Source: a virus. Taken from it: a stretch of DNA of 64,000 nt. A model generated the notes under the pieces. That model saw only the letters and a program-made list of their open reading frames with translations, was not told where the DNA came from and searched no databases. Shown here piece by piece: positions 1 through 64,000 of this stretch (within the stretch, counting starts at the first letter, position 1; each line of letters begins with the position of its first letter). Location: positions 248,001 to 312,000 of IMG/VR virus record IMGVR_UViG_3300012931_000759. The stretch is one strand, 5' to 3'. The position numbers were made by a program, and so were the translations under genes.

Positions 1-1
1 C

Positions 2-1327
2 GGCATAGCGGTGAGCCAGATCCAGGCTGCGAGCCAGCCGCTGGCCATCTTTGGAACCAAAATCACCGAAGCACAGAGCATCTGGACGACATTCACGAAA
101 TCCCTGAAGGGCATCGCGCCGGAGGAGGTTGGCAGCCTCACGCGGCAGATTACCAGCAACATCGCAACCATGAGTCTTGGCGCGCAGGGTTTTGTGGCGC
201 AGATGAGCGGCATGGTCCATGGCGTGACCGCGCTCGGGGGTGCGCTGCGGATGGAGCTGGCGATGCGCGAGCCTGGCGGCATGGAGCGCAACCTCGAGCG
301 CGTCATGCAAACCATCTCGCGCATGGGCGGCGGGCGCATCATAACGCTCCAGGAGGCGTCCCAGACTCCGGCGCTAGAGATGCAGTTCCAGCTCCAGCGG
401 CAGATGGTCGGGCAGATGCTCGGGGTCCAGCAGGGTCCCCAACAGTCCCGCGTGCTGGAAGTGCTCCAGAACATGGAGAAGGGCGGGGCCTCCGGAGCAG
501 AAGCCACCAAAAATGTCCAGGAGCTGATGGCCGACGGGCAGAAGGCCCAGTCCGCGAGCACCACTGCCATGGAGAAGACGGCTATGGGCATCACCCGGAC
601 CAACTCTTTCCTACACGAGATTGTCGGCCTGGAGCAGACCGCCGGTCGCGAATTGGCCCAAATCGGGCGCGCGCTCGGCACCGCCGGGGTCGGCATGCGC
701 CCGAGGGAAAGCGATGTCGCGCGCGCCACGCTGGCGGGCATGCGGGCAGGCCCGGCGGTCGCTGCGGCCGCTCCGCGCGCTTTGGAGCGCATGGGCGGCC
801 TGGTCCGCACTGTTAGTAAAGGCGCCGAAAGAGGCTCGAAGGCCTTCGTCCTCGAGCGGCAATTCCGGGCAAAAATGACGCCGACAGGCGAGCCCATCGA
901 CCCCAGGCATCCCGAGCAGGCCGAGGCCGAACGCGGACTGGCAACAGTGCTGCCCACGGCCACCGGCAGGCGCCCGGAACTTGCGCCTGGTCTGCCCGTG
1001 TCCACCGGCAGGCGCCTGGAACTCGCGCCTGGGCCGCGCGAGAGGCGGGACAGGTTGGCGCGGACAGTGATGCCATTCGGGTTCGACCGCCCGGAGGAGA
1101 TGGCTCCAATGGGGCCCGACGAGACGGCGCCGGGGCGACCGGGCGCAAGGCGAGGTGCGGCGGCCATGGCGGCGGAGGGTGAGAGGCCAGAGGCCCTGAC
1201 GGTCACCCCTCTCGAGCCGCCCACTGTGGAGATCAAGGTCATATGTGAGAAGTGCCTCGAGAAGATCGTGGACAAGAAGCTACACCTTGGCAACCAGGGC
1301 GCGGCAGGCGAGGACTACGCCAGATAG
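2..1327 (+). CDS. Probable C-terminal part of tail tape-measure-like protein (5' end outside window)
   Basis: The frame is open to the left edge. A GTG at 11 exists, but no ribosome-binding site precedes it, so the gene probably starts before the window. The first 250 or so residues are Met/Gln/Ala/Gly-rich and helical-looking (LQRQMVGQMLG, TLAGMRAGPAVAAAAP), as in tape-measure and tail-chaperone-associated proteins. Residues 300-400 are Pro/Arg/Gly-rich, low in complexity, and contain a tandem repeat. The C-terminal end has a CEKC pair. The position directly upstream of tail and baseplate genes supports a tail role. The tape-measure assignment is an inference from composition and context; no catalytic motif is visible. 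Confidence 0.5.
   Translation, partial: GIAVSQIQAASQPLAIFGTKITEAQSIWTTFTKSLKGIAPEEVGSLTRQITSNIATMSLGAQGFVAQMSGMVHGVTALGGALRMELAMREPGGMERNLERVMQTISRMGGGRIITLQEASQTPALEMQFQLQRQMVGQMLGVQQGPQQSRVLEVLQNMEKGGASGAEATKNVQELMADGQKAQSASTTAMEKTAMGITRTNSFLHEIVGLEQTAGRELAQIGRALGTAGVGMRPRESDVARATLAGMRAGPAVAAAAPRALERMGGLVRTVSKGAERGSKAFVLERQFRAKMTPTGEPIDPRHPEQAEAERGLATVLPTATGRRPELAPGLPVSTGRRLELAPGPRERRDRLARTVMPFGFDRPEEMAPMGPDETAPGRPGARRGAAAMAAEGERPEALTVTPLEPPTVEIKVICEKCLEKIVDKKLHLGNQGAAGEDYAR
952..1035 (+). repeat. Two-copy tandem 42-bp repeat inside the first gene
   Basis: Units 952-993 and 994-1035 are near-identical and in frame. They encode two 14-residue copies built around TGRRPELAPG / TGRRLELAPG within the Pro/Arg-rich tail of the protein. 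The few differences are single-base substitutions, which suggests duplication followed by drift. Confidence 0.75.
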
Positions 1328-1345
1328 CGTTTCCGGAGGACCGAC

Positions 1346-2176
1346 ATGGCCGAGCAGACGATAGGCAACCAGGTGTTTGTTGACCCGTCGCAGGATCCGG
1401 CGAACAATCCCCTGCGCGACAAGGGAACAAGCGCGGCAGAGGGCAACCCCCAGCAACCCGCTATTATCGCCAGCAACCCTCAGATGCCGACGGGCGTTCG
1501 GAGGCGCCAGCTTATGCGCTGGAAAGTGCCCGACCTCGGCTATATCGACATGTACATCAACCCGCAGCAGATGACTATCCAGGAGAAGAAGGTCATCACC
1601 AAGCGCAGGACCAAGGGAGGATACATCATCCAGTATTGGGGCGAGGAGCTTCCGACGATCAGTATCAGTGGATCGACCGGCGCCTCGGGCATTGAGGGCA
1701 TCAACATCCTGCGCGACGTGTATCGGTCCGAGCAGAAGGCTTTCGAGAAGGTAGCAAAATCACTGGTCGACAGGCTGGGTACCTTTTCCTTGGGAAGCGT
1801 CTCTGGCATCATGAACGCCGTCTCTAACCCTGGCCAGGCCATAGGGAGCGCGCTTTCCGGTCTTTTCGGCTCCGGTGCCAATCCGCCGTTGCTCCCCACG
1901 TTGGGCTCCTTGGCTCTCGGGGTTGAATTGTATTTCCAGGGGTGGGTTTTCAAAGGCTATTTTCTCGATTTCTCGGTAGAGGAGAGCGTAGCTCAGGGTG
2001 TCGGGGTGTTCAATTACAGGATGAATTTCCAGGTCACCGACAGGCGCGGCACCAGGAAAAACTTTATGCCGTGGCATAAATCACCAGCCGATACTGATCC
2101 AACAACCGGCAAACCAATCAATTATAGGCAATCCAACTATGAGACAACACCTCTCAATTTCAGCGGAGAAGAATAG
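1346..2176 (+). CDS. Tail/baseplate structural protein
   Basis: A 276-residue protein. The centre (about residues 60-125) has a motif found in structural proteins next to the hub of myophages: an INPQQM segment, then KRRTKGGYIIQYWGEELP, then SISGSTGASGIEGI. The middle is Gly/Ser-rich and hydrophobic, and the C-terminal third is beta-rich (YFQGWVFKGYFLDFSVEE). There is no signal peptide or enzyme motif. It lies between a tape-measure-like gene and a hub-like giant, so a role at the tail tube/baseplate junction is inferred. The start follows a GGAGGACCGAC leader. The family name is not certain; a LysM-less tube initiator or distal-tail type protein is the closest guess. Confidence 0.6.
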   Translation: MAEQTIGNQVFVDPSQDPANNPLRDKGTSAAEGNPQQPAIIASNPQMPTGVRRRQLMRWKVPDLGYIDMYINPQQMTIQEKKVITKRRTKGGYIIQYWGEELPTISISGSTGASGIEGINILRDVYRSEQKAFEKVAKSLVDRLGTFSLGSVSGIMNAVSNPGQAIGSALSGLFGSGANPPLLPTLGSLALGVELYFQGWVFKGYFLDFSVEESVAQGVGVFNYRMNFQVTDRRGTRKNFMPWHKSPADTDPTTGKPINYRQSNYETTPLNFSGEE

Positions 2177-2914
2177 ATGCATCGATGCTCCGTATGTAAC
2201 AAAGCGGTCGAACATCCCGCTACGGTCAATCCGGTTCTATGTTTCCGATGCTATAACCACCTACATCCACCAAAAGTAGCCATATGCGACAACTGTGGAT
2301 GTCTAAAACCATCACATAGGACAAACAACAAAACACTTTGTAAACGATGCTATGAGGTCTTGTTCCTAACGGAGACCTGTGTCAAATGGAACCAGGAGCG
2401 AAGTGTAGTTTTCCGCGCACCAAACGGCGAGCCCTTCTGTGCGTCATGCTACTACAACATGCGCACGCCTGTTGAATGCGGGTTTTGCCATCGCATGAAA
2501 CCAAAACATACGGAACATGTCGTATATGGCAATTTGTGTAAGGTGTGTTATAACAAAACCCGCAGGTTGGAGGATCCGAACTTTGCGTTGATAGAGAGCC
2601 TGCGTTCTCGCGCACGTAGTGCTTTCAAGCGCTTCTGTCAAAGGGGAAAAGTCCGTTCGTCCAAAGAATATGGGATAGATTACGCAGCCATTGTGGCACA
2701 CATCGGGGCGTGTCCTTGTTGCCGCTCCGACTATCATGTCGACCATGTGTTTCCCTTGGTGGCTTTCGATTTTACCAGACCGGAGCATATTCGTGCCGCT
2801 TTCGCTCCGGACAATCATCAATGGCTGCCGAGCCGGGCCAACCTGAGCAAACAAGACACTTATGATCGCTGTGCGTTCGGAAGTTATCTTGAACGCCATG
2901 GAATCCAAGAATGA
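2177..2914 (+). CDS. Free-standing HNH homing endonuclease with N-terminal zinc-knuckle array
   Basis: A 245-residue protein with about eight CxxC pairs in residues 1-125 (CSVC, CFRC, CDNC, CKRC, CASC, CGFC, CKVC), followed by an HNH core near residues 175-230. In that core CPCC and YHVDHVFPL give the metal-binding/catalytic His-Asp-His, and DNHQWLPSRANLSKQD gives the Asn/His half. It begins directly after the TAG of the upstream gene and ends in an ATGA overlap with the next, so it is inserted without disturbing the tail operon. Its composition is clearly more AT-rich than its neighbours, a sign of transfer. Homing endonucleases of this type nick or cut allelic sites and spread by copying. 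It has the same architecture as the gene at 62145. Confidence 0.85.
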   Translation: MHRCSVCNKAVEHPATVNPVLCFRCYNHLHPPKVAICDNCGCLKPSHRTNNKTLCKRCYEVLFLTETCVKWNQERSVVFRAPNGEPFCASCYYNMRTPVECGFCHRMKPKHTEHVVYGNLCKVCYNKTRRLEDPNFALIESLRSRARSAFKRFCQRGKVRSSKEYGIDYAAIVAHIGACPCCRSDYHVDHVFPLVAFDFTRPEHIRAAFAPDNHQWLPSRANLSKQDTYDRCAFGSYLERHGIQE

Positions 2915-5900
2915 CGATCCTCATCTCGTCCACGCAGTCTGACCTGACATCCGGGGACGGGTTCGGCTCACTGCTCCGCGATTTCGGCGGCATGCTTGGA
3001 CAACCCGACCTGTTCAGTTCGACCAATGGGGTCAAACTCCACGGGGGCGATCCCGACCTGGCGGCTTTCCAGAGCGCGGCCGGGAGCATCCTGGAGAGGC
3101 TGTACAGCGCCAATCAGGAGGTGTTTGACAAGAATTTCGTCGGCAGTGGGCGGCAGGTAATCGCGGGCGGGGCCACGGTGGCCGGGGGCAAGATCTCCCC
3201 GCTAGAGGATGCCGCAATCCTCCAAGTCACCAATCAGACCCCAAACTTGAGTGTATTAGTGAAGAAGCGGGCCTTCTCGTCCCTCAACCATTTGTATGAC
3301 CCCACGCTGATGGACGACGCGGAACTGTGGCTGTTCCGGGCGACTAAGCGCCTGTTCGCCAGAAAATGCGCCGAGGTGGCCGACTATGAGCGGCTGGCCA
3401 AAATCAAGCGCCTCCTGGAGGCCGGTAGTAATGCCTCGCAGGCGTCCATAGGCCTAGTGACCGGCCTCGCAGCCGCGTTTAGTGACACCGCGCAGGCATC
3501 CACGGGGGGCAGCCCTCTTGGCGCCGACTCCGGGGTGGGCTTCTTCTCGTCGATGCGAAACCTACAGAAAGCCATCAAGGATCGACAACCAGTGGATGTC
3601 ACCACCTGGTTCTACGATCCTGACGTGCCGTTCGACCCAGCAATGGGCAGCGGAAGTGGCGTGTTCGAGATCACGCTCGTGGCCTCGCTGAACACAAACC
3701 TGTCCATCGACGGAAGCGGAAACGGTAGTTTCTCCATGGATAACCCATACAACATCCTGCGGATCTCCGAGAATGACATCGAGATGGCTATTAGGGACAC
3801 TGCCCTATCCAAGCTTACGAATGTCCTGGACAAGGCCGCCGGCCTGGCCCTTTCGAGAGCGCAGGTGTCTGACGCACAGCTCACGCGGGCTCGTAAGGAA
3901 CGCAAACGCAGCCCCATAACTTTCACCGTGAGTGCCTCCGGACAAGGGGCCACTGGAACAATGGACGCCATCGGGATGACGCTCACGGCGGACAATCTCA
4001 ATCTGGTGCCGGAGCCGCATTCGCTCGACGACGCCGAGAAGACGCTGGTCAAGGGTGTGTTGGCTGGGCTCGAGGCCTATTCTATGTCCACCAGACGCAA
4101 CCTACTCGACGGATTGAGCGTGAGCGGAGGCGATAACGCGACGCTCCGGAACTCCATGTCCTATGCTAGGAGAATGCTGCGCAAGTTCCACGCGGGCAAA
4201 CTGCTAATACAGCCAATGGACACCGTCTATGTTTTCATCGACGGCAGCACGCGTCGCTCTGGGGAGGTAACCGGGCAGGCGGACAGCCACTCTCCGCTGA
4301 TGATCGGAGACAAGGAGATACCAGGATCCACGATGGAGGTCGTCGACAGCATAAGCGAGTCCATAGGCCTCCAGGACACTTGGCAGATCGACAAACCGTT
4401 GCTCAAGGCCGCTTGGGATAAGAGCGGAAAATGGCTTAGTCTCAGAGATTTCGAGAAGCTGTACGCGGTCTCCGGGGGCTCCGGCACACATGTGTTCGCT
4501 GGCCTTGTGAGCGACGCGACGAACACCTACAATGCCGAGGGTGGGCGCTACGAGGTGTCGGTGAGTGTCAACTCCAACATGGAGTGGCTGCGGCTATCCA
4601 GGTACAACCAGCAGCCTGCGCTCCAGCAGACCGAGGGTATTATCTGGGATCCCCTGACGCCCTTCGATTTCCAGGTCGACGAGGCTACGGGGCTTCCAAC
4701 CGGGCGCGCAAAGCTGACGGACACTAACAAGCGACTTCTGGATTCTGGTGCCTTGTTTATCCACCGTGGCAAGGATGCTGGAAAGCGCGCGACCGAAAGT
4801 CTGCTCCAGAAGCAGGATGTCCAGCCGTACGGTGGTAGTCTTCTACCGGTGTTCGAGATGCCTCCTGGCCTAAAGTACCGCTGGAAAGAGGGCATTATCA
4901 CGGCGGCCTATACAGCCTCGGCGGTGAACCCGCTCGACCCGACGATGACGAACGAGAACCAGCTGCGGCGCGACATTGGTTTTTTCGCATCTAACACAGC
5001 ATTCGACACGATGGATGCTGCGAACATTGTCAGCCTGCTAGTTACCGGCTACCCGCACAATACGGCGACGTTCATCGAGAGCGCCTTGAATTCTGGAGGT
5101 TTTCAGCTCGACACAACGCTCAACAGCGGGAAAGACTATTTTCACAGTTTCCTGGATGTCCAGAAGTCCGTCAACCTGGTCCAAGGGAATTTCTCACCCT
5201 TTAAGATCATTAACGCCAATCGCAAGGACCTGGCGCAGATGATCTCGACCCAGCAGCGTCTAACGCAGACCTCGGCGCAACTAAAGCAGCTTAAGAACCA
5301 GTATGCCCAGATGAGCGACCAGCTGACGAATCTCACGGCCTCCTATCCAGACGAAAACGACTCCCAATATCTGAGAAGCAAAAATATATTGTACAAGAAG
5401 AGGCTCGATATAGCGGCTGACCTCCAGAAGGCCGAGAAGACTTTCAACAATCTCCTAAACAACAGCAAAACATGGCGAATTGCTGGTGACGACATCGGTT
5501 TCGACCTGACAAACCCGTCGGACGAGGACGAGGCGCGGCTATTCGGGGACCGATTCCTCTTCGTAAGCCAACGGCGGCGCGAGGATGTGATCTATAACCG
5601 CGACAAGAATTTCCTGATCGTGTCGGAGGAGTACGACAAGGACTACGACATCCAAGCGTTCGCGCTGAAGATGCGGGACAGACTGCCGGACATGTGGAAG
5701 AACCGATGGGACAGTGTGGAGGGGCTCTGTAAACAGGCGGCCGAAATGCTCGACCTGGAATTTTTTTGTAACACCCAGGGTCATCTTGAGCTGCGGCCGC
5801 CGCTGTACAACCGGACACCCCTGAGCGTCCTATCGACGATGCTCTCGCTCAACCGGAATGTCGGCGTCAAGCTGTTCCCAGATTTCCTAACGAAACTGGT

Positions 5901-7668
5901 CTCGAGTCGCACGCAGAGTCTGATACTGGAGATTATGGAGGCGGAGTACGAGATGATGCGGTATGCGGCCCTGCTTGGCGCGACCGACGAGAACGGTGCC
6001 AGGAATCTGATTTTCCAGAAAGGCATCGCTGACAGCGTACTGATTATCCAGGAGACCGATATCCGGAAAGCCATCCTGAAGAACGAGGTTGTCAAAGAAA
6101 CGGAGCAGAAAAGGCTCCAGGAAATCATTGCGGGTAACACTGTCGCAACCCTCGGTTCGCAGAAGACGGGCATCTTCTCCGCTTCGGCGCAGGCTAACCT
6201 TTTCCTCAACAAGAAAGCGGTTACTGTCAGCCAAGGGAGCGCCATCTTCTATTCGGACATGGTACAACAGTTGGTGAAGCTGACCGGTCGGCCTTTGCGT
6301 AGCTACCCGTCGTTCGACGAGGCCAAGGTGGGTGCCAAAAAGAACGGTCAGTCGAATCCGGCCAGCGATGTCGCAGCAGCCATCGACCGCATTTCCGAGC
6401 AGGTGAGCCGCAGGTCCAAACTGCTCAGGGTGCTGGAGAAGGTCCTGGAGCAGAGTGTTGAGATAGCTTCGGTCAACGCTGAGGGAAAAACACAGACCGG
6501 GTTGGGATGGTTCAACTCAACAACCAAGCCCTCGGAGATGTTTGAGCGGTTGGTCGAGAATGACACCCAGCATGTGCTGGGGCACCTTTCGGGCCATCGC
6601 TTCATCATCGGTGACGAGAACCTTATATCGTACCGGATAACCGAGAAACCGCCCGCCCAGACGGTCTGTACCGTGAGCGGAAGCGCCGACGCCCTCGCCG
6701 GAGTACAGGAAGGCTTTTACAACGGGGCCTTACCGGCAGCCAGGGCCTTTGGCGCGGATTTCGATCTCTGGCGTCAGTACGGCTTCCGTGGAGAGCGTAA
6801 TTTCGACAAGCCGTACTTCTACGACTCGGAACTACAGTGTGCTCCCTATGCCAAGATGGTCCTGACCAGGCAGCACAAAGAAATCCTGAACGGCGAAGCG
6901 GAGGTCGTAGGCAACGAGTTCTACCAGTTGGGGGATGTGGTATACCTGTCGGACGCACAATTACTGTTCTACGTAAATGCTGTTAGACATTCGTTCACGT
7001 ACGAAAGCGGTTTCAGTACCACGTTGTCCCTGAGCTACGGCCATCCGGTCGGTGAATACATTCCCACGCCACTCGATGTCATAGGCAAAAGCCTGTCGAA
7101 CCAGGCAAATCTACACACCGGATTCCGCGTGCGTAGGCAACCGTCAAGGAGCGACAGGGTGCTTGGTGTCGTGCGGTTCGCGTCTGGCGAGACCGGTGAG
7201 AAGGGTCTGCTTGGGGGGCAGGACGGCCAGCGGAACTACGCGGTGCTTTCGAACGTCCTACAGATCGCCAACCGCGAACTCGATTTCAACAAACCCGACA
7301 CGAGTCCGCGCGTGTTCGTACTTGTGTTCGGTAACGCGTCCAACAAGGACGAACAACTCAAAAGGGCAAAGGCGGTTCAGAACTGGTTGGCCGTCCCCGT
7401 GGCGCCAGGTCAGAAAAGCGATGGCTTAGATTCCGCTATGGCAGTAGTTTCCGGCCAAAGCGATTTGGCGCACCAGGCGATTTCCAGCACCAGCCAGTTT
7501 CTGGCTCAGCTTGCCAAGGACACCGAACTAGGCAGCACGGACAAGGCTCTGCTAAAGGCTGGAGTGGTAGCCAGCGACCAGGCATGGACGCTAGATCCGG
7601 AGCTGGACCGCGTCGTGGAGATCAGACTGCGTCCAGCTCCGGCTGGCGGATGGCCACAGGGGGAATGA
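2911..7668 (+). CDS. Giant baseplate hub-like tail protein
   Basis: A 1585-residue virion-type protein without catalytic motifs. Residues about 500-580 have a beta-rich segment (RYEVSVSVNSNMEWL). Residues 770-850 form a Gln/Leu-rich coiled coil (QLKQLKNQYAQMSDQLTNL). Residues about 1330-1395 have the beta-barrel style of hub proteins, with GDVVYLSDAQLLFYVNAV, then a symmetric serine/threonine strand and YIPTPLDVIGK. The C-terminus is acidic to neutral. It follows the tube/baseplate gene and precedes the spike gene, the usual place of the gp27/gpD-type hub. The start ATG overlaps the stop of the HNH gene (ATGA). The hub role is inferred from order and fold-like signatures. Confidence 0.6.
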   Translation: MTILISSTQSDLTSGDGFGSLLRDFGGMLGQPDLFSSTNGVKLHGGDPDLAAFQSAAGSILERLYSANQEVFDKNFVGSGRQVIAGGATVAGGKISPLEDAAILQVTNQTPNLSVLVKKRAFSSLNHLYDPTLMDDAELWLFRATKRLFARKCAEVADYERLAKIKRLLEAGSNASQASIGLVTGLAAAFSDTAQASTGGSPLGADSGVGFFSSMRNLQKAIKDRQPVDVTTWFYDPDVPFDPAMGSGSGVFEITLVASLNTNLSIDGSGNGSFSMDNPYNILRISENDIEMAIRDTALSKLTNVLDKAAGLALSRAQVSDAQLTRARKERKRSPITFTVSASGQGATGTMDAIGMTLTADNLNLVPEPHSLDDAEKTLVKGVLAGLEAYSMSTRRNLLDGLSVSGGDNATLRNSMSYARRMLRKFHAGKLLIQPMDTVYVFIDGSTRRSGEVTGQADSHSPLMIGDKEIPGSTMEVVDSISESIGLQDTWQIDKPLLKAAWDKSGKWLSLRDFEKLYAVSGGSGTHVFAGLVSDATNTYNAEGGRYEVSVSVNSNMEWLRLSRYNQQPALQQTEGIIWDPLTPFDFQVDEATGLPTGRAKLTDTNKRLLDSGALFIHRGKDAGKRATESLLQKQDVQPYGGSLLPVFEMPPGLKYRWKEGIITAAYTASAVNPLDPTMTNENQLRRDIGFFASNTAFDTMDAANIVSLLVTGYPHNTATFIESALNSGGFQLDTTLNSGKDYFHSFLDVQKSVNLVQGNFSPFKIINANRKDLAQMISTQQRLTQTSAQLKQLKNQYAQMSDQLTNLTASYPDENDSQYLRSKNILYKKRLDIAADLQKAEKTFNNLLNNSKTWRIAGDDIGFDLTNPSDEDEARLFGDRFLFVSQRRREDVIYNRDKNFLIVSEEYDKDYDIQAFALKMRDRLPDMWKNRWDSVEGLCKQAAEMLDLEFFCNTQGHLELRPPLYNRTPLSVLSTMLSLNRNVGVKLFPDFLTKLVSSRTQSLILEIMEAEYEMMRYAALLGATDENGARNLIFQKGIADSVLIIQETDIRKAILKNEVVKETEQKRLQEIIAGNTVATLGSQKTGIFSASAQANLFLNKKAVTVSQGSAIFYSDMVQQLVKLTGRPLRSYPSFDEAKVGAKKNGQSNPASDVAAAIDRISEQVSRRSKLLRVLEKVLEQSVEIASVNAEGKTQTGLGWFNSTTKPSEMFERLVENDTQHVLGHLSGHRFIIGDENLISYRITEKPPAQTVCTVSGSADALAGVQEGFYNGALPAARAFGADFDLWRQYGFRGERNFDKPYFYDSELQCAPYAKMVLTRQHKEILNGEAEVVGNEFYQLGDVVYLSDAQLLFYVNAVRHSFTYESGFSTTLSLSYGHPVGEYIPTPLDVIGKSLSNQANLHTGFRVRRQPSRSDRVLGVVRFASGETGEKGLLGGQDGQRNYAVLSNVLQIANRELDFNKPDTSPRVFVLVFGNASNKDEQLKRAKAVQNWLAVPVAPGQKSDGLDSAMAVVSGQSDLAHQAISSTSQFLAQLAKDTELGSTDKALLKAGVVASDQAWTLDPELDRVVEIRLRPAPAGGWPQGE

Positions 7669-7671
7669 CAC

Positions 7672-9951
7672 ATGTCGACTGATAGGCCCGTCGGTTTACA
7701 GGCTCGTTTGGCCGAGGTCATCTCGGTCGACCATGCCACCGGCGTGGCCCAGACCAGGTGGGTCGACGACGACGAAATTGGGCCGCTGATCCCGGTGCCG
7801 CATCCATTCTCCGGAATCGGCGGCGAGGGAGTATACATCGGCCTCAGGGAGAGGGCACTAATCGTCTGTGTCAGGGGATCGTACGGGCGATACATACCGG
7901 TTGCCGTGGTCCCGCCGCGCGCATCGTTCGCTTCCGACCTGGCCGACATCCCGGAGATGGCTTTCGACGACTCTGGCGTTCCTCTGATCGACGATGGCGA
8001 AATCGTTGTTCGAGGACCGACCGGAGCCGTGTTTCGGCTCAATGCCGACGGATCTGTCGCCATGCGCAACAGCCTCGGAGAAGGTTGGGCAGTAGGAGGA
8101 GACAACGACGAGGCGCATCGATGCGCGATAGCAAATCCCCCACCTGTTACGTACATGGTCTCCCAGGCGGGCCTAGAGGCCCATGGGCTCGTGCGGCGAG
8201 ATGTTCGCCCGAACGAGGAGTCACTCGACGTCTCGATTTTCGACCCTATGTACGATCTCGAGGCTGAGCAACTGCTTGAGGAGGTTGGCCGCGATCCCAC
8301 AAAGGATGTGACGCACGGCACGCGGCGGTCCACCGCCGGTGACGAGACGGCGGCAGCTACGGCTTTCCGGAACCCGCCTTTTGTGGAAAAGCGCCATATC
8401 CTGTACGAGTTTGGTACCGGATGGAACGTGGGCACCCAGCAGGACGAGAAGGGTCTGCTGGACGGGGCCGAGCTGCCGGTCAGGATCTCGATGGACAGGA
8501 GGGAGCGCCGCAGCAATGTGTTAAGCCTGTCGCTGTCATACCCGAACGAACTGATGGAAGCCGTGGACGGCACCCTGGTCGACATTTTCGGTAACCTGCT
8601 TGACATCAATAGGAACATCATCCAGCCGCCCGTCGGTGAGGACACCATGTCCCTCCTGGAGAGCCTACAGGAGAACGCAAGGCACACAGTAGCGCTCCAT
8701 AGGGAGATCAACACCAGGAAAGGCTGGGCGTACACCGGAAACGCCATCCCGGATCCGGTGACGCCGGATGTCTCTAGTGCCGACAACAACGCGCGTGACC
8801 GCAGCCGCTGGTTCGTAGACGTGGATAAGGAGGGGTTGACCAAGATCAACATTCCGGCCACCTCCGAGACTGGTAATGTGCCGTGCCTGGTACGCTACGA
8901 AACTTCAAGCGTCGTCGATGTCGACAGTCACGGACAGGCCGGACCTGCTGCGCGCAAGGGGGACGACGACCCTAAGCGGCTTTTCCGCAGTGACCTAAAT
9001 GCCGGTCAGCGGCGGCAGGACGTGTTCCTGGATCAGTTTGGGCCCGGCGGCATTACAGTCAAGCGCGTGGAGTCGCGAAACAGCCAGGCCGTCGACCTGT
9101 CCCCGGACAACCGGCTGGCAGATTATCCTACCAGCTATGTCGAGGGGGAGCAGGACAAGGGGCAATGGGCCGAACTACCCTCGAAAGTACAAAGTGGCAC
9201 GGCATTCCACAGCATTGTGCGGACCGCAGCTAAGTTACTCGCAGTTTCGATGAACCAGATGTCCTATGACACCGTAAACAAAGACGCCGAACCACCAAAA
9301 GCGGACGGGGATGCGCTCAACAACCAAGTAATTCAGAGTTTTCTGGCGAGTGTTGGAATGCCGGTCGATCCAGACAAGGCTGGTTGCCCGAAAAACTACC
9401 CCAACGCCGGAGGTCGCAGCCTCCACGCCAACCTGGACGGAAGCGTCGAGCTGTCGGTCGGGGCGAACACGGTCGACCGCCTATCGTGGATCATGGACAC
9501 GGCTGGCGGGATTGTGGCCCGTATAGGCCGCGACCGTTACGGCAGGAGCGCGATAGTTCATATGGATGGTGCGCTGGCCTTGGAGGTCGGCGGATTCGAT
9601 TTTGTCGGACCGGAAGCCTCCGTCGCGGCCGACCGGCGCTTCTCGGACAGGGGCAAAACATTGCCCAAGGATGTCAATGTGTTCCGCGCCGGAAAGATCG
9701 TGATCCGCGTGAGGCGCGCGAATACGGCCGGAACCGGCCCGGACACGGACAATGACAACCTCGACCAGGTGATCATCGTCGACGAGAAAGGCGTGAGCAT
9801 CCAGGCGACCGGCCAGCTCAGCCTGAAATCCACGATGGACATGGTCCTACAGAGCGGCGGCCAGATCATCCTGGACGGGAAAGCAATCAAATTCTACACT
9901 GATCAATATCAAAGGCTTGTCCTAAAGCAGCCTAGCCGAAAGCAGATATAG
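7672..9951 (+). CDS. Baseplate spike protein (OB-fold plus C-terminal beta-helix, gp5/VgrG-like)
   Basis: A 759-residue protein. Residues 10-80 look like an OB-fold domain: ARLAEVISVDHATGVAQTRW, then a GEGVYIGLRERALIVCV strand pair. A long middle region holds Asp-rich loops. The C-terminal 60 residues consist of short alternating strands (GVSIQATGQLSLKSTMDMVL, then GGQIILDGKAIKF), the pattern of a triple beta-helix needle. Spike proteins tip the tail tube and puncture the outer envelope. No lysozyme or peptidase motif is visible. The order hub-spike-wedge fits contractile tails. A leader with GGGGGAATGACAC precedes the ATG. Confidence 0.65.
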   Translation: MSTDRPVGLQARLAEVISVDHATGVAQTRWVDDDEIGPLIPVPHPFSGIGGEGVYIGLRERALIVCVRGSYGRYIPVAVVPPRASFASDLADIPEMAFDDSGVPLIDDGEIVVRGPTGAVFRLNADGSVAMRNSLGEGWAVGGDNDEAHRCAIANPPPVTYMVSQAGLEAHGLVRRDVRPNEESLDVSIFDPMYDLEAEQLLEEVGRDPTKDVTHGTRRSTAGDETAAATAFRNPPFVEKRHILYEFGTGWNVGTQQDEKGLLDGAELPVRISMDRRERRSNVLSLSLSYPNELMEAVDGTLVDIFGNLLDINRNIIQPPVGEDTMSLLESLQENARHTVALHREINTRKGWAYTGNAIPDPVTPDVSSADNNARDRSRWFVDVDKEGLTKINIPATSETGNVPCLVRYETSSVVDVDSHGQAGPAARKGDDDPKRLFRSDLNAGQRRQDVFLDQFGPGGITVKRVESRNSQAVDLSPDNRLADYPTSYVEGEQDKGQWAELPSKVQSGTAFHSIVRTAAKLLAVSMNQMSYDTVNKDAEPPKADGDALNNQVIQSFLASVGMPVDPDKAGCPKNYPNAGGRSLHANLDGSVELSVGANTVDRLSWIMDTAGGIVARIGRDRYGRSAIVHMDGALALEVGGFDFVGPEASVAADRRFSDRGKTLPKDVNVFRAGKIVIRVRRANTAGTGPDTDNDNLDQVIIVDEKGVSIQATGQLSLKSTMDMVLQSGGQIILDGKAIKFYTDQYQRLVLKQPSRKQI

Positions 9952-9961
9952 GAGCACGAGA

Positions 9962-12028
9962 ATGGCGGCACCAGTCATACCGATTCTTTTTCCATTGCCT
10001 ACCGACGGTGGGAGGGACAAGACATATCCGGAACTCGTGCGCTCGATGTCGTGTACCTGCCCGGCCGGAGCGATCATCAAGCCGAGCATCGCGCCGATCC
10101 CCGGGTTCAACCTTGGCGACATCATTGCCGACCAGTCCAAGCTGCTGGCCGCCTTGGCGGCGGGCTACAGCATGCTTACGGTGGTAATGAAGCTGGTCTC
10201 CTGTATCATCGACGTGCTCTGCGCCCTGATAAATCCCTTTTCGACCATCGCAGCTGTCGTGCGCCTGTTCGGCTCCTGCCTGCCGGACTTCATCCTGCTT
10301 CTCCCACAGCTGGCGATCCCGGCCATCATCCTCTGTATGATCAAGATCATCCTGGCCATCATTACCTACATCGTCACCGTGATTATACCCTTGATCCAGG
10401 ACATCATCGCCAACGTCCAGGACCTCATCGATGCCATCTCCACGGGGAACCAGCACGCCATCCAGGCGGTGGCCTTCAAGATCGTGTCCATCCTAAAGGA
10501 GCTGTACAACGTCGTGGGCATCCTGGCTGCGCTCGACGCCGTCCTGGCCATGGTGAAGGCTCTCCTCAGTCTAGGCATCGGCATCCCGTGCGGAGGAGGC
10601 GGGGGATCCTGTAGCGGATGCGGGGAGGCCCAGTGCCCCTCCGTGTTCGACAACTTCACCCTTTCCGGCGCAGACGGCATGTTGACGGCCACGGTGGTCT
10701 ACAGCGGCAGCCTGCTGAGCTACTTCCTGACCTTCACGTCGGCCGCGCACAACGAAGATTTCCTGGCCCTGCGGCCCTTCTTTCCGACCGGCGTCGACTA
10801 CAGCACGATAACCGACAGCACGAAGGTGCCCTATCTGCTGAATTGTAATGGATATTACACAGTTACCTCCGTGGACGAGGATGGGGCCCTGTCGCTTTTC
10901 CCGCTGCCGCAGCAGCAGCACAATGACGGATACCTGTCGAGTGTGTACTGCTCCAGTGCCATTTCAACCCCGGTTGACCCCACCGGCCGGTACGCCAGGT
11001 TCGGCACACGGGCGGCCAAGCCGCAGTTCTCCTCTGGCGACGTTGGCGTGTATCTGGAGCTTCTGGATTCCGACAGTACGGGAGCCGCGAAGAACAACGG
11101 CACATTCAGGATCTCCTCGGTTTACGACGGCTACAATGTCGTGCTCGATCACCTCAGCGCAAGCGCGTGGGATGCGCAGGCCTTGTACAACCCGTCGTTC
11201 GGCTCGGGCTGGAAAGTCGTGTGGCGCAAGGTCTACGTGCCGTCCACGGTTGGCCCGAGGCCCTACACGCTGGTTATTAACCACGAGGAGCTGATACGGC
11301 GCAATGTCATAAGTGTGGGCTGCCATCCGGACGTTCGAACAGCCGTGAAGGGGGCGAAGAATCGCAGCCCGTACCTGGATGTGCCCATTCCGCCGCTGCC
11401 CGACATCGAAGGGCTGGCGGCTGCGGCCACCGCGTGCCTCACCGCGATAGCGCCGATCGACGTCGACTCCCAGTATGTCATCGACAACTATGGTAGCATC
11501 GCGCAGGCGGCGGTTACCGCAGGCGACTGCCTCAACAGCGCGCTTGGCACCCTCGCGTCTAGCATGGTTTCGTACGCTTCGGATATCTACCCAAGGGTAT
11601 TCAGTCTTGACAAGTCGCTCCTGTCAGCGGACCGCTCGATCCAGATCGCCGGGGGAGACATCGTCGTAAGCGTCATCCCTATTGACATCAACGGCAACCG
11701 GCTCGCCGACGACCTGCCTCCCGGAGTGGTGGAGGTAAAAGTCTTCACCACCTTTGGTACACTGTCGGTGGTAGAGGAGATCCTGGACGATTCAGGTGTG
11801 TCGACCGGTGAATTCAGGGCTACTCTGACCAGTCGGATCATCGGAACGGCCGAGGTCACAGCTACCGTGGCCGACCAGTATGTCAGCAATTTCGACACCA
11901 CATTGAATCCGCCGGACTATGTGCCGCGAACGCTCGAATTGTCGTTCGTCGACGCGCGCCCGGCCGACACCAAGCCGCAGGACACGATGGAACCCCTTGG
12001 AATCGCGGGCACGGGCGGGGTGAAGTAG
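9962..12028 (+). CDS. Tail-module protein with long hydrophobic helical region and Ig-like C-terminus
   Basis: A 688-residue protein. Residues about 50-205 hold several strongly hydrophobic helices (AAGYSMLTVVMKLVSCIIDV, then LAIPAIILCMIKIILAIITY) that would span membranes if exposed. A Gly/Cys-rich hinge follows near residues 209-222 (CGGGGGSCSGCG). The middle is beta-rich, and residues about 555-640 resemble a bacterial Ig-like/invasin-type domain (GVVEVKVFTTFGTLSVVEE). No enzyme motif was seen. It sits between the spike and wedge genes, so it is probably a virion component. The hydrophobic stretch could be buried in the tail tube or act at the host membrane; this cannot be decided here. 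Confidence 0.5.
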   Translation: MAAPVIPILFPLPTDGGRDKTYPELVRSMSCTCPAGAIIKPSIAPIPGFNLGDIIADQSKLLAALAAGYSMLTVVMKLVSCIIDVLCALINPFSTIAAVVRLFGSCLPDFILLLPQLAIPAIILCMIKIILAIITYIVTVIIPLIQDIIANVQDLIDAISTGNQHAIQAVAFKIVSILKELYNVVGILAALDAVLAMVKALLSLGIGIPCGGGGGSCSGCGEAQCPSVFDNFTLSGADGMLTATVVYSGSLLSYFLTFTSAAHNEDFLALRPFFPTGVDYSTITDSTKVPYLLNCNGYYTVTSVDEDGALSLFPLPQQQHNDGYLSSVYCSSAISTPVDPTGRYARFGTRAAKPQFSSGDVGVYLELLDSDSTGAAKNNGTFRISSVYDGYNVVLDHLSASAWDAQALYNPSFGSGWKVVWRKVYVPSTVGPRPYTLVINHEELIRRNVISVGCHPDVRTAVKGAKNRSPYLDVPIPPLPDIEGLAAAATACLTAIAPIDVDSQYVIDNYGSIAQAAVTAGDCLNSALGTLASSMVSYASDIYPRVFSLDKSLLSADRSIQIAGGDIVVSVIPIDINGNRLADDLPPGVVEVKVFTTFGTLSVVEEILDDSGVSTGEFRATLTSRIIGTAEVTATVADQYVSNFDTTLNPPDYVPRTLELSFVDARPADTKPQDTMEPLGIAGTGGVK

Positions 12029-12029
12029 A

Positions 12030-13643
12030 ATGGTCACATCCTCTTCTTCCGGCACCATTTTCAAACTGGATCTCGTGAAATTCGCGAGGGATGTTATGTC
12101 CGAGGTGGATAGTGTGCGATCGTACCTTCCGGATGTTGGAGGGGATTCACAGCAGGCCGACAACCGGCCCACCGAATCCAGGGTCAACGCCTTTTTTAGG
12201 CTGATCGGTTTGCCGATGATCGTGTCGATAGCACCCGAGAACGATAAGGATAAATCGACCACCAAAGCCTCGCAACAAACCTTGACACCAGGTTTTGCCA
12301 TGGGTGGCGAACCTCCCGGTGTCCTCGGAGACAGTAAGGACGCAAAGATGCCGGATCCGATCACCGGAAACGACACGGCCCTACAGACCCTTCTCCAGAG
12401 CCGGGAGAAAACACTTCTTGAGTTAGAGAGGGAGATAGGGACTGCTGACCGTGATCAGAGACGCGTGTGGGCCTTCTATACCCCGCTTAGTCTGTCGTTG
12501 GACGAGACAGATTTCGACGAGAAGGGTCTGCTGATGTTCAAGCGCATTTCTCCGTTCATTGTGTCCTATAGAAGGATATATCCGGCACAGAACGAGTTGT
12601 CGAAACCTTTCCTAGCGAATCCGGAAAGGGGAAGGACTCCGCTGGATTCTTCTCCGATCAGGCGTCCATTTATAGAGACGGTGATCAGAATACGCATTAG
12701 CGCGCTGGAGGGAGGTAACCAACAGCAGCAGGATTATCTGGCAAATGCCAGAGTGCGGATGCAGCAGCTGTCTTCGACAGCCGCCAATGCGCTGCCGGAG
12801 GAAGCCTCGGCATACGAATCATTCATCATAGACCAGATGTTGGGGTCGATCAACCAATTTGCCGACACCTGGGTTAATCTACAGCGGCGTCGCGAGTATA
12901 TAACCACGGACACAAGCATTATCCTGAAACCGAAAACATCGTCGGCAAAAGCGAATCCTTTCGGAAAACAAGGCAATGTTGCCACGACGTTGGAATCCAC
13001 CGGCAAATCGGATCGCGGCAAGCCGAATCTTATCCAGCGCCAGGCGATCCTGAACCGCAGTATTGCGGTGGACGAGGCCCTGATCAGCCTGCTGCCTACA
13101 CAAGACGCGACCAGCCTCACTGGGGAAGAGGTAAAGAACGTCATGCCGAACGCACTCACAAACCCGTTCGTGAGTATGCTTAGGCAGCCAATCGACTGGC
13201 AAAGGAAAAAGCTAGCCGAAGTGAGTGCGCAAATTGATGCCATAACGCAGCGGGCTGATAGACTGCGCCTGGAACTCGAGATGATGACAGGTGAGTTTAC
13301 TGGCCTCTCGTTACCAGATATCGTCTTTACCATACTGGCACTTTTCCTGATCAATAAGAATGATCTTATTGGTTTGCTGGATCAGGATACCAGGACGCAG
13401 ATGTCCTATGACCCTGTACTAAAAGCGGCATTAGAAGGATCGAGTCCAACTGCCACCATCACGGCGGCGAACAACCTGCGCAATAAAGTCAAGGAACTGT
13501 ATGCCGATCTGAACGAGGCGATCAAGCAACGCCTCGACAAAAGTAAGCGCACTTCGCGGAGCAGCTCGTCTCTGCCGAACGAAAAGAATTCAAGAACGCT
13601 CAACAACCAGGAAAACTACGAAGATTTCTTGAACGAGCAATAG
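12030..13643 (+). CDS. Baseplate-region protein of unknown function
   Basis: A 537-residue, mostly helical-looking and charged protein. Gln/Asn-rich segments (QQQQDYLANARVRMQQLSS) and a heptad-like stretch near residues 390-430 (KKLAEVSAQIDAITQRADRL) suggest a coiled coil. The tail is Ser/Arg-rich (KSKRTSRSSSSLPN). I do not recognise the family. It lies between the hydrophobic tail protein and the gp25-like wedge gene in the same tightly packed operon, so a structural or assembly role in the baseplate is the best inference. Codon use is slightly more AT-rich than in its neighbours. Confidence 0.45.
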   Translation: MVTSSSSGTIFKLDLVKFARDVMSEVDSVRSYLPDVGGDSQQADNRPTESRVNAFFRLIGLPMIVSIAPENDKDKSTTKASQQTLTPGFAMGGEPPGVLGDSKDAKMPDPITGNDTALQTLLQSREKTLLELEREIGTADRDQRRVWAFYTPLSLSLDETDFDEKGLLMFKRISPFIVSYRRIYPAQNELSKPFLANPERGRTPLDSSPIRRPFIETVIRIRISALEGGNQQQQDYLANARVRMQQLSSTAANALPEEASAYESFIIDQMLGSINQFADTWVNLQRRREYITTDTSIILKPKTSSAKANPFGKQGNVATTLESTGKSDRGKPNLIQRQAILNRSIAVDEALISLLPTQDATSLTGEEVKNVMPNALTNPFVSMLRQPIDWQRKKLAEVSAQIDAITQRADRLRLELEMMTGEFTGLSLPDIVFTILALFLINKNDLIGLLDQDTRTQMSYDPVLKAALEGSSPTATITAANNLRNKVKELYADLNEAIKQRLDKSKRTSRSSSSLPNEKNSRTLNNQENYEDFLNEQ

Positions 13644-13659
13644 GGAACGGGAGACTAGC

Positions 13660-14088
13660 ATGTCTTTTGACCTGAAGATAGTCGGCAATGACCTGGCCAT
13701 GAATCCGGACGGATCTATCCAGACCGTACGGGATAACGAGAAACTGAAACAGGACATCCTGAAAGCGATCCTGACGGCGCGTGGGAGTAACAGATTTCAT
13801 CAGTGGTATGGCAGCACTGTGTCCGAAAGGACCATAGGTCAGGTGCTGGAGGCCGGGCAACTCGATGCCGAAATCCAGATATCGATACAGGAGACACTTT
13901 CGAACCTGATGTCACTCCAAACGGCCCAGACCAGGGTCCAGTACGTCTCCCCAGGCGAGACGCTAGCTGGTCTTGTCGACGTGCGCGTCGCCAAGGATTC
14001 GACGGATCCACGACAGTGGTCTATAACAGTCATAGCCCTGACACGCCAACTGACGCCTGTAGAAGAGACCTTTGTGCTAAGAATATGA
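13660..14088 (+). CDS. gp25-like baseplate wedge protein
   Basis: A 142-residue protein, matching the usual length of the T4 gp25/P2 gpW family. Family marks are visible: DLKIVGNDLAMNPDGSIQTV at the start, then KLKQDILKAILTARGSNRF, a conserved glycine before HQWYGS, and a C-terminal beta segment ending in LTRQL. gp25-like proteins join the wedge around the hub and are related to TssE of type VI secretion. The next large gene is baseplate-J-like, the standard partner. A GGGAACGGGAG leader stands before the ATG. Confidence 0.85.
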   Translation: MSFDLKIVGNDLAMNPDGSIQTVRDNEKLKQDILKAILTARGSNRFHQWYGSTVSERTIGQVLEAGQLDAEIQISIQETLSNLMSLQTAQTRVQYVSPGETLAGLVDVRVAKDSTDPRQWSITVIALTRQLTPVEETFVLRI

Positions 14089-14124
14089 ATGGAATTTTCC
14101 GTGTAAACATATACAGAGAAGGAT

Positions 14125-14187
14125 ATGGCGAAAAAGAAAGAGTATCTGCTCAAGTTTGACGGGGGTGTGATTAATGGTCAGGTTTAA
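14125..14187 (+). CDS. Possible 20-residue micro-gene upstream of baseplate-J gene
   Basis: An ATG at 14125 preceded by AGAAGGA with 2-3 bases spacing opens a 20-residue lysine-rich frame (begins MAKKKEYLLKF, ends in VINGQV). The frame overlaps the start of the next gene at 14174 in another frame. It could be translated in its own right or serve to couple ribosomes to the J gene. It is very short, and no homology can be judged. Confidence 0.35.
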   Translation: MAKKKEYLLKFDGGVINGQV

Positions 14188-17100
14188 AAGCTTCAACGAG
14201 GTCGTGCTCTCCATGTTGGAGAGACTGCGACTCACACAGCCGCAATTGGACGACAAGCCGAACTCGGTGGCTAGGGACGTATTTGTCGACCCCCCGGCTT
14301 TCGAGATCGGCGAAGTTTACGAGGCCATGCGCGCCATTGCGCGCCTTCAGTCGCTAGCCAACCTGACCGGAAACGACCTGACCAATTTCGGTGCGAATTT
14401 TGGCGCTAGTCGTAAGACAGGCACAAAGGCAAGCGGGCAGGTCGTTTTCACGTTCCGTAAGATTGACACGAATCTGACCATACCGGTCGGCACCGTAGTG
14501 ACCACCCGCAATGGCTTGAGTTTCGTCACGATCTCCAGTACTACCGTGCGGGTATCCGACTCCAACGCACTCCGGGCAACCGCAACCAGGTTGCGTGATG
14601 AGCTGGACACAGCTGGGATCACCGACCAGTACGCCATCGAAACGAGTGTTCAGGCCCAGAGTATTGGCTCGTCCGGCAACATAGCCACCTACTCGATCGT
14701 TTCCCATTCTGCATCCGGCGTCAACAGCGTTACGAACGTTGTGTCATTTACAGGCGGAACGGACGTGGAGACAGACGCAGCCTTCCGGTCACGTATCCTG
14801 GCTACATTTGCCGGGGCCAACACCGGGACATCCCTTGGATACAGGAGTCTGATTCTGGCCTTGGCAGATGCCATCGACGCGCTGGTAGTCGAGCCGGGCG
14901 ATCCCCTCATGGTCAGGGACGGGACAACCACAACGACCGACAGCAGTGGAAACACCATCGTGGCGCAGCCAGGAACGGGCGGAAAAGTCGACATCTACGT
15001 ACTGGGGGAGAACCTCCAGGCCGCCACGGACAGCTTTATTTATAAGGACAAGAGCGGCAAAAACGATCCTACCAGCCCCAACAACGACCATGTGCTCGGG
15101 CAATCGTCACTAACTCCGAACACCGCCCTTTCTCTCAACAGCAGGCGGCTGGGCGTGCTCTCCGAGGGCGAGGCGATCCCAACGCAACCTATCTCCTCGA
15201 TTACATCGGTCATCGGCAGCTCCTCCGGGCCCAATTTTGTCGAGCAGTACACCGACAGCTCGGATCAACTTGTGGGGAACTATAAGCTTGTCGGCGACAC
15301 CGGCGTGGCCCAAGGAAGCCCGTTTGGCCTCGATAAAATAGTGTGGACCTCGGATCGCATTAACATGTTGGCTGAGAGTCGCACAAAAGGCGCTTTCAAC
15401 AGCGTCGATGGCCTAGCATACACTGATGTGCTCGGCATATCGGGGATTACGCAGGATGTACGTGTGACAAACGAGAACTCGTCCGTGTCGAGCGACCGCT
15501 TCTATGTCACGGTAAAACACAAGCCTGTCCGTACCGTGAGTCGTATTTTCAACCTCACCACAGGCGAGCGGTACACGATATCCGACCAGAACCCGGACGG
15601 GCAAAGCAGCGCACTGAATGAGACGGGACGCATCAAGATCTCGGGACGAACCCTGCCAACCGCAAGCGACACACTCCAGGTAGACTATACGTGGGTGATG
15701 TCTTTTGCGCCAACTGTCGAGTTCGACACGCTGGATCCTAAGGATCCGACCAACAACGCTCAGGACTCGATCGACTGGGGCTTCCCGAACTACATCAGGG
15801 ACGAGTTGTCGTCGGCCAATCTCGACGCTTACGGCAAGCTGACGGTTGCCACGGCCTACCCGGTTGGGCGCCTGCTTGCGGTGAGCACTTTCCATCAGGA
15901 GACCCTGACGGTCGGGGGTACCTCCTCCAGGAAAACGATCACGACAATCAACACGGTTCTGAACATACATAGTATCAAGGACACTTCGAAAAGCGGGGCA
16001 GAAGTGTACAATACCCTCACAGCCGATGGCACCTTCTCCAACAGACTGATTGCGCTGCCAAGCGACTCGCTGGCTGCCCTCGGAGATCAAGTTGTTGTCG
16101 TGTATAGCACCACGGATCTGATGGACTCGTACCAGTCGGCTTCGGCCGTCGGAAAAACCATCACACTGTTCCCGTCCACATTGGTTGCCTCCGGCACCGC
16201 CGTCATGGTAGACTATGCGACCAGCCTGCTGAACATCCTACCACAGACGAACTTCACCTCGTTGCCAGTGGCTGGGGACGGCTACAACTCCTTCACGGGC
16301 ATTGATGGATACCAGCCTATGCTCGACACCTTCGCGGGAAGCGTGGTTGTCGACAACAAGCGCAGGACCCCGACGCACCTGAAGGTGACGGCCGCCGCCA
16401 TACCGACGCAGGGTACGTTAGAGTTCATCGGCATCACTATGAACAAGATCACCGGGATCTTTACGACTACAGCTGCCTCCACCGGCAGCGCCAACATTGT
16501 CGACCTAGCTCCCCTGATCAGGACCGCCGAGGGTCTTGGGCGTACGGCAACGATCCCCTCGAACATCGCAGTAGCCAGGCTTCTTTCACTGGAGGCGGTC
16601 TCGCTGGATATTACAGGGAATGTCAAATCGGTGAATACCACGTACGATCTCACAAACTACGCGTTGAAGACATCGCGTTGGGACCTGGCATACGCTACCC
16701 AGAACACCTCGCTCGGCAACGCGTCAATCCAATTGGCAGCCGTTGCCGCGAACACCAGCAGCCCGATCACAACCGGCAAACACTTGCGCGCCACTTTCTA
16801 CTACGCGAAGGGCAACGACTCCGAACGAATGTTCTTCTCCAAGAATGGCTCACAGATCACGGACAAGGTTTTCGCAAAGGTGGCGTCCATCGGACGCGTG
16901 TCCGGTTTCACGAACTCCGCCGGAGCGGTCAGCGGGCGGTTTACCGTCGACACCGCGACACAGCCGGAGCAGAACGTCGCCTACGCGGTCGACTACAGCT
17001 ACACGGCCCCGAAGAACAACGAGCGCATCACGGTGAATTACGAATACAATAAGCTCATCGGGGATGCTACTTTTGCCGTCGAGGAAGGGAGGCCGATCAC

Positions 17101-17428
17101 GGCCGATGTCTTGGTAAAAGTAGCCGAGGAAGTCAAGATCGACGTAACCGCAGAAATCATCGTGCTCCCGTCGTACGCAACCTCGTCCGACACGGTCAAA
17201 CAGGACGTGGCCGACAATATCTCGTCCAGTCTAAACGCCACGGCATTGAATACGACGCTGGATGTGTCCGATATTGTAGCCAACGCGTACAACGTAGCTG
17301 GCCTGGACAAGATCACAATCACGCGGTTCAACCAACAGGGACAATCCGGTACCGTCACAACTGTGGTTGCCGGGAAGAACCAATACCTGGCCGCCGGTAC
17401 GGTGACCATAACAGTCAAGACGCGCTGA
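14174..17428 (+). CDS. Baseplate J-like protein
   Basis: A 1084-residue protein, longer than P2 gpJ (about 300). Residues 1-75 show the J-type start (PNSVARDVFVDPPAFEIGEVY, then LANLTGNDLTNFGANFGASR). Next comes the strand-rich segment TIPVGTVVTTRNGLSF and a TDAAFRSRILATF segment with GTSLGYRSLILA, which is the core of the Baseplate_J family. A large beta-rich insertion fills residues about 300-940. The C-terminus returns to family style (VKQDVADNISSSLN, then LDVSDIVANAYNVAGLD). The protein would form the wedge ring with the gp25-like protein. The start is supported by GGGGG upstream and by the N-terminal match. Confidence 0.8.
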   Translation: MVRFKSFNEVVLSMLERLRLTQPQLDDKPNSVARDVFVDPPAFEIGEVYEAMRAIARLQSLANLTGNDLTNFGANFGASRKTGTKASGQVVFTFRKIDTNLTIPVGTVVTTRNGLSFVTISSTTVRVSDSNALRATATRLRDELDTAGITDQYAIETSVQAQSIGSSGNIATYSIVSHSASGVNSVTNVVSFTGGTDVETDAAFRSRILATFAGANTGTSLGYRSLILALADAIDALVVEPGDPLMVRDGTTTTTDSSGNTIVAQPGTGGKVDIYVLGENLQAATDSFIYKDKSGKNDPTSPNNDHVLGQSSLTPNTALSLNSRRLGVLSEGEAIPTQPISSITSVIGSSSGPNFVEQYTDSSDQLVGNYKLVGDTGVAQGSPFGLDKIVWTSDRINMLAESRTKGAFNSVDGLAYTDVLGISGITQDVRVTNENSSVSSDRFYVTVKHKPVRTVSRIFNLTTGERYTISDQNPDGQSSALNETGRIKISGRTLPTASDTLQVDYTWVMSFAPTVEFDTLDPKDPTNNAQDSIDWGFPNYIRDELSSANLDAYGKLTVATAYPVGRLLAVSTFHQETLTVGGTSSRKTITTINTVLNIHSIKDTSKSGAEVYNTLTADGTFSNRLIALPSDSLAALGDQVVVVYSTTDLMDSYQSASAVGKTITLFPSTLVASGTAVMVDYATSLLNILPQTNFTSLPVAGDGYNSFTGIDGYQPMLDTFAGSVVVDNKRRTPTHLKVTAAAIPTQGTLEFIGITMNKITGIFTTTAASTGSANIVDLAPLIRTAEGLGRTATIPSNIAVARLLSLEAVSLDITGNVKSVNTTYDLTNYALKTSRWDLAYATQNTSLGNASIQLAAVAANTSSPITTGKHLRATFYYAKGNDSERMFFSKNGSQITDKVFAKVASIGRVSGFTNSAGAVSGRFTVDTATQPEQNVAYAVDYSYTAPKNNERITVNYEYNKLIGDATFAVEEGRPITADVLVKVAEEVKIDVTAEIIVLPSYATSSDTVKQDVADNISSSLNATALNTTLDVSDIVANAYNVAGLDKITITRFNQQGQSGTVTTVVAGKNQYLAAGTVTITVKTR

Positions 17429-17438
17429 GGACCATAAG

Positions 17439-20400
17439 ATGACAAACCTGCGAGCCAAACAGCTGATGGTGAGGAGCAGCACGACAATCGAGGTGACCTT
17501 CACGGCCAGCCTCGATCCTAACATCGCTCCGTCGAACATCACCATCGATGGGGTTGGTGGCACACCGTCCGATCTCGCGGTAAAGTCGGTCTCCGTGTCC
17601 GGAGCGAAGCTGACCGTTACGGTCAAGCCGATGATCTCCGGGGCTCTGTACGAGATGGTCCTGGCCTCGACGTCCACCCAGTTCTTTGTTGGCGCGCACG
17701 GGGAAAGGCTTGTCGAGGACGGCGCCACGAACCATCTGTTCTTCACAGGCATCGAGGAAGAGAGCGATGTCTTCCAGGCACTCAGGGATTCGCTGCCGCC
17801 CATCTACGATCCCAAGGGTGGCTCCCTGCTGCGCGACCTGATCATGCCGATCGCGCGGGAGATCGAGGCGGCACAGCACGCAGCGAACGAGATTGGAGCC
17901 GCCAACTACATCTCCGTAGAGGTGACGGACGAAGGGATCACAAGGGGTTCCGGGCCATACGACCGGTTCGCAAACGAAGGTGTCTTCAAAATCCTCAGGG
18001 TGGGCGCAACTGCTACCAGCGTCGGCACCAGCAAAACAATTACGTATACTTCGTTCCCGTCTGATCCTATTAGCCTCCAGCAAGATGTCGTGGCGGAAGA
18101 GACAGTATCGAACGCGTCCGGAAGTTTAAACAGTTTCGATGGTTTGTTGATCTCTCTGTCTAATGGACCTGTCATCAATGTGTCCTCTATCGTTCTGGTG
18201 CGAGGAACCTCACAGTATGTCTACGATATTACACTGTTCCGCTACGGCCTGGAGGAAAGTAAATACGACAGCGCGAATGCCTACTCAGCTTTCGACATAA
18301 AGAATAATCAGGTGCGCTTAAGCACTGCGGCTGTCGGCCCGAGTTTTCCTCTTCCCCAAGGAAACGATATCATCAAGATCGGGTACACATACAAGAGACT
18401 TGGCCGCATTCCGAGTGTGTCCTCTGTGTCTATCACGACAACCGTCAACGTGGTCAGGGAAAGTGTTCCTGCAGTTGCGACATCCTTTTTTCTTGGACAC
18501 GCTCCAATTGTGAACAGGACAGGGGATACTGTCACTACGGGCGGTATTCAATGGATCAACCCGGCCGCCAATTTCGATCCCACCCTGAAGCACCCGGCAT
18601 TCGTGACCGAAATACCTTTCAGCGAGTCCAGCCTACCCTCTAAGGCGGGAGAGTTTGCCGTCAACTACTCGACCGGGCAGGTGATTGTGTTTGGGGTGGA
18701 TGGTTCAGGAACCGACGGAACAACCGTTGTGCCGCCAGTCGCGACCTACTGGTTCAAGCGAACTTTCCAAGACGGCCTGGATTATAACCTCTTTAGCGAC
18801 CTGTGGGAAATAGCGGCTGTGCCAGGACGCGACCTGGAAGGATCCCCGGCTACAATTTCCTTCACCTATGAAGAAACCTTTGCCGAGGGTACCGATTTCC
18901 TGTTCGCCTCGCATGTCGAGCAGATCGACGAGCGCGTCAATAACAGGCTGATCGGGGATTTTGGGCTGACAACTGAGTACGGTCCTGTGAACGAGGTGTT
19001 CCGTATTTTCAACGAGACGACCGGCGAGTTGTATCGCGTGTCCCGAATCTCCGGAAACCAAGTGTTTTTCCAGGCTACAACTCCCCCGAGACTGGTCCAG
19101 ATGGCGCGGGAGGCGGCATCATTCAACGAGCATATCCAGGCGCAGATCGTGGTTTCCGAGGAAGTGGCGATTCCCTCGAAGTCCTTCGTGGCCTTTAGGG
19201 TCGAATTACAGGATGCGAACATCGCCACAGCGACTGCCGATTATATAGGTGCCAGCTTTAACTCTTCGCTGCTGTTTTCCGACACCTCCACATTCGCGCG
19301 GGAAATGTACTTCGACCCAGAGGACACCGAGGGCAACAACCTCCAACGCCTACAACAGGTCGGGGACTACATGGTTAACTACGCCAACGGGGTCGCGCAT
19401 GTAGCAGTACTTTCCGGCAGCAGCACCGACATCGGCGACGCCTCGTACCGTTTCGGCGAGATCCTGACGGCGAACAAGCACATCACCGAAGTGTCGAACC
19501 TGTACCGCAGCGCGAGCGCCAAAGCGGAGAACGTCAAAATCTTCACAATCGGTGCCATCGTGGACGAGACGGTCGAGATCGTGGACCTGGAGCAGGTCGG
19601 CGAATCCTCCGTGGACGGCAACGCCATCCAGGTCTCCAGCGGAACTGTCGAGGTTTCGCAGGACGCCATGAGGGTGCGGCACATTTTCCAGGTGACCGAC
19701 CTGCGAACCGCCTCCGCGCCCGTGGACTTCGTGGCGGGGGCCGTGATCTCCTCGTCGCAACCCACTACGATCACGCTCGACCCAGACGGCGTGCCGGTGA
19801 CCGACTCCGGAGCAAACGGCGTCGGCCTCGAAGTCCAGACGGACGGTTTCAGGAAATACATAGAAGTCTCAAGACTTTCCAACATTGTGTCCGGTCCAAC
19901 GCAGCTTGCGACGCTGGTCGATAAGGTGGCCGACCCGGATTTCTTGGCCAGGGAATACTGGGTCATCGACATGGCGACCGGCCAGAACTACTTCGCGTTG
20001 GGGAACGACAGCTACATCGATGCCTCGGCCAACAGGATCTACCTGCCGAGCAACGTGCCTGACAGCGCCATCGGCACCTTGGTCGAGGCGCAGTACAGAG
20101 CGGCACTTCTGGACGGGGCTGCGGTCTTGGTCGACTATACCCCCGGCGACATCTTCATAGACTACACATATGTGGCCGACGAGATCCTGGTTAGCTACGA
20201 GTATGGCGACAACGTGCTGGATTGGAGCGTGTCCGATAACCTGTCGGCTGGACAGACGTACTATGTCAGCTACCGCTACGGCGCGCTGCGTGACGCGTTG
20301 CGTGACAATTTTGGCGTGCTCACTGGAATAGAAGAGCTGGCCACGGCCCCGCTTAGCCTAGAGCGCGAGTTGTACCGCGCTGGTCTTGCTGGGTCGCTCC

Positions 20401-23400
20401 AGTCCTTTTTGAAGGGGCCTACGATCCCCGCCATCCAAGCGTTGGTGAAAGCATTCACGGCCATCAACCCAACTATTGAGGAGTCCGTGTTTTTCGAATG
20501 GCTTGTCGGCCGCGACTACCTCAACCTACTGCCCATGACTCTCACTACGGCGCCGGACTCCTCCGAGGATGCGATGTTTGCCCCTGGCAAGTTCGGGTAT
20601 GGACTGTTACTCGACAGCGCGGGCCAGACGGCCAAGTTACCAGCCACCTCCAACATGCGTTTCGCCGACGGTACGTGGGAATGCCAGCTGACGCCCCTTT
20701 GGATGGGGGTTGACAATGACGCCGCGCTTACTTTGGATCTTCTGTTCGACGGCTATAGGATGCCGTCCAAGGTGTTCATTGGCGCGGGCGGATACAGCCC
20801 GGACGCCATCCCGTTCACCATCGACCGCTCGGACAGCAGGGTGCTGGGTCGGCCGCTAGCGCTACACAGCGAGAACGGATATTTTATCTGGTACGACAGC
20901 ACGGCTAAGAAATGGCGGCTGCGGACTAGGGGGCCGATCGACGAGCAACGGCTTTTTGAGGGTCAAATCACGTCCTCGGGTCAGTTTGGAGAGGTAACGG
21001 TAGCTTCCTCGGCGGACGGATACCTACCAGCCGACGGCTACGGTCTGGACGAGACCAACGACTATGTGAGATCCACCGACGACCTGCTGGAATTCTCGTT
21101 CTCGGTGGACGGGTACGATCTACTGAACCTCCCCCTGGACGCCTATGGCGACGGCTATTACGCGGCTTTTGACGGTGTGGATTTCCAATCGGACAATGTG
21201 CGCTACCTGTTCGACACCGGCGTCGAGTCGGCCAGGAACAGGATGTCGCTCTACAAGGATGGCCGTGGTTTTCTCAGATACCGTGTCTACGACTCGAATG
21301 GCCGCATGAAGATGCTTAGCGCGAACATCCGCGACTGGGAAGCCGGAGCAACACATCCTGTGGCGGTCGCCTGGAAACTCGGTACCGTGGAGCAGCGGGA
21401 CGAGATGCACCTGTTCGTGGATGGCCGCGAGGTGCCGAACACCTACAGATTCACCGGATACTTGCCGGTTCCCGCGACAGGCGGCGTGAAGTACATGGAC
21501 TCGGTTGGCGAGACTCTTGTATCCGGCGTCCCGGTCCCCACCGTGGGCGGCAGCGACATGATCACGGTTATCGGCTCGGATACCGTTTACTCCGCCAGCG
21601 CGACCTTCGGATCGGACGGAGTCGGGATCGGGGATCCCTTCGTTATCCTGGACTCCACGACGGATGGCGCCAACACCCGAATGTCCCCCTACGTTTTCGT
21701 CGCGGAGATTGTCGACGAAAACAGGCTGCGTCTGGAGATAGGTCCGGCCGGATCTGGTATCCCGTACCTCATGATATCCAGCTTGACCGGTGTCAGGTAT
21801 TCCATCAACCGGTTAACGCTCGCCACGGTGGCCGATCCCCTCATAGAGAAAGTCCGCGTCTATACAGTTTCACCAACCGGCGAGGCGATGGAACTCAGAT
21901 CCCCGAACGCGCTCAATCCCGACTACTCGTTCGATCGCGACGGATACCAGGACTATATCCTGCTTGACAATGGCCTTCCCATCGGTTGGGATATCGTGCT
22001 GTACTCCTACGGATTAACCCAGCAGAGAAGCAGGCAGTTCGCATATGTGTGGCCGTACAGGAGGACAAACCTCCTCAAGACTATCATGCCGCAGCCGACG
22101 GCCGTGTCTAAGATTAGGATTACGAACATCATCAGCAGGCGTGCAAACATCGAGGCGGGGGCCTTCGCGCTCGTGGCCACCATCGTCGGCGGCCACCCGG
22201 TCCAGATGCTTGCCTCCAACCTGCCGTTCTGCCAGCCCAGCGAGTCCATACACGGGCGTCGATTGGCTGCCACGATCATGGGCGACAACTTCGACTTCGG
22301 TGGCTTCAACCAGGTGACCATCACCGGCGACACTTTCGATGGGTACGGGGGCGAGACCCTCGCTTTTACGAATGTCGGCACGCTCGAGACAACCAGGTAT
22401 TTCCTATCAATCACGAGCGTCTCGGCCGCCTTTACACCGCTCGACCTGTCCAGGTCGGCTGGGACGATAGAGATCCGCGAGGCCCTGCCGCTCACGCAGC
22501 AAGAGAACGGCGGTGACTACGCCCAGGTGCGGCTGTCGACCCTGGATCAGTACGGTTTGGACGGCACCCTGTCGGTGGGCGCAAACACCTTCAGTGACGG
22601 ATATGCCAGATTCGGGGTCGAGGATATCAACCGGTTGATCTACATCGAGGGCGCTCCTCCGTCGTGGCCTTCGCACGTGTTCACGATCACCGACGTACAA
22701 CTCGACCCGTCCGGAACAGTCAAGGACTCCGACACGGTGGTCGTATCTGGGCAGATGCCACCGGTCGGCACATATACAGGTCTGCGCTGGTCGGAACGGA
22801 ATCTGTCCTTCGCCGACTCCGGATTCGCCAACGGCCTGATCACGCTGGAGATCGTCGGCAGCGGAGGCTTACCTTTCCTGCTGAGTAACTGCTGGTACCT
22901 GGTGGATTTCCCGAGCTATGCAATCATTCCGCTGGAAACTGTTCCGGAGACATTGTATGTGGGCTCCGACATGTTTGGGGCAAACCAGGCAGGAGCTGTT
23001 ATCGACGAAATGCACAGTCTGGCCGAAATGCTGACCGACACCGGTGCCGGTGAGGTGTTGCCAAGCTCCGGTAGGAGTGTCACCTCCGAGGCGGAAAGTG
23101 TGCGCGAACTGACGCCGATCACACAGTCGTTGGCATTGTTCCACTTCAACGGATGCCTGAAAAACCGGGCGAGCTTCTACTCCAGCTTCTCGCGTTCGTT
23201 CTTCCAGAGTTCCAACAGTGTCAACAGCCTGTTCGGGCAGTCGGGTGTCTTCAATGGCCAAGGCGCGCTCTCGATGGACAATGCCGGAATATTCTTCAAT
23301 AATGCCGGAACCATAGAGTTCTGGGTGAGCCCGATACTCGACACGTACAACGACCCGACCCGCAGGTACTATATCGACTTGAGCGCAGAGCAAACAGTAG

Positions 23401-24347
23401 TCGGAGACCCCATCTCGGCCCTCGTGGTTAGGATGCCGGTCAGGGCGCGATCGGTCGTTTCGGTAACGCTGCCGGATAGCGACACGAACTTCTTCACAGG
23501 AGGTTCACTGGGCGCGGATGGTGTGACTGTCAGGCTAGGGCAGAGGATTCCGGTACAGAGCCAGCCCACGGTCACATATATCCCGATCACCAGCCAAGGG
23601 GATCGCTTCAGCGTCTTTAAGGATGACAACGGGATGCTGGTCCTGTCCGTTACGGCCTCCGGAGTCGACTACCAGATCTCTGCGCCTGTCTACTGGAAAA
23701 AGAACACCTGGCATCGCGTGTGGATCGGATGGAGCCTGAACAACCCAGACAACCAGGACCGCCTGGTGCTTATGGTGGATGGGGCCGAGCGTGGCGTCAT
23801 CAGGTACGGAACCGGCCTCAGATACGGCCTAGCCGGACGGTACGGTATGCCGACCGTCTGGGGACAAGCTCGCGCGGGAACGATTGCCTCGAGGAACATC
23901 CTGGCGGACATCAACATGACGGACTTCTTCAGCACCGTACAGATCGGTAACGACTTCTCCGGCCAGTCGCCCGCCATGGCTAGGATGGACAACCTGCGGT
24001 TCTCTAGCCAGATGAGGTCGATCCTCTACCTAGGCGGACGCGGGCCCGGCCAACTGATAGGGAACGACCTCCTGTACACAAGCAACGTGAACACGGCCCA
24101 GCCCGTGATCGAGGACGCATTGACTACGTTGCTTCTGGATTTCGACACGGATAGCAGCCTGGTCGAGTACCTTATTGCGGTACACGACAGCGCTGCAGGC
24201 ATTTTCGATTTCTTCGTTACCGTCATCGACTCATTCAAACTGATCCCGAACCAGGACGTCAGGGACCTGATTAAGAAGCTGATCAACAGGTTGAAGCCGG
24301 CGCACACCAGAGCGTTTGTGGACTTCGGGGACACGGAAGATTGTTAA
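17439..24347 (+). CDS. Giant baseplate/tail-fibre protein with two LamG-like domains
   Basis: A 2302-residue protein, the longest in the window. Residues 1-95 form an Ig-like strand pattern. Residues 107-150 (LRDSLPPIYDPKGGSLLRDL, then IAREIEAAQHAANEI) resemble the tail-I type helical start that joins wedges. Long beta-rich repeats follow. Two concanavalin/LamG-like jelly rolls can be seen at about 1060-1340 (WECQLTPLWMGVD, EMHLFVDGREVPN) and 1940-2200 (TIEFWVSPILDTYND, WHRVWIGWSLNN, RLVLMVDGAERG). DGY motifs recur many times. LamG-like domains often bind sugars, so a receptor-contacting or glycan-binding role is inferred. It follows the J gene in the same operon. Confidence 0.7.
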   Translation: MTNLRAKQLMVRSSTTIEVTFTASLDPNIAPSNITIDGVGGTPSDLAVKSVSVSGAKLTVTVKPMISGALYEMVLASTSTQFFVGAHGERLVEDGATNHLFFTGIEEESDVFQALRDSLPPIYDPKGGSLLRDLIMPIAREIEAAQHAANEIGAANYISVEVTDEGITRGSGPYDRFANEGVFKILRVGATATSVGTSKTITYTSFPSDPISLQQDVVAEETVSNASGSLNSFDGLLISLSNGPVINVSSIVLVRGTSQYVYDITLFRYGLEESKYDSANAYSAFDIKNNQVRLSTAAVGPSFPLPQGNDIIKIGYTYKRLGRIPSVSSVSITTTVNVVRESVPAVATSFFLGHAPIVNRTGDTVTTGGIQWINPAANFDPTLKHPAFVTEIPFSESSLPSKAGEFAVNYSTGQVIVFGVDGSGTDGTTVVPPVATYWFKRTFQDGLDYNLFSDLWEIAAVPGRDLEGSPATISFTYEETFAEGTDFLFASHVEQIDERVNNRLIGDFGLTTEYGPVNEVFRIFNETTGELYRVSRISGNQVFFQATTPPRLVQMAREAASFNEHIQAQIVVSEEVAIPSKSFVAFRVELQDANIATATADYIGASFNSSLLFSDTSTFAREMYFDPEDTEGNNLQRLQQVGDYMVNYANGVAHVAVLSGSSTDIGDASYRFGEILTANKHITEVSNLYRSASAKAENVKIFTIGAIVDETVEIVDLEQVGESSVDGNAIQVSSGTVEVSQDAMRVRHIFQVTDLRTASAPVDFVAGAVISSSQPTTITLDPDGVPVTDSGANGVGLEVQTDGFRKYIEVSRLSNIVSGPTQLATLVDKVADPDFLAREYWVIDMATGQNYFALGNDSYIDASANRIYLPSNVPDSAIGTLVEAQYRAALLDGAAVLVDYTPGDIFIDYTYVADEILVSYEYGDNVLDWSVSDNLSAGQTYYVSYRYGALRDALRDNFGVLTGIEELATAPLSLERELYRAGLAGSLQSFLKGPTIPAIQALVKAFTAINPTIEESVFFEWLVGRDYLNLLPMTLTTAPDSSEDAMFAPGKFGYGLLLDSAGQTAKLPATSNMRFADGTWECQLTPLWMGVDNDAALTLDLLFDGYRMPSKVFIGAGGYSPDAIPFTIDRSDSRVLGRPLALHSENGYFIWYDSTAKKWRLRTRGPIDEQRLFEGQITSSGQFGEVTVASSADGYLPADGYGLDETNDYVRSTDDLLEFSFSVDGYDLLNLPLDAYGDGYYAAFDGVDFQSDNVRYLFDTGVESARNRMSLYKDGRGFLRYRVYDSNGRMKMLSANIRDWEAGATHPVAVAWKLGTVEQRDEMHLFVDGREVPNTYRFTGYLPVPATGGVKYMDSVGETLVSGVPVPTVGGSDMITVIGSDTVYSASATFGSDGVGIGDPFVILDSTTDGANTRMSPYVFVAEIVDENRLRLEIGPAGSGIPYLMISSLTGVRYSINRLTLATVADPLIEKVRVYTVSPTGEAMELRSPNALNPDYSFDRDGYQDYILLDNGLPIGWDIVLYSYGLTQQRSRQFAYVWPYRRTNLLKTIMPQPTAVSKIRITNIISRRANIEAGAFALVATIVGGHPVQMLASNLPFCQPSESIHGRRLAATIMGDNFDFGGFNQVTITGDTFDGYGGETLAFTNVGTLETTRYFLSITSVSAAFTPLDLSRSAGTIEIREALPLTQQENGGDYAQVRLSTLDQYGLDGTLSVGANTFSDGYARFGVEDINRLIYIEGAPPSWPSHVFTITDVQLDPSGTVKDSDTVVVSGQMPPVGTYTGLRWSERNLSFADSGFANGLITLEIVGSGGLPFLLSNCWYLVDFPSYAIIPLETVPETLYVGSDMFGANQAGAVIDEMHSLAEMLTDTGAGEVLPSSGRSVTSEAESVRELTPITQSLALFHFNGCLKNRASFYSSFSRSFFQSSNSVNSLFGQSGVFNGQGALSMDNAGIFFNNAGTIEFWVSPILDTYNDPTRRYYIDLSAEQTVVGDPISALVVRMPVRARSVVSVTLPDSDTNFFTGGSLGADGVTVRLGQRIPVQSQPTVTYIPITSQGDRFSVFKDDNGMLVLSVTASGVDYQISAPVYWKKNTWHRVWIGWSLNNPDNQDRLVLMVDGAERGVIRYGTGLRYGLAGRYGMPTVWGQARAGTIASRNILADINMTDFFSTVQIGNDFSGQSPAMARMDNLRFSSQMRSILYLGGRGPGQLIGNDLLYTSNVNTAQPVIEDALTTLLLDFDTDSSLVEYLIAVHDSAAGIFDFFVTVIDSFKLIPNQDVRDLIKKLINRLKPAHTRAFVDFGDTEDC

Positions 24348-24745
24348 TGGAACTTATAGAACTATTGGCGTGTATGTTTTACATGGGCTCGAAACCAATG
24401 ATGTGGCGATACGCTCTCCAGAGAAACAGACACGACTGTCATACACACGAAATATCCCGATGTCTCGCCACTTTAAAAGTGTTTTGTGGGCAACGGCACA
24501 ATTGGTCGACAATGTAGTTTTTCTGTACCAATTGTTTTACGAACCGAGAAGTTGAGTGTTTTTAAAGATCTGAATCATCTTTTTTGATATTTTTTTCGCA
24601 ACCTGTGCGACGCAGAAACCCAAATGGCAAAGATGTTTCTAAAATCTATTTGCCTAGGGGCTTCCTTGACTAAGATGTTAAAATCCATCGGACTGCCTCC
24701 TTTGAAGTGTCTGGCTTACCGGTGGAAAATCGATGGAGGGCTGTC
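24348..24745 (+). other. 398-base intergenic stretch, AT-rich, no firm gene
   Basis: An ATG at 24347, overlapping the upstream stop, opens a 56-residue frame to 24517. It is Cys/His/Met-rich, lacks a ribosome-binding site and looks non-coding. A second, equally weak frame runs to 24555. The rest is AT-rich with a candidate terminator at 24564-24585 and no tRNA or convincing promoter. The ribosome-binding site of the next gene (GGAGGG) is at the right end. Confidence 0.5.
24564..24585 (+). terminator. Weak candidate intrinsic terminator
   Basis: AAAGAT (24564-24569) pairs with ATCTTT (24577-24582) across a 7-base loop and is followed by more T bases, with another T-run at 24590-24596. The stem is short and AT-only, so strength is doubtful. 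The site fits the end of the long baseplate operon. Confidence 0.3.
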
Positions 24746-27574
24746 ATGAGTACAACACGTCTGCCTGTGGATTTAAAAAGGGTGGCATATTACGACGGGC
24801 AGCAGCTCACGCGCGATGACCTGCGCGACGAGCAGAACCGGCACGTCGGCATCGACGCGGCCACGGTCGCTAACTTCCTCGGAAGCGGGGTAGTGAGCGA
24901 CTCGGCAATTCCGCAGGTCCTTCTGGACACGGCGGAACTGAATCCCCAGCAGCAGGCGTTGCTCGACGCTTACTCGTTCGATGGGCAGAATGTCTACATC
25001 GGAACCGGACTGAAGCAGGTGTCGGATCCCGTGAATGGCGTGCTGCTAGCAGTCACGCTAACTGGCGTGGATCTCGTCGGCTCGATGGCGACCAAGGTAG
25101 CCATTATTGGCGAAACTTTCGGCGGGGGCCTTGTACACGACGAGCTTGTGTTCGAGGAGAATGGCACACAAGTTACGCGGGGGCGGTACAAAGAGGTGTT
25201 TGGCATCCTCCTCAATGACTTCGCAGGCAATCTATTCGGAAGTCTCTCCCCGGCAACCATCTATGTCGGCGGATATCAACTCGTGGGACGCTGTGTCGTC
25301 AGAGAGGCGGAGGCCTTGGAGGTCTCCATGGACACCCTGATAGCTTCGCAAACGGCTCAACCCAACCAGTTCTTCGGGAATTTCAAGCTCGGCAGCCCGT
25401 CATACACGCTGACTTCGTTATTCCAGGAGATCATTGGACCCTCGCATTCGCCCTCCGACCTTGGCATTAGTATTGCCTCGGTCGCCCAGCGGCAGATCGA
25501 CCCGGACGACGTGACAACCAGGATAGGGCAGAAGTTCCTGGCCACAGGGACGAACATCCAAAAGATCTCGATACTCGCGTCAGTGCTAAGGGACGAAAGC
25601 ACCCTGCCGGGAAACGAATACAATTGGTCGGGCCAGATCGTACTCAATCTCCTGGCGCTCCAGACGACAGTCGATTGTCCGGTGAAGCCGGTGCCCGATA
25701 ACCTCGAGGATTTCGATCCGGATCCCACAGTGGTAGCCCAGCTGTCGCTGGATGCGACGGATCTCGTGCGGCAAGGTGTCGTGCTGGATGGTTACGCTAG
25801 AAAAATCGATTTCGTGCTGACAGAGACCTCGATCGCCGATCCGCTGATTTCCCCCATTGAGCAGGGGCGTCACTATGTGTTCACCATCGGGCGCGCAGGC
25901 AATGCCAACGTCGGCACCCTGCTGTTCGAGGAAGCGGTCCACTCCACCCTGAATGGCTACATGGTAATCTACGACGGTACCCAATGGGTCAACATCTATG
26001 AGAGCGACATGTGGTTCGAGGTCTACGGCGATTATGTGAAGATCGCCGACGGCATCGCCTATCAGGAGGGCGTCGGTGTGGAGATCCCACGCTTGGCAGA
26101 GGATGCCAGCGGCGTCGAGTCCCCGAACTACGTGGGCCTGGTTCCATTCGCAACCACTGCCAAGGACGCCAAGAACTTCGTCCTCATGGAGGTGGAGACA
26201 ACCTACAGCGACACGCAGCAGGATCCACGAACGGGCAATCCGGTGTCCTCCAGGCTAGCGCCCTCCGCAGCCGTATCCATGGTTAAAGAGACGGATTTCC
26301 AGACGCAGCTTGCGGCGGACTTGGTGCCGCTCGCGCTGGCGCGTGCCACGGACGAGAACCCGAGGGGAAATCCCGTGTCCATATTGGGCACAACTACATT
26401 GGCTGGTGCTGTGTATGGCAACCACATACATGTTATCGCGCCGAACGCCGATCTGCTGTCGAACAACATCGTTGGCTCCATGTTGCTGCCGGACTCTGCC
26501 GAGAACAAGGAGTACCGCATTGTCTCTGTGTTGCTTAGCATGGACGCCTACGGCGATGTGGACGGTGACGGCGAGATCACATTCGCCGACCTTGCCATCG
26601 TGAACACTTGGCTACCCGACGGCTACGACCTCTCGGACCCCGTAGACCAGCAAAAGCTGATCGACGGCAAAGTCCCCCTGGACCGCGTCCTGCGGGCCGA
26701 CGTAAACGGGGACGGGAAAGTGGATATCACTGACGCGACGCTCATCCAGGCCTTCCTGGACAAGAGCATTTCGACGTTCCCGGCCGGTTCCTCTTTCCAG
26801 CGTATACTTATCAGGGTGGAGAACAAGTTGAATCCGCTGGCGGCCCAGGCCGACATGGCGGCGGACAACCCAGATTTCACCACTGTTCCGTTCGTCTCGA
26901 TTCCGTGGACGGTTGGCTACTTTAGGACATGGCTGCCTGACCGGATTGACCTGTGTGACATGCGTCGGTTGGTGCCGACCACGTTCACCGCTTTGCCAGA
27001 TGGCGATACCTGCTACGGTGGCCGGAACGACTTCTTTATTCCCGGTAACCAGCTATTGGACGGCTATGTTATGGACAAGTTCGGCGACCCGCATCGGCTC
27101 GACTTCGAGGTTGCCCATCTGTCCCTGAGGATCCCTGTGACCGACACGCTGGGTAACCCTACAATCCTCGACGGCTATGTGGGATTCCTACTATTCGACT
27201 CCTTCGTGGCCGAATCCTCGCTCGGCAAAACTTCGGCAGGTTTCCAGGCCATGAAGTACAGTGACCGGAGTTTCGTCCAGATCGGCGATTTCGGGGCCGG
27301 GCGTGTGCGCATCACAGCCTCACTACAGTCGCTAGCGAACGCCTGGCCGTCCCCGTTTGGTGGGAATGTGGACGACCTGGTCGGAATGTACTACGACCCA
27401 ACCACTTCGCTCCTGGTGCTACAAACCAGGAACCTGCTGAACGACGGCTATGGCAACCTACTGCCGTCCCAATGTATGCGGATCCTGGTAACTGTCTACC
27501 TGAAGAAGGCAGGATTCGCGAATACGACGCAAGATGTGACGGATGGCCAGATGCGCACCCTGTTGGGTATTTGA
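24746..27574 (+). CDS. Tail/fibre protein with internal dockerin-type calcium-binding domain
   Basis: A 942-residue protein. The ATG at 24746 is chosen because GGAGGG stands 5 bases upstream; an in-frame GTG at 24707 lacks a site. The N-terminus (LPVDLKRVAYYDGQQLTRDD) is typical of a phage/microbial surface protein family. Residues about 600-673 carry two dockerin-style EF-hand loops, GDVDGDGEITFADLAIVN and ADVNGDGKVDITDATLIQAF, with Asp/Asn at the calcium positions and a following helix, separated by about 35 residues. The C-terminal 240 residues are beta-rich and could be a partner or cohesin-like fold, but I cannot show that. It lies downstream of the LamG giant, so it is likely a fibre or appendage part. 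Confidence 0.6.
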   Translation: MSTTRLPVDLKRVAYYDGQQLTRDDLRDEQNRHVGIDAATVANFLGSGVVSDSAIPQVLLDTAELNPQQQALLDAYSFDGQNVYIGTGLKQVSDPVNGVLLAVTLTGVDLVGSMATKVAIIGETFGGGLVHDELVFEENGTQVTRGRYKEVFGILLNDFAGNLFGSLSPATIYVGGYQLVGRCVVREAEALEVSMDTLIASQTAQPNQFFGNFKLGSPSYTLTSLFQEIIGPSHSPSDLGISIASVAQRQIDPDDVTTRIGQKFLATGTNIQKISILASVLRDESTLPGNEYNWSGQIVLNLLALQTTVDCPVKPVPDNLEDFDPDPTVVAQLSLDATDLVRQGVVLDGYARKIDFVLTETSIADPLISPIEQGRHYVFTIGRAGNANVGTLLFEEAVHSTLNGYMVIYDGTQWVNIYESDMWFEVYGDYVKIADGIAYQEGVGVEIPRLAEDASGVESPNYVGLVPFATTAKDAKNFVLMEVETTYSDTQQDPRTGNPVSSRLAPSAAVSMVKETDFQTQLAADLVPLALARATDENPRGNPVSILGTTTLAGAVYGNHIHVIAPNADLLSNNIVGSMLLPDSAENKEYRIVSVLLSMDAYGDVDGDGEITFADLAIVNTWLPDGYDLSDPVDQQKLIDGKVPLDRVLRADVNGDGKVDITDATLIQAFLDKSISTFPAGSSFQRILIRVENKLNPLAAQADMAADNPDFTTVPFVSIPWTVGYFRTWLPDRIDLCDMRRLVPTTFTALPDGDTCYGGRNDFFIPGNQLLDGYVMDKFGDPHRLDFEVAHLSLRIPVTDTLGNPTILDGYVGFLLFDSFVAESSLGKTSAGFQAMKYSDRSFVQIGDFGAGRVRITASLQSLANAWPSPFGGNVDDLVGMYYDPTTSLLVLQTRNLLNDGYGNLLPSQCMRILVTVYLKKAGFANTTQDVTDGQMRTLLGI

Positions 27575-27590
27575 GATGGAGGAATGAGTC

Positions 27591-28388
27591 ATGGCAACCG
27601 CTAACATCATCATCAACCAGACGGGCAGGCCGCCGGGCCTGCCAGACCAAAGCCGCGACGATCTGGCACTCAGCGTCCCGGTGATCCTGACCAACGAGAA
27701 CAACTCAGGAGTAGTGGCCTGGAACTGGCGGCTGCTATCCAAGCCAGCCGGGTCGGGCACCGGCCTGGACACGCCAACTCTGTCATCCTGCCAATTTACG
27801 CCCGACCTGGCGGGGTCGTACCTGGTTCAGCTGGTCGTGAACGGTCAGACTCGGGCGACGGCGATCGCCGCCGTGAAGACGACATTCCTCGGACTGCGCA
27901 TTCCGGCGAAGGGGGAGACCACCGAGCTGGGCGGCTGGGAGGCCGCCTTCCAAGAGTTGTTCCGACAACTGGAGGACGGCATCCAGTCGGGCGGTGGTAC
28001 CAGTGACCGGACGTTGCTGTTTTCGGACGACACTCAGTTCACTGAGGTGGGCGACACGTTCATCACGAAGAAAACCTTCAGGGTTGTGCGCGACCCGGAC
28101 AAACCACCAACACAGTGGCGGATTCTGGTGTCACTGTGGGGATCGTCGTCGTACGGCCTTGTTGAGTGTCGAGTGAACGCGATCGGAGAAGGTGGTACTG
28201 ACACGGTTACGCTACCTTCCGTCTTCGGAAATGCCGAGATCGTGGTGGCTGCAAACCTCACCATTAGTAATGCCAACGAACCTGTAGGGTCGATCGTGAC
28301 AATCGAGATCCAGTTAAGGCTGGTCTCAGGGGGCGGGGCGGCCAGCCTCCAGTACACCGACGTGTTTGCTCTCTACGCGGCGGCCTGA
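27591..28388 (+). CDS. PKD/Ig-like fibre or decoration protein
   Basis: A 265-residue protein. Residues 25-90 have the PKD/Ig layout (VAWNWRLLSKPAGSGTGL, then CQFTPDLAGSYLVQLVV). The C-terminal half (about 135-265) is beta-rich, with a repeated hydrophobic strand pattern such as a receptor-binding or trimerising tip would have. No catalytic motif is visible. It starts with a GGAGGAATGAGTC leader. It is the last tail-module gene before the glycan cassette and is therefore a natural candidate acceptor of the sugars made downstream; that link is inference only. Confidence 0.5.
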   Translation: MATANIIINQTGRPPGLPDQSRDDLALSVPVILTNENNSGVVAWNWRLLSKPAGSGTGLDTPTLSSCQFTPDLAGSYLVQLVVNGQTRATAIAAVKTTFLGLRIPAKGETTELGGWEAAFQELFRQLEDGIQSGGGTSDRTLLFSDDTQFTEVGDTFITKKTFRVVRDPDKPPTQWRILVSLWGSSSYGLVECRVNAIGEGGTDTVTLPSVFGNAEIVVAANLTISNANEPVGSIVTIEIQLRLVSGGGAASLQYTDVFALYAAA

Positions 28389-28404
28389 CGGGCGCAGAAT
28401 CTTC

Positions 28405-29337
28405 ATGGATTTTGTGGTAATGTTCGACAAGAAATTTATGGTCGAGGGTCTTGTCTGCGTGTCTTCGATACTTGAGTATGGGCCGGACGCAAAGGTGTTC
28501 GTCCTATGCTTAGACCAGGAAGTGGACAAAATTGTCCAGCGGCATCTGTCGTCCGATCGCGTCGTTTGCATCCAACTCCTGGAGCTGGAGTACAAATACC
28601 CGGCCATAGCGGCCACCAAACCGTCAAGGCCGTGGGCTCCTTACACCCAGTCGCTGAAGCCCTTCCTGCCCGAGTACATCTTCAATACCCACGGAACCAA
28701 GGCGTTAACATACGTCGATTCGGACATGCTGTTCTGGGGCGATTGTAGTGAAATCGATCGCGAGATGGGTGACTGCTCCTTCATGGTGACCTCTAGGGGG
28801 CAGGACCCCCCTCCGGACTACGGGTATTTCAACGGGGGTTGCTTCTCTTGCCGCGACGACCGGAACTGCCGCTTGTTCCTAACCTGGTGGCAGGATCGGT
28901 GTGTGGAATGGTGCCTGTGGCAGACTGGCCCTAACGGAGCGTTTGGCGAGGAGGGGTACTTGAACATCATTGTTACTGAGCCGAATAGGTTTGGTGGCAT
29001 ACACGTGTCGAGGCATCCCGGCATTAATCTTGCTCCTTGGAACGTAAAAATGCATAAGCTTGAGAGTTGGAACGGAGGTTTTGTGGTAGATGGCCATTTC
29101 CCGCTAGTATGCTACCATTATCAGGGATTCGGCGGTATCAAATTTCCTTCCGCGATGCCGGTGGATATGATGTTCAAGAAACTCACTGCCCTATATGCCC
29201 CGTACCGCGACAAGCTGTCCGCTACAACCAAGGTGACGGCAGCCGTCCTGCCTCCGGAAAACATGGCACTCGATGGGCGGAAGATTTACCAGGAAGGCGG
29301 TGTTTACAGGAAAAGGATGAGGGCCAACCTCCTGTAA
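28405..29337 (+). CDS. GT8-like glycosyltransferase, first of three paralogues
   Basis: A 310-residue protein with a GT-A fold: N-terminal MDFVVMFDKKFM, then a strand VFVLCLDQEV, and the metal-binding DxD in YVDSDMLFWG near residue 103. Later marks are YFNGGCFSCRDD, a WW pair, EEGYLNII, GINLAPWN and the family CYHYQGF motif. These are shared with the genes at 35941 and 36783. It would transfer a sugar from a nucleotide donor. The ATG at 28405 is preferred since the paralogues begin with the same MDF; an upstream in-frame ATG overlaps the previous gene. The C-terminus is 25-30 residues longer than in the paralogues. Confidence 0.75.
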   Translation: MDFVVMFDKKFMVEGLVCVSSILEYGPDAKVFVLCLDQEVDKIVQRHLSSDRVVCIQLLELEYKYPAIAATKPSRPWAPYTQSLKPFLPEYIFNTHGTKALTYVDSDMLFWGDCSEIDREMGDCSFMVTSRGQDPPPDYGYFNGGCFSCRDDRNCRLFLTWWQDRCVEWCLWQTGPNGAFGEEGYLNIIVTEPNRFGGIHVSRHPGINLAPWNVKMHKLESWNGGFVVDGHFPLVCYHYQGFGGIKFPSAMPVDMMFKKLTALYAPYRDKLSATTKVTAAVLPPENMALDGRKIYQEGGVYRKRMRANLL

Positions 29338-29382
29338 AAATAGGGAAAACACAAAGACTTCCAAATACACAACCGACCGTTT

Positions 29383-29407
29383 AAAAAGGAGTAATCTTCC
29401 CTTTTTT
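29383..29407 (+). terminator. Possible imperfect terminator hairpin
   Basis: AAAAAGGAG pairs with CTTCCCTTTTT across TAAT, with two bulged bases, and is followed by further T-rich sequence. It lies 45 bases after the GT8-like gene. The bulges make it uncertain. Confidence 0.3.
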
Positions 29408-29426
29408 CTTTGTTTCTGCTGTCAAA

Positions 29427-29442
29427 AATCTATCAATAGATT
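29427..29442. promoter_or_regulatory. 16-bp perfect palindrome, possible operator
   Basis: AATCTAT and ATAGATT flank a CA centre. Seven-base arms with a 2-base centre suit a dimeric DNA-binding protein rather than an RNA hairpin. A ribbon-helix-helix-like protein is encoded 170 bases downstream, so autoregulation is a reasonable guess. Confidence 0.35.
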
Positions 29443-29457
29443 GGCATTAAGGGCAAG

Positions 29458-29643
29458 ATGCGACCTAGGATCAAACCACAGCTTGTAAACAAATGTATCC
29501 ATTGTACTTGCAAGGTTATCTCTTCGCGATGTGATGAATGCCTTAGATACCAGCAGTGCTGTAGTTTTTTTTTTGAGCGTTTGGGAGCGCAACGGGACGT
29601 TACAAAGGGAACGTGGAGCAGGCAGTTGCCCTGTCCAAATTGA
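29458..29643 (+). CDS. Possible small Cys-rich (zinc-knuckle) protein
   Basis: A 61-residue frame with KCIHCTC and RCDECLRYQQCC, like the knuckles at the start of the HNH proteins of this phage, then a Phe-rich end. A run of ten T bases at 29565-29574 lies inside it. A GGGCAAG stands before the ATG. It may be a small zinc protein or the worn remnant of a zinc-knuckle endonuclease. The frame overlaps the next gene by 31 bases. Confidence 0.35.
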   Translation: MRPRIKPQLVNKCIHCTCKVISSRCDECLRYQQCCSFFFERLGAQRDVTKGTWSRQLPCPN

Positions 29644-29969
29644 ATGATGTCTCGATTCCAAAGGCGATACAGTGGTGTCGAGAAAACCGTTTCAGGATCT
29701 ACATTCCTAGGGAATCCTTGGAGATTTGGTATTTCATGGGTTTTCTTGTCTGTGAAATGCTATTGCTACAAATGGGGCCCACAATGAGCGAATTGTCTAA
29801 GTATGCGGAACGAAAGCAGATTAACATCCGGTTGGAATTAGAACTCCACGATTTTCTAGTAGAGTACGCCAGGCAGAACTACAAAACCGTCACGGCCGTC
29901 GTGCGTGAGATGATAGCCGCCCTCTACCGACAGCACCAGGCGGCACAGAAGACTGCGGACGATGAATAG
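29613..29969 (+). CDS. Small DNA-binding protein with C-terminal ribbon-helix-helix domain
   Basis: 118 residues from a GTG with AAAGGGA upstream. The last 60 residues fit a ribbon-helix-helix: a short strand QINIRLELEL, helix HDFLVEYARQNY, a turn, and helix TVTAVVREMIAAL, as in CopG/Arc-type repressors. The first half (DVSIPKAIQWCRENRFRIYI) could be a second small helical DNA-reading segment, and a hydrophobic stretch (IWYFMGFLVCEMLLL) joins the two. A shorter form from the ATG at 29784 would encode only the RHH part. The palindrome at 29427 and the structured leader at 30040 make regulation of the glycan cassette a plausible role. Confidence 0.5.
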   Translation: MEQAVALSKLNDVSIPKAIQWCRENRFRIYIPRESLEIWYFMGFLVCEMLLLQMGPTMSELSKYAERKQINIRLELELHDFLVEYARQNYKTVTAVVREMIAALYRQHQAAQKTADDE

Positions 29970-30005
29970 GCGCATGGACGCGATGGCTATGCTGATGGGA
30001 TTTCA

Positions 30006-30032
30006 TTGACGGTGCTTGCCGCCATGTACAAT
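30006..30032 (+). promoter_or_regulatory. Possible sigma-70-like promoter before the glycan cassette
   Basis: TTGACG (30006-30011) and TACAAT (30027-30032) are good boxes, but the spacer is only 15 bases. A transcript would begin near 30040, exactly at the first hairpin of the leader. The short spacing lowers confidence. Confidence 0.35.
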
Positions 30033-30039
30033 TGCGATG

Positions 30040-30176
30040 CGGTTGCGGAGCAACCGTGGATCGAAATTTAAATGACGCGCGGAGAATTTATCTCCGTGCC
30101 TTGATGGCTATATCTGTTCCTGCGGATAGCAGGAATACAACCGTCTATCAGCTTTGCTCAACTATGGATAAATCCA
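30040..30176 (+). ncRNA. Structured leader or small RNA with three or four successive hairpins
   Basis: Hairpin 1 is CGGTTGC/GCAACCG with a GGA loop (30040-30056). Hairpin 2 is GCGCGGAGA/TCTCCGTGC with a 5-base loop and one G-U pair (30077-30099). Hairpin 3 is TGTTCCTGC/GCAGGAATA with a 5-base loop and one G-U pair (30115-30137). A smaller GGATAAATCC element lies at 30166-30175. None is followed by a T-run, so they are not simple terminators. The block fills the space between the regulator gene and the first large transferase. It may be a 5' leader that protects or controls the cassette message, or an independent RNA. Confidence 0.45.
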
Positions 30177-30203
30177 GATAGGCGGAAAGGTAGCAGAAAG
30201 CAA

Positions 30204-32474
30204 ATGAAAGTAAGATGGCACACAATGGCCGGCACCAACCATTCGTGGGCGTTTGTAGCCCAGGCCTTGGCACGGGCGATGAAACAGAGTGGTCATTCTG
30301 TGTTCATCAAATCGACAAACGGTCTAGAGCATTTTCCCGAAGACCTGAAGCCTCTTCTTCTGCCGGGCTATCACAGCCACCCCTCGTTACCAGAGGTTGC
30401 CTTCCTTGGCGAAAAGGGCATCACCAACTCCTTGTCTGATATTCCCAGTTGTGACATAAGAGAGTCTCCAGACCAGAACAGGCCATACGACCTGGAACTC
30501 GCCTACACCATCCTCTACCAGATACCGCGTCGGTTCTATGCCGAATCGGCATGTAGAATGGTTATTTGGAACTTCGAGAGTTCAATCATGCCCCCTGGAT
30601 GGCAGATGTATCATCGCGGCGTGGATTACATCCTACCATCCAGCCAGTACTCCTCAGATATTTTCCTCCAGAATGGTGTACCGGCCTCGAAACTTGTAGT
30701 TGTGCCGCATGGCGTGTACCGTGAGATGTTCCACCCCGGCATTCCGCCGTTCAAACTTCACACACAGAAGCGGATCAAGTTCCTACACAACGCAATCCCA
30801 CACCACCGCAAGCTCCATGAACGCGTCATCGGGGCGTATCTTGACGCATTCACCGGGGACGACGACGTGTGCCTGGTGCTGAAGACCAAGTTCCTCCAGC
30901 CTTCCAAGGACAAGCCCTTCGAGGTCGACGTGCGCGAAATCCTGGAACGGAAACTGAAAGGCTGCCCGAATCCGCCCGAGATCGAGGTGATCACATCCTT
31001 CGTCCCCGATATCGGATCGCTCTACACTGCCTGCGATGCGGTCGTCAGTATGAGCTCGTGTGAGGGCTATTGTCTTCCTTTGCTTGAGGCCTTGGCTTGC
31101 GGAAGTGTAGTTATCGCGCCCCGGCATGGCGGCCAACTTGATTTCCTGGATGACAGGAATGCGCTACTCGTGGACACTGGCGAGATGAAGGCTCCCTTGA
31201 GTATGCAGTACTGGACGCATGCCCCGGAGGCCGTCGTGGGCGACCCTAGCGAGAGGCATTGCGCCGAACTCATGCGGCGCGTATACGCCGATCCGGCGGG
31301 GGAAAAGGCGCGCGTCGCCGAGGCAGCTCGCGTGACAACCGAGCGGTTCACGTGGGAGGCGGCAGCCAAACAGATCGTCGACCTGGCCGAGACTCGCATG
31401 ACCGAAAAGGCAATTTCTCCGTCGCCCCGCAAGAGAAGCGTCCTGTACGTGGTGCCCTACGACATGGCCGGTGGCGGCGAAATGTGGGTACGCGAGACCA
31501 TCAAACGCCTCGACAAGAGCCGGTACGAGCCGAGCGTTGTGTTTCCGCTGGGAGCGAGGCCCGAGCTGGTCGCCCTGTTCAGCGACCTCGGGGTGCCATG
31601 CGACGACCTGAGGAACCAAGGGACAGGCAATGCGCTGAAGTGTATGATCGAGTCCGGCAAACCTGACATCGTCCATTTCTACAACAGCCTACAGGTCTAC
31701 AGCCTCCTTATGCGCACGATCCAGGAGGGTGCGTGGGGAGGCAAGCTGGTCGAGACCGTACACAGCGAACTGATGTGGCCGGACTCGATGATGAAGGTCG
31801 CCGCACGACGCGGCGTCTCCATGATCGTCGGCGTCTCCGAGACCATCTGCGCGCGACTTGCGCGCCTCGGCAATCCGAATGTCAGGCACCTTCCGCAGCA
31901 GGTCGCATGGGACCGCTTCTCCGTCCCGAGGGGCAAGGAGGTTCTCGGAGAGATGGGGTTACCCACCGACAGGTTTACTGTGGGTACGGTGGCGCGCCTC
32001 TCGCCCGAGAAGAACATCCCGATGGTCCTGGCCTGCGCCAGGGCGATGCCCGACGCGCTGTTCGTGGTCGTGGGTGAGGGCCCGCAGGCCACAGTCCTGA
32101 ATGGAATGGCTTCCGGCCTCGCAAACGTGGTGTTCGCCGGACGGCGATCCGACGTCGAACGGTTCTATGCCGCCTTCGACGTCCTGCTTCTACCATCCAC
32201 CATGGAGGGTCTGCCGCTCACGATACTCGAGGCGATGGCGGCCGGGACACCGGTCGTTGCCTCCAAGGTCGGTGCCATTCCCGAGGTGGTGTCCGACGGA
32301 ACGAACGGTTTCCTGGCCTCCAAGGCGCAGGAGTACGTGGCGGCCTTGGAGAAGCTGCGCGACCCGGCATCCAGGGATAGCATGGGCAAAAATGCCATGG
32401 CGCTGGCTGACATCCTGAGAATGCGCGGCAACACCCAGAACATTAATACATTGTACGACTCGCTATTCAGGTAA
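30204..32474 (+). CDS. Double-domain GT4-family glycosyltransferase
   Basis: 756 residues with two complete GT-B units. Unit 1 (about 1-390) has an N-terminal MAGTNHSWAFVAQAL, VDYILPSSQYSS, and the donor-site motif SSCEGYCLPLLEALACGSVV. Unit 2 (about 410-750) starts at SVLYVVPYDMAGGGEMWV, has VGTVARLSPEKNIPMVL, and the EX7E-like STMEGLPLTILEAMAAGTPV. Both retain the glutamates that hold the nucleotide sugar, so two sequential transfers by one chain are likely. There is no membrane segment. It is the first gene after the structured leader, 13 bases before the next giant transferase gene. Which sugars are used cannot be told. Confidence 0.85.
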   Translation: MKVRWHTMAGTNHSWAFVAQALARAMKQSGHSVFIKSTNGLEHFPEDLKPLLLPGYHSHPSLPEVAFLGEKGITNSLSDIPSCDIRESPDQNRPYDLELAYTILYQIPRRFYAESACRMVIWNFESSIMPPGWQMYHRGVDYILPSSQYSSDIFLQNGVPASKLVVVPHGVYREMFHPGIPPFKLHTQKRIKFLHNAIPHHRKLHERVIGAYLDAFTGDDDVCLVLKTKFLQPSKDKPFEVDVREILERKLKGCPNPPEIEVITSFVPDIGSLYTACDAVVSMSSCEGYCLPLLEALACGSVVIAPRHGGQLDFLDDRNALLVDTGEMKAPLSMQYWTHAPEAVVGDPSERHCAELMRRVYADPAGEKARVAEAARVTTERFTWEAAAKQIVDLAETRMTEKAISPSPRKRSVLYVVPYDMAGGGEMWVRETIKRLDKSRYEPSVVFPLGARPELVALFSDLGVPCDDLRNQGTGNALKCMIESGKPDIVHFYNSLQVYSLLMRTIQEGAWGGKLVETVHSELMWPDSMMKVAARRGVSMIVGVSETICARLARLGNPNVRHLPQQVAWDRFSVPRGKEVLGEMGLPTDRFTVGTVARLSPEKNIPMVLACARAMPDALFVVVGEGPQATVLNGMASGLANVVFAGRRSDVERFYAAFDVLLLPSTMEGLPLTILEAMAAGTPVVASKVGAIPEVVSDGTNGFLASKAQEYVAALEKLRDPASRDSMGKNAMALADILRMRGNTQNINTLYDSLFR

Positions 32475-32488
32475 GGTGGCGCAGGGAC

Positions 32489-35400
32489 ATGGATGAGATT
32501 AACCCTAAGTTGTGGGACGGCGACTTCGGGGAATTGCGCGAAGGTGAGGGCGAGGGCCGTCAAGGTTGCCGCTTGGAGGGGTCGAGCGCTTCCGCGAACG
32601 TGCCACTTATCGGCATTGAGCCCTGGTCGGTGTACCGCTTCCAAGTAACCTTAAGGAACGCGGGTGGAAGCGGTCGGCTGTGCTTTAATCTGCGCGTCAA
32701 TGGCCAGGATTTTCCGCCCGCCATGCTCGACTGTCCAGCCGACCCGCTTTGGCGCGTGTTCGAGGTCGATGTGGCGACAGCCCGGTGCGTCAAGGGTACA
32801 CCGGGCATCTTTAGGATCCATCGTCTTCCCGTGGATTCGGGAACGATGCTCGTAGGGCGTATCGCCGCAGAAAAGTTGCCGCATGGCGTCGGGCCCACAC
32901 CTGAACCTAGGTTAGTGGCCACGGAAGGCAACATCGGCATCTGTGCGCCCGTCGCAAAATACGCTGTGTTGATGGAGGAAGGTATGGATGAGTTCGACCA
33001 GCAATTTTGGCGCGGTAAGAACCTTGTCGCCAAGAAGGACGATCGGGGCGCAAAATGTCTCTCCATGGAAGGCGACAGATCCATCATATTCGTGCCCGTC
33101 AAGGTAGAGCCGAACTCGGTGTACAGGTGCCAACTCGACCTAAGGCGCGAGACCGGGAATGGCAAAATCTACTGTAACCTCTACGCCAACCGAAGTTTTG
33201 ATTTCCCACACATCTCCCTCGCGTGCGAGCTGGGCAGCTGGGGAACCTACGACATCCAGGTCAGGACCGGGACTTTTCCGCCCAACCTCCCCATTGTGCT
33301 GAGGTTGTGGCGGTCGCCTGCGGGAACCGGATCCCTGCTCGTGAAGCGCATAGCGCTCGAGAAGCTGCCGCCGGACGCGCCTGCCGAGGAGCCGAAACTG
33401 GTGGTGTCCTCGTCTGTCGAACGGCTTATGGTGGTCCTTCCGCCGACGGTGGAAAAGACGATCCCTGCGCCCAAGGGGATACGCGTGCCGCGCGCAAACA
33501 AGCCGCCCCCGATCGAAGTACTTCCACACCGCAAAAGAGTGCCCGACCTGCCCAACAGGCTGTCCTACTCGCGTTTTGAGCGGGAACCCACAAAAGTCCT
33601 CGTTGTGTCAGAGATGGGGGACGAGACGGCTATGCGGGAGGCCTTCGAGGCCATAGGTATCTCATGCGAGGGCGCAGCCATGGCCGGAAATGTATCGCGG
33701 TTCCCCGACATGGCGCAGAGCGCCGCCGCGAACTGGATCCACTTTCACATCCGCAGAGGAACACTCTTAACTCCGGAGATTGTCGATGGGATCAGAAACG
33801 CCAGGCCGGGCATCGCAGTCACTATGTGGGCGCAACCCGGATGGCCGCTTTTCGACGCGGCATTGCTCCGGGTTCTCCGCGCCGCCGATCTTGCGCTGGT
33901 TGGTGGTGACATCGAGCTAGCCACCTGGCGCGCTGCTGGATGCTTTAACGTCGAACTGTGGGATCCGGGTGCTACAAACTTGTCCCCTTCCGGCGAGGAT
34001 TCTGGATACGATGTGGTAGCGGTGTCAGACGATCCGTCCGATCCACATTCAGATCTTGCTGCGGCGCTGGCCGGGAAGTTTGGCGCGCGTGCCGTCTTCG
34101 CGCCTAGGGAGGATGTTGGCAGGCGTGTTGCCCTGGGCGGAGTCGGTGTAGCAGTGTTCGCAGACCAATGGCCATCACGCAGCCTGTTCGGCCTCATGGC
34201 CACCGGAATCCCAGTGGTTGCTAGGCGGTCCCTTGGCACCATGGAGTGGTGTCGGAACGGAATCGACCTTCGCCTTTTCGACACCCCTGAGGAATGCGTA
34301 GCTATCGTTTCCCAGCTGCTAGACTGTCCCGAGGTCGCGCAGACTATTGGCGCGGAAGGGGCAGCCCTGGCTGCCACCCATTCGCGGATCGCACGCGCCA
34401 AGGAGCTAGCCACACGGCTCGGGTGCTTTGAGACAACCATGACCTGCTTTCCCAAGGACCGGACATCCTACACGTTCGGACATGTGCTCTGTGCCATGAA
34501 AGCGGCACCCCCGGAGCTGATGGGCCGCAGTGGCAACGGGGAGGTGGATGTTTCAACCGCTTCGTTCGCCGAATGCCGCGATCTTGAAGCCAAGATCATC
34601 AGATCCAACCCGGATCTATTACATATCCATCTGGAGGACGAGGACGACGGTCTGCCTTGGCGCGACCTGCTGATAGATCTCCGCAGGCGCATGCCGCATA
34701 TGCTGGTTACAGTGTGGCATCATGGTGGCCAGGGGGTCGACAGGAGGATGATGGATCTGCGTTTCCTGGTTGACCACATGTTTGTCGGGGATACAGAATC
34801 GCTGGCACGCTACCGCGCGGAGTCTATCGTAGGCGTCGCGGAATGGAGTGCCGGGGTAGCCCCTTCGGAAAATCCTATAGCTTTCCGCGAGGCCTTGTAC
34901 ACCCTTGCCAAGAGTATGGGGACGAGAAGGGACACTTTCCTCAGGGGCGCAGACGGACAAATGGTTGACCTAACAGTGTTTATCGGCACCTGTAACCGGT
35001 ACGACCAGCTACGGAGAGCGGTCGAGACAGCGCTTGCCTCGGCAGGCAATCGAACAATAGAAATCATCGTGAACGATGCCGGATCCACCGATGGAACACA
35101 GGATTGGATGCGCAAGATGGCAGTCACCGACAAACGGATTGTTCCAATCTTCTCCGGTAAACGCACAAGTTTCACACAGGCCTTCAACGAGGCTCTACAG
35201 ATTACAAAAGGTAAGTACATCTGCTGGCTCAGCGACGATATAGTATCAGAGGGTCAGTCCCTATCCGACATGTGCTCAATTATGGACGAGATCGAACCCA
35301 TGGACATGGGCGGGTTCTGCGTACGCAACTCCTGGGGCTACGAGTACACAGTCAGGAAGGACACCGGATTCTATTTCCCGCCAGTTGGGTGTGTATACAC

Positions 35401-35938
35401 GGAAACCATGCGCAAACTCAACGGTTTCAACATGGACTATCCGTACTACTCCCAGGACACCGACCTCGCCATGAGGATGTTAAGGCTTGGCGGGAGGATC
35501 GTGGCTTGCGTAGGCTGCCGCCTCCTACACAACTGCCAGAACGACGAGCTGCGTCGGAGCAATTCGGCAAACCACACAAACGCGATGACGGATGTCAAGT
35601 ATAACCTCGCGGCCTGGCGGCCTGGGGAATACGCCAAACTTCCCTATCCCAGCGTGCTTTTGGTTCCGACCGGCGGCTGCGGGCCAGAGGATATCCTCCG
35701 GATGGCAAGGGCTATCAGGGCCCAGTATTCACATTCGCACATGTCCGTAGGCGGCGAAGCCTCGGAACGTCTGGATACGCGCGGATCGAACTCCTTCCTG
35801 CGTAAAATCCCGACAGCCAATTGTCGGACGCCCTTCCTGTTCGACCTTGTGGTCGAGGTTGTGCCGGGCGGCGGCAATCTTGTGCGCCCATCCGACAGGT
35901 TAGATATACCTTTTGTGCGCAAACTCTTACAGGGATAA
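32489..35938 (+). CDS. Multidomain glycosyltransferase: two jelly-roll repeats, GT-B-like middle, C-terminal GT2
   Basis: 1149 residues. Two related beta modules (about 1-135 and 165-300) share the pattern V/IEPxSVYRxQxxLR, FNLRVNG or CNLYANR, and GxxxVxRIAxEKLP, and resemble carbohydrate-binding jelly rolls. A Pro-rich linker follows (about 310-360). Residues 365-660 look like a worn GT-B domain, with GVGVAVFADQWPSRSLFGLM in place of the usual donor site. Residues 826-1060 are a good GT2 domain: TVFIGTCNRYDQL, VNDAGSTDGTQDW, CWLSDD (DxD-type), YYSQDTDLAMRML. It ends two bases before the next gene. Confidence 0.75.
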   Translation: MDEINPKLWDGDFGELREGEGEGRQGCRLEGSSASANVPLIGIEPWSVYRFQVTLRNAGGSGRLCFNLRVNGQDFPPAMLDCPADPLWRVFEVDVATARCVKGTPGIFRIHRLPVDSGTMLVGRIAAEKLPHGVGPTPEPRLVATEGNIGICAPVAKYAVLMEEGMDEFDQQFWRGKNLVAKKDDRGAKCLSMEGDRSIIFVPVKVEPNSVYRCQLDLRRETGNGKIYCNLYANRSFDFPHISLACELGSWGTYDIQVRTGTFPPNLPIVLRLWRSPAGTGSLLVKRIALEKLPPDAPAEEPKLVVSSSVERLMVVLPPTVEKTIPAPKGIRVPRANKPPPIEVLPHRKRVPDLPNRLSYSRFEREPTKVLVVSEMGDETAMREAFEAIGISCEGAAMAGNVSRFPDMAQSAAANWIHFHIRRGTLLTPEIVDGIRNARPGIAVTMWAQPGWPLFDAALLRVLRAADLALVGGDIELATWRAAGCFNVELWDPGATNLSPSGEDSGYDVVAVSDDPSDPHSDLAAALAGKFGARAVFAPREDVGRRVALGGVGVAVFADQWPSRSLFGLMATGIPVVARRSLGTMEWCRNGIDLRLFDTPEECVAIVSQLLDCPEVAQTIGAEGAALAATHSRIARAKELATRLGCFETTMTCFPKDRTSYTFGHVLCAMKAAPPELMGRSGNGEVDVSTASFAECRDLEAKIIRSNPDLLHIHLEDEDDGLPWRDLLIDLRRRMPHMLVTVWHHGGQGVDRRMMDLRFLVDHMFVGDTESLARYRAESIVGVAEWSAGVAPSENPIAFREALYTLAKSMGTRRDTFLRGADGQMVDLTVFIGTCNRYDQLRRAVETALASAGNRTIEIIVNDAGSTDGTQDWMRKMAVTDKRIVPIFSGKRTSFTQAFNEALQITKGKYICWLSDDIVSEGQSLSDMCSIMDEIEPMDMGGFCVRNSWGYEYTVRKDTGFYFPPVGCVYTETMRKLNGFNMDYPYYSQDTDLAMRMLRLGGRIVACVGCRLLHNCQNDELRRSNSANHTNAMTDVKYNLAAWRPGEYAKLPYPSVLLVPTGGCGPEDILRMARAIRAQYSHSHMSVGGEASERLDTRGSNSFLRKIPTANCRTPFLFDLVVEVVPGGGNLVRPSDRLDIPFVRKLLQG

Positions 35939-35940
35939 AT

Positions 35941-36780
35941 ATGGACTTCTGTACATACTTCGACTCCGCGTATCTGATCAAGGCCAAGGTGTGCCGACAT
36001 ACGCTGATATCTAGGACTCCAGTCAGACTTTTCGTGCTATGCCTCGACGACAAGGTGGCAGAGGTCGTGTCACATTGGCCGGAGACCGTGGCCATATCAC
36101 TGTCTGATATCGAAACCTACCGCCCTGCCCTCTTAGGGGTAAAGAGCCGGAGGCAGTCCAAGGAATATTACGCAACGATTACGCCAATCCTGCCACAGTT
36201 CATCTTCGACCAGTTTGGCGTCCGAACACTGTTCTACACGGATGCAGACATGGCCTTCTGGTCACCAGCCGAGGAGATCGCCGAGGTCATGGGCGACAGG
36301 TCCCTGCTAGTGACGCCGCACGAAAACCCGATTGCTGTGGCTGGAGGGGCCGGCTTTTTTAATGTGGGCATCCTTGGATACCGAAACGACCACAACTGTC
36401 GGGTATTCTTGGAATGGTGGGAAGCTAAGTGCCTGGAGTGGTGCGAGTGGCGCGCCCTGCCTGACGGAAGATGTGCTGATCAGGGATATTTATCGATTCT
36501 CCATGCTCAACCGGACTGCTTCGCGGGTGTGGTAACCAATCCTTCTCCCGGAATCAACCTTGGTCCATGGAATCTAGCCCTCCACGGCACGGAAAAGAGG
36601 GATAGCATGATCATACTGGATTGTCGACATAACCTAGTATGTTACCATTACCATGGATATAAGAATATGGGGGGCACATGTGTAAATGACACGGGGTGGG
36701 AAGTGTCCTCCTGGAATATGAATCACATCTACCTCCCATACCATGACCTAATCTTAAGGGCACAGGCGGGGACATTATAG
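35941..36780 (+). CDS. GT8-like glycosyltransferase, second paralogue
   Basis: 279 residues starting MDFCTYFDSAYL. DxD is in FYTDADMAFW near residue 100. Shared marks with the next gene are KEYYATITPILP, FFNVGILGYRND, LEWCEWR, GRCADQGYL, GINLGPWN and CYHYHGY. The start at 35941 lies two bases after the upstream stop; longer in-frame starts would overlap that gene and lack the family N-terminus. It is adjacent to its closest relative at 36783, which indicates tandem duplication. Confidence 0.75.
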   Translation: MDFCTYFDSAYLIKAKVCRHTLISRTPVRLFVLCLDDKVAEVVSHWPETVAISLSDIETYRPALLGVKSRRQSKEYYATITPILPQFIFDQFGVRTLFYTDADMAFWSPAEEIAEVMGDRSLLVTPHENPIAVAGGAGFFNVGILGYRNDHNCRVFLEWWEAKCLEWCEWRALPDGRCADQGYLSILHAQPDCFAGVVTNPSPGINLGPWNLALHGTEKRDSMIILDCRHNLVCYHYHGYKNMGGTCVNDTGWEVSSWNMNHIYLPYHDLILRAQAGTL

Positions 36781-36782
36781 AC

Positions 36783-37637
36783 ATGGACTTCTGTACATAT
36801 TTCGACAGCGCATATGCGACAAAGGGATGGGTCTGCCACAGGACACTGATCGACCGCAGCCCAGGATCCCGATTGTTTGTGCTCGCCTTGGACGATAAGA
36901 CTCTGGCGCAGGCCGAGGATCTTGTGGGCAGGAGGATTGTGCCGGTCAGGCTGGCGGACATCGAATCATACTGCCCAGCGCTATTGGCTATAAAGGAAAC
37001 TAGGCAGCTCAAGGAGTACTACGCGACGATCTCTCCGGTGCTGCCCTTGTTCCTGTTCGACCGGTTCGGGATGGAGACCGTATTCTACACCGATGCGGAC
37101 ATGGCCTTCTGGTCGGAACCGGAGGAGATCGCGGACGTGATGGGCGATAGTTCACTGATGGTCACCGACCACGGGTTCGAGCCGCCTAGGACAGGAGTGC
37201 GCTTTAATGTGGGAATCCTCGGCTACAGGAACGACGCGTACTGCCGAGAGTTCCTGGAATGGTGGCGCGACCGCTGCCTGGAGTGGTGCGAGTGGCGAAC
37301 CCTTCCGGATGGGAGGTGTGCAGATCAAGGATATCTAAACATCCTCCACGACCAGCCCGGAAGGTTCAAGGGCGTGCTGTCGTGCCCACAGCCAGGCATC
37401 AACCTTGGGCCATGGGGGATAGGCAGGCATACGATTGCGGCCGAGAGCGGGCACCTGAGAATCGACGGCAGGCACAATCTGGTCTGCTACCACTACCACG
37501 AGTTCAGGATGACTGGACCAGACTCGTATTACCCGACTGGCTGGAAACACACGGCAAGCGACAGACGACTTGTGTATGAACCGTATTTCGCGCTGACTCG
37601 CCAAGCTATGTTCGGCACCATATGGAGCAGCAAATGA
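36783..37637 (+). CDS. GT8-like glycosyltransferase, third paralogue
   Basis: 284 residues, nearly the same architecture as the gene just upstream: MDFCTYFDSAYATKG, the FYTDADMAFW metal site near residue 103, FNVGILGYRND, LEWCEWRTLPDGRCADQGYL, GINLGPWG and CYHYHEF. Differences cluster in the acceptor side (residues about 125-140 and 215-235), as expected if the two enzymes use different acceptors. GC content is higher than in the upstream twin, so the duplication is not recent. The stop overlaps the start of the methyltransferase gene (ATGA). Confidence 0.75.
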   Translation: MDFCTYFDSAYATKGWVCHRTLIDRSPGSRLFVLALDDKTLAQAEDLVGRRIVPVRLADIESYCPALLAIKETRQLKEYYATISPVLPLFLFDRFGMETVFYTDADMAFWSEPEEIADVMGDSSLMVTDHGFEPPRTGVRFNVGILGYRNDAYCREFLEWWRDRCLEWCEWRTLPDGRCADQGYLNILHDQPGRFKGVLSCPQPGINLGPWGIGRHTIAAESGHLRIDGRHNLVCYHYHEFRMTGPDSYYPTGWKHTASDRRLVYEPYFALTRQAMFGTIWSSK

Positions 37638-38293
37638 GTAAAGAGAAAGATTATCTCTGGTGGACTCTGCCTGAAGTTGCCGTCGAGCACGATAACATGA
37701 ACCGGGCCTATTTCGAGAAGGGGGAAGCGGGCAAGTATCCGTATTTCGATATCCTACAGCAGGCAATGCGACTTGTTGACCAGCAGGATGCGAGAACGCA
37801 TCCGCTGGCGTGCCTGGATGTCGGATGCGGCGCCGGGTGGCAGGCCGTATACCTGGCCAGCCTTGGCCTGGATGGTAGGTTTTTCTATGAGGGGATGGAC
37901 ATCTCGCAGCACATGTGCGAACGGGCGAAGCGGAACTATCCAGCTGGGACCTTCCACACGGCCGACATCATGGAGTTCGAGCCAAAACGCCAATGGGATG
38001 TTGTGATGGCCTGCGGCTCCATCGAGCACTTCTCGGACTGGAGGGCGTTCCTCGGACGCCTGGCCGGACTGTCGTCCGAATGGATCATCGTCCACAAGGT
38101 GTTTTTCCAGGACGGGGCCGACAAACCCACGGAGAGGATCACCTGCCCGACATATGCCGGCAGGACGCAGACCAGGATGGTGATAGACTACAGCGAGTTT
38201 GCGTGCGCCCTTGATGCGCTTGGCTACGCGGTTGCGCACCGGTTCGACTGGGACATGAGGGCCGTGAGCTGCGTGGTAGCGAGGAGGAAGTAA
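37634..38293 (+). CDS. SAM-dependent methyltransferase (class I)
   Basis: 219 residues. The ATG at 37634 overlaps the upstream stop and has GGAG 6 bases before it; an ATG at 37622 is the alternative. Motif I is LDVGCGAGWQAVYLA near residue 60, the acidic end of strand 2 is EGMDIS, and motif IV-like WDVVMACGSIEHFSDW follows. It belongs to the Methyltransf_11/25 type. In a sugar cassette it may methylate a sugar hydroxyl or the acceptor; the target is not visible. Confidence 0.75.
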   Translation: MSKEKDYLWWTLPEVAVEHDNMNRAYFEKGEAGKYPYFDILQQAMRLVDQQDARTHPLACLDVGCGAGWQAVYLASLGLDGRFFYEGMDISQHMCERAKRNYPAGTFHTADIMEFEPKRQWDVVMACGSIEHFSDWRAFLGRLAGLSSEWIIVHKVFFQDGADKPTERITCPTYAGRTQTRMVIDYSEFACALDALGYAVAHRFDWDMRAVSCVVARRK

Positions 38294-38298
38294 CCATC

Positions 38299-38721
38299 AT
38301 GGGCAGAAGTAGTCCCAAAAACAGGAGAGAATACAACAGGAAATACTGCCTTGAACACGGCGATGTGATCAGAGCGCAGAAAAAAGAGCATTATCTGCTC
38401 AACAAAGACAAAATCAAACAAAGCAGAAAAACCGTGCAAGGTCGATACAGCAGTTACAAAGAGAACGCCAAACGGCGCAAAGTGAAGATGGAGCTTACGT
38501 TTGAGCAGTTCGACTGTTTGACCAGCCAGCCCTGTGTGTACTGTGGTGGATGGTCGGAACTTGAACCCGCGCCATACACAGGCCTGGATCGTATCGCGAA
38601 TGATCAAGGATACACCGTGGATAACTGTGTTCCATGTTGCGAGACCCATAATATGATGCGCAAACGGCTGCCCATCATGGCATTCCTGGATGCTGTCGTT
38701 GCCGTATCTGACCGAATGTAG
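38299..38721 (+). CDS. Free-standing HNH homing endonuclease
   Basis: 140 residues. The N-terminal 60 are very basic (NRREYNRKYC, then KIKQSRKTVQGRYSSYK), suited to DNA binding. The HNH core is C-terminal: PCVYCGG, GLDRIANDQGYTVDNCVPCC and THNMMRKRL. The same GLDRI or GVDRI / Y / N / CC / N-MK signature is in the gene at 62145. It is AT-richer than the flanking sugar genes and fits between them with 5 and 11 bases of space. Confidence 0.85.
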   Translation: MGRSSPKNRREYNRKYCLEHGDVIRAQKKEHYLLNKDKIKQSRKTVQGRYSSYKENAKRRKVKMELTFEQFDCLTSQPCVYCGGWSELEPAPYTGLDRIANDQGYTVDNCVPCCETHNMMRKRLPIMAFLDAVVAVSDRM

Positions 38722-38732
38722 GAGTAGAGCCA

Positions 38733-39620
38733 ATGCCCAAAGTGGATTTTGCGATGATTGTTTTCAACAGTGATTATGTTCTGCGCGAAAACCTTGAGAC
38801 CATTTATCCATGGGCTAACAGGATCATCATCACCGAGGGTCCGGTCATCCACTACCAGCGGATGGGCTTCACGGGCTCCACGGACGGCACCATCGCGACC
38901 ATCCAGTCGTTCCCGGATCCCGAGAAGAAGATCGTCCTCATCCGAGGCCAATGGCCGGAGAAGGACGAGATGGTTAGCGCGCAGGATGCGCACTACACGG
39001 GGGACTTCGTCTGGCACGTGGACTGCGACGAGATCTACTGCCCCGAGGACATCGCCAAGGTCTTCGCGTATTTGGATTCGCATCCCGAGTGCTACTCGAT
39101 GGGATTCCGACTGCGCTCGTTTTTCGGCGGTTTCGACCGTTACATCAGCGGCTTTGAGGAAAGGTGGGATACCGTCAGGATCCAGCGCATCGTCCCGGGC
39201 GTGTCGCGGTGGAAGAACCACCGCCCGCCCACGATGGTCTGGCCGCCAACCGGCAGAACCTGTAAGGAGATGGGCCACGTCGACTTCATGGCCACGGATT
39301 CGTGGGGTATCCGAATCTACCACTACTGCTCGGTGTTCCCGAAGCAGGTCAAGGCGAAGTCGGACTACTACCGCGCCTGGGGTGGCGACGGCATCATCGA
39401 CCTCTGGGGCCTCTATGTGAATTGGATGCGCGCGCCGGATGACGCTGGTAGGATTGCCGCCGAGCAGCCAACCAAAGGGGTACAGGAGTGGATTCCGTCC
39501 CGCCGAGGTCCGGCGTTCACCGCGCCGTTCGTCGGCAAACATCCGGAAGCGATCCGGAAGGCCATGGACGCACTGAAGATGCGCATCCGCAGGGAAGGGG
39601 AAGAACTCGGCATCTGGTAA
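38733..39620 (+). CDS. GT2-like glycosyltransferase
   Basis: 295 residues. An N-terminal strand VDFAMIVFNSDYVLRENLE, an Asp/Thr-rich GSTDGTIATIQSF, and the metal-binding VWHVDCDEIYCPED near residue 97 give a GT-A fold of the GT2/GT92-like kind. The later WGIRIYHYCSVFPKQV may form the acceptor side. The charged C-terminal helix (EAIRKAMDALKMRIRREGEE) is amphipathic. A good AGGAGTAGAGCC leader is present. The sugar donor is unknown. Confidence 0.7.
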   Translation: MPKVDFAMIVFNSDYVLRENLETIYPWANRIIITEGPVIHYQRMGFTGSTDGTIATIQSFPDPEKKIVLIRGQWPEKDEMVSAQDAHYTGDFVWHVDCDEIYCPEDIAKVFAYLDSHPECYSMGFRLRSFFGGFDRYISGFEERWDTVRIQRIVPGVSRWKNHRPPTMVWPPTGRTCKEMGHVDFMATDSWGIRIYHYCSVFPKQVKAKSDYYRAWGGDGIIDLWGLYVNWMRAPDDAGRIAAEQPTKGVQEWIPSRRGPAFTAPFVGKHPEAIRKAMDALKMRIRREGEELGIW

Positions 39621-39630
39621 AGAGGAAAAA

Positions 39631-39883
39631 ATGGACTACAATGACCTGAGAAGCAAGGTGATCTCCAAAGTGGGCAAGGGGAACGCGCAAGACATTCTAG
39701 AGCAACTACAGCAGTTCGAGCAGCGTGGGCTGCTGGCAAATGGCGTTGACCAGTGTATCGACTCGGTCAAGTTGGCGCCCCCCGTGGCCGGAGGACGCCG
39801 ACAAACTCGATCTCTGGGGCAAGGCCGCCTTGGCAGCCGAGATCCGAAAGAATCTTAATCGCGTGCTGGGGGTAACGGGATGA
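39631..39883 (+). CDS. Small helical protein, gene split by a one-base frameshift at a C6 run
   Basis: The frame from 39631 begins MDYNDLRSKVISKVGKGNAQ and reads to KLAPP, then runs into an unlikely Arg/Gly-rich tail that stops at 39858. At the run of six C bases (39778-39783) a +1 shift restores a coherent helical sequence, WPEDADKLDLWGKAALAAEI and on to NLNRVLGVTG, and its TGA at 39881-39883 gives the ATGA overlap with the next gene seen throughout the operon. The original product would be about 83 residues. Sequencing error, a real indel or programmed slippage are all possible. Function unknown. Confidence 0.65.
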
Positions 39884-40821
39884 TCAGAGTCTTCTCCGAC
39901 AAGCGGTTCCTGCCGCCGGGCTTCTGTTGCCATATTCTTCTGCCCTTCTGGGACCAACAGAAGGAGGTAGGCGATCCCGACGCCGACAGGTTCGACCAGT
40001 ACATCTTGAAGGGCCAAGAGATTTTCCGGATGGAGTCACTGTTCGGGGCGGATCTTGCCGTCTACCCGGCTCCGCCCACGCGGGACCCGAGGGCCTTCCG
40101 GGAGTTCCAGGAGATGACATTCCCGAAACCGCTGGCCGTGTTTTTCAACGACGACTCCGACGAGATCCTGGAGTACCGCGAGGGGACGACAGTGTTCCGC
40201 ACCTCGTTCTACCGCTCGACGCGGCGGCCTACGGAGTTCGCAGTGCCCGGCTGGAGCATGGACCATGGAAAATTCATCGAGCGCCCTTGGGCGCCGATCC
40301 CGACCGTCGGCTTCTGCGGCCAAGTGTACCCGCTCGATGTCCGTAAGGTGGCCCTTGATGTCCTGGAGGGTGACCAGAGGATTGCGAAGCGTTTCATTAG
40401 GCGCGGCCAATTCTGGGGTGGCTGGATAGCCAGTGGGCGGCGCAGCGAGGTCGGGAAGCAAGTGAGGAACGAATTCCGGGTAAACATGATGGACAGCGAC
40501 TACATCCTGTGCGCAAGGGGTGGAGGCAACTTCTCCTACAGGATTTACGAGACCATGATGAGCGGGCGGATTCCCCTTCTGGTGGACACGGATTGCGTCC
40601 TGCCGTACGAGGCCGAGGTGGAGTGGCGCAAGCTATTCCCGACCGTGGACAAGGCGGACATCCCGCAGATCGGGGACGCGCTGCTTGATTACCACAACGG
40701 CATTGGCCCAAGGCATTTCGAGGAGCGCCAGCGGGAAATGCGACGGCTCTGGGAGGAGTGGATTTCCCCGGTGGGGTTCTTCTCCAACTTCCACAAGCAC
40801 TTCAAAGGAGTATTGGTATGA
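39880..40821 (+). CDS. Exostosin-like (GT47-type) glycosyltransferase
   Basis: 313 residues. The C-terminal half has the exostosin signature: MDSDYILCARGGGNFSYRIY, ETMMSGRIPLLVDTDCVLPY, with the glutamate and glycine that contact the nucleotide sugar. The N-terminal half carries FNDDSDEILEY and IPTVGFCGQVYPLDVRK, as in bacterial members. These are inverting GT-B enzymes. Its ATG overlaps the restored stop of the frameshifted gene, and its own stop overlaps the next start (ATGA). Confidence 0.75.
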   Translation: MIRVFSDKRFLPPGFCCHILLPFWDQQKEVGDPDADRFDQYILKGQEIFRMESLFGADLAVYPAPPTRDPRAFREFQEMTFPKPLAVFFNDDSDEILEYREGTTVFRTSFYRSTRRPTEFAVPGWSMDHGKFIERPWAPIPTVGFCGQVYPLDVRKVALDVLEGDQRIAKRFIRRGQFWGGWIASGRRSEVGKQVRNEFRVNMMDSDYILCARGGGNFSYRIYETMMSGRIPLLVDTDCVLPYEAEVEWRKLFPTVDKADIPQIGDALLDYHNGIGPRHFEERQREMRRLWEEWISPVGFFSNFHKHFKGVLV

Positions 40822-41486
40822 CTGGCTTCCATGGCAACAAGGTCCTCCAGTGCCTGGTGGACACGGTGATCGTACAGGGCGGCGTCACATCTTTCGTCGA
40901 GACGGGCACGCACTACGCCGCCACGGCGCTACATATGGCTAAACGGCACCCTTCGCTGCCGATCTTCACCTGCGAGATCGACGAAAACTACCACGCCGCC
41001 AGCCTGGCGACGCTACGGCCGCACGTGAACGCGCACCTTTCGAAAGAATCGTCGGAGAAGTTCATCGCGCGCCTGATCTCCGAGAAGGCGCTCGGGGACC
41101 TGCCGATGTTTTTCCTGGACGCGCACTGGTACGACTACTGGCCGCTGCCGGACGAGGTGGCCGCCATCGCGGCGCTGCCTCGCTTTGTCCTCCTGGTGGA
41201 CGACTTCGCGGTGCCGGGGCAGTCGCACTTCGAGACATCCGCCGGCGGCGGCGGAACCATCGGCGAACACAGGACAAAACCGGACACCCGTCCCTGCGGG
41301 ATGCCGCTGATCGAGTCGCTGCTTCCGCCGGATTGCGAGGTCGCCTATCCCGCATACGGGAAGCTAGAAGCCTACGGGACATCGAACACGCCGCACCTTG
41401 TGGGATACGTCGTAGTCGCAAGGGGGGTTTCCGGAATCGAAGCCGCCAAGGGCGACAAACTGCACACCTGGGGAGGCATCAGATGA
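40818..41486 (+). CDS. Class I SAM methyltransferase-like protein
   Basis: 222 residues. The ATG at 40818 is chosen for its AAAGGAG site and ATGA overlap. FVETGTHYAATALHMAKRHP is a Rossmann motif I with the usual acidic residue, FTCEIDENYH the end of strand 2, and MFFLDAHWYDYWPLPDEVAA an acidic motif near the active site. A Gly-rich loop (SAGGGGTIGEH) may cover the substrate. This type is close to methyltransferases that work on sugars. Function within the cassette is inferred. Confidence 0.65.
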   Translation: MTGFHGNKVLQCLVDTVIVQGGVTSFVETGTHYAATALHMAKRHPSLPIFTCEIDENYHAASLATLRPHVNAHLSKESSEKFIARLISEKALGDLPMFFLDAHWYDYWPLPDEVAAIAALPRFVLLVDDFAVPGQSHFETSAGGGGTIGEHRTKPDTRPCGMPLIESLLPPDCEVAYPAYGKLEAYGTSNTPHLVGYVVVARGVSGIEAAKGDKLHTWGGIR

Positions 41487-42220
41487 TGATCCCGGAGCAC
41501 CTGCCGACCGACGAGGGCGATGAACGCCGCACAGCCGTGGTCGTGGCCAGCTGCTCGCGTTTCGCCCAAGTCTGGATGCCATTTTTCGCGCTGTTCAAGC
41601 GGTACTGGCCGGACTGCCCGTACCGCGTCCTCTTCGTGTCGGACGAAGAGAAGGCGGCGATGCCGGTGATAGAGGGTGTCGAGAACATCTCCTTTCCGAA
41701 GGACTGCGGATGGTGTACCAACATGATCCTCGCGCTTTCGCGGATACAGGACGTGGACCGGATCATCCTGTTCCAGGAGGATTTCCTGGTGAACGCGCGA
41801 GTCGACACGCACGCTGTGCGCCAATTCGTAAGGTATGCGCACGACAGGGATGTGGGGTGCCTGCGCCTGTGCCCATGCCCAGGACCGAACAGTAGATGGG
41901 AGGTCCCATGGCTCGGTGAACTTGGCCGCGATGTCGAATACCGCGTCTCGCTCCAGCTCGCCATCTGGAAACGCCAGGTCTTCATCGGCCTAATGAGGCT
42001 TGGCGAGATCCCATGGGCCATCGAGGCGAACGGGGCCGCGAGGTCGGCCGCCGTGGCGGAACCGTTCTTGAGCGTGTGGCGCGAGTCGGACGACATGCCG
42101 GGCGGTCCGGTGCGGTACTTTATCACGGCCGTCACACGCGGCATGTGGGAACGCGGGGCGTTAGACCTCCTGGAGCGCGAGGGCATTCCCATGGACGGAA
42201 TAACGAGGGTGATTCCATGA
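41483..42220 (+). CDS. Probable glycosyltransferase of unassigned family
   Basis: 245 residues. An N-terminal strand TAVVVASCSRFAQVWMPFF, then YRVLFVSDEEKAAM, and DVDRIILFQEDFLVNARVD with an acidic QED near residue 95 in the place of a DxD site, suggest a GT-A-like fold. PCPGPNSRWEVPWLGELG and a WE/WKRQVF segment follow. I do not recognise the exact family. It is bounded on both sides by ATGA overlaps and sits directly before the ketoisomerase gene, so it probably acts in the same route. Confidence 0.55.
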   Translation: MMIPEHLPTDEGDERRTAVVVASCSRFAQVWMPFFALFKRYWPDCPYRVLFVSDEEKAAMPVIEGVENISFPKDCGWCTNMILALSRIQDVDRIILFQEDFLVNARVDTHAVRQFVRYAHDRDVGCLRLCPCPGPNSRWEVPWLGELGRDVEYRVSLQLAIWKRQVFIGLMRLGEIPWAIEANGAARSAAVAEPFLSVWRESDDMPGGPVRYFITAVTRGMWERGALDLLEREGIPMDGITRVIP

Positions 42221-42624
42221 TCGACATCGAAAAGATGGCCTGGAGCCTTCCGGGGATCTCGGACGAGCGCGGCAACCTGCGCTGGATCGAGGGTGGGGCC
42301 ACAATCCCGTTCGAAATCAGGAGGGTTTTCTACATGGCCGACGTGCCCTACATGGCAATGCGCGGTGGTCATGCCCACATAGCCGCCCACCAGTTCATTG
42401 TGTCGCTAGTCGGCGGATTCGATGTTGTATTGGACGACGGGAGCAGCCAAAAACAGACGAGGCTTAATCATCTTGGGGTTGGACTCTATGTCCCACCGAT
42501 GACCTGGTGCGAGATCACTCGTTTCGACCATGGCAGTATCTGCCTTGTGCTGACATCCGAGCACTATAACGAAGCGGATTACATCAGAGATCGCACCATG
42601 TTCCTGGAAAAGGTGAAGCAATGA
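42217..42624 (+). CDS. fdtA: dTDP-4-keto-6-deoxyglucose 3,4-ketoisomerase, FdtA/QdtA-like cupin
   Basis: 135 residues, the usual length of the family. The cupin mark RGGHAHIAAHQFIVSLVGGF carries the two histidines of the active site, and later YVPPMTWCEITRF completes the barrel. The reaction moves the keto group of dTDP-4-keto-6-deoxyglucose from C4 to C3, before amination by the next gene. FdtA gives the galacto product (Fuc3N route) and QdtA the gluco product (Qui3N route); which applies cannot be told by eye. RmlA and RmlB, which make the substrate, are encoded 2-4 kb downstream. Confidence 0.8.
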   Translation: MIDIEKMAWSLPGISDERGNLRWIEGGATIPFEIRRVFYMADVPYMAMRGGHAHIAAHQFIVSLVGGFDVVLDDGSSQKQTRLNHLGVGLYVPPMTWCEITRFDHGSICLVLTSEHYNEADYIRDRTMFLEKVKQ

Positions 42625-43709
42625 ACGTTCCGTTCCTGAACCTGGACCGCGAGGCCCAGATGCTCATCGGCCTCGGCCTAATGGCCGACATCGAGGAGGT
42701 CATCCGGTCCGGGCGGTTCCTGTTCGGTCCGAAAGCCGCCGAACTCGAGATCCGGCTGTCCGAGATGTTCGGGCGGGAGGTAGTGCTGGTGGGCAGTGGC
42801 ACGGACGCCTTGGCCCTTTCCCTGAAGGCTGTCGGCGTGGGTCCGGGCGATCTGGTGGCCGTGCCGGCTATCTCCGCCATCCCCACGGCTGTCGCCATTC
42901 ATATGGTCGGGGCCGAGCCGCTCTACATCGACGTGGATGGCGGATTCACCATGGATCCGCGCAAGCTGGAGAAGATGGCGAACCACCCGCGCCTGAAAGC
43001 CGTCGTTCCGGTCCACCTGTACGGGAATCCCGCCGACATCGGCAGGATCCGTGTAATCTGCTGTGCCAACCGCCTGATCCTGGTCGAAGATTGCGCCCAG
43101 AGCCTTGGGGCCTACAGCCATGATCTGCCCTTGGGGACGCTGGGTTCGGCCGGAGCGTTGAGTTTCTACCCGACCAAGAACCTCGGCTGCATGGGTGACG
43201 GCGGCGCGGTGGTCGCGTGCGACGCCAACATGGCCAAGGCGATCCGGGAGCTGCGCTTCTACGGCCAGGAGACGAGCCACAAAATGGGGCGCTTCATCGG
43301 CATGAACAGCCGCATGGATGAGATCCAGTGCGCCATCCTGCTGAGGAAGCTCCAGCTTCTGCTGGCCCAGTTCGGCCGCAGGCGGGAGATGAAGGTAATG
43401 TACGACGCCGCCATGGCTGAGACCCGGTTCTGGACACCGGCATGGCGCGAGGGGGCGATGCCCCACCTGTACCCGATCATGGCCGAGGATCGCGCGAAAA
43501 CGATCGCGGCCTTGGCCGAGAGGGGCGTCGGGACGGCGATCCACTACCCGTTCCACCTGATGGAGGCCGTGGAGGGGGCGCCCGGCGCGGGCGAGCTTTC
43601 GCAGGCCAAGATGTACGTGGGCAAGGTGATCTCGCTGCCATTCAACCCATGGATGACGGACGACGAGATAAAGCATGTCCTACAGTCGGTCAAGGAGGTG
43701 GGGGAGTGA
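42621..43709 (+). CDS. fdtB: PLP-dependent sugar aminotransferase (DegT/DnrJ/EryC1 family), FdtB/QdtB-like
   Basis: 362 residues, normal for the family. The N-terminus VPFLNLDRE, then VGSGTDALALSLKAVGVGPGD, PVHLYGNPAD, VEDCAQSLGA and the PLP-lysine in SFYPTKNLGCMGDGGAVV are all intact. It ends with the family AIHYPFHL segment and FNPWMTDDEI. It would aminate the 3-keto sugar from the FdtA-like enzyme with glutamate as donor. It overlaps its neighbours on both sides (ATGA upstream, TGATG downstream). Confidence 0.85.
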   Translation: MNVPFLNLDREAQMLIGLGLMADIEEVIRSGRFLFGPKAAELEIRLSEMFGREVVLVGSGTDALALSLKAVGVGPGDLVAVPAISAIPTAVAIHMVGAEPLYIDVDGGFTMDPRKLEKMANHPRLKAVVPVHLYGNPADIGRIRVICCANRLILVEDCAQSLGAYSHDLPLGTLGSAGALSFYPTKNLGCMGDGGAVVACDANMAKAIRELRFYGQETSHKMGRFIGMNSRMDEIQCAILLRKLQLLLAQFGRRREMKVMYDAAMAETRFWTPAWREGAMPHLYPIMAEDRAKTIAALAERGVGTAIHYPFHLMEAVEGAPGAGELSQAKMYVGKVISLPFNPWMTDDEIKHVLQSVKEVGE

Positions 43710-44422
43710 TGTACTATGTGTACGAACTTGTGGATCCCAGAAACGGCAAAGTGTTCTATGTAGGGAAAGGAAGCAAGAGTAGAGCAACTGATCACCAGCG
43801 CTATGTGGTAACGGAGAACAAGGAATACAAAGAACAAAACCCAAAAAGATTCAATAAGATAGCAAGCATACTCCGCTGTGGCCTTTCCGTTGAAGTAAGA
43901 ATAGTACAGCGCTTTGATAACGAGGATGAAGCATATACCTTTGAAGAACAAAGGGTAGAGCACTACGGTCTAGCGAACCTTTGTAATCTTATGAAAGGTG
44001 GAAAAGCCGGTCCGGTCCTATTTGGCGAGAAAAATCCGATGTTTGGAAAGCAAAGACCGGATTACAGCAACATCCTAAAACAACGAAACTCGGAGAACAA
44101 TCCAGCCAAACGACCGGAAGTGCGCGAGAAAATGAGAAATAGTTGGAACGCTGATAGACGAAAAAGATTCGGACACGAAGTCAGTGAAAGGATGCGGGGG
44201 CAAAGTAACCCTGCTCATCAGTCTGGCGTGAGACAGAAGATGAGTGAGCGCATGCGTACGCATCATCCCAGTGCCAAAATCACGGCTGATCAGGTACGGG
44301 AAATTCGGCGCAAGCATCTGGAGGAAAATATCTCGCAGCAGGATTTGGCCGTTGAATATGGCCTAAGTAAATCGGCTGTTTGTAACATCATCAATCGCAA
44401 ACGATGGGGACATGTCCAATGA
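43709..44422 (+). CDS. GIY-YIG homing endonuclease
   Basis: 237 residues. The catalytic domain is at the start: YYVYELVDPRNGKVFYVGKG with the paired tyrosines and Arg, then Glu in DEAYTFEEQRVEHYG. The region 100-190 has charged NUMOD-like repeats (KRPEVREKMRNSW), and residues 190-235 a helix-turn-helix (ISQQDLAVEYGLSKSAVCNI). It is much AT-richer than the aminotransferase before it. Its GGGGAG site lies within the end of that gene. It interrupts the sugar pathway together with the gene at 45357. Confidence 0.85.
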   Translation: MYYVYELVDPRNGKVFYVGKGSKSRATDHQRYVVTENKEYKEQNPKRFNKIASILRCGLSVEVRIVQRFDNEDEAYTFEEQRVEHYGLANLCNLMKGGKAGPVLFGEKNPMFGKQRPDYSNILKQRNSENNPAKRPEVREKMRNSWNADRRKRFGHEVSERMRGQSNPAHQSGVRQKMSERMRTHHPSAKITADQVREIRRKHLEENISQQDLAVEYGLSKSAVCNIINRKRWGHVQ

Positions 44423-45357
44423 GACTCCTAGTGACTGGAAATTGTGGTTTCATCGGACAGAGTTTTGTCCGGATGTACAAGGACAAACACGAAATCGTGG
44501 GCATCGATGCGAAACTCTATGCCCACGATTGGCGGGCAGCTTTGCTTTGTCCAACTATGTTTGGGGATATAGCGGATCCTACCCATCTTGATGATCTTTT
44601 TAAGTATTATGGCCATTTTGACGCCATTGTGAATTTTGGTGCTGAGAGCCATGTGGACAACAGCATCAAGTCACCAGAACCATTCATACATAGCAACTTC
44701 ATGGGTGTGTTTCGCTTGCTTGAGTTTTCCAGGAAATACCGAGTTGGAAGGCTGGTACAGATATCTACGGACGAGGTGTACGGGGATCTGATGCCAGGCG
44801 ATCCGCCGTTCTCCAACCTCCATGAACTGAAACCTAGTTCTCCGTATTCGGCCTCCAAGGCGGCTGCCGACATGCTGGTTTTGTCGTATGGCAGGACTTA
44901 CGGAATGGATGTAGTTATAACCCGTTCATCAAATTGTTTTGGTCCATACCAATACAAAGAAAAGTTTCTCCCAGTTGTGATTCTGAACGCCCTAAGGAAC
45001 CACACAATACCAGTGTATGGAACTGGTACAAACCAACGAGAGTGGACCTATACGGATGACAACTGCCGCGGGATCATGGCCGCGCTGGAGCGCGGCAAGC
45101 CGATGGGCATCTACAACCTCGGCAGCGGGACGGAAGCCAGAAACATCGATATGGTTGGCAAGATCCTGGACATGATGGGTAAACCGCAGTCGCTTATCAA
45201 ATTCATCGAGGATAGGAAAGGTCATGACTTCAGGTACTTCCTCGACTCATCATTGGCGGCAGCTGAACTTGGATGGCAAGCCTCGACACCGCTGGACTAC
45301 GGTCTACAGCAAACGATCGACTGGTTCGCCGCGAATCCGACATATTGGGATGCCTAA
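44419..45357 (+). CDS. rmlB: dTDP-glucose 4,6-dehydratase
   Basis: 312 residues, slightly shorter than the usual 330-360. The Rossmann motif TGNCGFIG, the NFGAESHVDNSIKSP segment, the active-site STDEVYGD, the YSASKAAADML couple (Tyr-x3-Lys), and SSNCFGPYQ with KFLPVVILNAL are all family marks. It turns dTDP-glucose into dTDP-4-keto-6-deoxyglucose, substrate of the FdtA-like enzyme. The ATG at 44419 overlaps the GIY-YIG stop (ATGA); an in-frame ATG five codons earlier is less likely. It ends in a TAATG overlap with the second GIY-YIG gene. Confidence 0.9.
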   Translation: MRLLVTGNCGFIGQSFVRMYKDKHEIVGIDAKLYAHDWRAALLCPTMFGDIADPTHLDDLFKYYGHFDAIVNFGAESHVDNSIKSPEPFIHSNFMGVFRLLEFSRKYRVGRLVQISTDEVYGDLMPGDPPFSNLHELKPSSPYSASKAAADMLVLSYGRTYGMDVVITRSSNCFGPYQYKEKFLPVVILNALRNHTIPVYGTGTNQREWTYTDDNCRGIMAALERGKPMGIYNLGSGTEARNIDMVGKILDMMGKPQSLIKFIEDRKGHDFRYFLDSSLAAAELGWQASTPLDYGLQQTIDWFAANPTYWDA

Positions 45358-46481
45358 TGGAAAATACAGGCGCAAGATACTATGTGTACGAGCTTACCGA
45401 TCCAAGGGATGGATCCATATTCTATGTCGGTAAAGGCAGCGGCAGGAGGATTCACATACATGCGCTCTCCGTGAAAAGACAGGACAGTAGGTACAAAAGG
45501 CATAATCCAAAGCTATTCAATAAGATATCGTCGATACTCTCCGATGGGGAAACTGTTGTAGAGATGATTGTTAGACGCTTTCATGACGAGGATGAAGCCT
45601 ATGTCTTCGAGACTAGAAGGATATTAGATATTGGTCTCAACAATCTCTGTAATATCCTTCCTGGAGGCAAAGGTGGTCCTTCTGGAGATGACAATCCCTC
45701 AAAAAGACCAGAATTTAGGGAATTTATGCGTTCACTATGGAAGAACGAAGCATATAGATGCCAAATTACCGAGGCTTTGAGCAGGTTTTGGAATGATCCG
45801 GACAATAAAAAAATGATGTCCGAAAGGCTCAAAGCGATATGGACAGAGGAAATGAGATTGGCGTGGAGTGCGGCAATGTCAGCTATGTGGGATCGTCTCC
45901 CGGAGAGAAGAGCTGAATTAGCCATCCGAATGAGAGAAAACAATCCCTCACAGACCGATGAGGTCCGGCGCAAATTAAGCATAGCATGGACGGACGACAG
46001 GCGTGAAAAGTTCAGGGCAAAGATATCCGGTCTACACCATCGCTCAAAGACGCCGGAGACCAGGGCAAAAATAAAAGCTTCCTGGACAGAGCAGAAGAGG
46101 CGCAACTTGTCGGAGAGGATCAGGGCAACATGGACAGAGGAGAGGCGGGCTGCGCTCGGTAACAGGTTTCGCGGAACAACTGGTCCTAAAAGGAAAATCT
46201 CTGTCAATGATTCCTTAAGAATAAAGGATATGTATGCCTCTGGTATAAGCAGGAAAATCCTAGCATCCACATTTGACGTTAGCGTAACCACAATACATAA
46301 AGTCATACATGGCAATTTCACAGACAAACCCTCGCGGATTTCAATAGATGCGTCAAATATCGGCGCCATACAAGAGATGAGAGAAAATGGAGCCTCGTAT
46401 AGGGAAATAGCCTTGGAATTCGGCACAAGTGTAGGAGCGGTAAGAAATTTCCTCAAACGTCATTTTGGAGGCATAATATGA
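45357..46481 (+). CDS. GIY-YIG homing endonuclease with NUMOD-like repeats and two helix-turn-helix ends
   Basis: 374 residues. The catalytic part is at 8-95: YYVYELTDPRDGSIFYVGKG, DEAYVFETRRI. Residues 110-265 form repeated Trp/Arg/Glu-rich units (WTEEMRLAW, WTDDRREKF, WTEQKRRNL, WTEERRAAL), a NUMOD3-like ladder for minor-groove reading. Two helix-turn-helix segments end the protein (ISRKILASTFDVSVTTIHKV and YREIALEFGTSVGAVRNF). It is related to the gene at 43709, with a longer reading arm. The start overlaps the RmlB stop, and its stop overlaps the RmlA start. Composition is AT-rich. Confidence 0.85.
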   Translation: MENTGARYYVYELTDPRDGSIFYVGKGSGRRIHIHALSVKRQDSRYKRHNPKLFNKISSILSDGETVVEMIVRRFHDEDEAYVFETRRILDIGLNNLCNILPGGKGGPSGDDNPSKRPEFREFMRSLWKNEAYRCQITEALSRFWNDPDNKKMMSERLKAIWTEEMRLAWSAAMSAMWDRLPERRAELAIRMRENNPSQTDEVRRKLSIAWTDDRREKFRAKISGLHHRSKTPETRAKIKASWTEQKRRNLSERIRATWTEERRAALGNRFRGTTGPKRKISVNDSLRIKDMYASGISRKILASTFDVSVTTIHKVIHGNFTDKPSRISIDASNIGAIQEMRENGASYREIALEFGTSVGAVRNFLKRHFGGII

Positions 46482-47239
46482 AGGGAATAGTTCTTGCTGG
46501 GGGCACAGGTTTGCGTTTGGGACCCTTGTCAAAGGTGACAAATAAGCACCTCCTTCCTGTCGGACCGGTTCCAATGCTATTTCATCCAATCAGCCAATTC
46601 CTCGAAAATGGTATCGAGGAAATCTGTGTAGTTTCAGGACTGTTTCACCTAGGATCTGTTGTGGAACTTCTTGGAAGTGGCAGCCGATACAGATGCCAAT
46701 TCACATACAAGGTCCAGGACGAGGCTGGAGGCATTGCTGAAGCCTTGCTACTTTGCCAAGATTTTGCGGGCGACAGCGATATTGCGGTTATTCTCGGTGA
46801 CAATATTTTCGGGGAATTGTTGGATTTCAATAGATCAGTTAAAGGAGGCGTCCTATACCTGAAAGAGGTTCCTGATCCTCACAGATTCGGCGTAGCGGAA
46901 GTCGACCACCTAAAGCGCCTGGTTGATATAGAGGAAAAGCCAGAGAATCCCAAAAGCAATCTTGCTATTACTGGAGCTTACCTATATTCGCCAGCTGTCT
47001 GGGAATTAGCTGGGCAAATTAGTAGGTCGGCGCGGGGCGAACTTGAAATTACGGATATCAATAAGGCATTGATTTGTAAAGGTATTGTCGACACATTTGA
47101 AATGGGAGGATGGTGGTCGGATGCTGGAACGCAAGAGTCGTTTCGCAAGGCCAACCAGGAGGTGTGGGACAACCTATGCCCACGGCTCATGGACAGGATT
47201 TTGGGCATGTCGAAGGCATGTCGGGAGGAAAAGCGATGA
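46478..47239 (+). CDS. rmlA: Glucose-1-phosphate thymidylyltransferase
   Basis: 253 residues, some 35-40 fewer than cellular RmlA. The nucleotide loop GGTGLRLGPLSKVTNKHLLPV, the ILGDNIFG metal site, EVPDPHRFGVAEVD, EEKPENPKSN and GGWWSDAGTQESF are conserved. The missing part is at the C-terminus, where cellular enzymes have a regulatory site. It makes dTDP-glucose from glucose-1-phosphate and dTTP, the first step of the dTDP-sugar route. GC is lower than in most of the cassette. Confidence 0.9.
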   Translation: MKGIVLAGGTGLRLGPLSKVTNKHLLPVGPVPMLFHPISQFLENGIEEICVVSGLFHLGSVVELLGSGSRYRCQFTYKVQDEAGGIAEALLLCQDFAGDSDIAVILGDNIFGELLDFNRSVKGGVLYLKEVPDPHRFGVAEVDHLKRLVDIEEKPENPKSNLAITGAYLYSPAVWELAGQISRSARGELEITDINKALICKGIVDTFEMGGWWSDAGTQESFRKANQEVWDNLCPRLMDRILGMSKACREEKR

Positions 47240-48111
47240 AAGTATCGGTGGTTATATCCGCATGCGACAACAGGGTCCACCTGTTTGAACGGGCTCTAGA
47301 CACCTGGGCGTCCCAGACAATGCCCAAGGATGAGTTCGAACTGTTGGTTGTAGACGACGCAGAACGCGAAAGCCTCCGCCAGCTGTGCCAAACTAAGGGT
47401 CCTGCCTGTGGGCTAAATATACGGTTCATTAGGATCGACAAGTCCAGGAGTGTGATCCCGGTAAAAAGCTTCATTCCGGTGCTGACGAACAACGTGGGTT
47501 TCCGCAAGGCGGCTGGGGAAGTTGTAGTCGTGACCGGCCCGGAGACGCTACAAGCATCCACCAACATGGAGATGGCCTGGACTATGCGCGATAGAACCGA
47601 ATGTGCCTATGGCCTCGTTTTCCGGGCGAACGCGTCCGCGACAGACTATATCGCTAAGGGATGGGACCGACTGAGGCGCCTTCCGATAGAGCACCTTCTC
47701 CAGATCCCCGGGGCGAAGGACAACTGCGTCACGATGTCACCTCACCCACCGGCCTATTGGTACTTTATGAGCGTTGCTAAAAAATATGTCGAGCAGATAG
47801 GTGGAGTTGATGAACGATTTCTTGGTGGCCTCTGTGCAGAGGACGACGACTTCTCCAATCGCATGAGGATGGCCGGAGTTGAGCCTGTGTTCGAGCACAG
47901 AATTGTGGGGATCCACCAGGATCACTCAAGAGAAGACCACAACGACGGCGTCCACATCAACCGGCGCGAAGGTCTAGGGTACAACCTCTGGGTTCATAAT
48001 TTCAGTCTAATGCAGGACAACTTGGTCAAAGGGGATCCAGTTGCGAACCAAGGGTATGATTGGGGAAGCTCTGACTTGACCATCATCGACGAGACGTACG
48101 GAGGCCGATGA
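47236..48111 (+). CDS. GT2-family glycosyltransferase
   Basis: 291 residues from the ATG at 47236 (GGGAGGAAAAG site, overlap with the RmlA stop). VSVVISACDNRVHLFERALD, LLVVDDAER and TGPETLQAS (in place of a DxD) form the GT-A core, and the FLGGLCAEDDDFSNRMRMAG segment is the ED catalytic base of GT2 enzymes. The C-terminal 60 residues are His/Asn-rich. It would transfer one of the activated sugars made by the surrounding genes. Confidence 0.75.
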   Translation: MKVSVVISACDNRVHLFERALDTWASQTMPKDEFELLVVDDAERESLRQLCQTKGPACGLNIRFIRIDKSRSVIPVKSFIPVLTNNVGFRKAAGEVVVVTGPETLQASTNMEMAWTMRDRTECAYGLVFRANASATDYIAKGWDRLRRLPIEHLLQIPGAKDNCVTMSPHPPAYWYFMSVAKKYVEQIGGVDERFLGGLCAEDDDFSNRMRMAGVEPVFEHRIVGIHQDHSREDHNDGVHINRREGLGYNLWVHNFSLMQDNLVKGDPVANQGYDWGSSDLTIIDETYGGR

Positions 48112-48686
48112 TGAAGCTACACATGGGATGTGGGACAGTGTACCTCAAGGGGTACATAAATATAGACGGCGCCCCTGACTATCTTTCCGACGAGTGCCCT
48201 ACGGAACTTCTGACCCAGAATGCAACTGAGTTCGACCGGTACTATAAACAAGAGTTCTGTACACTTCCAGGGCATGTGGTTGCCGACCTGAAGCACAACC
48301 TGATGGAGCCACTGCCATTCCCCAATGGGTTCGTGGACGAGATCGTAATGTACCAGGTCTTGGAGCATATCCCAGTTTACGAGGTTGGGAAACTCGTGGC
48401 TGACATCGCGCGTGTGCTCAGGATCGGGGGCGCATTTATCGTGAGCGTTCCGGACATCAAAGAAACCGCGAAGTTGTTGGCGGCTGCCCAAACCGAGCAG
48501 GAAGAGGATTGGGCTATCAGACTCCTACACGGAACACAGAGAAACCAGTGGTCCCACCATTTCTGCGGATATGTAACTCGCACTCTCAAATCGCTCCTTG
48601 CGCAGCATGGCTTCTCGACCTTTGAGGATATGCCGAGCATCAACTTTTACCCAGTCATACACCTAAAGGCAATCAAGGGGGGATAA
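48108..48686 (+). CDS. Class I SAM-dependent methyltransferase
   Basis: 192 residues. LHMGCGTVYLKGYINIDGAP contains motif I and the acidic strand-2 end, VDEIVMYQVLEHIPVYEVG is the motif IV region, and RVLRIGGAFIVSVPDI motif V. It is of the Methyltransf_11 type. Start at 48108 by ATGA overlap, or 48111 for the second Met. A sugar O-methylation role is likely from context. Confidence 0.7.
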   Translation: MMKLHMGCGTVYLKGYINIDGAPDYLSDECPTELLTQNATEFDRYYKQEFCTLPGHVVADLKHNLMEPLPFPNGFVDEIVMYQVLEHIPVYEVGKLVADIARVLRIGGAFIVSVPDIKETAKLLAAAQTEQEEDWAIRLLHGTQRNQWSHHFCGYVTRTLKSLLAQHGFSTFEDMPSINFYPVIHLKAIKGG

Positions 48687-49655
48687 ATGAGAGTCATGGT
48701 AACAGGTGGAACAGGCTTTCTCGGCACGCATGTCGTCGCCGAACTTGAAAATCGTGGACATATAGTTGATGCTTTGCCAACTCCTAGTGAAAATTCCGGG
48801 TACGACCTTACAAATATGTGCGATGTCGTAGCTGCATTCTCGCTCCCGATACCGCCCGATGCCGTCATCCACCTGGCCGCCAAGTGCGGAGGCATTGGGG
48901 CAAACATGCGTCGGCCGGGGGAGTTCTTTAGGGACAACATCTTAATGGGTGTTAATACAATAGATGTTGCGAAAACCTGTGGCATCAGGAAGTTCGTGTG
49001 CGTGGGTACTATATGCGCTTATCCGGAGCACACACCGGTGCCGTTCAAGGAGACTGATCTTTGGAAAGGATATCCGGAGCCCACAAATGGAGCATACGGT
49101 ATCGCCAAGAAGGCACTTATGGTCATGCTACAGTCATACCGGCAGCAGTATGGCTTTAACGGGATCTACCTCCTACCGGTCAATCTCTATGGGCCTGGAG
49201 ATCATTTCTCCCTGGAGGACTCGCATGTCATCCCAGCAATGATCCGTAAATTCGACACGGCTAAGGACGAGGGAAGGCCCACCGTCTCCTTGTGGGGCAC
49301 TGGCAGTGCCTCCAGGGAATTCCTGTACGTCAAGGACGCAGCTAAAGGGATCGTTGACGCACTGGAACGCTACGATGGGCCGGAGCCGGTAAATCTCGGG
49401 AATGGGCACGAAATCTCGATCCGTAAACTGGCGGAGAAGATACAGGACACGGTCGGCTACAATGGGATCATCGAGTGGGATATCTCCAAGCCCGACGGCC
49501 AGCCGCGCCGGTGTCTCGACACGAGTCGCGCCAAGGAGCTGTTTGGTTTTGAGGCCAAGACGCCATTCCTGCTCGGGTTGATCGAGACATACGAATGGTG
49601 GCTGGCCAATAAGGCCGTCATCCTGGCGCAAGAAAATATGTCGCATAAGGAATAA
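48687..49655 (+). CDS. fcl: GDP-L-fucose synthase
   Basis: 322 residues, the usual size. TGGTGFLG is the NADP loop. AAKCGGIGANMRRPGEFF, VGTICAYPEHTPVPFKE, PEPTNGAYGIAKKALMVM (Tyr-x3-Lys) and LLPVNLYGPGDHF are diagnostic of the epimerase/reductase, as is SREFLYVKDAA. It performs the double epimerisation and reduction from GDP-4-keto-6-deoxymannose to GDP-L-fucose. The dehydratase that feeds it is the next gene. The AGGGGGGATAA leader provides the ribosome site. Confidence 0.9.
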   Translation: MRVMVTGGTGFLGTHVVAELENRGHIVDALPTPSENSGYDLTNMCDVVAAFSLPIPPDAVIHLAAKCGGIGANMRRPGEFFRDNILMGVNTIDVAKTCGIRKFVCVGTICAYPEHTPVPFKETDLWKGYPEPTNGAYGIAKKALMVMLQSYRQQYGFNGIYLLPVNLYGPGDHFSLEDSHVIPAMIRKFDTAKDEGRPTVSLWGTGSASREFLYVKDAAKGIVDALERYDGPEPVNLGNGHEISIRKLAEKIQDTVGYNGIIEWDISKPDGQPRRCLDTSRAKELFGFEAKTPFLLGLIETYEWWLANKAVILAQENMSHKE

Positions 49656-49657
49656 TT

Positions 49658-50650
49658 ATGAAACATACAGCACTCATTACTGGAATAGGTGGACAAGATG
49701 CTAGTTTTATGGCCGAATTCCTTTTGGAAAAAGGGTATCGCGTCATTGGTTTGATTCGCCGTAACGCCATGCGCAGTCTGGGAAACGCGGCTCATCTTGA
49801 GAACGACATCGACATCGAGGAGGGAGACATCACGGATGCCACCTCGATGATGCGTATCATTCAGCGCTCTAGACCGCATGAGATCTATAATCTGGCGGCC
49901 CAGTCCCATGTAGGGACCAGTTTTGAGCAACCGGTGGCCACGGTGAACATCGACACCCTCGGGGTGGTTAATATCCTTGAGGCGATTAAGACCCTCGGGT
50001 TCTCAACCCGGATCTTCCAGGCCTCGACAAGCGAGTTGTGGGGTGACTCTCTTCCACCACAGAACGAAGAAACCGTCATGCGTCCGCGCAGTCCATATGC
50101 CATAGCAAAACTTGCGTCGCATTGGTTCATCAGGATGTATCGCGAGGCGTATAGGATGTACTGCTGCGCCGGTATTACCCATAACCATGAATCTGAGCGG
50201 CGCGGTCCGCTTTTCGTGACCAGGAAGATTTCGCTTGGGGTGGCCAACGTTCTGAAAGATCCATCGTACAGGATCAAACTGGGCAACATTGACGCCGCTA
50301 GGGACTGGGGCTACGCCCCGGATTTTGTAGAGGGGTTCTGGCTATCTCTACAGCAGCCAAAACCCGACGATTTTGTCTTCGCCACTGGCGAGATGCACAC
50401 AGTTGGGGAGTTTGTAGAGAAAGCCTTCGCTAGGGCTGGAATAGAGGACTGGGGCACGTACGTCGAGGTCGACCGTTTCATGATGCGCCCATTGGAGGTT
50501 GAGAGCTTGTGCGGGGATCCATCCAAGGCCAAAGCGACACTTGGGTGGGAGCCGAAAGTCAAGTTCGAGCAGCTCGTCAAGATCATGGTTGAGTACGACT
50601 GTAAGCTGCTCGGTGTCGAAGATAAATTGCCGAAAATAGAGGGAAAGTAA
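49658..50650 (+). CDS. gmd: GDP-mannose 4,6-dehydratase
   Basis: 330 residues (cellular enzymes 345-370). The start TALITGIGGQDASFMAEFLL, NLAAQSHVGTSFEQP, QASTSELWGD, SPYAIAKLASHWF (Tyr-x3-Lys), NHESERRGPLFVTRKI and RDWGYAPDFVEG are all diagnostic. It converts GDP-mannose to GDP-4-keto-6-deoxymannose for Fcl. GDP-mannose must come from the host, as no ManB/ManC is in the window. Confidence 0.92.
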   Translation: MKHTALITGIGGQDASFMAEFLLEKGYRVIGLIRRNAMRSLGNAAHLENDIDIEEGDITDATSMMRIIQRSRPHEIYNLAAQSHVGTSFEQPVATVNIDTLGVVNILEAIKTLGFSTRIFQASTSELWGDSLPPQNEETVMRPRSPYAIAKLASHWFIRMYREAYRMYCCAGITHNHESERRGPLFVTRKISLGVANVLKDPSYRIKLGNIDAARDWGYAPDFVEGFWLSLQQPKPDDFVFATGEMHTVGEFVEKAFARAGIEDWGTYVEVDRFMMRPLEVESLCGDPSKAKATLGWEPKVKFEQLVKIMVEYDCKLLGVEDKLPKIEGK

Positions 50651-51447
50651 TGAGCCAACGACACCATTCGACCGTCGGAGTGTATATGCCAGCGCACAAC
50701 GTTGTAGCATACATAGGCGACGCCATCAAGAGCATTATCGCCCAAGATTTCAAGGACTGGGAACTTGTGGTGCTGGATGACGCCTCGGATGACGGCACTT
50801 TCGAGGCGGCCATGAAGGTGGCAAACGACCATTGTTGTGTTCTGCGCAACGACACCCGTTGCGGCCTGATCGGAAAGCTGAAGAACGAGAGCATTGACCG
50901 CCTTTACAAACCTGAGTTTATCTGTCACGTGGGAGCGGACGATACGATCCCACCCGACTGCCTGTCATCGTTTGTGTCATTTATGCGTGTTAATCTAGAC
51001 CTGGTGGCGGCCTGTGGTACATTCGACTGTTTCGATGACGCAGGGAATAAGTGGATGATGCCGCACGTCCTGGCAGACAAGGGCTTCAGCAGAGAGAGAC
51101 TTTTGCGATACATGAATTTCTACCCACAAAGATTTTATAGGAAGGAAGCTGTTGAAATAGTTGGAGGATACTCTAACACCCTGTCGTCAGCGGTTGACTA
51201 CGATTTAGCTCTTAGGCTCGACGAAAAGTTCCCGGGCAGACTGGGACGACTTGAGGGAAAAATCACCTATCACTACCGGCAGCACCCCTTACAGATTTCG
51301 AGGGCAGCTAGGTTGGAGCAAGATCTGAATGCCAAGGTAGCGCTCCAAACGGCTCTTGATCGTCGCAAAACCGGACAGGAGGTAGTGAACGACAAGCCGC
51401 CTTTCCAGCTTAGGGAGCAAGAGGGGCACTTCATATGGGGAAAGTGA
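50650..51447 (+). CDS. GT2-family glycosyltransferase
   Basis: 265 residues. VGVYMPAHNVVAYIGDAIKS, LVVLDDASDDGTFEAAMKV and CHVGADDTIPPD (DxD) give a plain GT2 core, and SSAVDYDLALRLDEKF supplies the ED-like base. The C-terminal 60 residues are charged. It follows gmd with a TAATG overlap, so fucose could be its donor; this is an inference from order. Confidence 0.8.
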   Translation: MSQRHHSTVGVYMPAHNVVAYIGDAIKSIIAQDFKDWELVVLDDASDDGTFEAAMKVANDHCCVLRNDTRCGLIGKLKNESIDRLYKPEFICHVGADDTIPPDCLSSFVSFMRVNLDLVAACGTFDCFDDAGNKWMMPHVLADKGFSRERLLRYMNFYPQRFYRKEAVEIVGGYSNTLSSAVDYDLALRLDEKFPGRLGRLEGKITYHYRQHPLQISRAARLEQDLNAKVALQTALDRRKTGQEVVNDKPPFQLREQEGHFIWGK

Positions 51448-52343
51448 TGAGGAAAATCCTTGTTTGCGGTTCAGCTGGATTTCTGATGTCGAACATGATG
51501 CGGTACATGTTATATCGCACAAAGGATTACGAGTTCGCCAGCATCGACCCATTGCGGAACAAGGAGGACCAGCGCAATATCTACATGCACAAGAGGCATT
51601 CATTCCATGTGGGTGATGTCGGCAATCCCGAACTTCTGGATAGGGTAGTACGCATCGAGAATCCGGACATTGTGGTTATAGGTACCGGAACGCCGCAACC
51701 TATTTACTCTAATGGTGCGGCTGTCGAGGATATTGTTCTCCCGACAGCCTCTGTATGCGACCTTTCCAAGATCTACGGCTTCCGTGTTGTGCGGCTAGTA
51801 CCAGATGTGGATATTACAGATATGGGTAGCAGATCCCTGTGGAATCATGTCGAGACCATGGTGTTTGATGTGAGGGGCACAGTTTTACGTATGCCAGTAT
51901 GTTTTGGAAGGAGGGGTCGTGGCTTGTTCGAACAGGCGTTGTGTACAATCCTCTCAGGGCATGCTTGTTCAGGATGGAAACTAGATACTAGGAAAAGATG
52001 GTACGCCTATGCAGAGGATGTGGCTTCTATGCTCTGGTTTATTATGGAGAATCCAACTGTGCGCATTCCTGGACCACCTCCGATCCCAAACATAGTCAGG
52101 ATGCCAGCCCTTGGATGCGCCAATACAGCGGATATGATTGCTATGGCGCATCCTGTGTTGGGGTGGGGACAACCCTTTACATATAATATATATATGGGAA
52201 AGGAAGAGCCAATATTACCAGGCTGGATGCCAGACTCTAAAGATCTTATTGATGCTGTTTTAAAAACAGCAAAATGGTATACAATGAATAAGTGGATTTT
52301 TGATACAGAAGGCTACATATCCCCTCTATCCGGAGGACGTTAA
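51447..52343 (+). CDS. Degenerate NAD-dependent epimerase/dehydratase-like protein
   Basis: 298 residues from the ATG at 51447 (TGATG overlap, GGGGAAA upstream). Order of strands is of the extended SDR type: ILVCGSAGFLMSN, VGDVGNPELLDRV, IVVIGTGTPQP, YAYAEDVASMLWF. The third glycine of the dinucleotide loop is replaced by Met, and the Tyr-x3-Lys pair is missing where WNHVET stands. It may have lost catalysis and serve for binding, or use another chemistry. AT content rises toward its end, where a promoter-like sequence occurs. Confidence 0.6.
   Translation: MRKILVCGSAGFLMSNMMRYMLYRTKDYEFASIDPLRNKEDQRNIYMHKRHSFHVGDVGNPELLDRVVRIENPDIVVIGTGTPQPIYSNGAAVEDIVLPTASVCDLSKIYGFRVVRLVPDVDITDMGSRSLWNHVETMVFDVRGTVLRMPVCFGRRGRGLFEQALCTILSGHACSGWKLDTRKRWYAYAEDVASMLWFIMENPTVRIPGPPPIPNIVRMPALGCANTADMIAMAHPVLGWGQPFTYNIYMGKEEPILPGWMPDSKDLIDAVLKTAKWYTMNKWIFDTEGYISPLSGGR
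52158..52187 (+). promoter_or_regulatory. Possible promoter before the tubulin-like gene
   Basis: A perfect TATAAT (52182-52187) is 18 bases from a poor TTGGGG (52158-52163) inside the end of the SDR-like gene, about 210 bases upstream of the tubulin-like start. It lies where gene functions change from sugars to replication. Only half of the -35 box matches. Confidence 0.25.
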
Positions 52344-52395
52344 AGAAATATCCGCGTGCGCGAGCACTGTCAAGCGGAAAATGGAGAATACCAAG

Positions 52396-53790
52396 ATGAC
52401 CGAGGAAAAAACGAATCACGTCGTTGTGGAGGAAAGCACACGACCCGGCGCCCAGGCCGATGATGAATTGGAGCGCCACCTTGCGGAGCCCCCGCTGGAT
52501 CCGGCAGTCCTGGAGCGTCTTCGCGCCAAGCAAAACACAGCAAAGGAGGCTACTGTACCGGCACCTGTGGTGCCGACGAAAACGGACCGTAGCCTGAACT
52601 TTGGAGTCGTCGGCCTAGGACAGGCCGGCTCCAGGATTGCTGAGGCTTTCCATGATCTCGGATACGATGCCTGCGTTATCAACACAGCAACGCAGGACCT
52701 GGAATTCATCGGTATGCCCGAGAACAGGAAACTATTTCTGCCCTTCGCTCTTGGAGGTGCGGGTAAGGAACTCGACAACGGGCGGCAGGCCGTCGAGCAG
52801 AATGCCGAGGCTATCATGACCAAACTACACGCGATGTTTGGTGACAAGAATCAGATGATGCTGCTTGCCGTCAGTGGCGGCGGCGGCACTGGGAGCGGCG
52901 GTGCTGAGGCCATCATTGGGCTCATGAGTACGCTTGGTAAACCAGTTGGTGTGATCTACGTTCTACCCATGGACACCGAAGATTCACTAACAAAGCATAA
53001 TGCCGTCACGACATTGGGTAGGCTGGCCAAAATGACTAGCGCCGACACAATCTCTACTTTGATCGTGGTCGACAATGCGAAGATCGAACTACTGTACCCA
53101 GGATTGAGCAAGGCGGCCTTCTGGCCAGCAGCTAATCGGGCGATCGTTGAGCCACTTCATCTGTTCAACAGTCTGTCGGCTATGGCTACGCCGTACGATA
53201 GTCTAGATTCGATGGACTTCGGACGTATCTTCACGGCTGGCGACTGTCTGATCTACGGGATGATGGAGGTTCCAAACTACAGGGAGACAACCGCCATCGC
53301 CGAGGCTGTCATGAGCCAACTTGAAGGAAGTCTCTTGGCGGGGGATTTCAATTTGAAAGAGGCTAGATTCGGCGGACTTCTTGTAGTAGGAAGCCCGCAG
53401 TCAATGGCAAGTTTGCCAGCGGAAAACATCCATTACGCGGCCCATATGGTGAGTGAGGCCTGCGATTATGCGCAACTGACTCGTGGAGTGTATGAAATCC
53501 CAGACATTGGGGATGATGTTGTGCGCGTCTACACAATGTTTAGTGGTCTCGGACTTCCGGCGGCCAGGATCGACATCCTCAAGCAGGAGGCTGAGGACCA
53601 AATGCGGCAGATCCACGAGAAGGAGAAGACACGCGCCTCGCGGATGGAGGTTGATTACGGGGCTGGGGGCGGAACTGTTGCGAAGGCTCAGGAAATCCGC
53701 CGACTTATACAGAAGGACAAGAGTAGTTTCGGCAAGCTGACATCGAACGCCAACAGGCGTCCCGACATCATTGATCGCCGGAGGCGCTAA
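52396..53790 (+). CDS. Tubulin/FtsZ-family GTPase
   Basis: 464 residues from the ATG at 52396 (GGAG 9 bases before); the ATG at 52381 is an alternative. A disordered, acidic N-terminal arm (about 65 residues) is followed by NFGVVGLGQAGSRIAEAF, VINTATQDLEF and the tubulin signature AVSGGGGTGSGGAEAIIGL near residue 160. The loop that reaches the next subunit in FtsZ seems to read FNLKEARFGG, so the usual acidic pair is not fully kept. The C-terminal 40 residues are Arg/Lys-rich. Phage homologues such as PhuZ and TubZ build filaments that centre the phage nucleus or move DNA. Placed next to replication genes. Confidence 0.8.
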   Translation: MTEEKTNHVVVEESTRPGAQADDELERHLAEPPLDPAVLERLRAKQNTAKEATVPAPVVPTKTDRSLNFGVVGLGQAGSRIAEAFHDLGYDACVINTATQDLEFIGMPENRKLFLPFALGGAGKELDNGRQAVEQNAEAIMTKLHAMFGDKNQMMLLAVSGGGGTGSGGAEAIIGLMSTLGKPVGVIYVLPMDTEDSLTKHNAVTTLGRLAKMTSADTISTLIVVDNAKIELLYPGLSKAAFWPAANRAIVEPLHLFNSLSAMATPYDSLDSMDFGRIFTAGDCLIYGMMEVPNYRETTAIAEAVMSQLEGSLLAGDFNLKEARFGGLLVVGSPQSMASLPAENIHYAAHMVSEACDYAQLTRGVYEIPDIGDDVVRVYTMFSGLGLPAARIDILKQEAEDQMRQIHEKEKTRASRMEVDYGAGGGTVAKAQEIRRLIQKDKSSFGKLTSNANRRPDIIDRRRR

Positions 53791-53802
53791 GCAGGAGTTC
53801 CT

Positions 53803-55341
53803 GTGCCGGTTCGGATCATCATCAATAATATTTGGTCGCGTATTAGCGGTTTGTCCGAGGCTGGCATAGGGCTCGTCGACGATCTTGACCTACAGCTGAG
53901 TTTCCATATTGAAGGCTATCAGTATATGCGGGCTTTCAAGCAGGGTTGGTATGACAAGGAGAGCGGCCAATGGCGACACTGGGATGGTCGCAGACATCTG
54001 CTCAACCAGAAGATGGTGTTCCCCACCGGGCTTCTGACTAGGGTCACGGCGTTCCTCGATCGGCGTAAGGTCGCGTACGAGTTGAGCGACCAGCGCGCGC
54101 CCGTCGTGGGTGGTGGGCGTTTCGATGTGGCCGGGCGCACCCCTTGGCCGCACCAGAAGGCCGCAGTCGAAGCGGCGCTGAAGGCCGAGCGTGGAATTAT
54201 CCGCATTGGGACAGGTGGTGGTAAAACATACATGGCGGCAATGATGATTGCCGAGTACAATATACCGACGATGATATACGTCGTCGGTAAAGACCTACTC
54301 CACCAGTTTCACCGCGAGATGAGCAAGGCCCTTGGACGCAATAGTGTCGGTATCGTGGGAGATGGATACTGCGATGTGCGCAGATTTACTGTGTGTTCTG
54401 TATGGACTGCCGCCACAGCATTTGGACTGAAGTCTCATGTTTCATTGGATGACGAGGACTGGGCACCAGATATTGTGTCCATAGGCCCCAAAAGCAAGCG
54501 GGCCATTCAGAGTGCTGTGGAGAACGCCAACCTGGCCATTTTCGACGAGGCGCATTTTCTGGCGTGCGAAACAATCCAGGAGATCTTCAAGGCAAGCAAA
54601 TGTTGTCGGTACATGTTTGGCATGACCGGCACGGATTGGAGGGATGATGGGGCAGATCTACTCCTAGAGGCCTCGTGCGGCGGGCGCATCTTCAATATGC
54701 CTGCGTCTAAACTTATAGAAATGGGGTACTTGGTCACGCCCAAGATAGCGCTGGTGGAGATGCCGCCGCTCGATGAGCCCTGCCCGAACAGCTGGAGCGC
54801 GGTGTACAGCCGCTACGTGACGCACAACGAAGTCCGGAACCAGGCGATTATTGATGGGGCGCGAAGGCTCATCAACATGGGAAGAAAGGTTCTGATCCTC
54901 GTGCGTTATCTTCCACATGGCCAAAAACTTGTCGACATGCTACAGGATTTGCCCGTATTCTTCGTCAATGGGAGATTGGACGGCGAAACCCGGCAGGCGG
55001 TCAAGGAGCGGTTCGAAAGGGGTGAACTGCGCTGCCTAGTGGCGTCGTCGGTTTTCGACATCGGCGTCGACATTCCGAGCCTAGACGCGCTAGTACTGGC
55101 CGGGGCGGGAAAGTCGACAGTACGCGTCCTACAGCGCATTGGCCGCGTTATACGGGCGGCGGAAGGCAAGAAGGACGCCATTGTGATGGACTTTATCGAC
55201 AATGCCAAATATCTCGATAAGCACTCCGCAATCCGTATCGCCGTCTACGAGGCAGAGCCAGGGTTCAGGCTCAAGTTTCCGAAGGGGTTTGACCACGACT
55301 CGCTCAAACGGATCAAAAAGCTCAAGGCGAAAATCGGCTGA
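53803..55341 (+). CDS. Superfamily 2 DNA helicase (UvsW/XPB-like)
   Basis: 512 residues starting at GTG with CAGGAG 8 bases before. A small N-terminal domain (1-105) resembles the UvsW lead. Helicase motifs are: Q-like TPWPHQKAAVEAAL, motif I RIGTGGGKTYMAA near residue 140, motif II FDEAH, motif III MTGTDWR, motif V SVFDIGVDIPSLDALVL, motif VI QRIGRVIRA. Likely role is remodelling of forks, R-loops or recombination intermediates. It overlaps the next, zinc-ribbon, gene or its start region. Confidence 0.85.
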   Translation: MPVRIIINNIWSRISGLSEAGIGLVDDLDLQLSFHIEGYQYMRAFKQGWYDKESGQWRHWDGRRHLLNQKMVFPTGLLTRVTAFLDRRKVAYELSDQRAPVVGGGRFDVAGRTPWPHQKAAVEAALKAERGIIRIGTGGGKTYMAAMMIAEYNIPTMIYVVGKDLLHQFHREMSKALGRNSVGIVGDGYCDVRRFTVCSVWTAATAFGLKSHVSLDDEDWAPDIVSIGPKSKRAIQSAVENANLAIFDEAHFLACETIQEIFKASKCCRYMFGMTGTDWRDDGADLLLEASCGGRIFNMPASKLIEMGYLVTPKIALVEMPPLDEPCPNSWSAVYSRYVTHNEVRNQAIIDGARRLINMGRKVLILVRYLPHGQKLVDMLQDLPVFFVNGRLDGETRQAVKERFERGELRCLVASSVFDIGVDIPSLDALVLAGAGKSTVRVLQRIGRVIRAAEGKKDAIVMDFIDNAKYLDKHSAIRIAVYEAEPGFRLKFPKGFDHDSLKRIKKLKAKIG

Positions 55342-56023
55342 GTGTACGTGCGGCGCACGCAAGCAGGTGTCGTATGCCGGAGACGGGGTTGAATACCCTG
55401 TTTTCTTTTGTCCGTCGTGCGGCCCGGACAAGCGCAACGAGTGGGAGCTTTGGTGGAGTGAGTACAGACTCCTGTGGCAGGATAACAGTAAATGGGAAGA
55501 ACCCAAACATCGCCTTCCGTGTCTGCTTGGGTTCTTCTGCGCAAAATACGCGGATCTGTACGGAAATCCGTTCCGCTTTACCTACGCTAGTCCAAATCCA
55601 TACACAAGCAAGGATTTCATCATGGGCCGCCGCCTGCTCGCTATGTTCGATGGCGACGCCAAGGCGGCCAGGACCTATCTCAAGTGGGTTTTTGCGTTCA
55701 AGATCCGGAATACAAACTATGTGGTGAGCAGCCTTGGCTTCTTCGTGTCACAGAAATTTGTGGCTGAGTATATGCACGCCAAGGCGCGGTCGCGGGTGCT
55801 GCGGAGATCGAGCCCGCTTCCGACGGATTTCGTGGAGTGGTGCCTGGCCAACGAGCCGGAAATATTCGACCGCCAGGAGTTGGAGACATGGAATGACCTG
55901 AACGGCCTGGTAACGCACGTAAAGCACTACGGGAAGGATGACACCGAAAGCAGGGTGGTAACTGAGGCGGTCCGCAGGGGAATGCTGCCGCGCGGTCCAG
56001 ATTATGTTAGGCTGGAGGACTGA
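55289..56023 (+). CDS. Zinc-ribbon protein of unknown function, start uncertain
   Basis: Up to 244 residues. No ATG is close to the probable beginning: TTG at 55289 overlaps the helicase end by 53 bases, ATG at 55202 would overlap by 140, and GTG at 55367 would remove the first half of the zinc site. The CTCG and FFCPSCG pairs (encoded at about 55336-55347 and 55405-55420) make a zinc ribbon. The rest is helical with many aromatic residues (WELWWSEYRLLWQDNSKW). A +1 frameshift at the helicase end would fuse both. It resembles small phage replication accessory proteins only in a general way. Confidence 0.55.
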   Translation: MTTTRSNGSKSSRRKSAECTCGARKQVSYAGDGVEYPVFFCPSCGPDKRNEWELWWSEYRLLWQDNSKWEEPKHRLPCLLGFFCAKYADLYGNPFRFTYASPNPYTSKDFIMGRRLLAMFDGDAKAARTYLKWVFAFKIRNTNYVVSSLGFFVSQKFVAEYMHAKARSRVLRRSSPLPTDFVEWCLANEPEIFDRQELETWNDLNGLVTHVKHYGKDDTESRVVTEAVRRGMLPRGPDYVRLED

Positions 56024-56027
56024 GAAG

Positions 56028-56528
56028 ATGGACATGATCGAAACGATGCGGCGAAGTGAAGCCGTGGAGATTTCGTTGAGGAACGGCCATGTGGTGTATG
56101 GGCGTTTCCTTGGGGTTTCGGGCAAGAATCTCATCTTGTGTGATCCGGACGGGGCGGTATTATTTGTGCCGTTTGCCGAGGAGAACGTGGCCTATATTAA
56201 GGTAGTTTCGGCCGATCCCGAGATCAGCCGGATGCTCGACCGTCTGTACGGAGACCGCCCATCCCACCAGCCGGTCGAGCCGCCAGAGGCCCAACCTGGT
56301 CGGCGGCTCCAGGATGAGCTGTCGCTGCGCCGTGTAGATCCGCCCGATCCTGAGCCGGGGAGAGTTGACGTACAGCCGGTCATCCTTGGCGGACTGCCTG
56401 CCAACCGGCACGCCGCGATCGAAGAGGTCAAGGAGAGGCATCGCCACTCCAATACATTCGGGTCGAGTCAGACTGCGCCCAGGCCCGCATATAGGCCGCG
56501 CATCCAGAGGGAAGACAAGGAAGAATGA
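56028..56528 (+). CDS. Protein with N-terminal LSm/Hfq-like small beta-barrel
   Basis: 166 residues; the ATG at 56028 has GGAGG about 10 bases before. Residues 10-60 (VEISLRNGHVVYGRFLGVSG, NLILCDPDGAVLFVPF) fit an Sm fold: strand-turn-strand with a G before the second motif. The remaining 100 residues are Pro/Arg/Glu-rich and probably disordered. Sm-like proteins bind RNA or DNA as rings. It is encoded between the zinc-ribbon gene and the helicase loader and overlaps the latter (ATGA). Confidence 0.5.
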   Translation: MDMIETMRRSEAVEISLRNGHVVYGRFLGVSGKNLILCDPDGAVLFVPFAEENVAYIKVVSADPEISRMLDRLYGDRPSHQPVEPPEAQPGRRLQDELSLRRVDPPDPEPGRVDVQPVILGGLPANRHAAIEEVKERHRHSNTFGSSQTAPRPAYRPRIQREDKEE

Positions 56529-57205
56529 TTTCACAACGCAAGACTGAGGCCGAGAAGGCCCGCATAGTGGCGAACTGCGGCAGGTGTGGAGGGGTCGGCT
56601 GCGCGTACTGTCAGAAGTACTGTTCCTTCATAGACCGTATGTCCGAGGCGGGGATCCCGGTTGATTACTGGTTCCGCGACATGGAAAAATGGTACGGCGA
56701 CCCCGATTTCGCAGAAGAATTCAAGGTTTCCTACCTATCCAGGATAGAGGCGGCCTACGCAGATGGTCGGGTTCTCTGCCTCCTTGGGCATAGGGGCGTC
56801 GGCAAGACTATGGCGGCGTGCTCGGCACTAAAGAAGGCTATCCTCTCCGGGTATTCGGCGCATTACACGTCGCTTGTCGACGCCGTTGATTTCCTCGTCT
56901 CCGGAGACGCCCACGACTACCGGCAGCTCCTGAAGTCTGTAGATTTCCTGGTGATGGACGAGGTTGACCAGCGGTTCTTTGACCACGTCAACAGCCGCGC
57001 GCTGTATGGGAACCAGTTCGAGTATATTCTTAGGACCAGGACGCAGAACCGGCTTCCGATGATTATGTGCTCGAACTCTGAACGGGTTGAGGACATCTTT
57101 TTCAACGACCAGGCGCAGGCGTCTTTTGTGTCCCTTGGGACACAGTTCTTCGCAACAATGCGCGTGGGTGGCCGGGATGCCAGACCCAAGGAGGGTGGGC
57201 AATGA
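56525..57205 (+). CDS. DnaC-like AAA+ helicase loader
   Basis: 226 residues. A CGRCGGVGCAYC zinc motif near residues 18-30 precedes the AAA+ domain. Walker A is LGHRGVGKTMAAC near residue 90, Walker B DFLVMDEVDQRFF near 142, and a sensor-1 Asn stands in MIMCSNSERVEDI. This is the DnaC/IstB-like type that puts the DnaB ring on DNA, and the DnaB-like gene follows with an ATGA overlap. The N-terminal zinc motif could contact the helicase or primed DNA. Confidence 0.8.
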   Translation: MISQRKTEAEKARIVANCGRCGGVGCAYCQKYCSFIDRMSEAGIPVDYWFRDMEKWYGDPDFAEEFKVSYLSRIEAAYADGRVLCLLGHRGVGKTMAACSALKKAILSGYSAHYTSLVDAVDFLVSGDAHDYRQLLKSVDFLVMDEVDQRFFDHVNSRALYGNQFEYILRTRTQNRLPMIMCSNSERVEDIFFNDQAQASFVSLGTQFFATMRVGGRDARPKEGGQ

Positions 57206-58608
57206 GCGAGATTTCGCTGGACCTGAGGATGCTGGCGTACGCTCTTTCTGACAAAAGGATCCTCCTTGCCATGGCGACCACTGTGCGTGGAGAGCACTTC
57301 AATCCGGAATTTCGGGTACTGTGGGAGTTGGTCTCCAGGTGCTTTGCGAAGTACAAGGACATCCCCACGGCCAACGTACTTGAACATGTTGCCGACCTGG
57401 CGTGGGAGCAGCTAGTCGAGACATACCGCCGGGTTCTTGAGGCTATTCCATTGATCGACAGGCGGGAATATCCGGTCGACCTGGAGAAACTCAAGGCAAG
57501 GGCAAACGACAATATTCTCCGTAGGATGGGACAGCACGTCTACCAGAAGAACTGGAATGGACACGGGTTCGATAACCTACATGAGGCGAACAAGGCGTTA
57601 CGTGAAACGGTCTCTAAGCTGGATCAGCTGTACAAGACGGAATCCTACAAGGAAGGCTCTTTGGCAGGGACTGCCTCCGAGGCCTGGGGTAAGTACCAGC
57701 GCACGAAACGTGATCCGGCCTCTGCCGCCGGGATTCATCTTGGATTTGCCGAGTTCGATCGCATCACTAACGGGATCAGGGAAGGCGAGCTTCTGCTCAT
57801 TGGCGGCGAGTCCGGCACGGGCAAGTCGGCGCTCTCGATGAACATGGCTGTCAACGCGTGGCTTGGGGCCAACAAGGTGCCGACCGATCCGGACGCGGAT
57901 CCTAAAAACTTCGCTCCCGGCCGTGCGGTGGTGTACTTCTCGATCGAGATGCCCTACGAAGCCCTTGAGAGGCGGCTCCACGCGTGCGTTGCAGGGGTGC
58001 CACTTTACGGCATACGTGACGGCACGCTAGATGTAGCAGAGGAGGCCCGCTACCTGGCCGCCCTTCGGTTTATACAAAAGTACCCGCACCAGTTCCACAT
58101 CATCGACATACCGCGCGGCGCGACCATGCGGTACATCGAGACCAAGTACCTGGAGCTATGCCAAGACAATACCGATGATCCCATCCATCTGTCTGTGGTC
58201 GATTACCTGAACCTGATGTCCATGGACGGCGAGGATGAGGGCGGCCCTGATTGGCTAAAAATCGGGAAACTGGGCGAGCAAGCGCATGAGTTCACCCGCG
58301 TCCATGGTACGCCCATGATCTCTCCGGTTCAACTAAACCGCCCGCCCAAGGAGGAGGCAGCAAGGGCCGCGAGGCCGGATCAGGATCGGATAGCGCGCAG
58401 CCTGATGCTGGTCCAGAACGCTAATATGGTTCTAAACATCGAGAAGCGCAAGGATGAGCATTTGACAAAAGACATGAGAGTTCACATAGTGAAGATGCGC
58501 GACGGCGAACAGGGCCTTTTCACCCTACAGAAGAGGCTGGATGCCATGCGGCTGTTCGATGACCCCACGGACTGGACACCCGGATCGTATGAGGCTGGAA
58601 ACAATTAG
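57202..58608 (+). CDS. dnaB: DnaB-like replicative helicase
   Basis: 468 residues. The N-terminal helical domain (1-110) has the SLDLRMLAYALSDKRIL style of DnaB. The RecA-like domain begins near 180: HLGFAEFDRITNGIREGELL, Walker A IGGESGTGKSALSMNMA, EM of motif H1a in YFSIEMPYEALERRL, Walker B IHLSVVDYLNLM, and SPVQLNRPPKEE near the arginine finger. It unwinds DNA 5'-3' at the fork. An insertion (PTDPDADPKNFAPGR) lengthens the loop after Walker A. It is paired with the loader just upstream. Confidence 0.88.
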   Translation: MSEISLDLRMLAYALSDKRILLAMATTVRGEHFNPEFRVLWELVSRCFAKYKDIPTANVLEHVADLAWEQLVETYRRVLEAIPLIDRREYPVDLEKLKARANDNILRRMGQHVYQKNWNGHGFDNLHEANKALRETVSKLDQLYKTESYKEGSLAGTASEAWGKYQRTKRDPASAAGIHLGFAEFDRITNGIREGELLLIGGESGTGKSALSMNMAVNAWLGANKVPTDPDADPKNFAPGRAVVYFSIEMPYEALERRLHACVAGVPLYGIRDGTLDVAEEARYLAALRFIQKYPHQFHIIDIPRGATMRYIETKYLELCQDNTDDPIHLSVVDYLNLMSMDGEDEGGPDWLKIGKLGEQAHEFTRVHGTPMISPVQLNRPPKEEAARAARPDQDRIARSLMLVQNANMVLNIEKRKDEHLTKDMRVHIVKMRDGEQGLFTLQKRLDAMRLFDDPTDWTPGSYEAGNN

Positions 58609-58623
58609 GCGGGGAAAAAGGCC

Positions 58624-58911
58624 ATGCCGATATATGACTACATTTGCGAGGAATGCGGCCACGTCTTCGAGGAGTTTGCGCGTATCACGGATCCTCCGAT
58701 TAATAAATGTCCGGCCTGCGGCCTAACGGGACGCGTATGTCGCCTAATCTCGAGCGGCACAGTTGGCACAGTAGAGATGAACGGTCGGGAGTACTTCAAT
58801 CGTGTCTTAGAACCGGAGGCCAAGCGGATCGCCGAGAAGATTAAGCACGGGGATGATGCCGCAATCGCTGATGTTTTTGGCGAGGGCCCTCCTGCAAAAA
58901 AAGTCGGTTGA
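58624..58911 (+). CDS. FmdB-type zinc-ribbon protein
   Basis: 95 residues. The N-terminus MPIYDYICEECGHVFEEFA with CPACG downstream is the FmdB/CxxC-CxxC putative regulatory family. The C-terminal half is a charged helix. Cellular relatives are of unclear role. It is the last gene of the replication operon; its TGA lies inside the promoter of the next unit. Confidence 0.75.
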   Translation: MPIYDYICEECGHVFEEFARITDPPINKCPACGLTGRVCRLISSGTVGTVEMNGREYFNRVLEPEAKRIAEKIKHGDDAAIADVFGEGPPAKKVG

Positions 58912-58936
58912 ATTCCGGCTGCCCTGTGCGTATAAT
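58908..58936 (+). promoter_or_regulatory. Sigma-70-like promoter of the prkA unit
   Basis: TTGAAT (58908-58913), a 17-base spacer and a perfect TATAAT (58931-58936) precede the prkA ATG by 70 bases. It is the best promoter seen in the window and overlaps the end of the FmdB-like gene. It suggests that host RNA polymerase reads the prkA-yhbH-spoVR genes as a separate unit. Confidence 0.6.
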
Positions 58937-59006
58937 CTCTTTAAACAGGGGAAGGATTGCGTCCCGCTCCGGCCAAAGGCCGGGAAAAACCGCGAAAGGA
59001 TGGAGC

Positions 59007-62000
59007 ATGGAAGTGATCAACACCGGCAAAAAGGGCAAGAAGACCAAGGATCAGGAAGAGACGGCGGAGAACGGGGCGCTCGACCTTGTTGCCCTCATTG
59101 AGCAATGTGCGGCCGAAGAGGATCTTGAGCCATGGGAGGGCACGCTTCGCGATTATCTCCCGATGGTACAGGATGATTGTACACTGGCGGACACGGCCCA
59201 CGCAAGGCTGTGGCGCATGATTGAGACAGTCGGCATCAAGTTCGACGACAAGGATGAGCGGAAAGAGCATCCCGAGTACAGCTTTTTCACCAACGAGTTG
59301 TTCGGCATCAATGACACGCTGGCCAGCGTCATGGAATATCTCAGGGCTGCCGCAGCTGGATCCGACGTCGCCCGGCGAATCCTGCTCCTATACGGGCCCA
59401 CGAGTTCCGGTAAATCGCAGTTCGCAATCCTCCTTAAGGAGGGTCTGGAGAAGTTCTCGCGCACCAAGGCCGGGCGCATGTTTGCCCTCAAAGATTGCCC
59501 GATGCACGAGAACCCCTTGAACGCGGTGCCCAAGGCTGCGAGGGAGCAATTGAAGGCTAAGTATGGCCTCAATATTGAAGGTGACTTGTGTCCGCGCTGT
59601 GCCTACAGGCTCAAGACCGAGTTCAACGGCGACTTCATGGCTCTGCCGGTCGAGCGCGTGCTCCTGTCCGAGGCCAACCGAGTGGGTATCGGCACGTTCC
59701 AGCCGGCCGATCCCAAGTCGCAGAACCAGTCCGAGCTGACGGGCTCCGTCAACTTCGCCAAGCTGGCCGAGCTGGGCTCGGAGTCGCACCCGCTGGCTTT
59801 CGACTTCAACGGCGAGCTGAACAAGGCCAACCGCGGCATGATGGAGTTCATCGAGCTCCTGAAGGTGGACCGCAAGTTCAGGCACATCCTCCTGACGCTG
59901 GCGCAGGAGAAGCGCATCAAGGCACAGAATTTTCCGCTCATTTTCGCGGACCTAGTAGTAATCAGCCATAGCGTGTCTGGCGATATGCCTGTTCCCTATA
60001 GAGAGAATGGGTTGGTTCGATTTACCACAATGAGGCAACTGTGTGATGCCAACAACACCAACATCGAGGTTCTTGCTGCCGATGCCAATGGCAAGCCCGC
60101 ATGGACGAAAGTGAAAGGATTCTATCGTCACCAGTTCTCTGGCAAAATGGTGAAGACCGTACAGGTTGATGGTGTTGTCAACACTACTTGGCATCATTCT
60201 TTGATTGGCAAGGCGGACAATGCGCCTTTTCTGCCCGAAACGCTTCAAGATGTCCTGGCATTCAGGAATGTTCCTGAACAAACCGAACTTGGGACATTCG
60301 ATGTTCCGGTTCCCGATTCGTTGTCCTATTTACCCGTTAATACCCCAGGTATCTTGTCCACGGATTGCTGTGTTCCCGAGCAATCCTTTGCTCGTGTTAA
60401 ACCAACTGGCAACAAGAAAAGTGATGGAGAATACGGCAAATATTGGATCAAAACTCGCTACGATTCTTGTTCCGAGGAAGCGAAAGACATTGTTGCTCTT
60501 CTGTGTTGGTATGCTACAGAGGGTCATGTCTCGAATGAGCATGCGATCATTTCCCAAGCCAACCTGGAAACTCTATTTTCCCTGAAGAAGAGAGCGGAGA
60601 GGGTTTCTTCAGCCATAGGGTCTGTGTTTGATCGATCGGATGAGGAGGATCACACTAGCCGCCTTCACCTTTCGGCAAGGGTGTGGCGGGAAATTCTTGA
60701 GCACAATTGCGGAAGATATAGCGAAAACAAGCGTTTGCCAGATTTTGTGTTCAATTTGCCTCGTGAGTTGCGTGAATTCGCTTTACGAGAACTCATAAAG
60801 GGAGATGGTCAGACTATGCCATCGTTCGCATCCTGCGAGGAATATGCCAAAAAGTACTTTGCCTTCAAAACGACAAGCATTATTCTGGCAGCCCAATTCT
60901 GCTATTTGGCAAGTTCGCTTGGGTACGATTTTGGCGTACATCATGGATATACGAAAAAGGGAAAGGATTTCTTTGGCATCAATTATCGGGAACGAACGAA
61001 GCCCATACTAAGGAAAAACAGGATCGAGACCGTTGAGGTGTCCGACAGCGAAGTATTCGATATCGAATGCGTGGACAATCATTCTTTTGTGGCTGGCGTT
61101 GGCAACCTTGTTTGCCACAATACGAATGAGACCGAGTACCTCAAGTTCCTCGCCCAGAAGGAGGAGGAAGCGCTCCACGACCGCCTGTGGGTCATCAAGT
61201 TCCCCTACAACCTGCGCCTCGAGGACGAGATCAAGATCTACGAGAAGCTCATTTCCAGGGCGGCCGGGTTCCAAGGTATCCACATCGCGCCACACACCCT
61301 GCGCGTGGCGGCGATGTTCGCCATCCTGAGCAGGCTGGAGGAGTCCAAGGACCAGAAGTTCACCCTGCTGACCAAGATGCGCCTGTACAACGGCGAGAAG
61401 GTCGACGGGGCCGGCAAGGAGGACGAGAAGAGGCTGCGCGAGGCTGCCGAGCGCGAGGGCATGGACGGCATCAGCCCCCGCTACATCGTGAACCGCATCT
61501 CGGCCTGCTTCACCAAGCACGGTCGGACCTACATCACCCCGATGGACATCGTCCGCAGCATCAAGGAGGGGTTCTCCACCAACGCCAAGCTGTCGAAAGA
61601 GGACATCTCGCGGTTCGAGAACATTATCACGACGGTGATGGAGGAGTACAACAAGATCGCAACAAACGAGGTTCAGAAGGCTTTCTTCCTGAATTTCGAG
61701 CACGAGATCAAGGATCTGCTCAATAACTACATCGACAACGTTGGTGCCTATCTGGACGATGACAAGATCCAAAACCACTGGGGCGAAATGGAGGAGCCGA
61801 ACCACCGCCTCATGAGGAGTGTCGAGGAGAAAATTGGCATCACCGACGGCGGCAAGGATGCTTTCCGCCAAGAGGTGTACCGCAAGATGATCAAGAGCAA
61901 GAGCGAGACGGGCGACTACGACTACCAGAACCATCCGCGCCTGAAGGAGGCGCTACAGAAGCAGTTGTTCGAGGAGCGCAGCGACATCATCAGGCTGACG

Positions 62001-62144
62001 GTGTCCGTGCGGAATCCTGATGCCGATGCGCTCAAGCGGCTGAACGAGGTCATCAAGACCTTGAGCGAAAAATGCGGTTACACTCCGGAGAGCGCCAATG
62101 ATTTGCTGCGTTATGTCAGCAGCATATTGGCGAAAAACAGCTAG
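59007..62144 (+). CDS. prkA: PrkA-type AAA+ serine protein kinase, interrupted in frame by an intein
   Basis: 1045 residues as translated, 661 after removal of the intein, close to cellular PrkA/YeaG (630-645). The ATG at 59007 has AAAGGA upstream; an in-frame TTG at 58908 belongs to the promoter. Walker A is YGPTSSGKSQFAILL at residues 129-143; the PrkA zinc-like motif CPMHENPL with CPRCAYRL follows; NKANRGMMEFIELLK is kept. The extein joins as VISH to TNETEYLKFLA, equal to the HSNESE region of cellular PrkA. The kinase-like part (FSTNAKLSKEDISRFENI and on) is present. Cellular PrkA acts with YhbH and SpoVR in stress or sporulation. Confidence 0.9.
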   Translation: MEVINTGKKGKKTKDQEETAENGALDLVALIEQCAAEEDLEPWEGTLRDYLPMVQDDCTLADTAHARLWRMIETVGIKFDDKDERKEHPEYSFFTNELFGINDTLASVMEYLRAAAAGSDVARRILLLYGPTSSGKSQFAILLKEGLEKFSRTKAGRMFALKDCPMHENPLNAVPKAAREQLKAKYGLNIEGDLCPRCAYRLKTEFNGDFMALPVERVLLSEANRVGIGTFQPADPKSQNQSELTGSVNFAKLAELGSESHPLAFDFNGELNKANRGMMEFIELLKVDRKFRHILLTLAQEKRIKAQNFPLIFADLVVISHSVSGDMPVPYRENGLVRFTTMRQLCDANNTNIEVLAADANGKPAWTKVKGFYRHQFSGKMVKTVQVDGVVNTTWHHSLIGKADNAPFLPETLQDVLAFRNVPEQTELGTFDVPVPDSLSYLPVNTPGILSTDCCVPEQSFARVKPTGNKKSDGEYGKYWIKTRYDSCSEEAKDIVALLCWYATEGHVSNEHAIISQANLETLFSLKKRAERVSSAIGSVFDRSDEEDHTSRLHLSARVWREILEHNCGRYSENKRLPDFVFNLPRELREFALRELIKGDGQTMPSFASCEEYAKKYFAFKTTSIILAAQFCYLASSLGYDFGVHHGYTKKGKDFFGINYRERTKPILRKNRIETVEVSDSEVFDIECVDNHSFVAGVGNLVCHNTNETEYLKFLAQKEEEALHDRLWVIKFPYNLRLEDEIKIYEKLISRAAGFQGIHIAPHTLRVAAMFAILSRLEESKDQKFTLLTKMRLYNGEKVDGAGKEDEKRLREAAEREGMDGISPRYIVNRISACFTKHGRTYITPMDIVRSIKEGFSTNAKLSKEDISRFENIITTVMEEYNKIATNEVQKAFFLNFEHEIKDLLNNYIDNVGAYLDDDKIQNHWGEMEEPNHRLMRSVEEKIGITDGGKDAFRQEVYRKMIKSKSETGDYDYQNHPRLKEALQKQLFEERSDIIRLTVSVRNPDADALKRLNEVIKTLSEKCGYTPESANDLLRYVSSILAKNS
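59970..61121 (+). mobile_element. Intein with LAGLIDADG endonuclease inside PrkA
   Basis: 384 codons. Block A begins with Ser1 (SVSGDMPVPY); block B is NTTWHHSLIG; the two DOD endonuclease helices are IVALLCWYATEGHV and FALRELIKGDGQT; block F is EVFDIECVDNHSFVAG; block G is VGNLVCHN, followed by Thr+1. All splicing residues (Ser1, block B His, His-Asn, Thr+1) are present, so splicing and homing should both work. Base composition is distinctly more AT-rich than in the exteins. It sits at the sensor-1 strand of the AAA+ core, a typical conserved-site insertion. Confidence 0.93.
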
Positions 62145-62726
62145 ATGGCCAATGAGATTTGTGCCAGATGCGGCAGACCGAGAAAAGTGGCCGAAAGAAC
62201 GCCAGATGGTCCAATTTGCCACAACTGCTACAAAAAAGAGCACATTGAGCCATGCCGGTTCTGTGGGAAACAGAAAGCAGTTGCTGCCCGAGATGATAAC
62301 GGCGCGGCCATCTGCGACAACTGTAACAAAGAACACAACAAATGTTCGTGTTACGTGTGCCATGAAGTTAGACAAGTTCGTGCGCGTGCGGAAAACGGAC
62401 AGCCACTGTGTCTTGCTTGTCATCGTTTGACTAATCTTGGACAGTTTTTCGCATCGTACAAGAGAGGAGCCAGCCTGCGCGGTCATATATTCGAACTCAC
62501 GTTGGATGAGTTTGAACAATTGGTGCGCAGGCCATGCTGGTACTGTGGACGCTACAACCGGGGAGAAATTTTCAGCGGCGTGGACAGAATCGACAGTTCA
62601 TGCGGCTATGTTCGAACCAATGTGCTACCGTGCTGCGGCGAGTGTAACCTGATGAAAGGTTCCTTGTCCAAGGACGCGTTCCTTGCTAGCATTGTGCGCA
62701 TAGCCAGACATTTGGAAAACAAATGA
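62145..62726 (+). CDS. Free-standing HNH homing endonuclease with zinc-knuckle array
   Basis: 193 residues. Knuckles ICARCG, ICHNC, CRFCG, ICDNC, CYVCH and CLACH span residues 4-90; the HNH core is RRPCWYCGRYNRGEIFSGVD, SCGYVRTNVLPCCGECN, LMKGSL. The layout matches the gene at 2177, and the core that at 38299. It begins with the base after the prkA stop and overlaps yhbH by ATGA, so the triad remains one transcription unit. AT-rich relative to the neighbours. Confidence 0.88.
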   Translation: MANEICARCGRPRKVAERTPDGPICHNCYKKEHIEPCRFCGKQKAVAARDDNGAAICDNCNKEHNKCSCYVCHEVRQVRARAENGQPLCLACHRLTNLGQFFASYKRGASLRGHIFELTLDEFEQLVRRPCWYCGRYNRGEIFSGVDRIDSSCGYVRTNVLPCCGECNLMKGSLSKDAFLASIVRIARHLENK

Positions 62727-63892
62727 ACGACTCCTACAAGGACATCTGGGAACTCCGACAGCCCGGTCGACGCGACTCAGAACGCCATAAGGTGCGTATC
62801 AGAAAGGCTATCAAGGAGAACCTACGGGAGCTGATCGCGGAGGAGAATATCATCTCCTCCGACGGCAAACGCAAGGTCAAGGTTCCGGTGCGCTACCTTG
62901 ATATGTGGCGATTTAAATTCGGTCCTAATTCTAAGTCCAAGGATGTTGGTCATGGCGAAGGTGATCCTGGCGACATCATTGCCAAGGAAGGCAAGGGGAA
63001 AGGTAATAAGGCAGGTGACCAGCCGGGTGAGGAGTTGTACGACGAGGAGGTCGAACTAGCCGAAATCGTGGACATGATGCTGGAAGACCTCGGCCTCCCA
63101 TGGTTAAAGCGGAAAGAGAATCAGGTCGAGATCGAGACAGAAGAGATGGTTTTCCACGACATCGCCGAGAAGGGTCTTCCCCCGAACGTCGACCTGAAGC
63201 GGACACTCATCGAGAACCTGAAGCGGAACTCTATCGCCGGGAAGCCCTCGTTCGGCAAGATTGTGCCGGACGATCTGCGGTACAGGGTGTGGGAGAATGT
63301 GGTAGAGAAGCACTCTAACGCATCTGTAATCCTAATCATGGACCGCTCCGGGAGCATGACGGACGATAAAAAGTATATCGTGAAGTCTTTCTTCTTCTGG
63401 ATGGTTAGTTTCCTGCGCATGAAATACGGGAATGTGGAGGTCGTCTTCATCGCGCACGACACCGAGGCCAGGGAGGTGGGGGAGGAGAACTTCTTTGCCA
63501 TCTCTGATGGGGGAGGCACGCGCATCAGTTCCGGGCTGGAGCTGGCCAAGACGATCATCGAGACTAGGTTCCCCACAAACATCTGGAATAACTACGTCTT
63601 CTCGTTCTCGGACGGCGAGAATTGGGATACGGACAACGAGCGCTGTATAGCCATGTTCAGAGAGTTACTTGGGATGTGCCAGGCGGTTGGATATGGGGAG
63701 GTGTCGTATACCGATCAGTTCTACAGCTGGTCCTCGTGGCGCGGCCACTGGTCGACCCTCCACGATGCCATTAAGGAGGCGGACGACCTAGTTGGGGAAC
63801 CGAGATTCCTACAGGCGGCAATCGTGAAGCGCGAGGACCTATACGACTGCCTGCGTCAGTTTCTGGATGTCGACGGGAAGGAGAAGCCATGA
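62723..63892 (+). CDS. yhbH: YhbH/YeaH (DUF444) protein with VWA-type domain
   Basis: 389 residues, close to Bacillus YhbH (392). The N-terminal basic segment RDSERHKVRIRKAIKENLRE, the KVPVRYLDMWRFKFG segment and the Gly/Lys linker of the family are seen. The VWA-like domain (about 200-370) has the MIDAS motif VILIMDRSGSMTDDKK, then FIAHDTEAREV, and ISDGGGTRISSGLELA with SFSDGENWDTDN. In cellular genomes it is encoded with PrkA and SpoVR and is thought to act with them. Its stop overlaps the SpoVR start (ATGA). Confidence 0.9.
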   Translation: MNDSYKDIWELRQPGRRDSERHKVRIRKAIKENLRELIAEENIISSDGKRKVKVPVRYLDMWRFKFGPNSKSKDVGHGEGDPGDIIAKEGKGKGNKAGDQPGEELYDEEVELAEIVDMMLEDLGLPWLKRKENQVEIETEEMVFHDIAEKGLPPNVDLKRTLIENLKRNSIAGKPSFGKIVPDDLRYRVWENVVEKHSNASVILIMDRSGSMTDDKKYIVKSFFFWMVSFLRMKYGNVEVVFIAHDTEAREVGEENFFAISDGGGTRISSGLELAKTIIETRFPTNIWNNYVFSFSDGENWDTDNERCIAMFRELLGMCQAVGYGEVSYTDQFYSWSSWRGHWSTLHDAIKEADDLVGEPRFLQAAIVKREDLYDCLRQFLDVDGKEKP

Positions 63893-64000
63893 GGGACAGT
63901 CGCATCGTTGACTTGGAGCAGCTGGCGCGCAAGAACGGGCTCGATTTTTTCCCGGTGGTATTCGAGGTCGTAAGCGAGAATACGATGAACAACGTGTGCG
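63889..64000 (+). CDS. spoVR: SpoVR-family protein, N-terminal fragment (continues beyond window)
   Basis: 37 codons remain before the edge. The start MRDSRIVDLEQLARKNGLDF then FPVVFEVVSENTMNNVC matches the N-terminus of SpoVR/YcgB, whose members open with a helix and GLDFYPxxFEVV. The ATG overlaps the yhbH stop. The gene order kinase, YhbH, SpoVR supports the call; the main part of the protein has to be read outside the window. Confidence 0.8.
   Translation, partial: MRDSRIVDLEQLARKNGLDFFPVVFEVVSENTMNNVC

Follow-up and report, generated by a model that had tools for sequence, protein, structure and literature searches.

A predicted dockerin-fold module inserted in a tail protein of a large clade of huge phages

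Huge phages of a large clade share a tail protein with an internal module that, judged from sequence and predicted fold, is a dockerin. In our best reading, this module is an ancient and obligatory insertion domain of the tail, probably stapled by calcium, which would play a structural or a docking role within the virion. The gene, the predicted fold of the module, the conservation of its ligand positions and its presence in every relative found were all established computationally, starting from a window of 64,000 nucleotides (bases 248001-312000 of a 340,392-base virus record), to which the positions given below refer unless the whole record is named.

Sequence and predicted fold of the module

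The gene is an open reading frame for 942 amino acids (24746-27574; this gene and all its parts described here lie on the forward strand), which starts with the ATG at 24746, and an SD-like GGAGG (24735-24739) is located 6 nt 5' of this start. Residues 600-681 of the protein (26543-26788), i.e. the region from DAYGD to FPAG, are well supported by sequence and predicted fold as belonging to the dockerin domain family. Residues 602-671 match the Pfam profile Dockerin_1 (PF00404) with an E-value of 1.9e-8 and 34.8 bits, the curated cut-off being 22.9 bits, and this match covers positions 1-56 of the 57 profile positions. Individually, 12 of 16 homologues match Dockerin_1 at E<=0.01, and when the 16 homologous modules were combined into a profile and compared with PDB sequences, dockerins ranked first (top E-value 2.3e-13).

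The initial annotation had placed a dockerin-type domain, with two loops of the DxNxDG kind and the helices belonging to them, at residues about 600-673, and in all these respects it proved correct. The strict loop pattern occurs twice in the protein, at residues 604 and 652, i.e. in a putative calcium loop 1 (residues 604-615, 26555-26590, DVDGDGEITFAD) and a putative calcium loop 2 (residues 652-663, 26699-26734, DVNGDGKVDITD). Both loops are canonical, with ligand-type residues at positions 1, 3, 5, 9 and 12. The segment between the two hands (residues 616-651, 26591-26698) comprises most of helix 1 and two further helices, so that the loops are spaced by 48 residues with extra helices in between; the length of this segment differs across the family, with a spacing of 46-64 residues in relatives or of about 147 residues in the split forms described below.

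Structure prediction, which had been proposed as a check, gave a confident model of the module alone (105 residues, pLDDT 95.6, pTM 0.84), in which strand, loop, helix, helix, helix, loop, helix and strand follow each other, i.e. each loop is followed by a helix. The 22 best PDB fold matches of this model are all dockerins (probability 0.99-1.00, TM by target up to 0.86). The model of the full-length protein is of poor quality as a whole (mean pLDDT 64, pTM 0.39), with the module inside scoring about 87-94, and it also retrieves dockerins at a probability of 1.00. One predicted beta strand enters the module (residues 592-601, 26519-26548) and another leaves it (residues 683-691, 26792-26818). 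Together, these flanking strands, the module model and its top dockerin matches indicate a dockerin fold that interrupts a beta domain between two of its strands.

A compositional feature of the same protein may be recorded here. The tripeptide DGY, found in the dockerin protein for example at residues 348, 625, 772, 809 and 900, is strongly over-represented in structural proteins of the whole record, including those encoded at 9962-27574 of the window, with a 20-fold excess in the dockerin-protein family and a 10-fold excess in the 2300-aa neighbours. The coding strand of the whole record contains 130 occurrences of GAYGGNTAY and the other strand 8, the reversed-pattern control yielding 17/19. 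Nine related huge-phage records show a strong strand excess of this pattern, phage G shows a mild one, and phiKZ and T4 show none. Since all DGY codon combinations are used, this is a signal at the protein level.

Tail locus, relatives and the split form

The neighbourhood of the gene is that of a tail locus. A baseplate J-like or baseplate wedge gene (14174-17428; PF04865, E 3.6e-28; phrog_6 baseplate wedge, E 9.5e-46) lies about 7 kb upstream, and the gene immediately upstream (17439-24347), which is conserved beside the dockerin gene, encodes a tail protein of 2302 aa with homologues of 48-56% identity in the related loci L002/L003. Immediately downstream follows a fibre-like gene for 265-266 aa with weak PKD matches (27591-28388), all three genes being on the forward strand like the dockerin gene. 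This baseplate-J context and the conserved tail gene order back the earlier assignment to a phage tail protein and argue for a baseplate-proximal position of the 942-aa protein, which would be a component of the virion. The fibre-like protein shares an N-terminal Ig/PKD-like domain with two other fibre-like proteins of the same phage; in coordinates of the whole record, the three copies are found at 275591-275992 (266 aa, the gene at window position 27591), 116697-117092 (1388 aa) and 113253-113645 (563 aa). This suggests that they are alternative fibres sharing one site of attachment.

Several other features of these loci deserve mention in their own right. At one related locus (L005:12845-15142), the fibre-like neighbour of the dockerin gene contains an array of short Cys repeats of the CTGDCTGTC type, which extends over several hundred residues and takes the place of the usual variable middle of the fibre protein. 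Right after the tail genes, the window carries a block of glycosyltransferase and sugar genes (28366-49655), which includes a 756-aa protein with two glycosyltransferase matches, a 1149-aa glycosyltransferase protein, a DegT-type aminotransferase and an epimerase; in most of the relatives inspected, the dockerin gene is likewise followed by glycosyltransferase genes. A GIY-YIG homing-type nuclease with HTH domains is encoded at 45273-46481, and in some relatives homing-nuclease-like ORFs are located between the dockerin gene and the glycosyltransferase gene (L013:13051; L071:9356). Further downstream (58908-62144), a protein of 1078 aa matches PrkA AAA and kinase domains (E 4e-101 and 6e-68), which is unusual for a phage.

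In successive searches of viral contigs, the number of relatives rose from 2 to 6 and then to 16, each of them carrying the module; these 16 were retrieved with full-length patterns outside of the module and carry it in 16/16 cases. A search with the module profile returned 41 loci, at which the module is always part of the same protein and a large ORF is located upstream (41/41; roughly 1,700-2,100 aa or more within the fetched flank). The unbiased approach, i.e. a search with the region after the module only, brought up 80 viral-contig relatives, and in each of them the same ORF includes the module. The profile is specific, with no match outside the family among the 1737 ORFs of these loci (L006, the sole exception listed, belongs to the family) and none in a reversed set. 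Records of the near clade contain one Dockerin_1 region each, or none over the threshold where the module has diverged. The homologues thus amount to about 80 distinct viral-contig proteins, which adjoin the 2300-aa tail gene in those checked and reside on contigs of up to 459 kb; so many related proteins with the same gene order where checked rule out contamination or misbinning. Since all these relatives keep the module at the same place, it is probably a constant component of the tail, held together by calcium.

Beyond these contigs, neither the dockerin protein nor its 2302-aa neighbour had a relative in annotated or named phage records at the sensitivity used, and the same sensitivity revealed no relative in GTDB genomes. 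PHROGs contained no match to the dockerin protein, no dockerin was found in T4, phiKZ or phage G, and a comparison of the module with named phages gave weak matches in unannotated faecal contigs only.

In one clade, the two hands have been moved apart: loops 1 and 2 are about 147 residues distant from each other, with an insertion of about 100 residues, rich in beta-like sequence, in the inter-hand segment (L114, L118, L119, L121, L122, L125, L133, L136 and others). In a maximum-likelihood tree, obtained in a quick run and with an arbitrary root, the proteins with separated hands make up one supported group of 20 that lies within the unsplit ones, such that a single insertion event suffices. 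Of this group, 19 members had been labelled as split, and the remaining one (L113), in which the hands also lie apart, had been called single from a weak spurious match.

Candidate roles of the module in the virion

An obvious question is what has been under selection in this module. Among 80 non-redundant proteins, positions 1 and 12 of loop 1 are Asp in 80/80, the same two positions of loop 2 are Asp with hardly any exception (position 12 in 79/79), and all five ligand-type positions (1, 3, 5, 9 and 12) are kept in 75/80 first and 73/79 second loops. No variation is seen among the first 41 non-redundant relatives at Asp600, Tyr602, Gly603, Phe678 and Gly681. In the same 41 relatives, entropies of 2.7-3.4 bits, among the highest in the module, are found at positions 10 and 11 of each loop, which we take to correspond to the Ser-Thr cohesin-contact pair of the C. 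thermocellum complex. (2ccl, one of the PDB fold matches, is the S45A/T46A mutant of the C. thermocellum complex.) In dockerins with a dual binding mode, which is not universal, the residues that contact the cohesin are symmetric between the halves; here, the half-to-half agreement (n=41) at positions 10/11 is 7 versus 4.1 and 4 versus 3.9 after shuffling, and at position 17 it is 10 versus 5.6. With ligands kept and positions 10/11 variable, selection appears to act on the calcium fold and not visibly on a cohesin-facing code. A fast co-evolving partner, however, could yield the same variable pattern, and cellulosomal cohesin-dockerin pairs are largely species-specific (PMC12484212).

We lean, if not strongly, towards the module being a calcium-stapled knob, i.e. 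a fixed structural or assembly element in the virion rather than a cohesin plug for a scaffold of the host. Each loop would most likely bind one Ca2+, and these ions would fix both loop-helix hands and the intervening helices as a rigid knob at the tail protein surface. This knob, we think, braces or docks neighbouring tail parts by contacting another tail component. That one clade tolerates an insert of about 100 aa between the hands, as a structural element might, speaks for this structural reading; a degenerate loop 1 in L002 and L006 counts against a calcium-held knob.

Clearly less probable, though the main rival, is that the module acts as a working dockerin inside the virion, with calcium-dependent docking of a cohesin-like beta sandwich on another tail protein. 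Such a role would agree with the dockerin fold being kept in all relatives, and the best candidate partner would be the N-terminal Ig/PKD-like domain of the fibre-like proteins: it is shared by the product of the next gene and two others (266, 563 and 1388 aa), like alternative fibres on one socket, and this fibre family is encoded directly downstream of the dockerin gene in most near relatives. Yet in the more distant clades, which retain the dockerin, this fibre domain went undetected, and the cohesin-facing positions lack conservation. Nor did a cohesin-like partner turn up where the initial annotation had suggested looking for it, i.e. in other tail proteins of this phage, including residues 700-942 of the same protein: the cohesin profile PF00963 had no match in 8 phage records, in a search insensitive to distant beta sandwiches, and residues 693-942, when used as a profile against the PDB, gave weak antibody matches only and no cohesin. 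In a bolder version, which we regard as rather speculative, huge phages would run a cohesin-dockerin-like system of their own in the virion, with the dockerin knob as a calcium-dependent socket for interchangeable fibres. If so, this socket would receive the shared N-terminal domain of the fibres as an unrecognised cohesin-like domain, fibre attachment would be calcium-switched, and the clades with a split dockerin would have made the socket a larger platform.

The least likely of these roles is a grip on a scaffold of the host surface, one of the options originally envisaged: the module would bind a scaffold or S-layer that bears cohesins and so serve in adsorption. In our view, this is quite improbable when set against the structural knob or docking within the virion. 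Dockerins do bind cohesins in known systems, and the presumed location in the tail would be compatible with reaching the host. The grip fits poorly, however, with the variable cohesin-facing positions and with retention of the module in every relative: there is one dockerin region per phage record, always at the same site, and no relative lacks it, while phages tend to swap or lose their receptor-binding parts. Moreover, cohesin-bearing surfaces are rare among bacteria.

Finally, a reading without any dockerin fold or ancestry, in which the module would be a plain EF-hand pair or two Asp-rich loops paired by chance, is scarcely credible: weak EF-hand family matches exist (E 0.004), but they remain far below the Dockerin_1 score, EF-hand proteins stand below nearly all dockerins in the fold ranking (calmodulin- and polcalcin-type probability <=0.13), the strict loop pattern occurred twice in 0 and once in 106 of 20,000 shuffled versions of the protein, and the module is conserved clade-wide. 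The loops do lie between strands of a beta domain, the setting in which plain EF-hand loops had been considered as the alternative, but they do so with a predicted dockerin fold.

Comparison with known dockerins and phage proteins

A named counterpart is A0A6J5RS54 (UniProt/BFVD), a 'Dockerin domain-containing protein' of an uncultured Caudovirales phage, which is a full-length relative (23% identity, E 2.9e-64) and by fold and sequence the same kind of phage protein; its dockerin label is automatic, and it differs in length, with 1332 aa versus 942 aa. DUF4815 phage proteins (PF16075) show a weak fold likeness to the whole model (A0A6J7WU75, probability 0.98), but membership in this family was rejected, with no PF16075 sequence match in six records of the clade. 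A literature search on dockerins in phage virions produced no report, including on A0A6J5RS54. Two apparent precedents were discarded: the remark on the dockerin-like gene 40 of VvAW1 is unrelated and concerns a location near an attachment site (PMC3558961), and that on phage HSE2 refers to a carbohydrate-binding structure and not to a dockerin fold (PMC5967307).

As far as checked, the insertion of a dockerin in a single beta domain of what would be a virion protein is new, and so is the split form. Dockerins are known as the plugs of secreted bacterial enzymes, with which cellulose-degrading machines are built. Here, huge phages of a widespread group have a dockerin as an internal and never-lost part of a tail protein whose gene provides a ready marker for them, and the module offers a cheap test of cohesin-dockerin-like, calcium-dependent docking in phage tails.

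Among bacterial proteins, the best PDB profile match (E 2.3e-13) is the second dockerin of Clo1313_0689 from Clostridium thermocellum (8x39/8x3a), which aligns over the whole phage module including its FPAG-like tail, but which is part of a protease and has a shorter inter-hand segment. The function of this double dockerin has been called ambiguous, and dockerins in general are usually C-terminal and only occasionally internal (PMC12484212). With cellulosomal type I dockerins (PF00404; 4uyp, 4fl4, 2vn5), the phage module shares the order of a YGDVNGDG-type loop, helix, linker helix, second DVNGDG loop and helix, as well as the FPAG-like end, at a fold probability of about 1.0 and a TM by target of up to 0.86. 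In contrast to these dockerins, with their cohesin partners absent from the 8 phage records searched with PF00963, the phage module shows no conservation of cohesin-facing residues, has a longer and variable inter-hand segment and sits within one beta domain of a tail protein.

Follow-up and report, generated by a model that had tools for sequence, protein, structure and literature searches.

Gene content of the prkA-yhbH-spoVR locus

The stretch of DNA analyzed here (the window, 64 kb) runs from position 248001 to position 312000 of a virus record with a length of 340,392 bases; the virus, a jumbo phage, is referred to below as the reference phage. At the end of the window a predicted promoter is followed, all on one strand, by prkA, an HNH gene, yhbH and spoVR, with the three families adjacent (Table 1). 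Profile matches confirm the gene identities and the cellular order proposed in an earlier note on this DNA. The promoter described in that note is present; the 64 kb contain no other match to TTGANN-(16..18)-TATAAT, against a chance expectation of 0.05 as estimated by shuffling. The reading frame that enters the last bases of the window continues, as anticipated, into a complete SpoVR gene matching PF04293.

Table 1. Features of the triad locus in the reference phage. Positions are those of the window; coordinates prefixed L002 are those of locus L002.
Feature	Position	Strand	Basis and remarks
Predicted sigma-70-like promoter, TTGAAT-17-TATAAT	58908..58936	+	sequence match
prkA with in-frame predicted intein	59007..62144	+	PF08298 AAA_PrkA and PF06798 PrkA_C; predicted mature protein 661 aa
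PrkA N-extein, up to ...VVISH	59007..59969	+	Walker A GPTSSGKS, Walker B GMMEFIE; GC3 0.79
Predicted intein, 384 aa	59970..61121	+	Ser1, block B, LAGLIDADG-type blocks, VCHN, +1 Thr; GC3 0.49
PrkA C-extein, TNETEY sensor 1 onward and C-terminal domain	61122..62144	+	GC3 0.87
Zinc-finger/HNH (endonuclease VII-like) gene, free-standing	62145..62726	+	phrog_1035, phrog_3118; GC3 0.53
yhbH (DUF444 VWA protein)	62723..63892	+	PF04285, TIGR02877, intact MIDAS
spoVR start	63889..64000	+	gene runs to record position 313358 (L002:11889-13358), 489 aa
YpsA-like SLOG protein	L002:13370-13930		weak, below Pfam cut-off; between spoVR and sigma factor
Sigma-70-family factor, regions 2 and 4	L002:13923-14567		two genes downstream of spoVR
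B12-dependent ribonucleotide reductase, two LAGLIDADG inteins	L002:14577-18983 (record 314577-318983)		TIGR02504; downstream of spoVR

Directly upstream of the promoter are genes for a helicase, a helicase loader, a DnaB-like helicase and a small zinc-ribbon protein. Since a DnaB-like helicase and its loader lie upstream, baseplate genes occur within the same 64-kb window as the triad and a ribonucleotide reductase lies downstream, we conclude that the locus is part of the phage record and is neither host DNA nor a chimera. The earlier note had named these two as outcomes that would undo its reading; phage genes surround the triad and the motifs are intact. The sigma-70-family factor near spoVR could drive transcription in its region of the genome. 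With LAGLIDADG matches in the reductase and in further large ORFs, the phage seems to be rich in inteins.

An intein at the ATPase center of phage PrkA

The prkA reading frame in the mechanically produced list starts at position 58908, an in-frame TTG in the -35 box that is unlikely to be the start of prkA. The likely start is the ATG at 59007, which is preceded by AAAGGATGGAG. The listed ORF of 1078 aa is about 400 aa longer than intact phage relatives, which are mostly 640-690 aa, and its AAA_PrkA domain is interrupted at about residue 357 of the ORF and resumes at about residue 734. Excision of residues 355-738 rebuilds the conserved VVISH-TNETEY, placing the insertion exactly at AAA+ sensor 1 (VVISH|TNE), and from its first residue onward the C-extein aligns with the chain of PDB 9xip from residue 355 (TNE). 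The insert begins with Ser1, contains TTWH (block B) and the LAGLIDADG-type motifs LLCWYATEGHV and LIKGDGQ, and ends in VCHN followed by a +1 Thr. It is thus, by its anatomy, a predicted LAGLIDADG-type intein with every splicing residue present, and the listed ORF would encode a mature PrkA of the length given in Table 1.

The predicted intein resembles the endonuclease PI-PkoII (E=3e-9, pairwise). Pfam Intein_splicing and LAGLIDADG profiles gave no match in the prkA insert at 1e-3, and the assignment therefore rests on the anatomy and on the allelic relatives described below. PADLOC models gave homing-endonuclease hits only, all inside the intein, and YhbH and SpoVR were without match. No close intein relatives were found in IMG/VR with either the phage intein alone or a two-intein alignment as query. 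The GC3 of the intein is lower than that of both exteins, suggesting that the intein came in after prkA itself. A text search for intein and PrkA within a limited literature collection found no paper on bacterial PrkA, and the predicted intein in PrkA appears to be undescribed before.

According to the earlier note, only a homing endonuclease separates the three genes. An HNH gene does lie between prkA and yhbH, but prkA itself is split by the intein, which the note had missed. The GC3 of the HNH gene is low like that of the intein, and several related copies of this gene family are found elsewhere in the phage contig. LAGLIDADG matches were also detected in three more large ORFs of 1366, 955 and 1421 aa (record positions 112359, 150819 and 165083-167278, respectively).

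Phage PrkA matches PF08298 (E=4e-101) and PF06798 (E=6e-68). With the intein left in, it scored 233.6 bits against the NCBIfam equivalog PRK15455 and missed the cut-off of 576. After intein removal, Walker A (G130-x-x-x-x-G-K136-S137), the Walker B residues E280/E283, the sensor-1 asparagine N323 and the conserved arginine R342 are all intact. A MoxR-type AAA+ domain was not found in phage PrkA; AAA_PrkA alone was matched. The kinase on which the earlier note centered its mechanism is doubtful as a basis, given that PrkA purified from Bacillus anthracis behaves as an AAA+ protein whose kinase and protease activities are negligible (PMC13001217). For the cellular proteins serine kinase activity is disputed, as it has been reported for Escherichia coli YeaG (cited in PMC4664914).

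Inteins in bacterial PrkA

In Ktedonobacterales, a PrkA match was found in 44 of 47 genomes, in 12 of these 44 within ORFs of 1020-1514 aa; genome G034 provides a thirteenth, partial case. In a first sample of Acidobacteriota, inteins were identified in four of the 43 genomes with a PrkA match. Three intein sites can be distinguished in PrkA: SDPK|C..HN|SQ; EMLK|C..HN|CDEKF, just past Walker B; and SH|S..HN|TNE at sensor 1. The phage intein occupies the third. The prkA genes of loci L173-L186 and L191, from Ktedonobacterales and Acidobacteriota, have inteins at the other two sites, with two inteins in each prkA of L176 and L186. Long Acidobacteriota prkA ORFs of 958 and 819 aa were considered as intein carriers and rejected as over-extended frames with no insert.

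Two Acidobacteriota genomes, G116 and G383 (loci L187 and L198), have an intein at precisely the sensor-1 position of the phage. Over their full length these inteins share 36% and 34% identity, respectively, with the phage intein, and the exteins of the phage and the two Acidobacteriota PrkA share 38%, a divergence about equal to that of the inteins. Such similar divergence points to an old allelic family, not to a recent transfer among these genes. Weaker relatives of the phage intein were seen in what by eye appear to be genes of gyrase B (L199) and topoisomerase VI B (L200, L201).

PrkA thus joins the list of intein hosts as a recurrent one, with three positions around the ATPase center occupied in bacteria and phage. 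The clustering of inserts around this center points to ATPase activity as the conserved core of PrkA.

YhbH and SpoVR

Phage YhbH matches TIGR02877 (E=2e-119) and PF04285 (307 bits, above cut-off). Its 399.2 bits miss the cut-off of 467.95 bits of the spore_yhbH equivalog TIGR02877, so that it is assigned as a member of the family only. The MIDAS is complete (D207-x-S209-x-S211, T266, D297). Matches of YhbH to pentatricopeptide structures in the PDB were discarded as artefacts of a 30-residue stretch.

The start of spoVR at 63889 overlaps the yhbH stop by four bases (ATGA). SpoVR covers positions 13-401 of the 407 in PF04293 (E=3e-112, 371.8 bits). Across 63 phage and bacterial sequences, H97-x3-H101-x-D103, E142, D146, E250 and H257 are invariant, and these histidine, glutamate and aspartate residues suggest that SpoVR holds a metal site. 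The pLDDT of the AlphaFold model was 76 and then 87 with the 63 sequences; no fold match to the predicted model was found in the PDB at E<=0.001, so that SpoVR was not placed in any enzyme class and the weak top hits were set aside.

Distribution of the triad in phages

A scan of IMG/VR with the phage SpoVR as query returned 168 relatives, and the best 80 of the 168 loci were inspected; the counts are not dereplicated. All three genes are present in 77 of these best 80 loci, in the order yhbH-spoVR-prkA in 71 and prkA-yhbH-spoVR in six. The other three have spoVR alone, and two of these stop shortly past spoVR, where a neighbor could be missing. Records in the phage collection that contain relatives of YhbH, PrkA and SpoVR at once number 11 for Thermus phages and four for uncultured huge phages. 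In phiYS40, MN1 and phiLo the triad genes lie next or almost next to one another and have been annotated in part. The full triad is thus not new, as the earlier note had supposed it might be: it is already annotated in phiYS40 and relatives and is present in most of the best 80 of 168 IMG/VR contigs. In an oxygen-minimum-zone virome, spoVR was the most abundant of the sporulation-related genes (PMC8940887). The phage-borne triad is therefore common and already known, and the novelty lies in the added sensor-1 intein and in the wider occurrence of PrkA inteins.

Several carriers are evidently phages: the contigs L007/L009 and L015 encode terminase, portal or baseplate proteins. The triad has a terminase or portal gene as neighbor in L007/L009, a baseplate gene in L015 and a terminase gene in phiYS40. 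In L015, a phage contig of 158 kb, it sits amid baseplate and tail genes on the opposite strand. Six phage loci of marine type (L043, L080, L036, L052, L050 and L060) encode RelA/SpoT-like HD proteins a few genes away from the triad. A stress-gene neighborhood of marine triad loci, suggested by genes of chaperonin and RelA/SpoT-like appearance, was considered and rejected: the members checked had no Pfam match, and the HD protein occurs in no more than six of the 80 loci.

Origin of the triad

Of the two nearest bacterial relatives, the triad in an Acidobacteriota groundwater MAG (L085) has the same gene order and matches at 50%, 46% and 50% for prkA, yhbH and spoVR, respectively. In the other, a second groundwater bacterium (L086), prkA and spoVR were matched and yhbH was not found on the locus. 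The flanks of both, judged by eye from ORF starts, are ordinary chromosomal genes. In all three trees the reference phage gene joins L085/L086 with support of 100/99 (for yhbH, L085 only). A single phage clade is rejected for prkA (AU p=2.7e-6), spoVR (2.1e-5) and yhbH (0.009), and one clade of the reference phage with the marine phages is also rejected in the three trees (AU p of 6.9e-5, 0.002 and 0.007). The Thermus copies have long branches and their own placement is unsure. Rejection of the one-clade topologies indicates that separate phage lineages took up the whole triad independently; the trees thus argue that the whole triad is a repeated capture by phages, several times over, which marks it as one selected unit. 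The branch of the phage PrkA is 1.31 long vs 0.34-0.39 for L085/L086, and its function may have drifted.

Possible functions of the triad

In Rhizobium etli, prkA, the VWA gene and spoVR form one operon, verified by RT-PCR, and prkA is the top (p)ppGpp-induced gene (PMC3188799). In nitrogen-starved E. coli, YeaG and YeaH jointly brake metabolism (PMC10954441, PMC4664914). The connection to starvation made in the earlier note thus holds for the cellular genes, prkA/yeaG and yhbH/yeaH being tied to starvation and (p)ppGpp (PMC3188799, PMC4664914, PMC10954441). What counts against a starvation role is that deletion of prkA in R. etli gave no clear stress phenotype (PMC3188799). For the sporulation role also put forward, no support was found; the bacterial copies closest to those of the phage come from groundwater organisms, and marine contigs are numerous among the carriers.

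The intact motifs of PrkA and MIDAS of YhbH, the invariant residues of SpoVR and the cellular precedent lead us to read the phage unit as a putative AAA+/VWA remodeling machine with SpoVR. A functional triad is further supported by the predicted promoter of its own and by three full-length genes with conserved catalytic or metal residues. The genes present and their order, the intact motifs, the inheritance as a block, the repeated capture and the anatomy of the intein are established by the sequences. We see about an even chance that the full cellular operon, captured as a block by the jumbo phage, was kept functional as a remodeling machine that tunes the starved host. In this scenario, prkA-yhbH-spoVR would have been taken from a bacterium related to the two groundwater genomes (one of them labeled Acidobacteriota). 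A selfish intein would later have entered the ATPase center of prkA, and the HNH gene would have entered behind it. Once expressed and self-spliced, PrkA would form an AAA+ ATPase, for which YhbH, a VWA protein with a MIDAS, would serve as adaptor and SpoVR as third partner, and this machine may remodel target proteins of the host. The cellular pair being a starvation brake, the phage's own supply would most likely keep slow-growing or starved hosts supportive of a long infection. The suggestion in the earlier note that the host is held in a state useful for infection may hold in this form, with a role in virion assembly as its main live rival.

That rival would make PrkA-YhbH a machine like the MoxR AAA+/vWA chaperone pairs, which would help to fold or process the structural proteins of the phage, while SpoVR would be a partner contributing a metal site. 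Group 2.2 jumbo phages have MoxR-vWA pairs for which a virion-assembly role has been proposed, and tail assembly of an archaeal virus is reported to need a MoxR-vWA system (PMC7824862). The terminase, portal and baseplate neighbors in L007/L009, L015 and phiYS40 and the invariant histidine, glutamate and aspartate residues of SpoVR are also in its favor. In the reference phage, however, the triad sits with a helicase, a sigma factor and a ribonucleotide reductase and not with virion genes, PrkA matches AAA_PrkA and not MoxR, and the cellular copies function without any virion. We regard this role as possible but unlikely.

Another reading makes the triad an anti-dormancy or counter-defense device that overrides toxin-antitoxin systems or starvation shutdown, either directly or as a dominant-negative copy. 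It could draw on the repression of mqsRA and dinJ-yafQ by yeaG in nitrogen-starved E. coli (PMC4664914) and on an HD_4 (RelA/SpoT-like HD) protein encoded elsewhere in the same phage. We find it rather improbable: in cells the module deepens quiescence and does not relieve it (PMC10954441), YhbH and SpoVR lack a defense-family match among PADLOC models, and the full set of catalytic residues is preserved, which makes a dominant-negative copy unlikely. The HD_4 protein itself (L196:1000-2049, match at record 28910-29269) has a hydrophobic N-terminal half.

More improbable still is a growth-state controller imposing a starvation-like pause that still allows phage production, in which the sensor-1 intein would keep the AAA+ motor off until spliced and so couple activation to conditions in the infected cell. 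Although the closest relatives of the triad genes are bacterial, functionless passenger host DNA or a chimeric assembly can be set aside as highly implausible, since the triad is flanked on either side by phage genes in one strand, has diverged by about 50% from its nearest bacterial relative, retains intact motifs in three genes and recurs in cultured phages and many contigs.

Repeated capture of the whole triad by unrelated phages implies that the action of the triad is useful within one infection, and this narrows the possible functions for the decades-old question of what PrkA, YhbH and SpoVR do in cells.

Comparison with known systems

Cellular operons of R. etli, E. coli (yeaG-yeaH plus ycgB) and B. 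subtilis (prkA-yhbH and spoVR) consist of the families found in the phage, and in Acidobacteriota L085/L138 the order equals that of the phage. Unlike the phage triad, the cellular copies serve starvation and sporulation and have no phage genes around them. The bacterial PrkA inteins of Ktedonobacterales and Acidobacteriota are, like that of the phage, in-frame near the ATPase center, but most of them are at the two other sites. The jumbo-phage MoxR pairs (PMC7824862) likewise combine an AAA+ with a VWA protein; they differ in having MoxR instead of PrkA, a peptidase-fused VWA partner and no SpoVR.

Among phages, Ralstonia jumbo phage RsoM2USA encodes SpoVR (ORF28) and PrkA (ORF30) as separate genes two ORFs apart (PMC8504454); no triad was named there and the best hits are proteobacterial. 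The closest parallel is with Thermus phages phiYS40, TMA, YS40_Isch, phiLo, MN1 and Lalka, tailed phages that, like the reference phage, have all three genes together, labeled as conserved bacterial protein, SpoVR and serine kinase. Their copies share 23-37% identity with those of the reference phage, have no intein and stand apart in the trees, and the order in phiYS40, MN1 and phiLo is yhbH-spoVR-prkA, unlike prkA-yhbH-spoVR in the reference phage. As cultured phages that carry the triad, they offer experimental systems in which it can be deleted.
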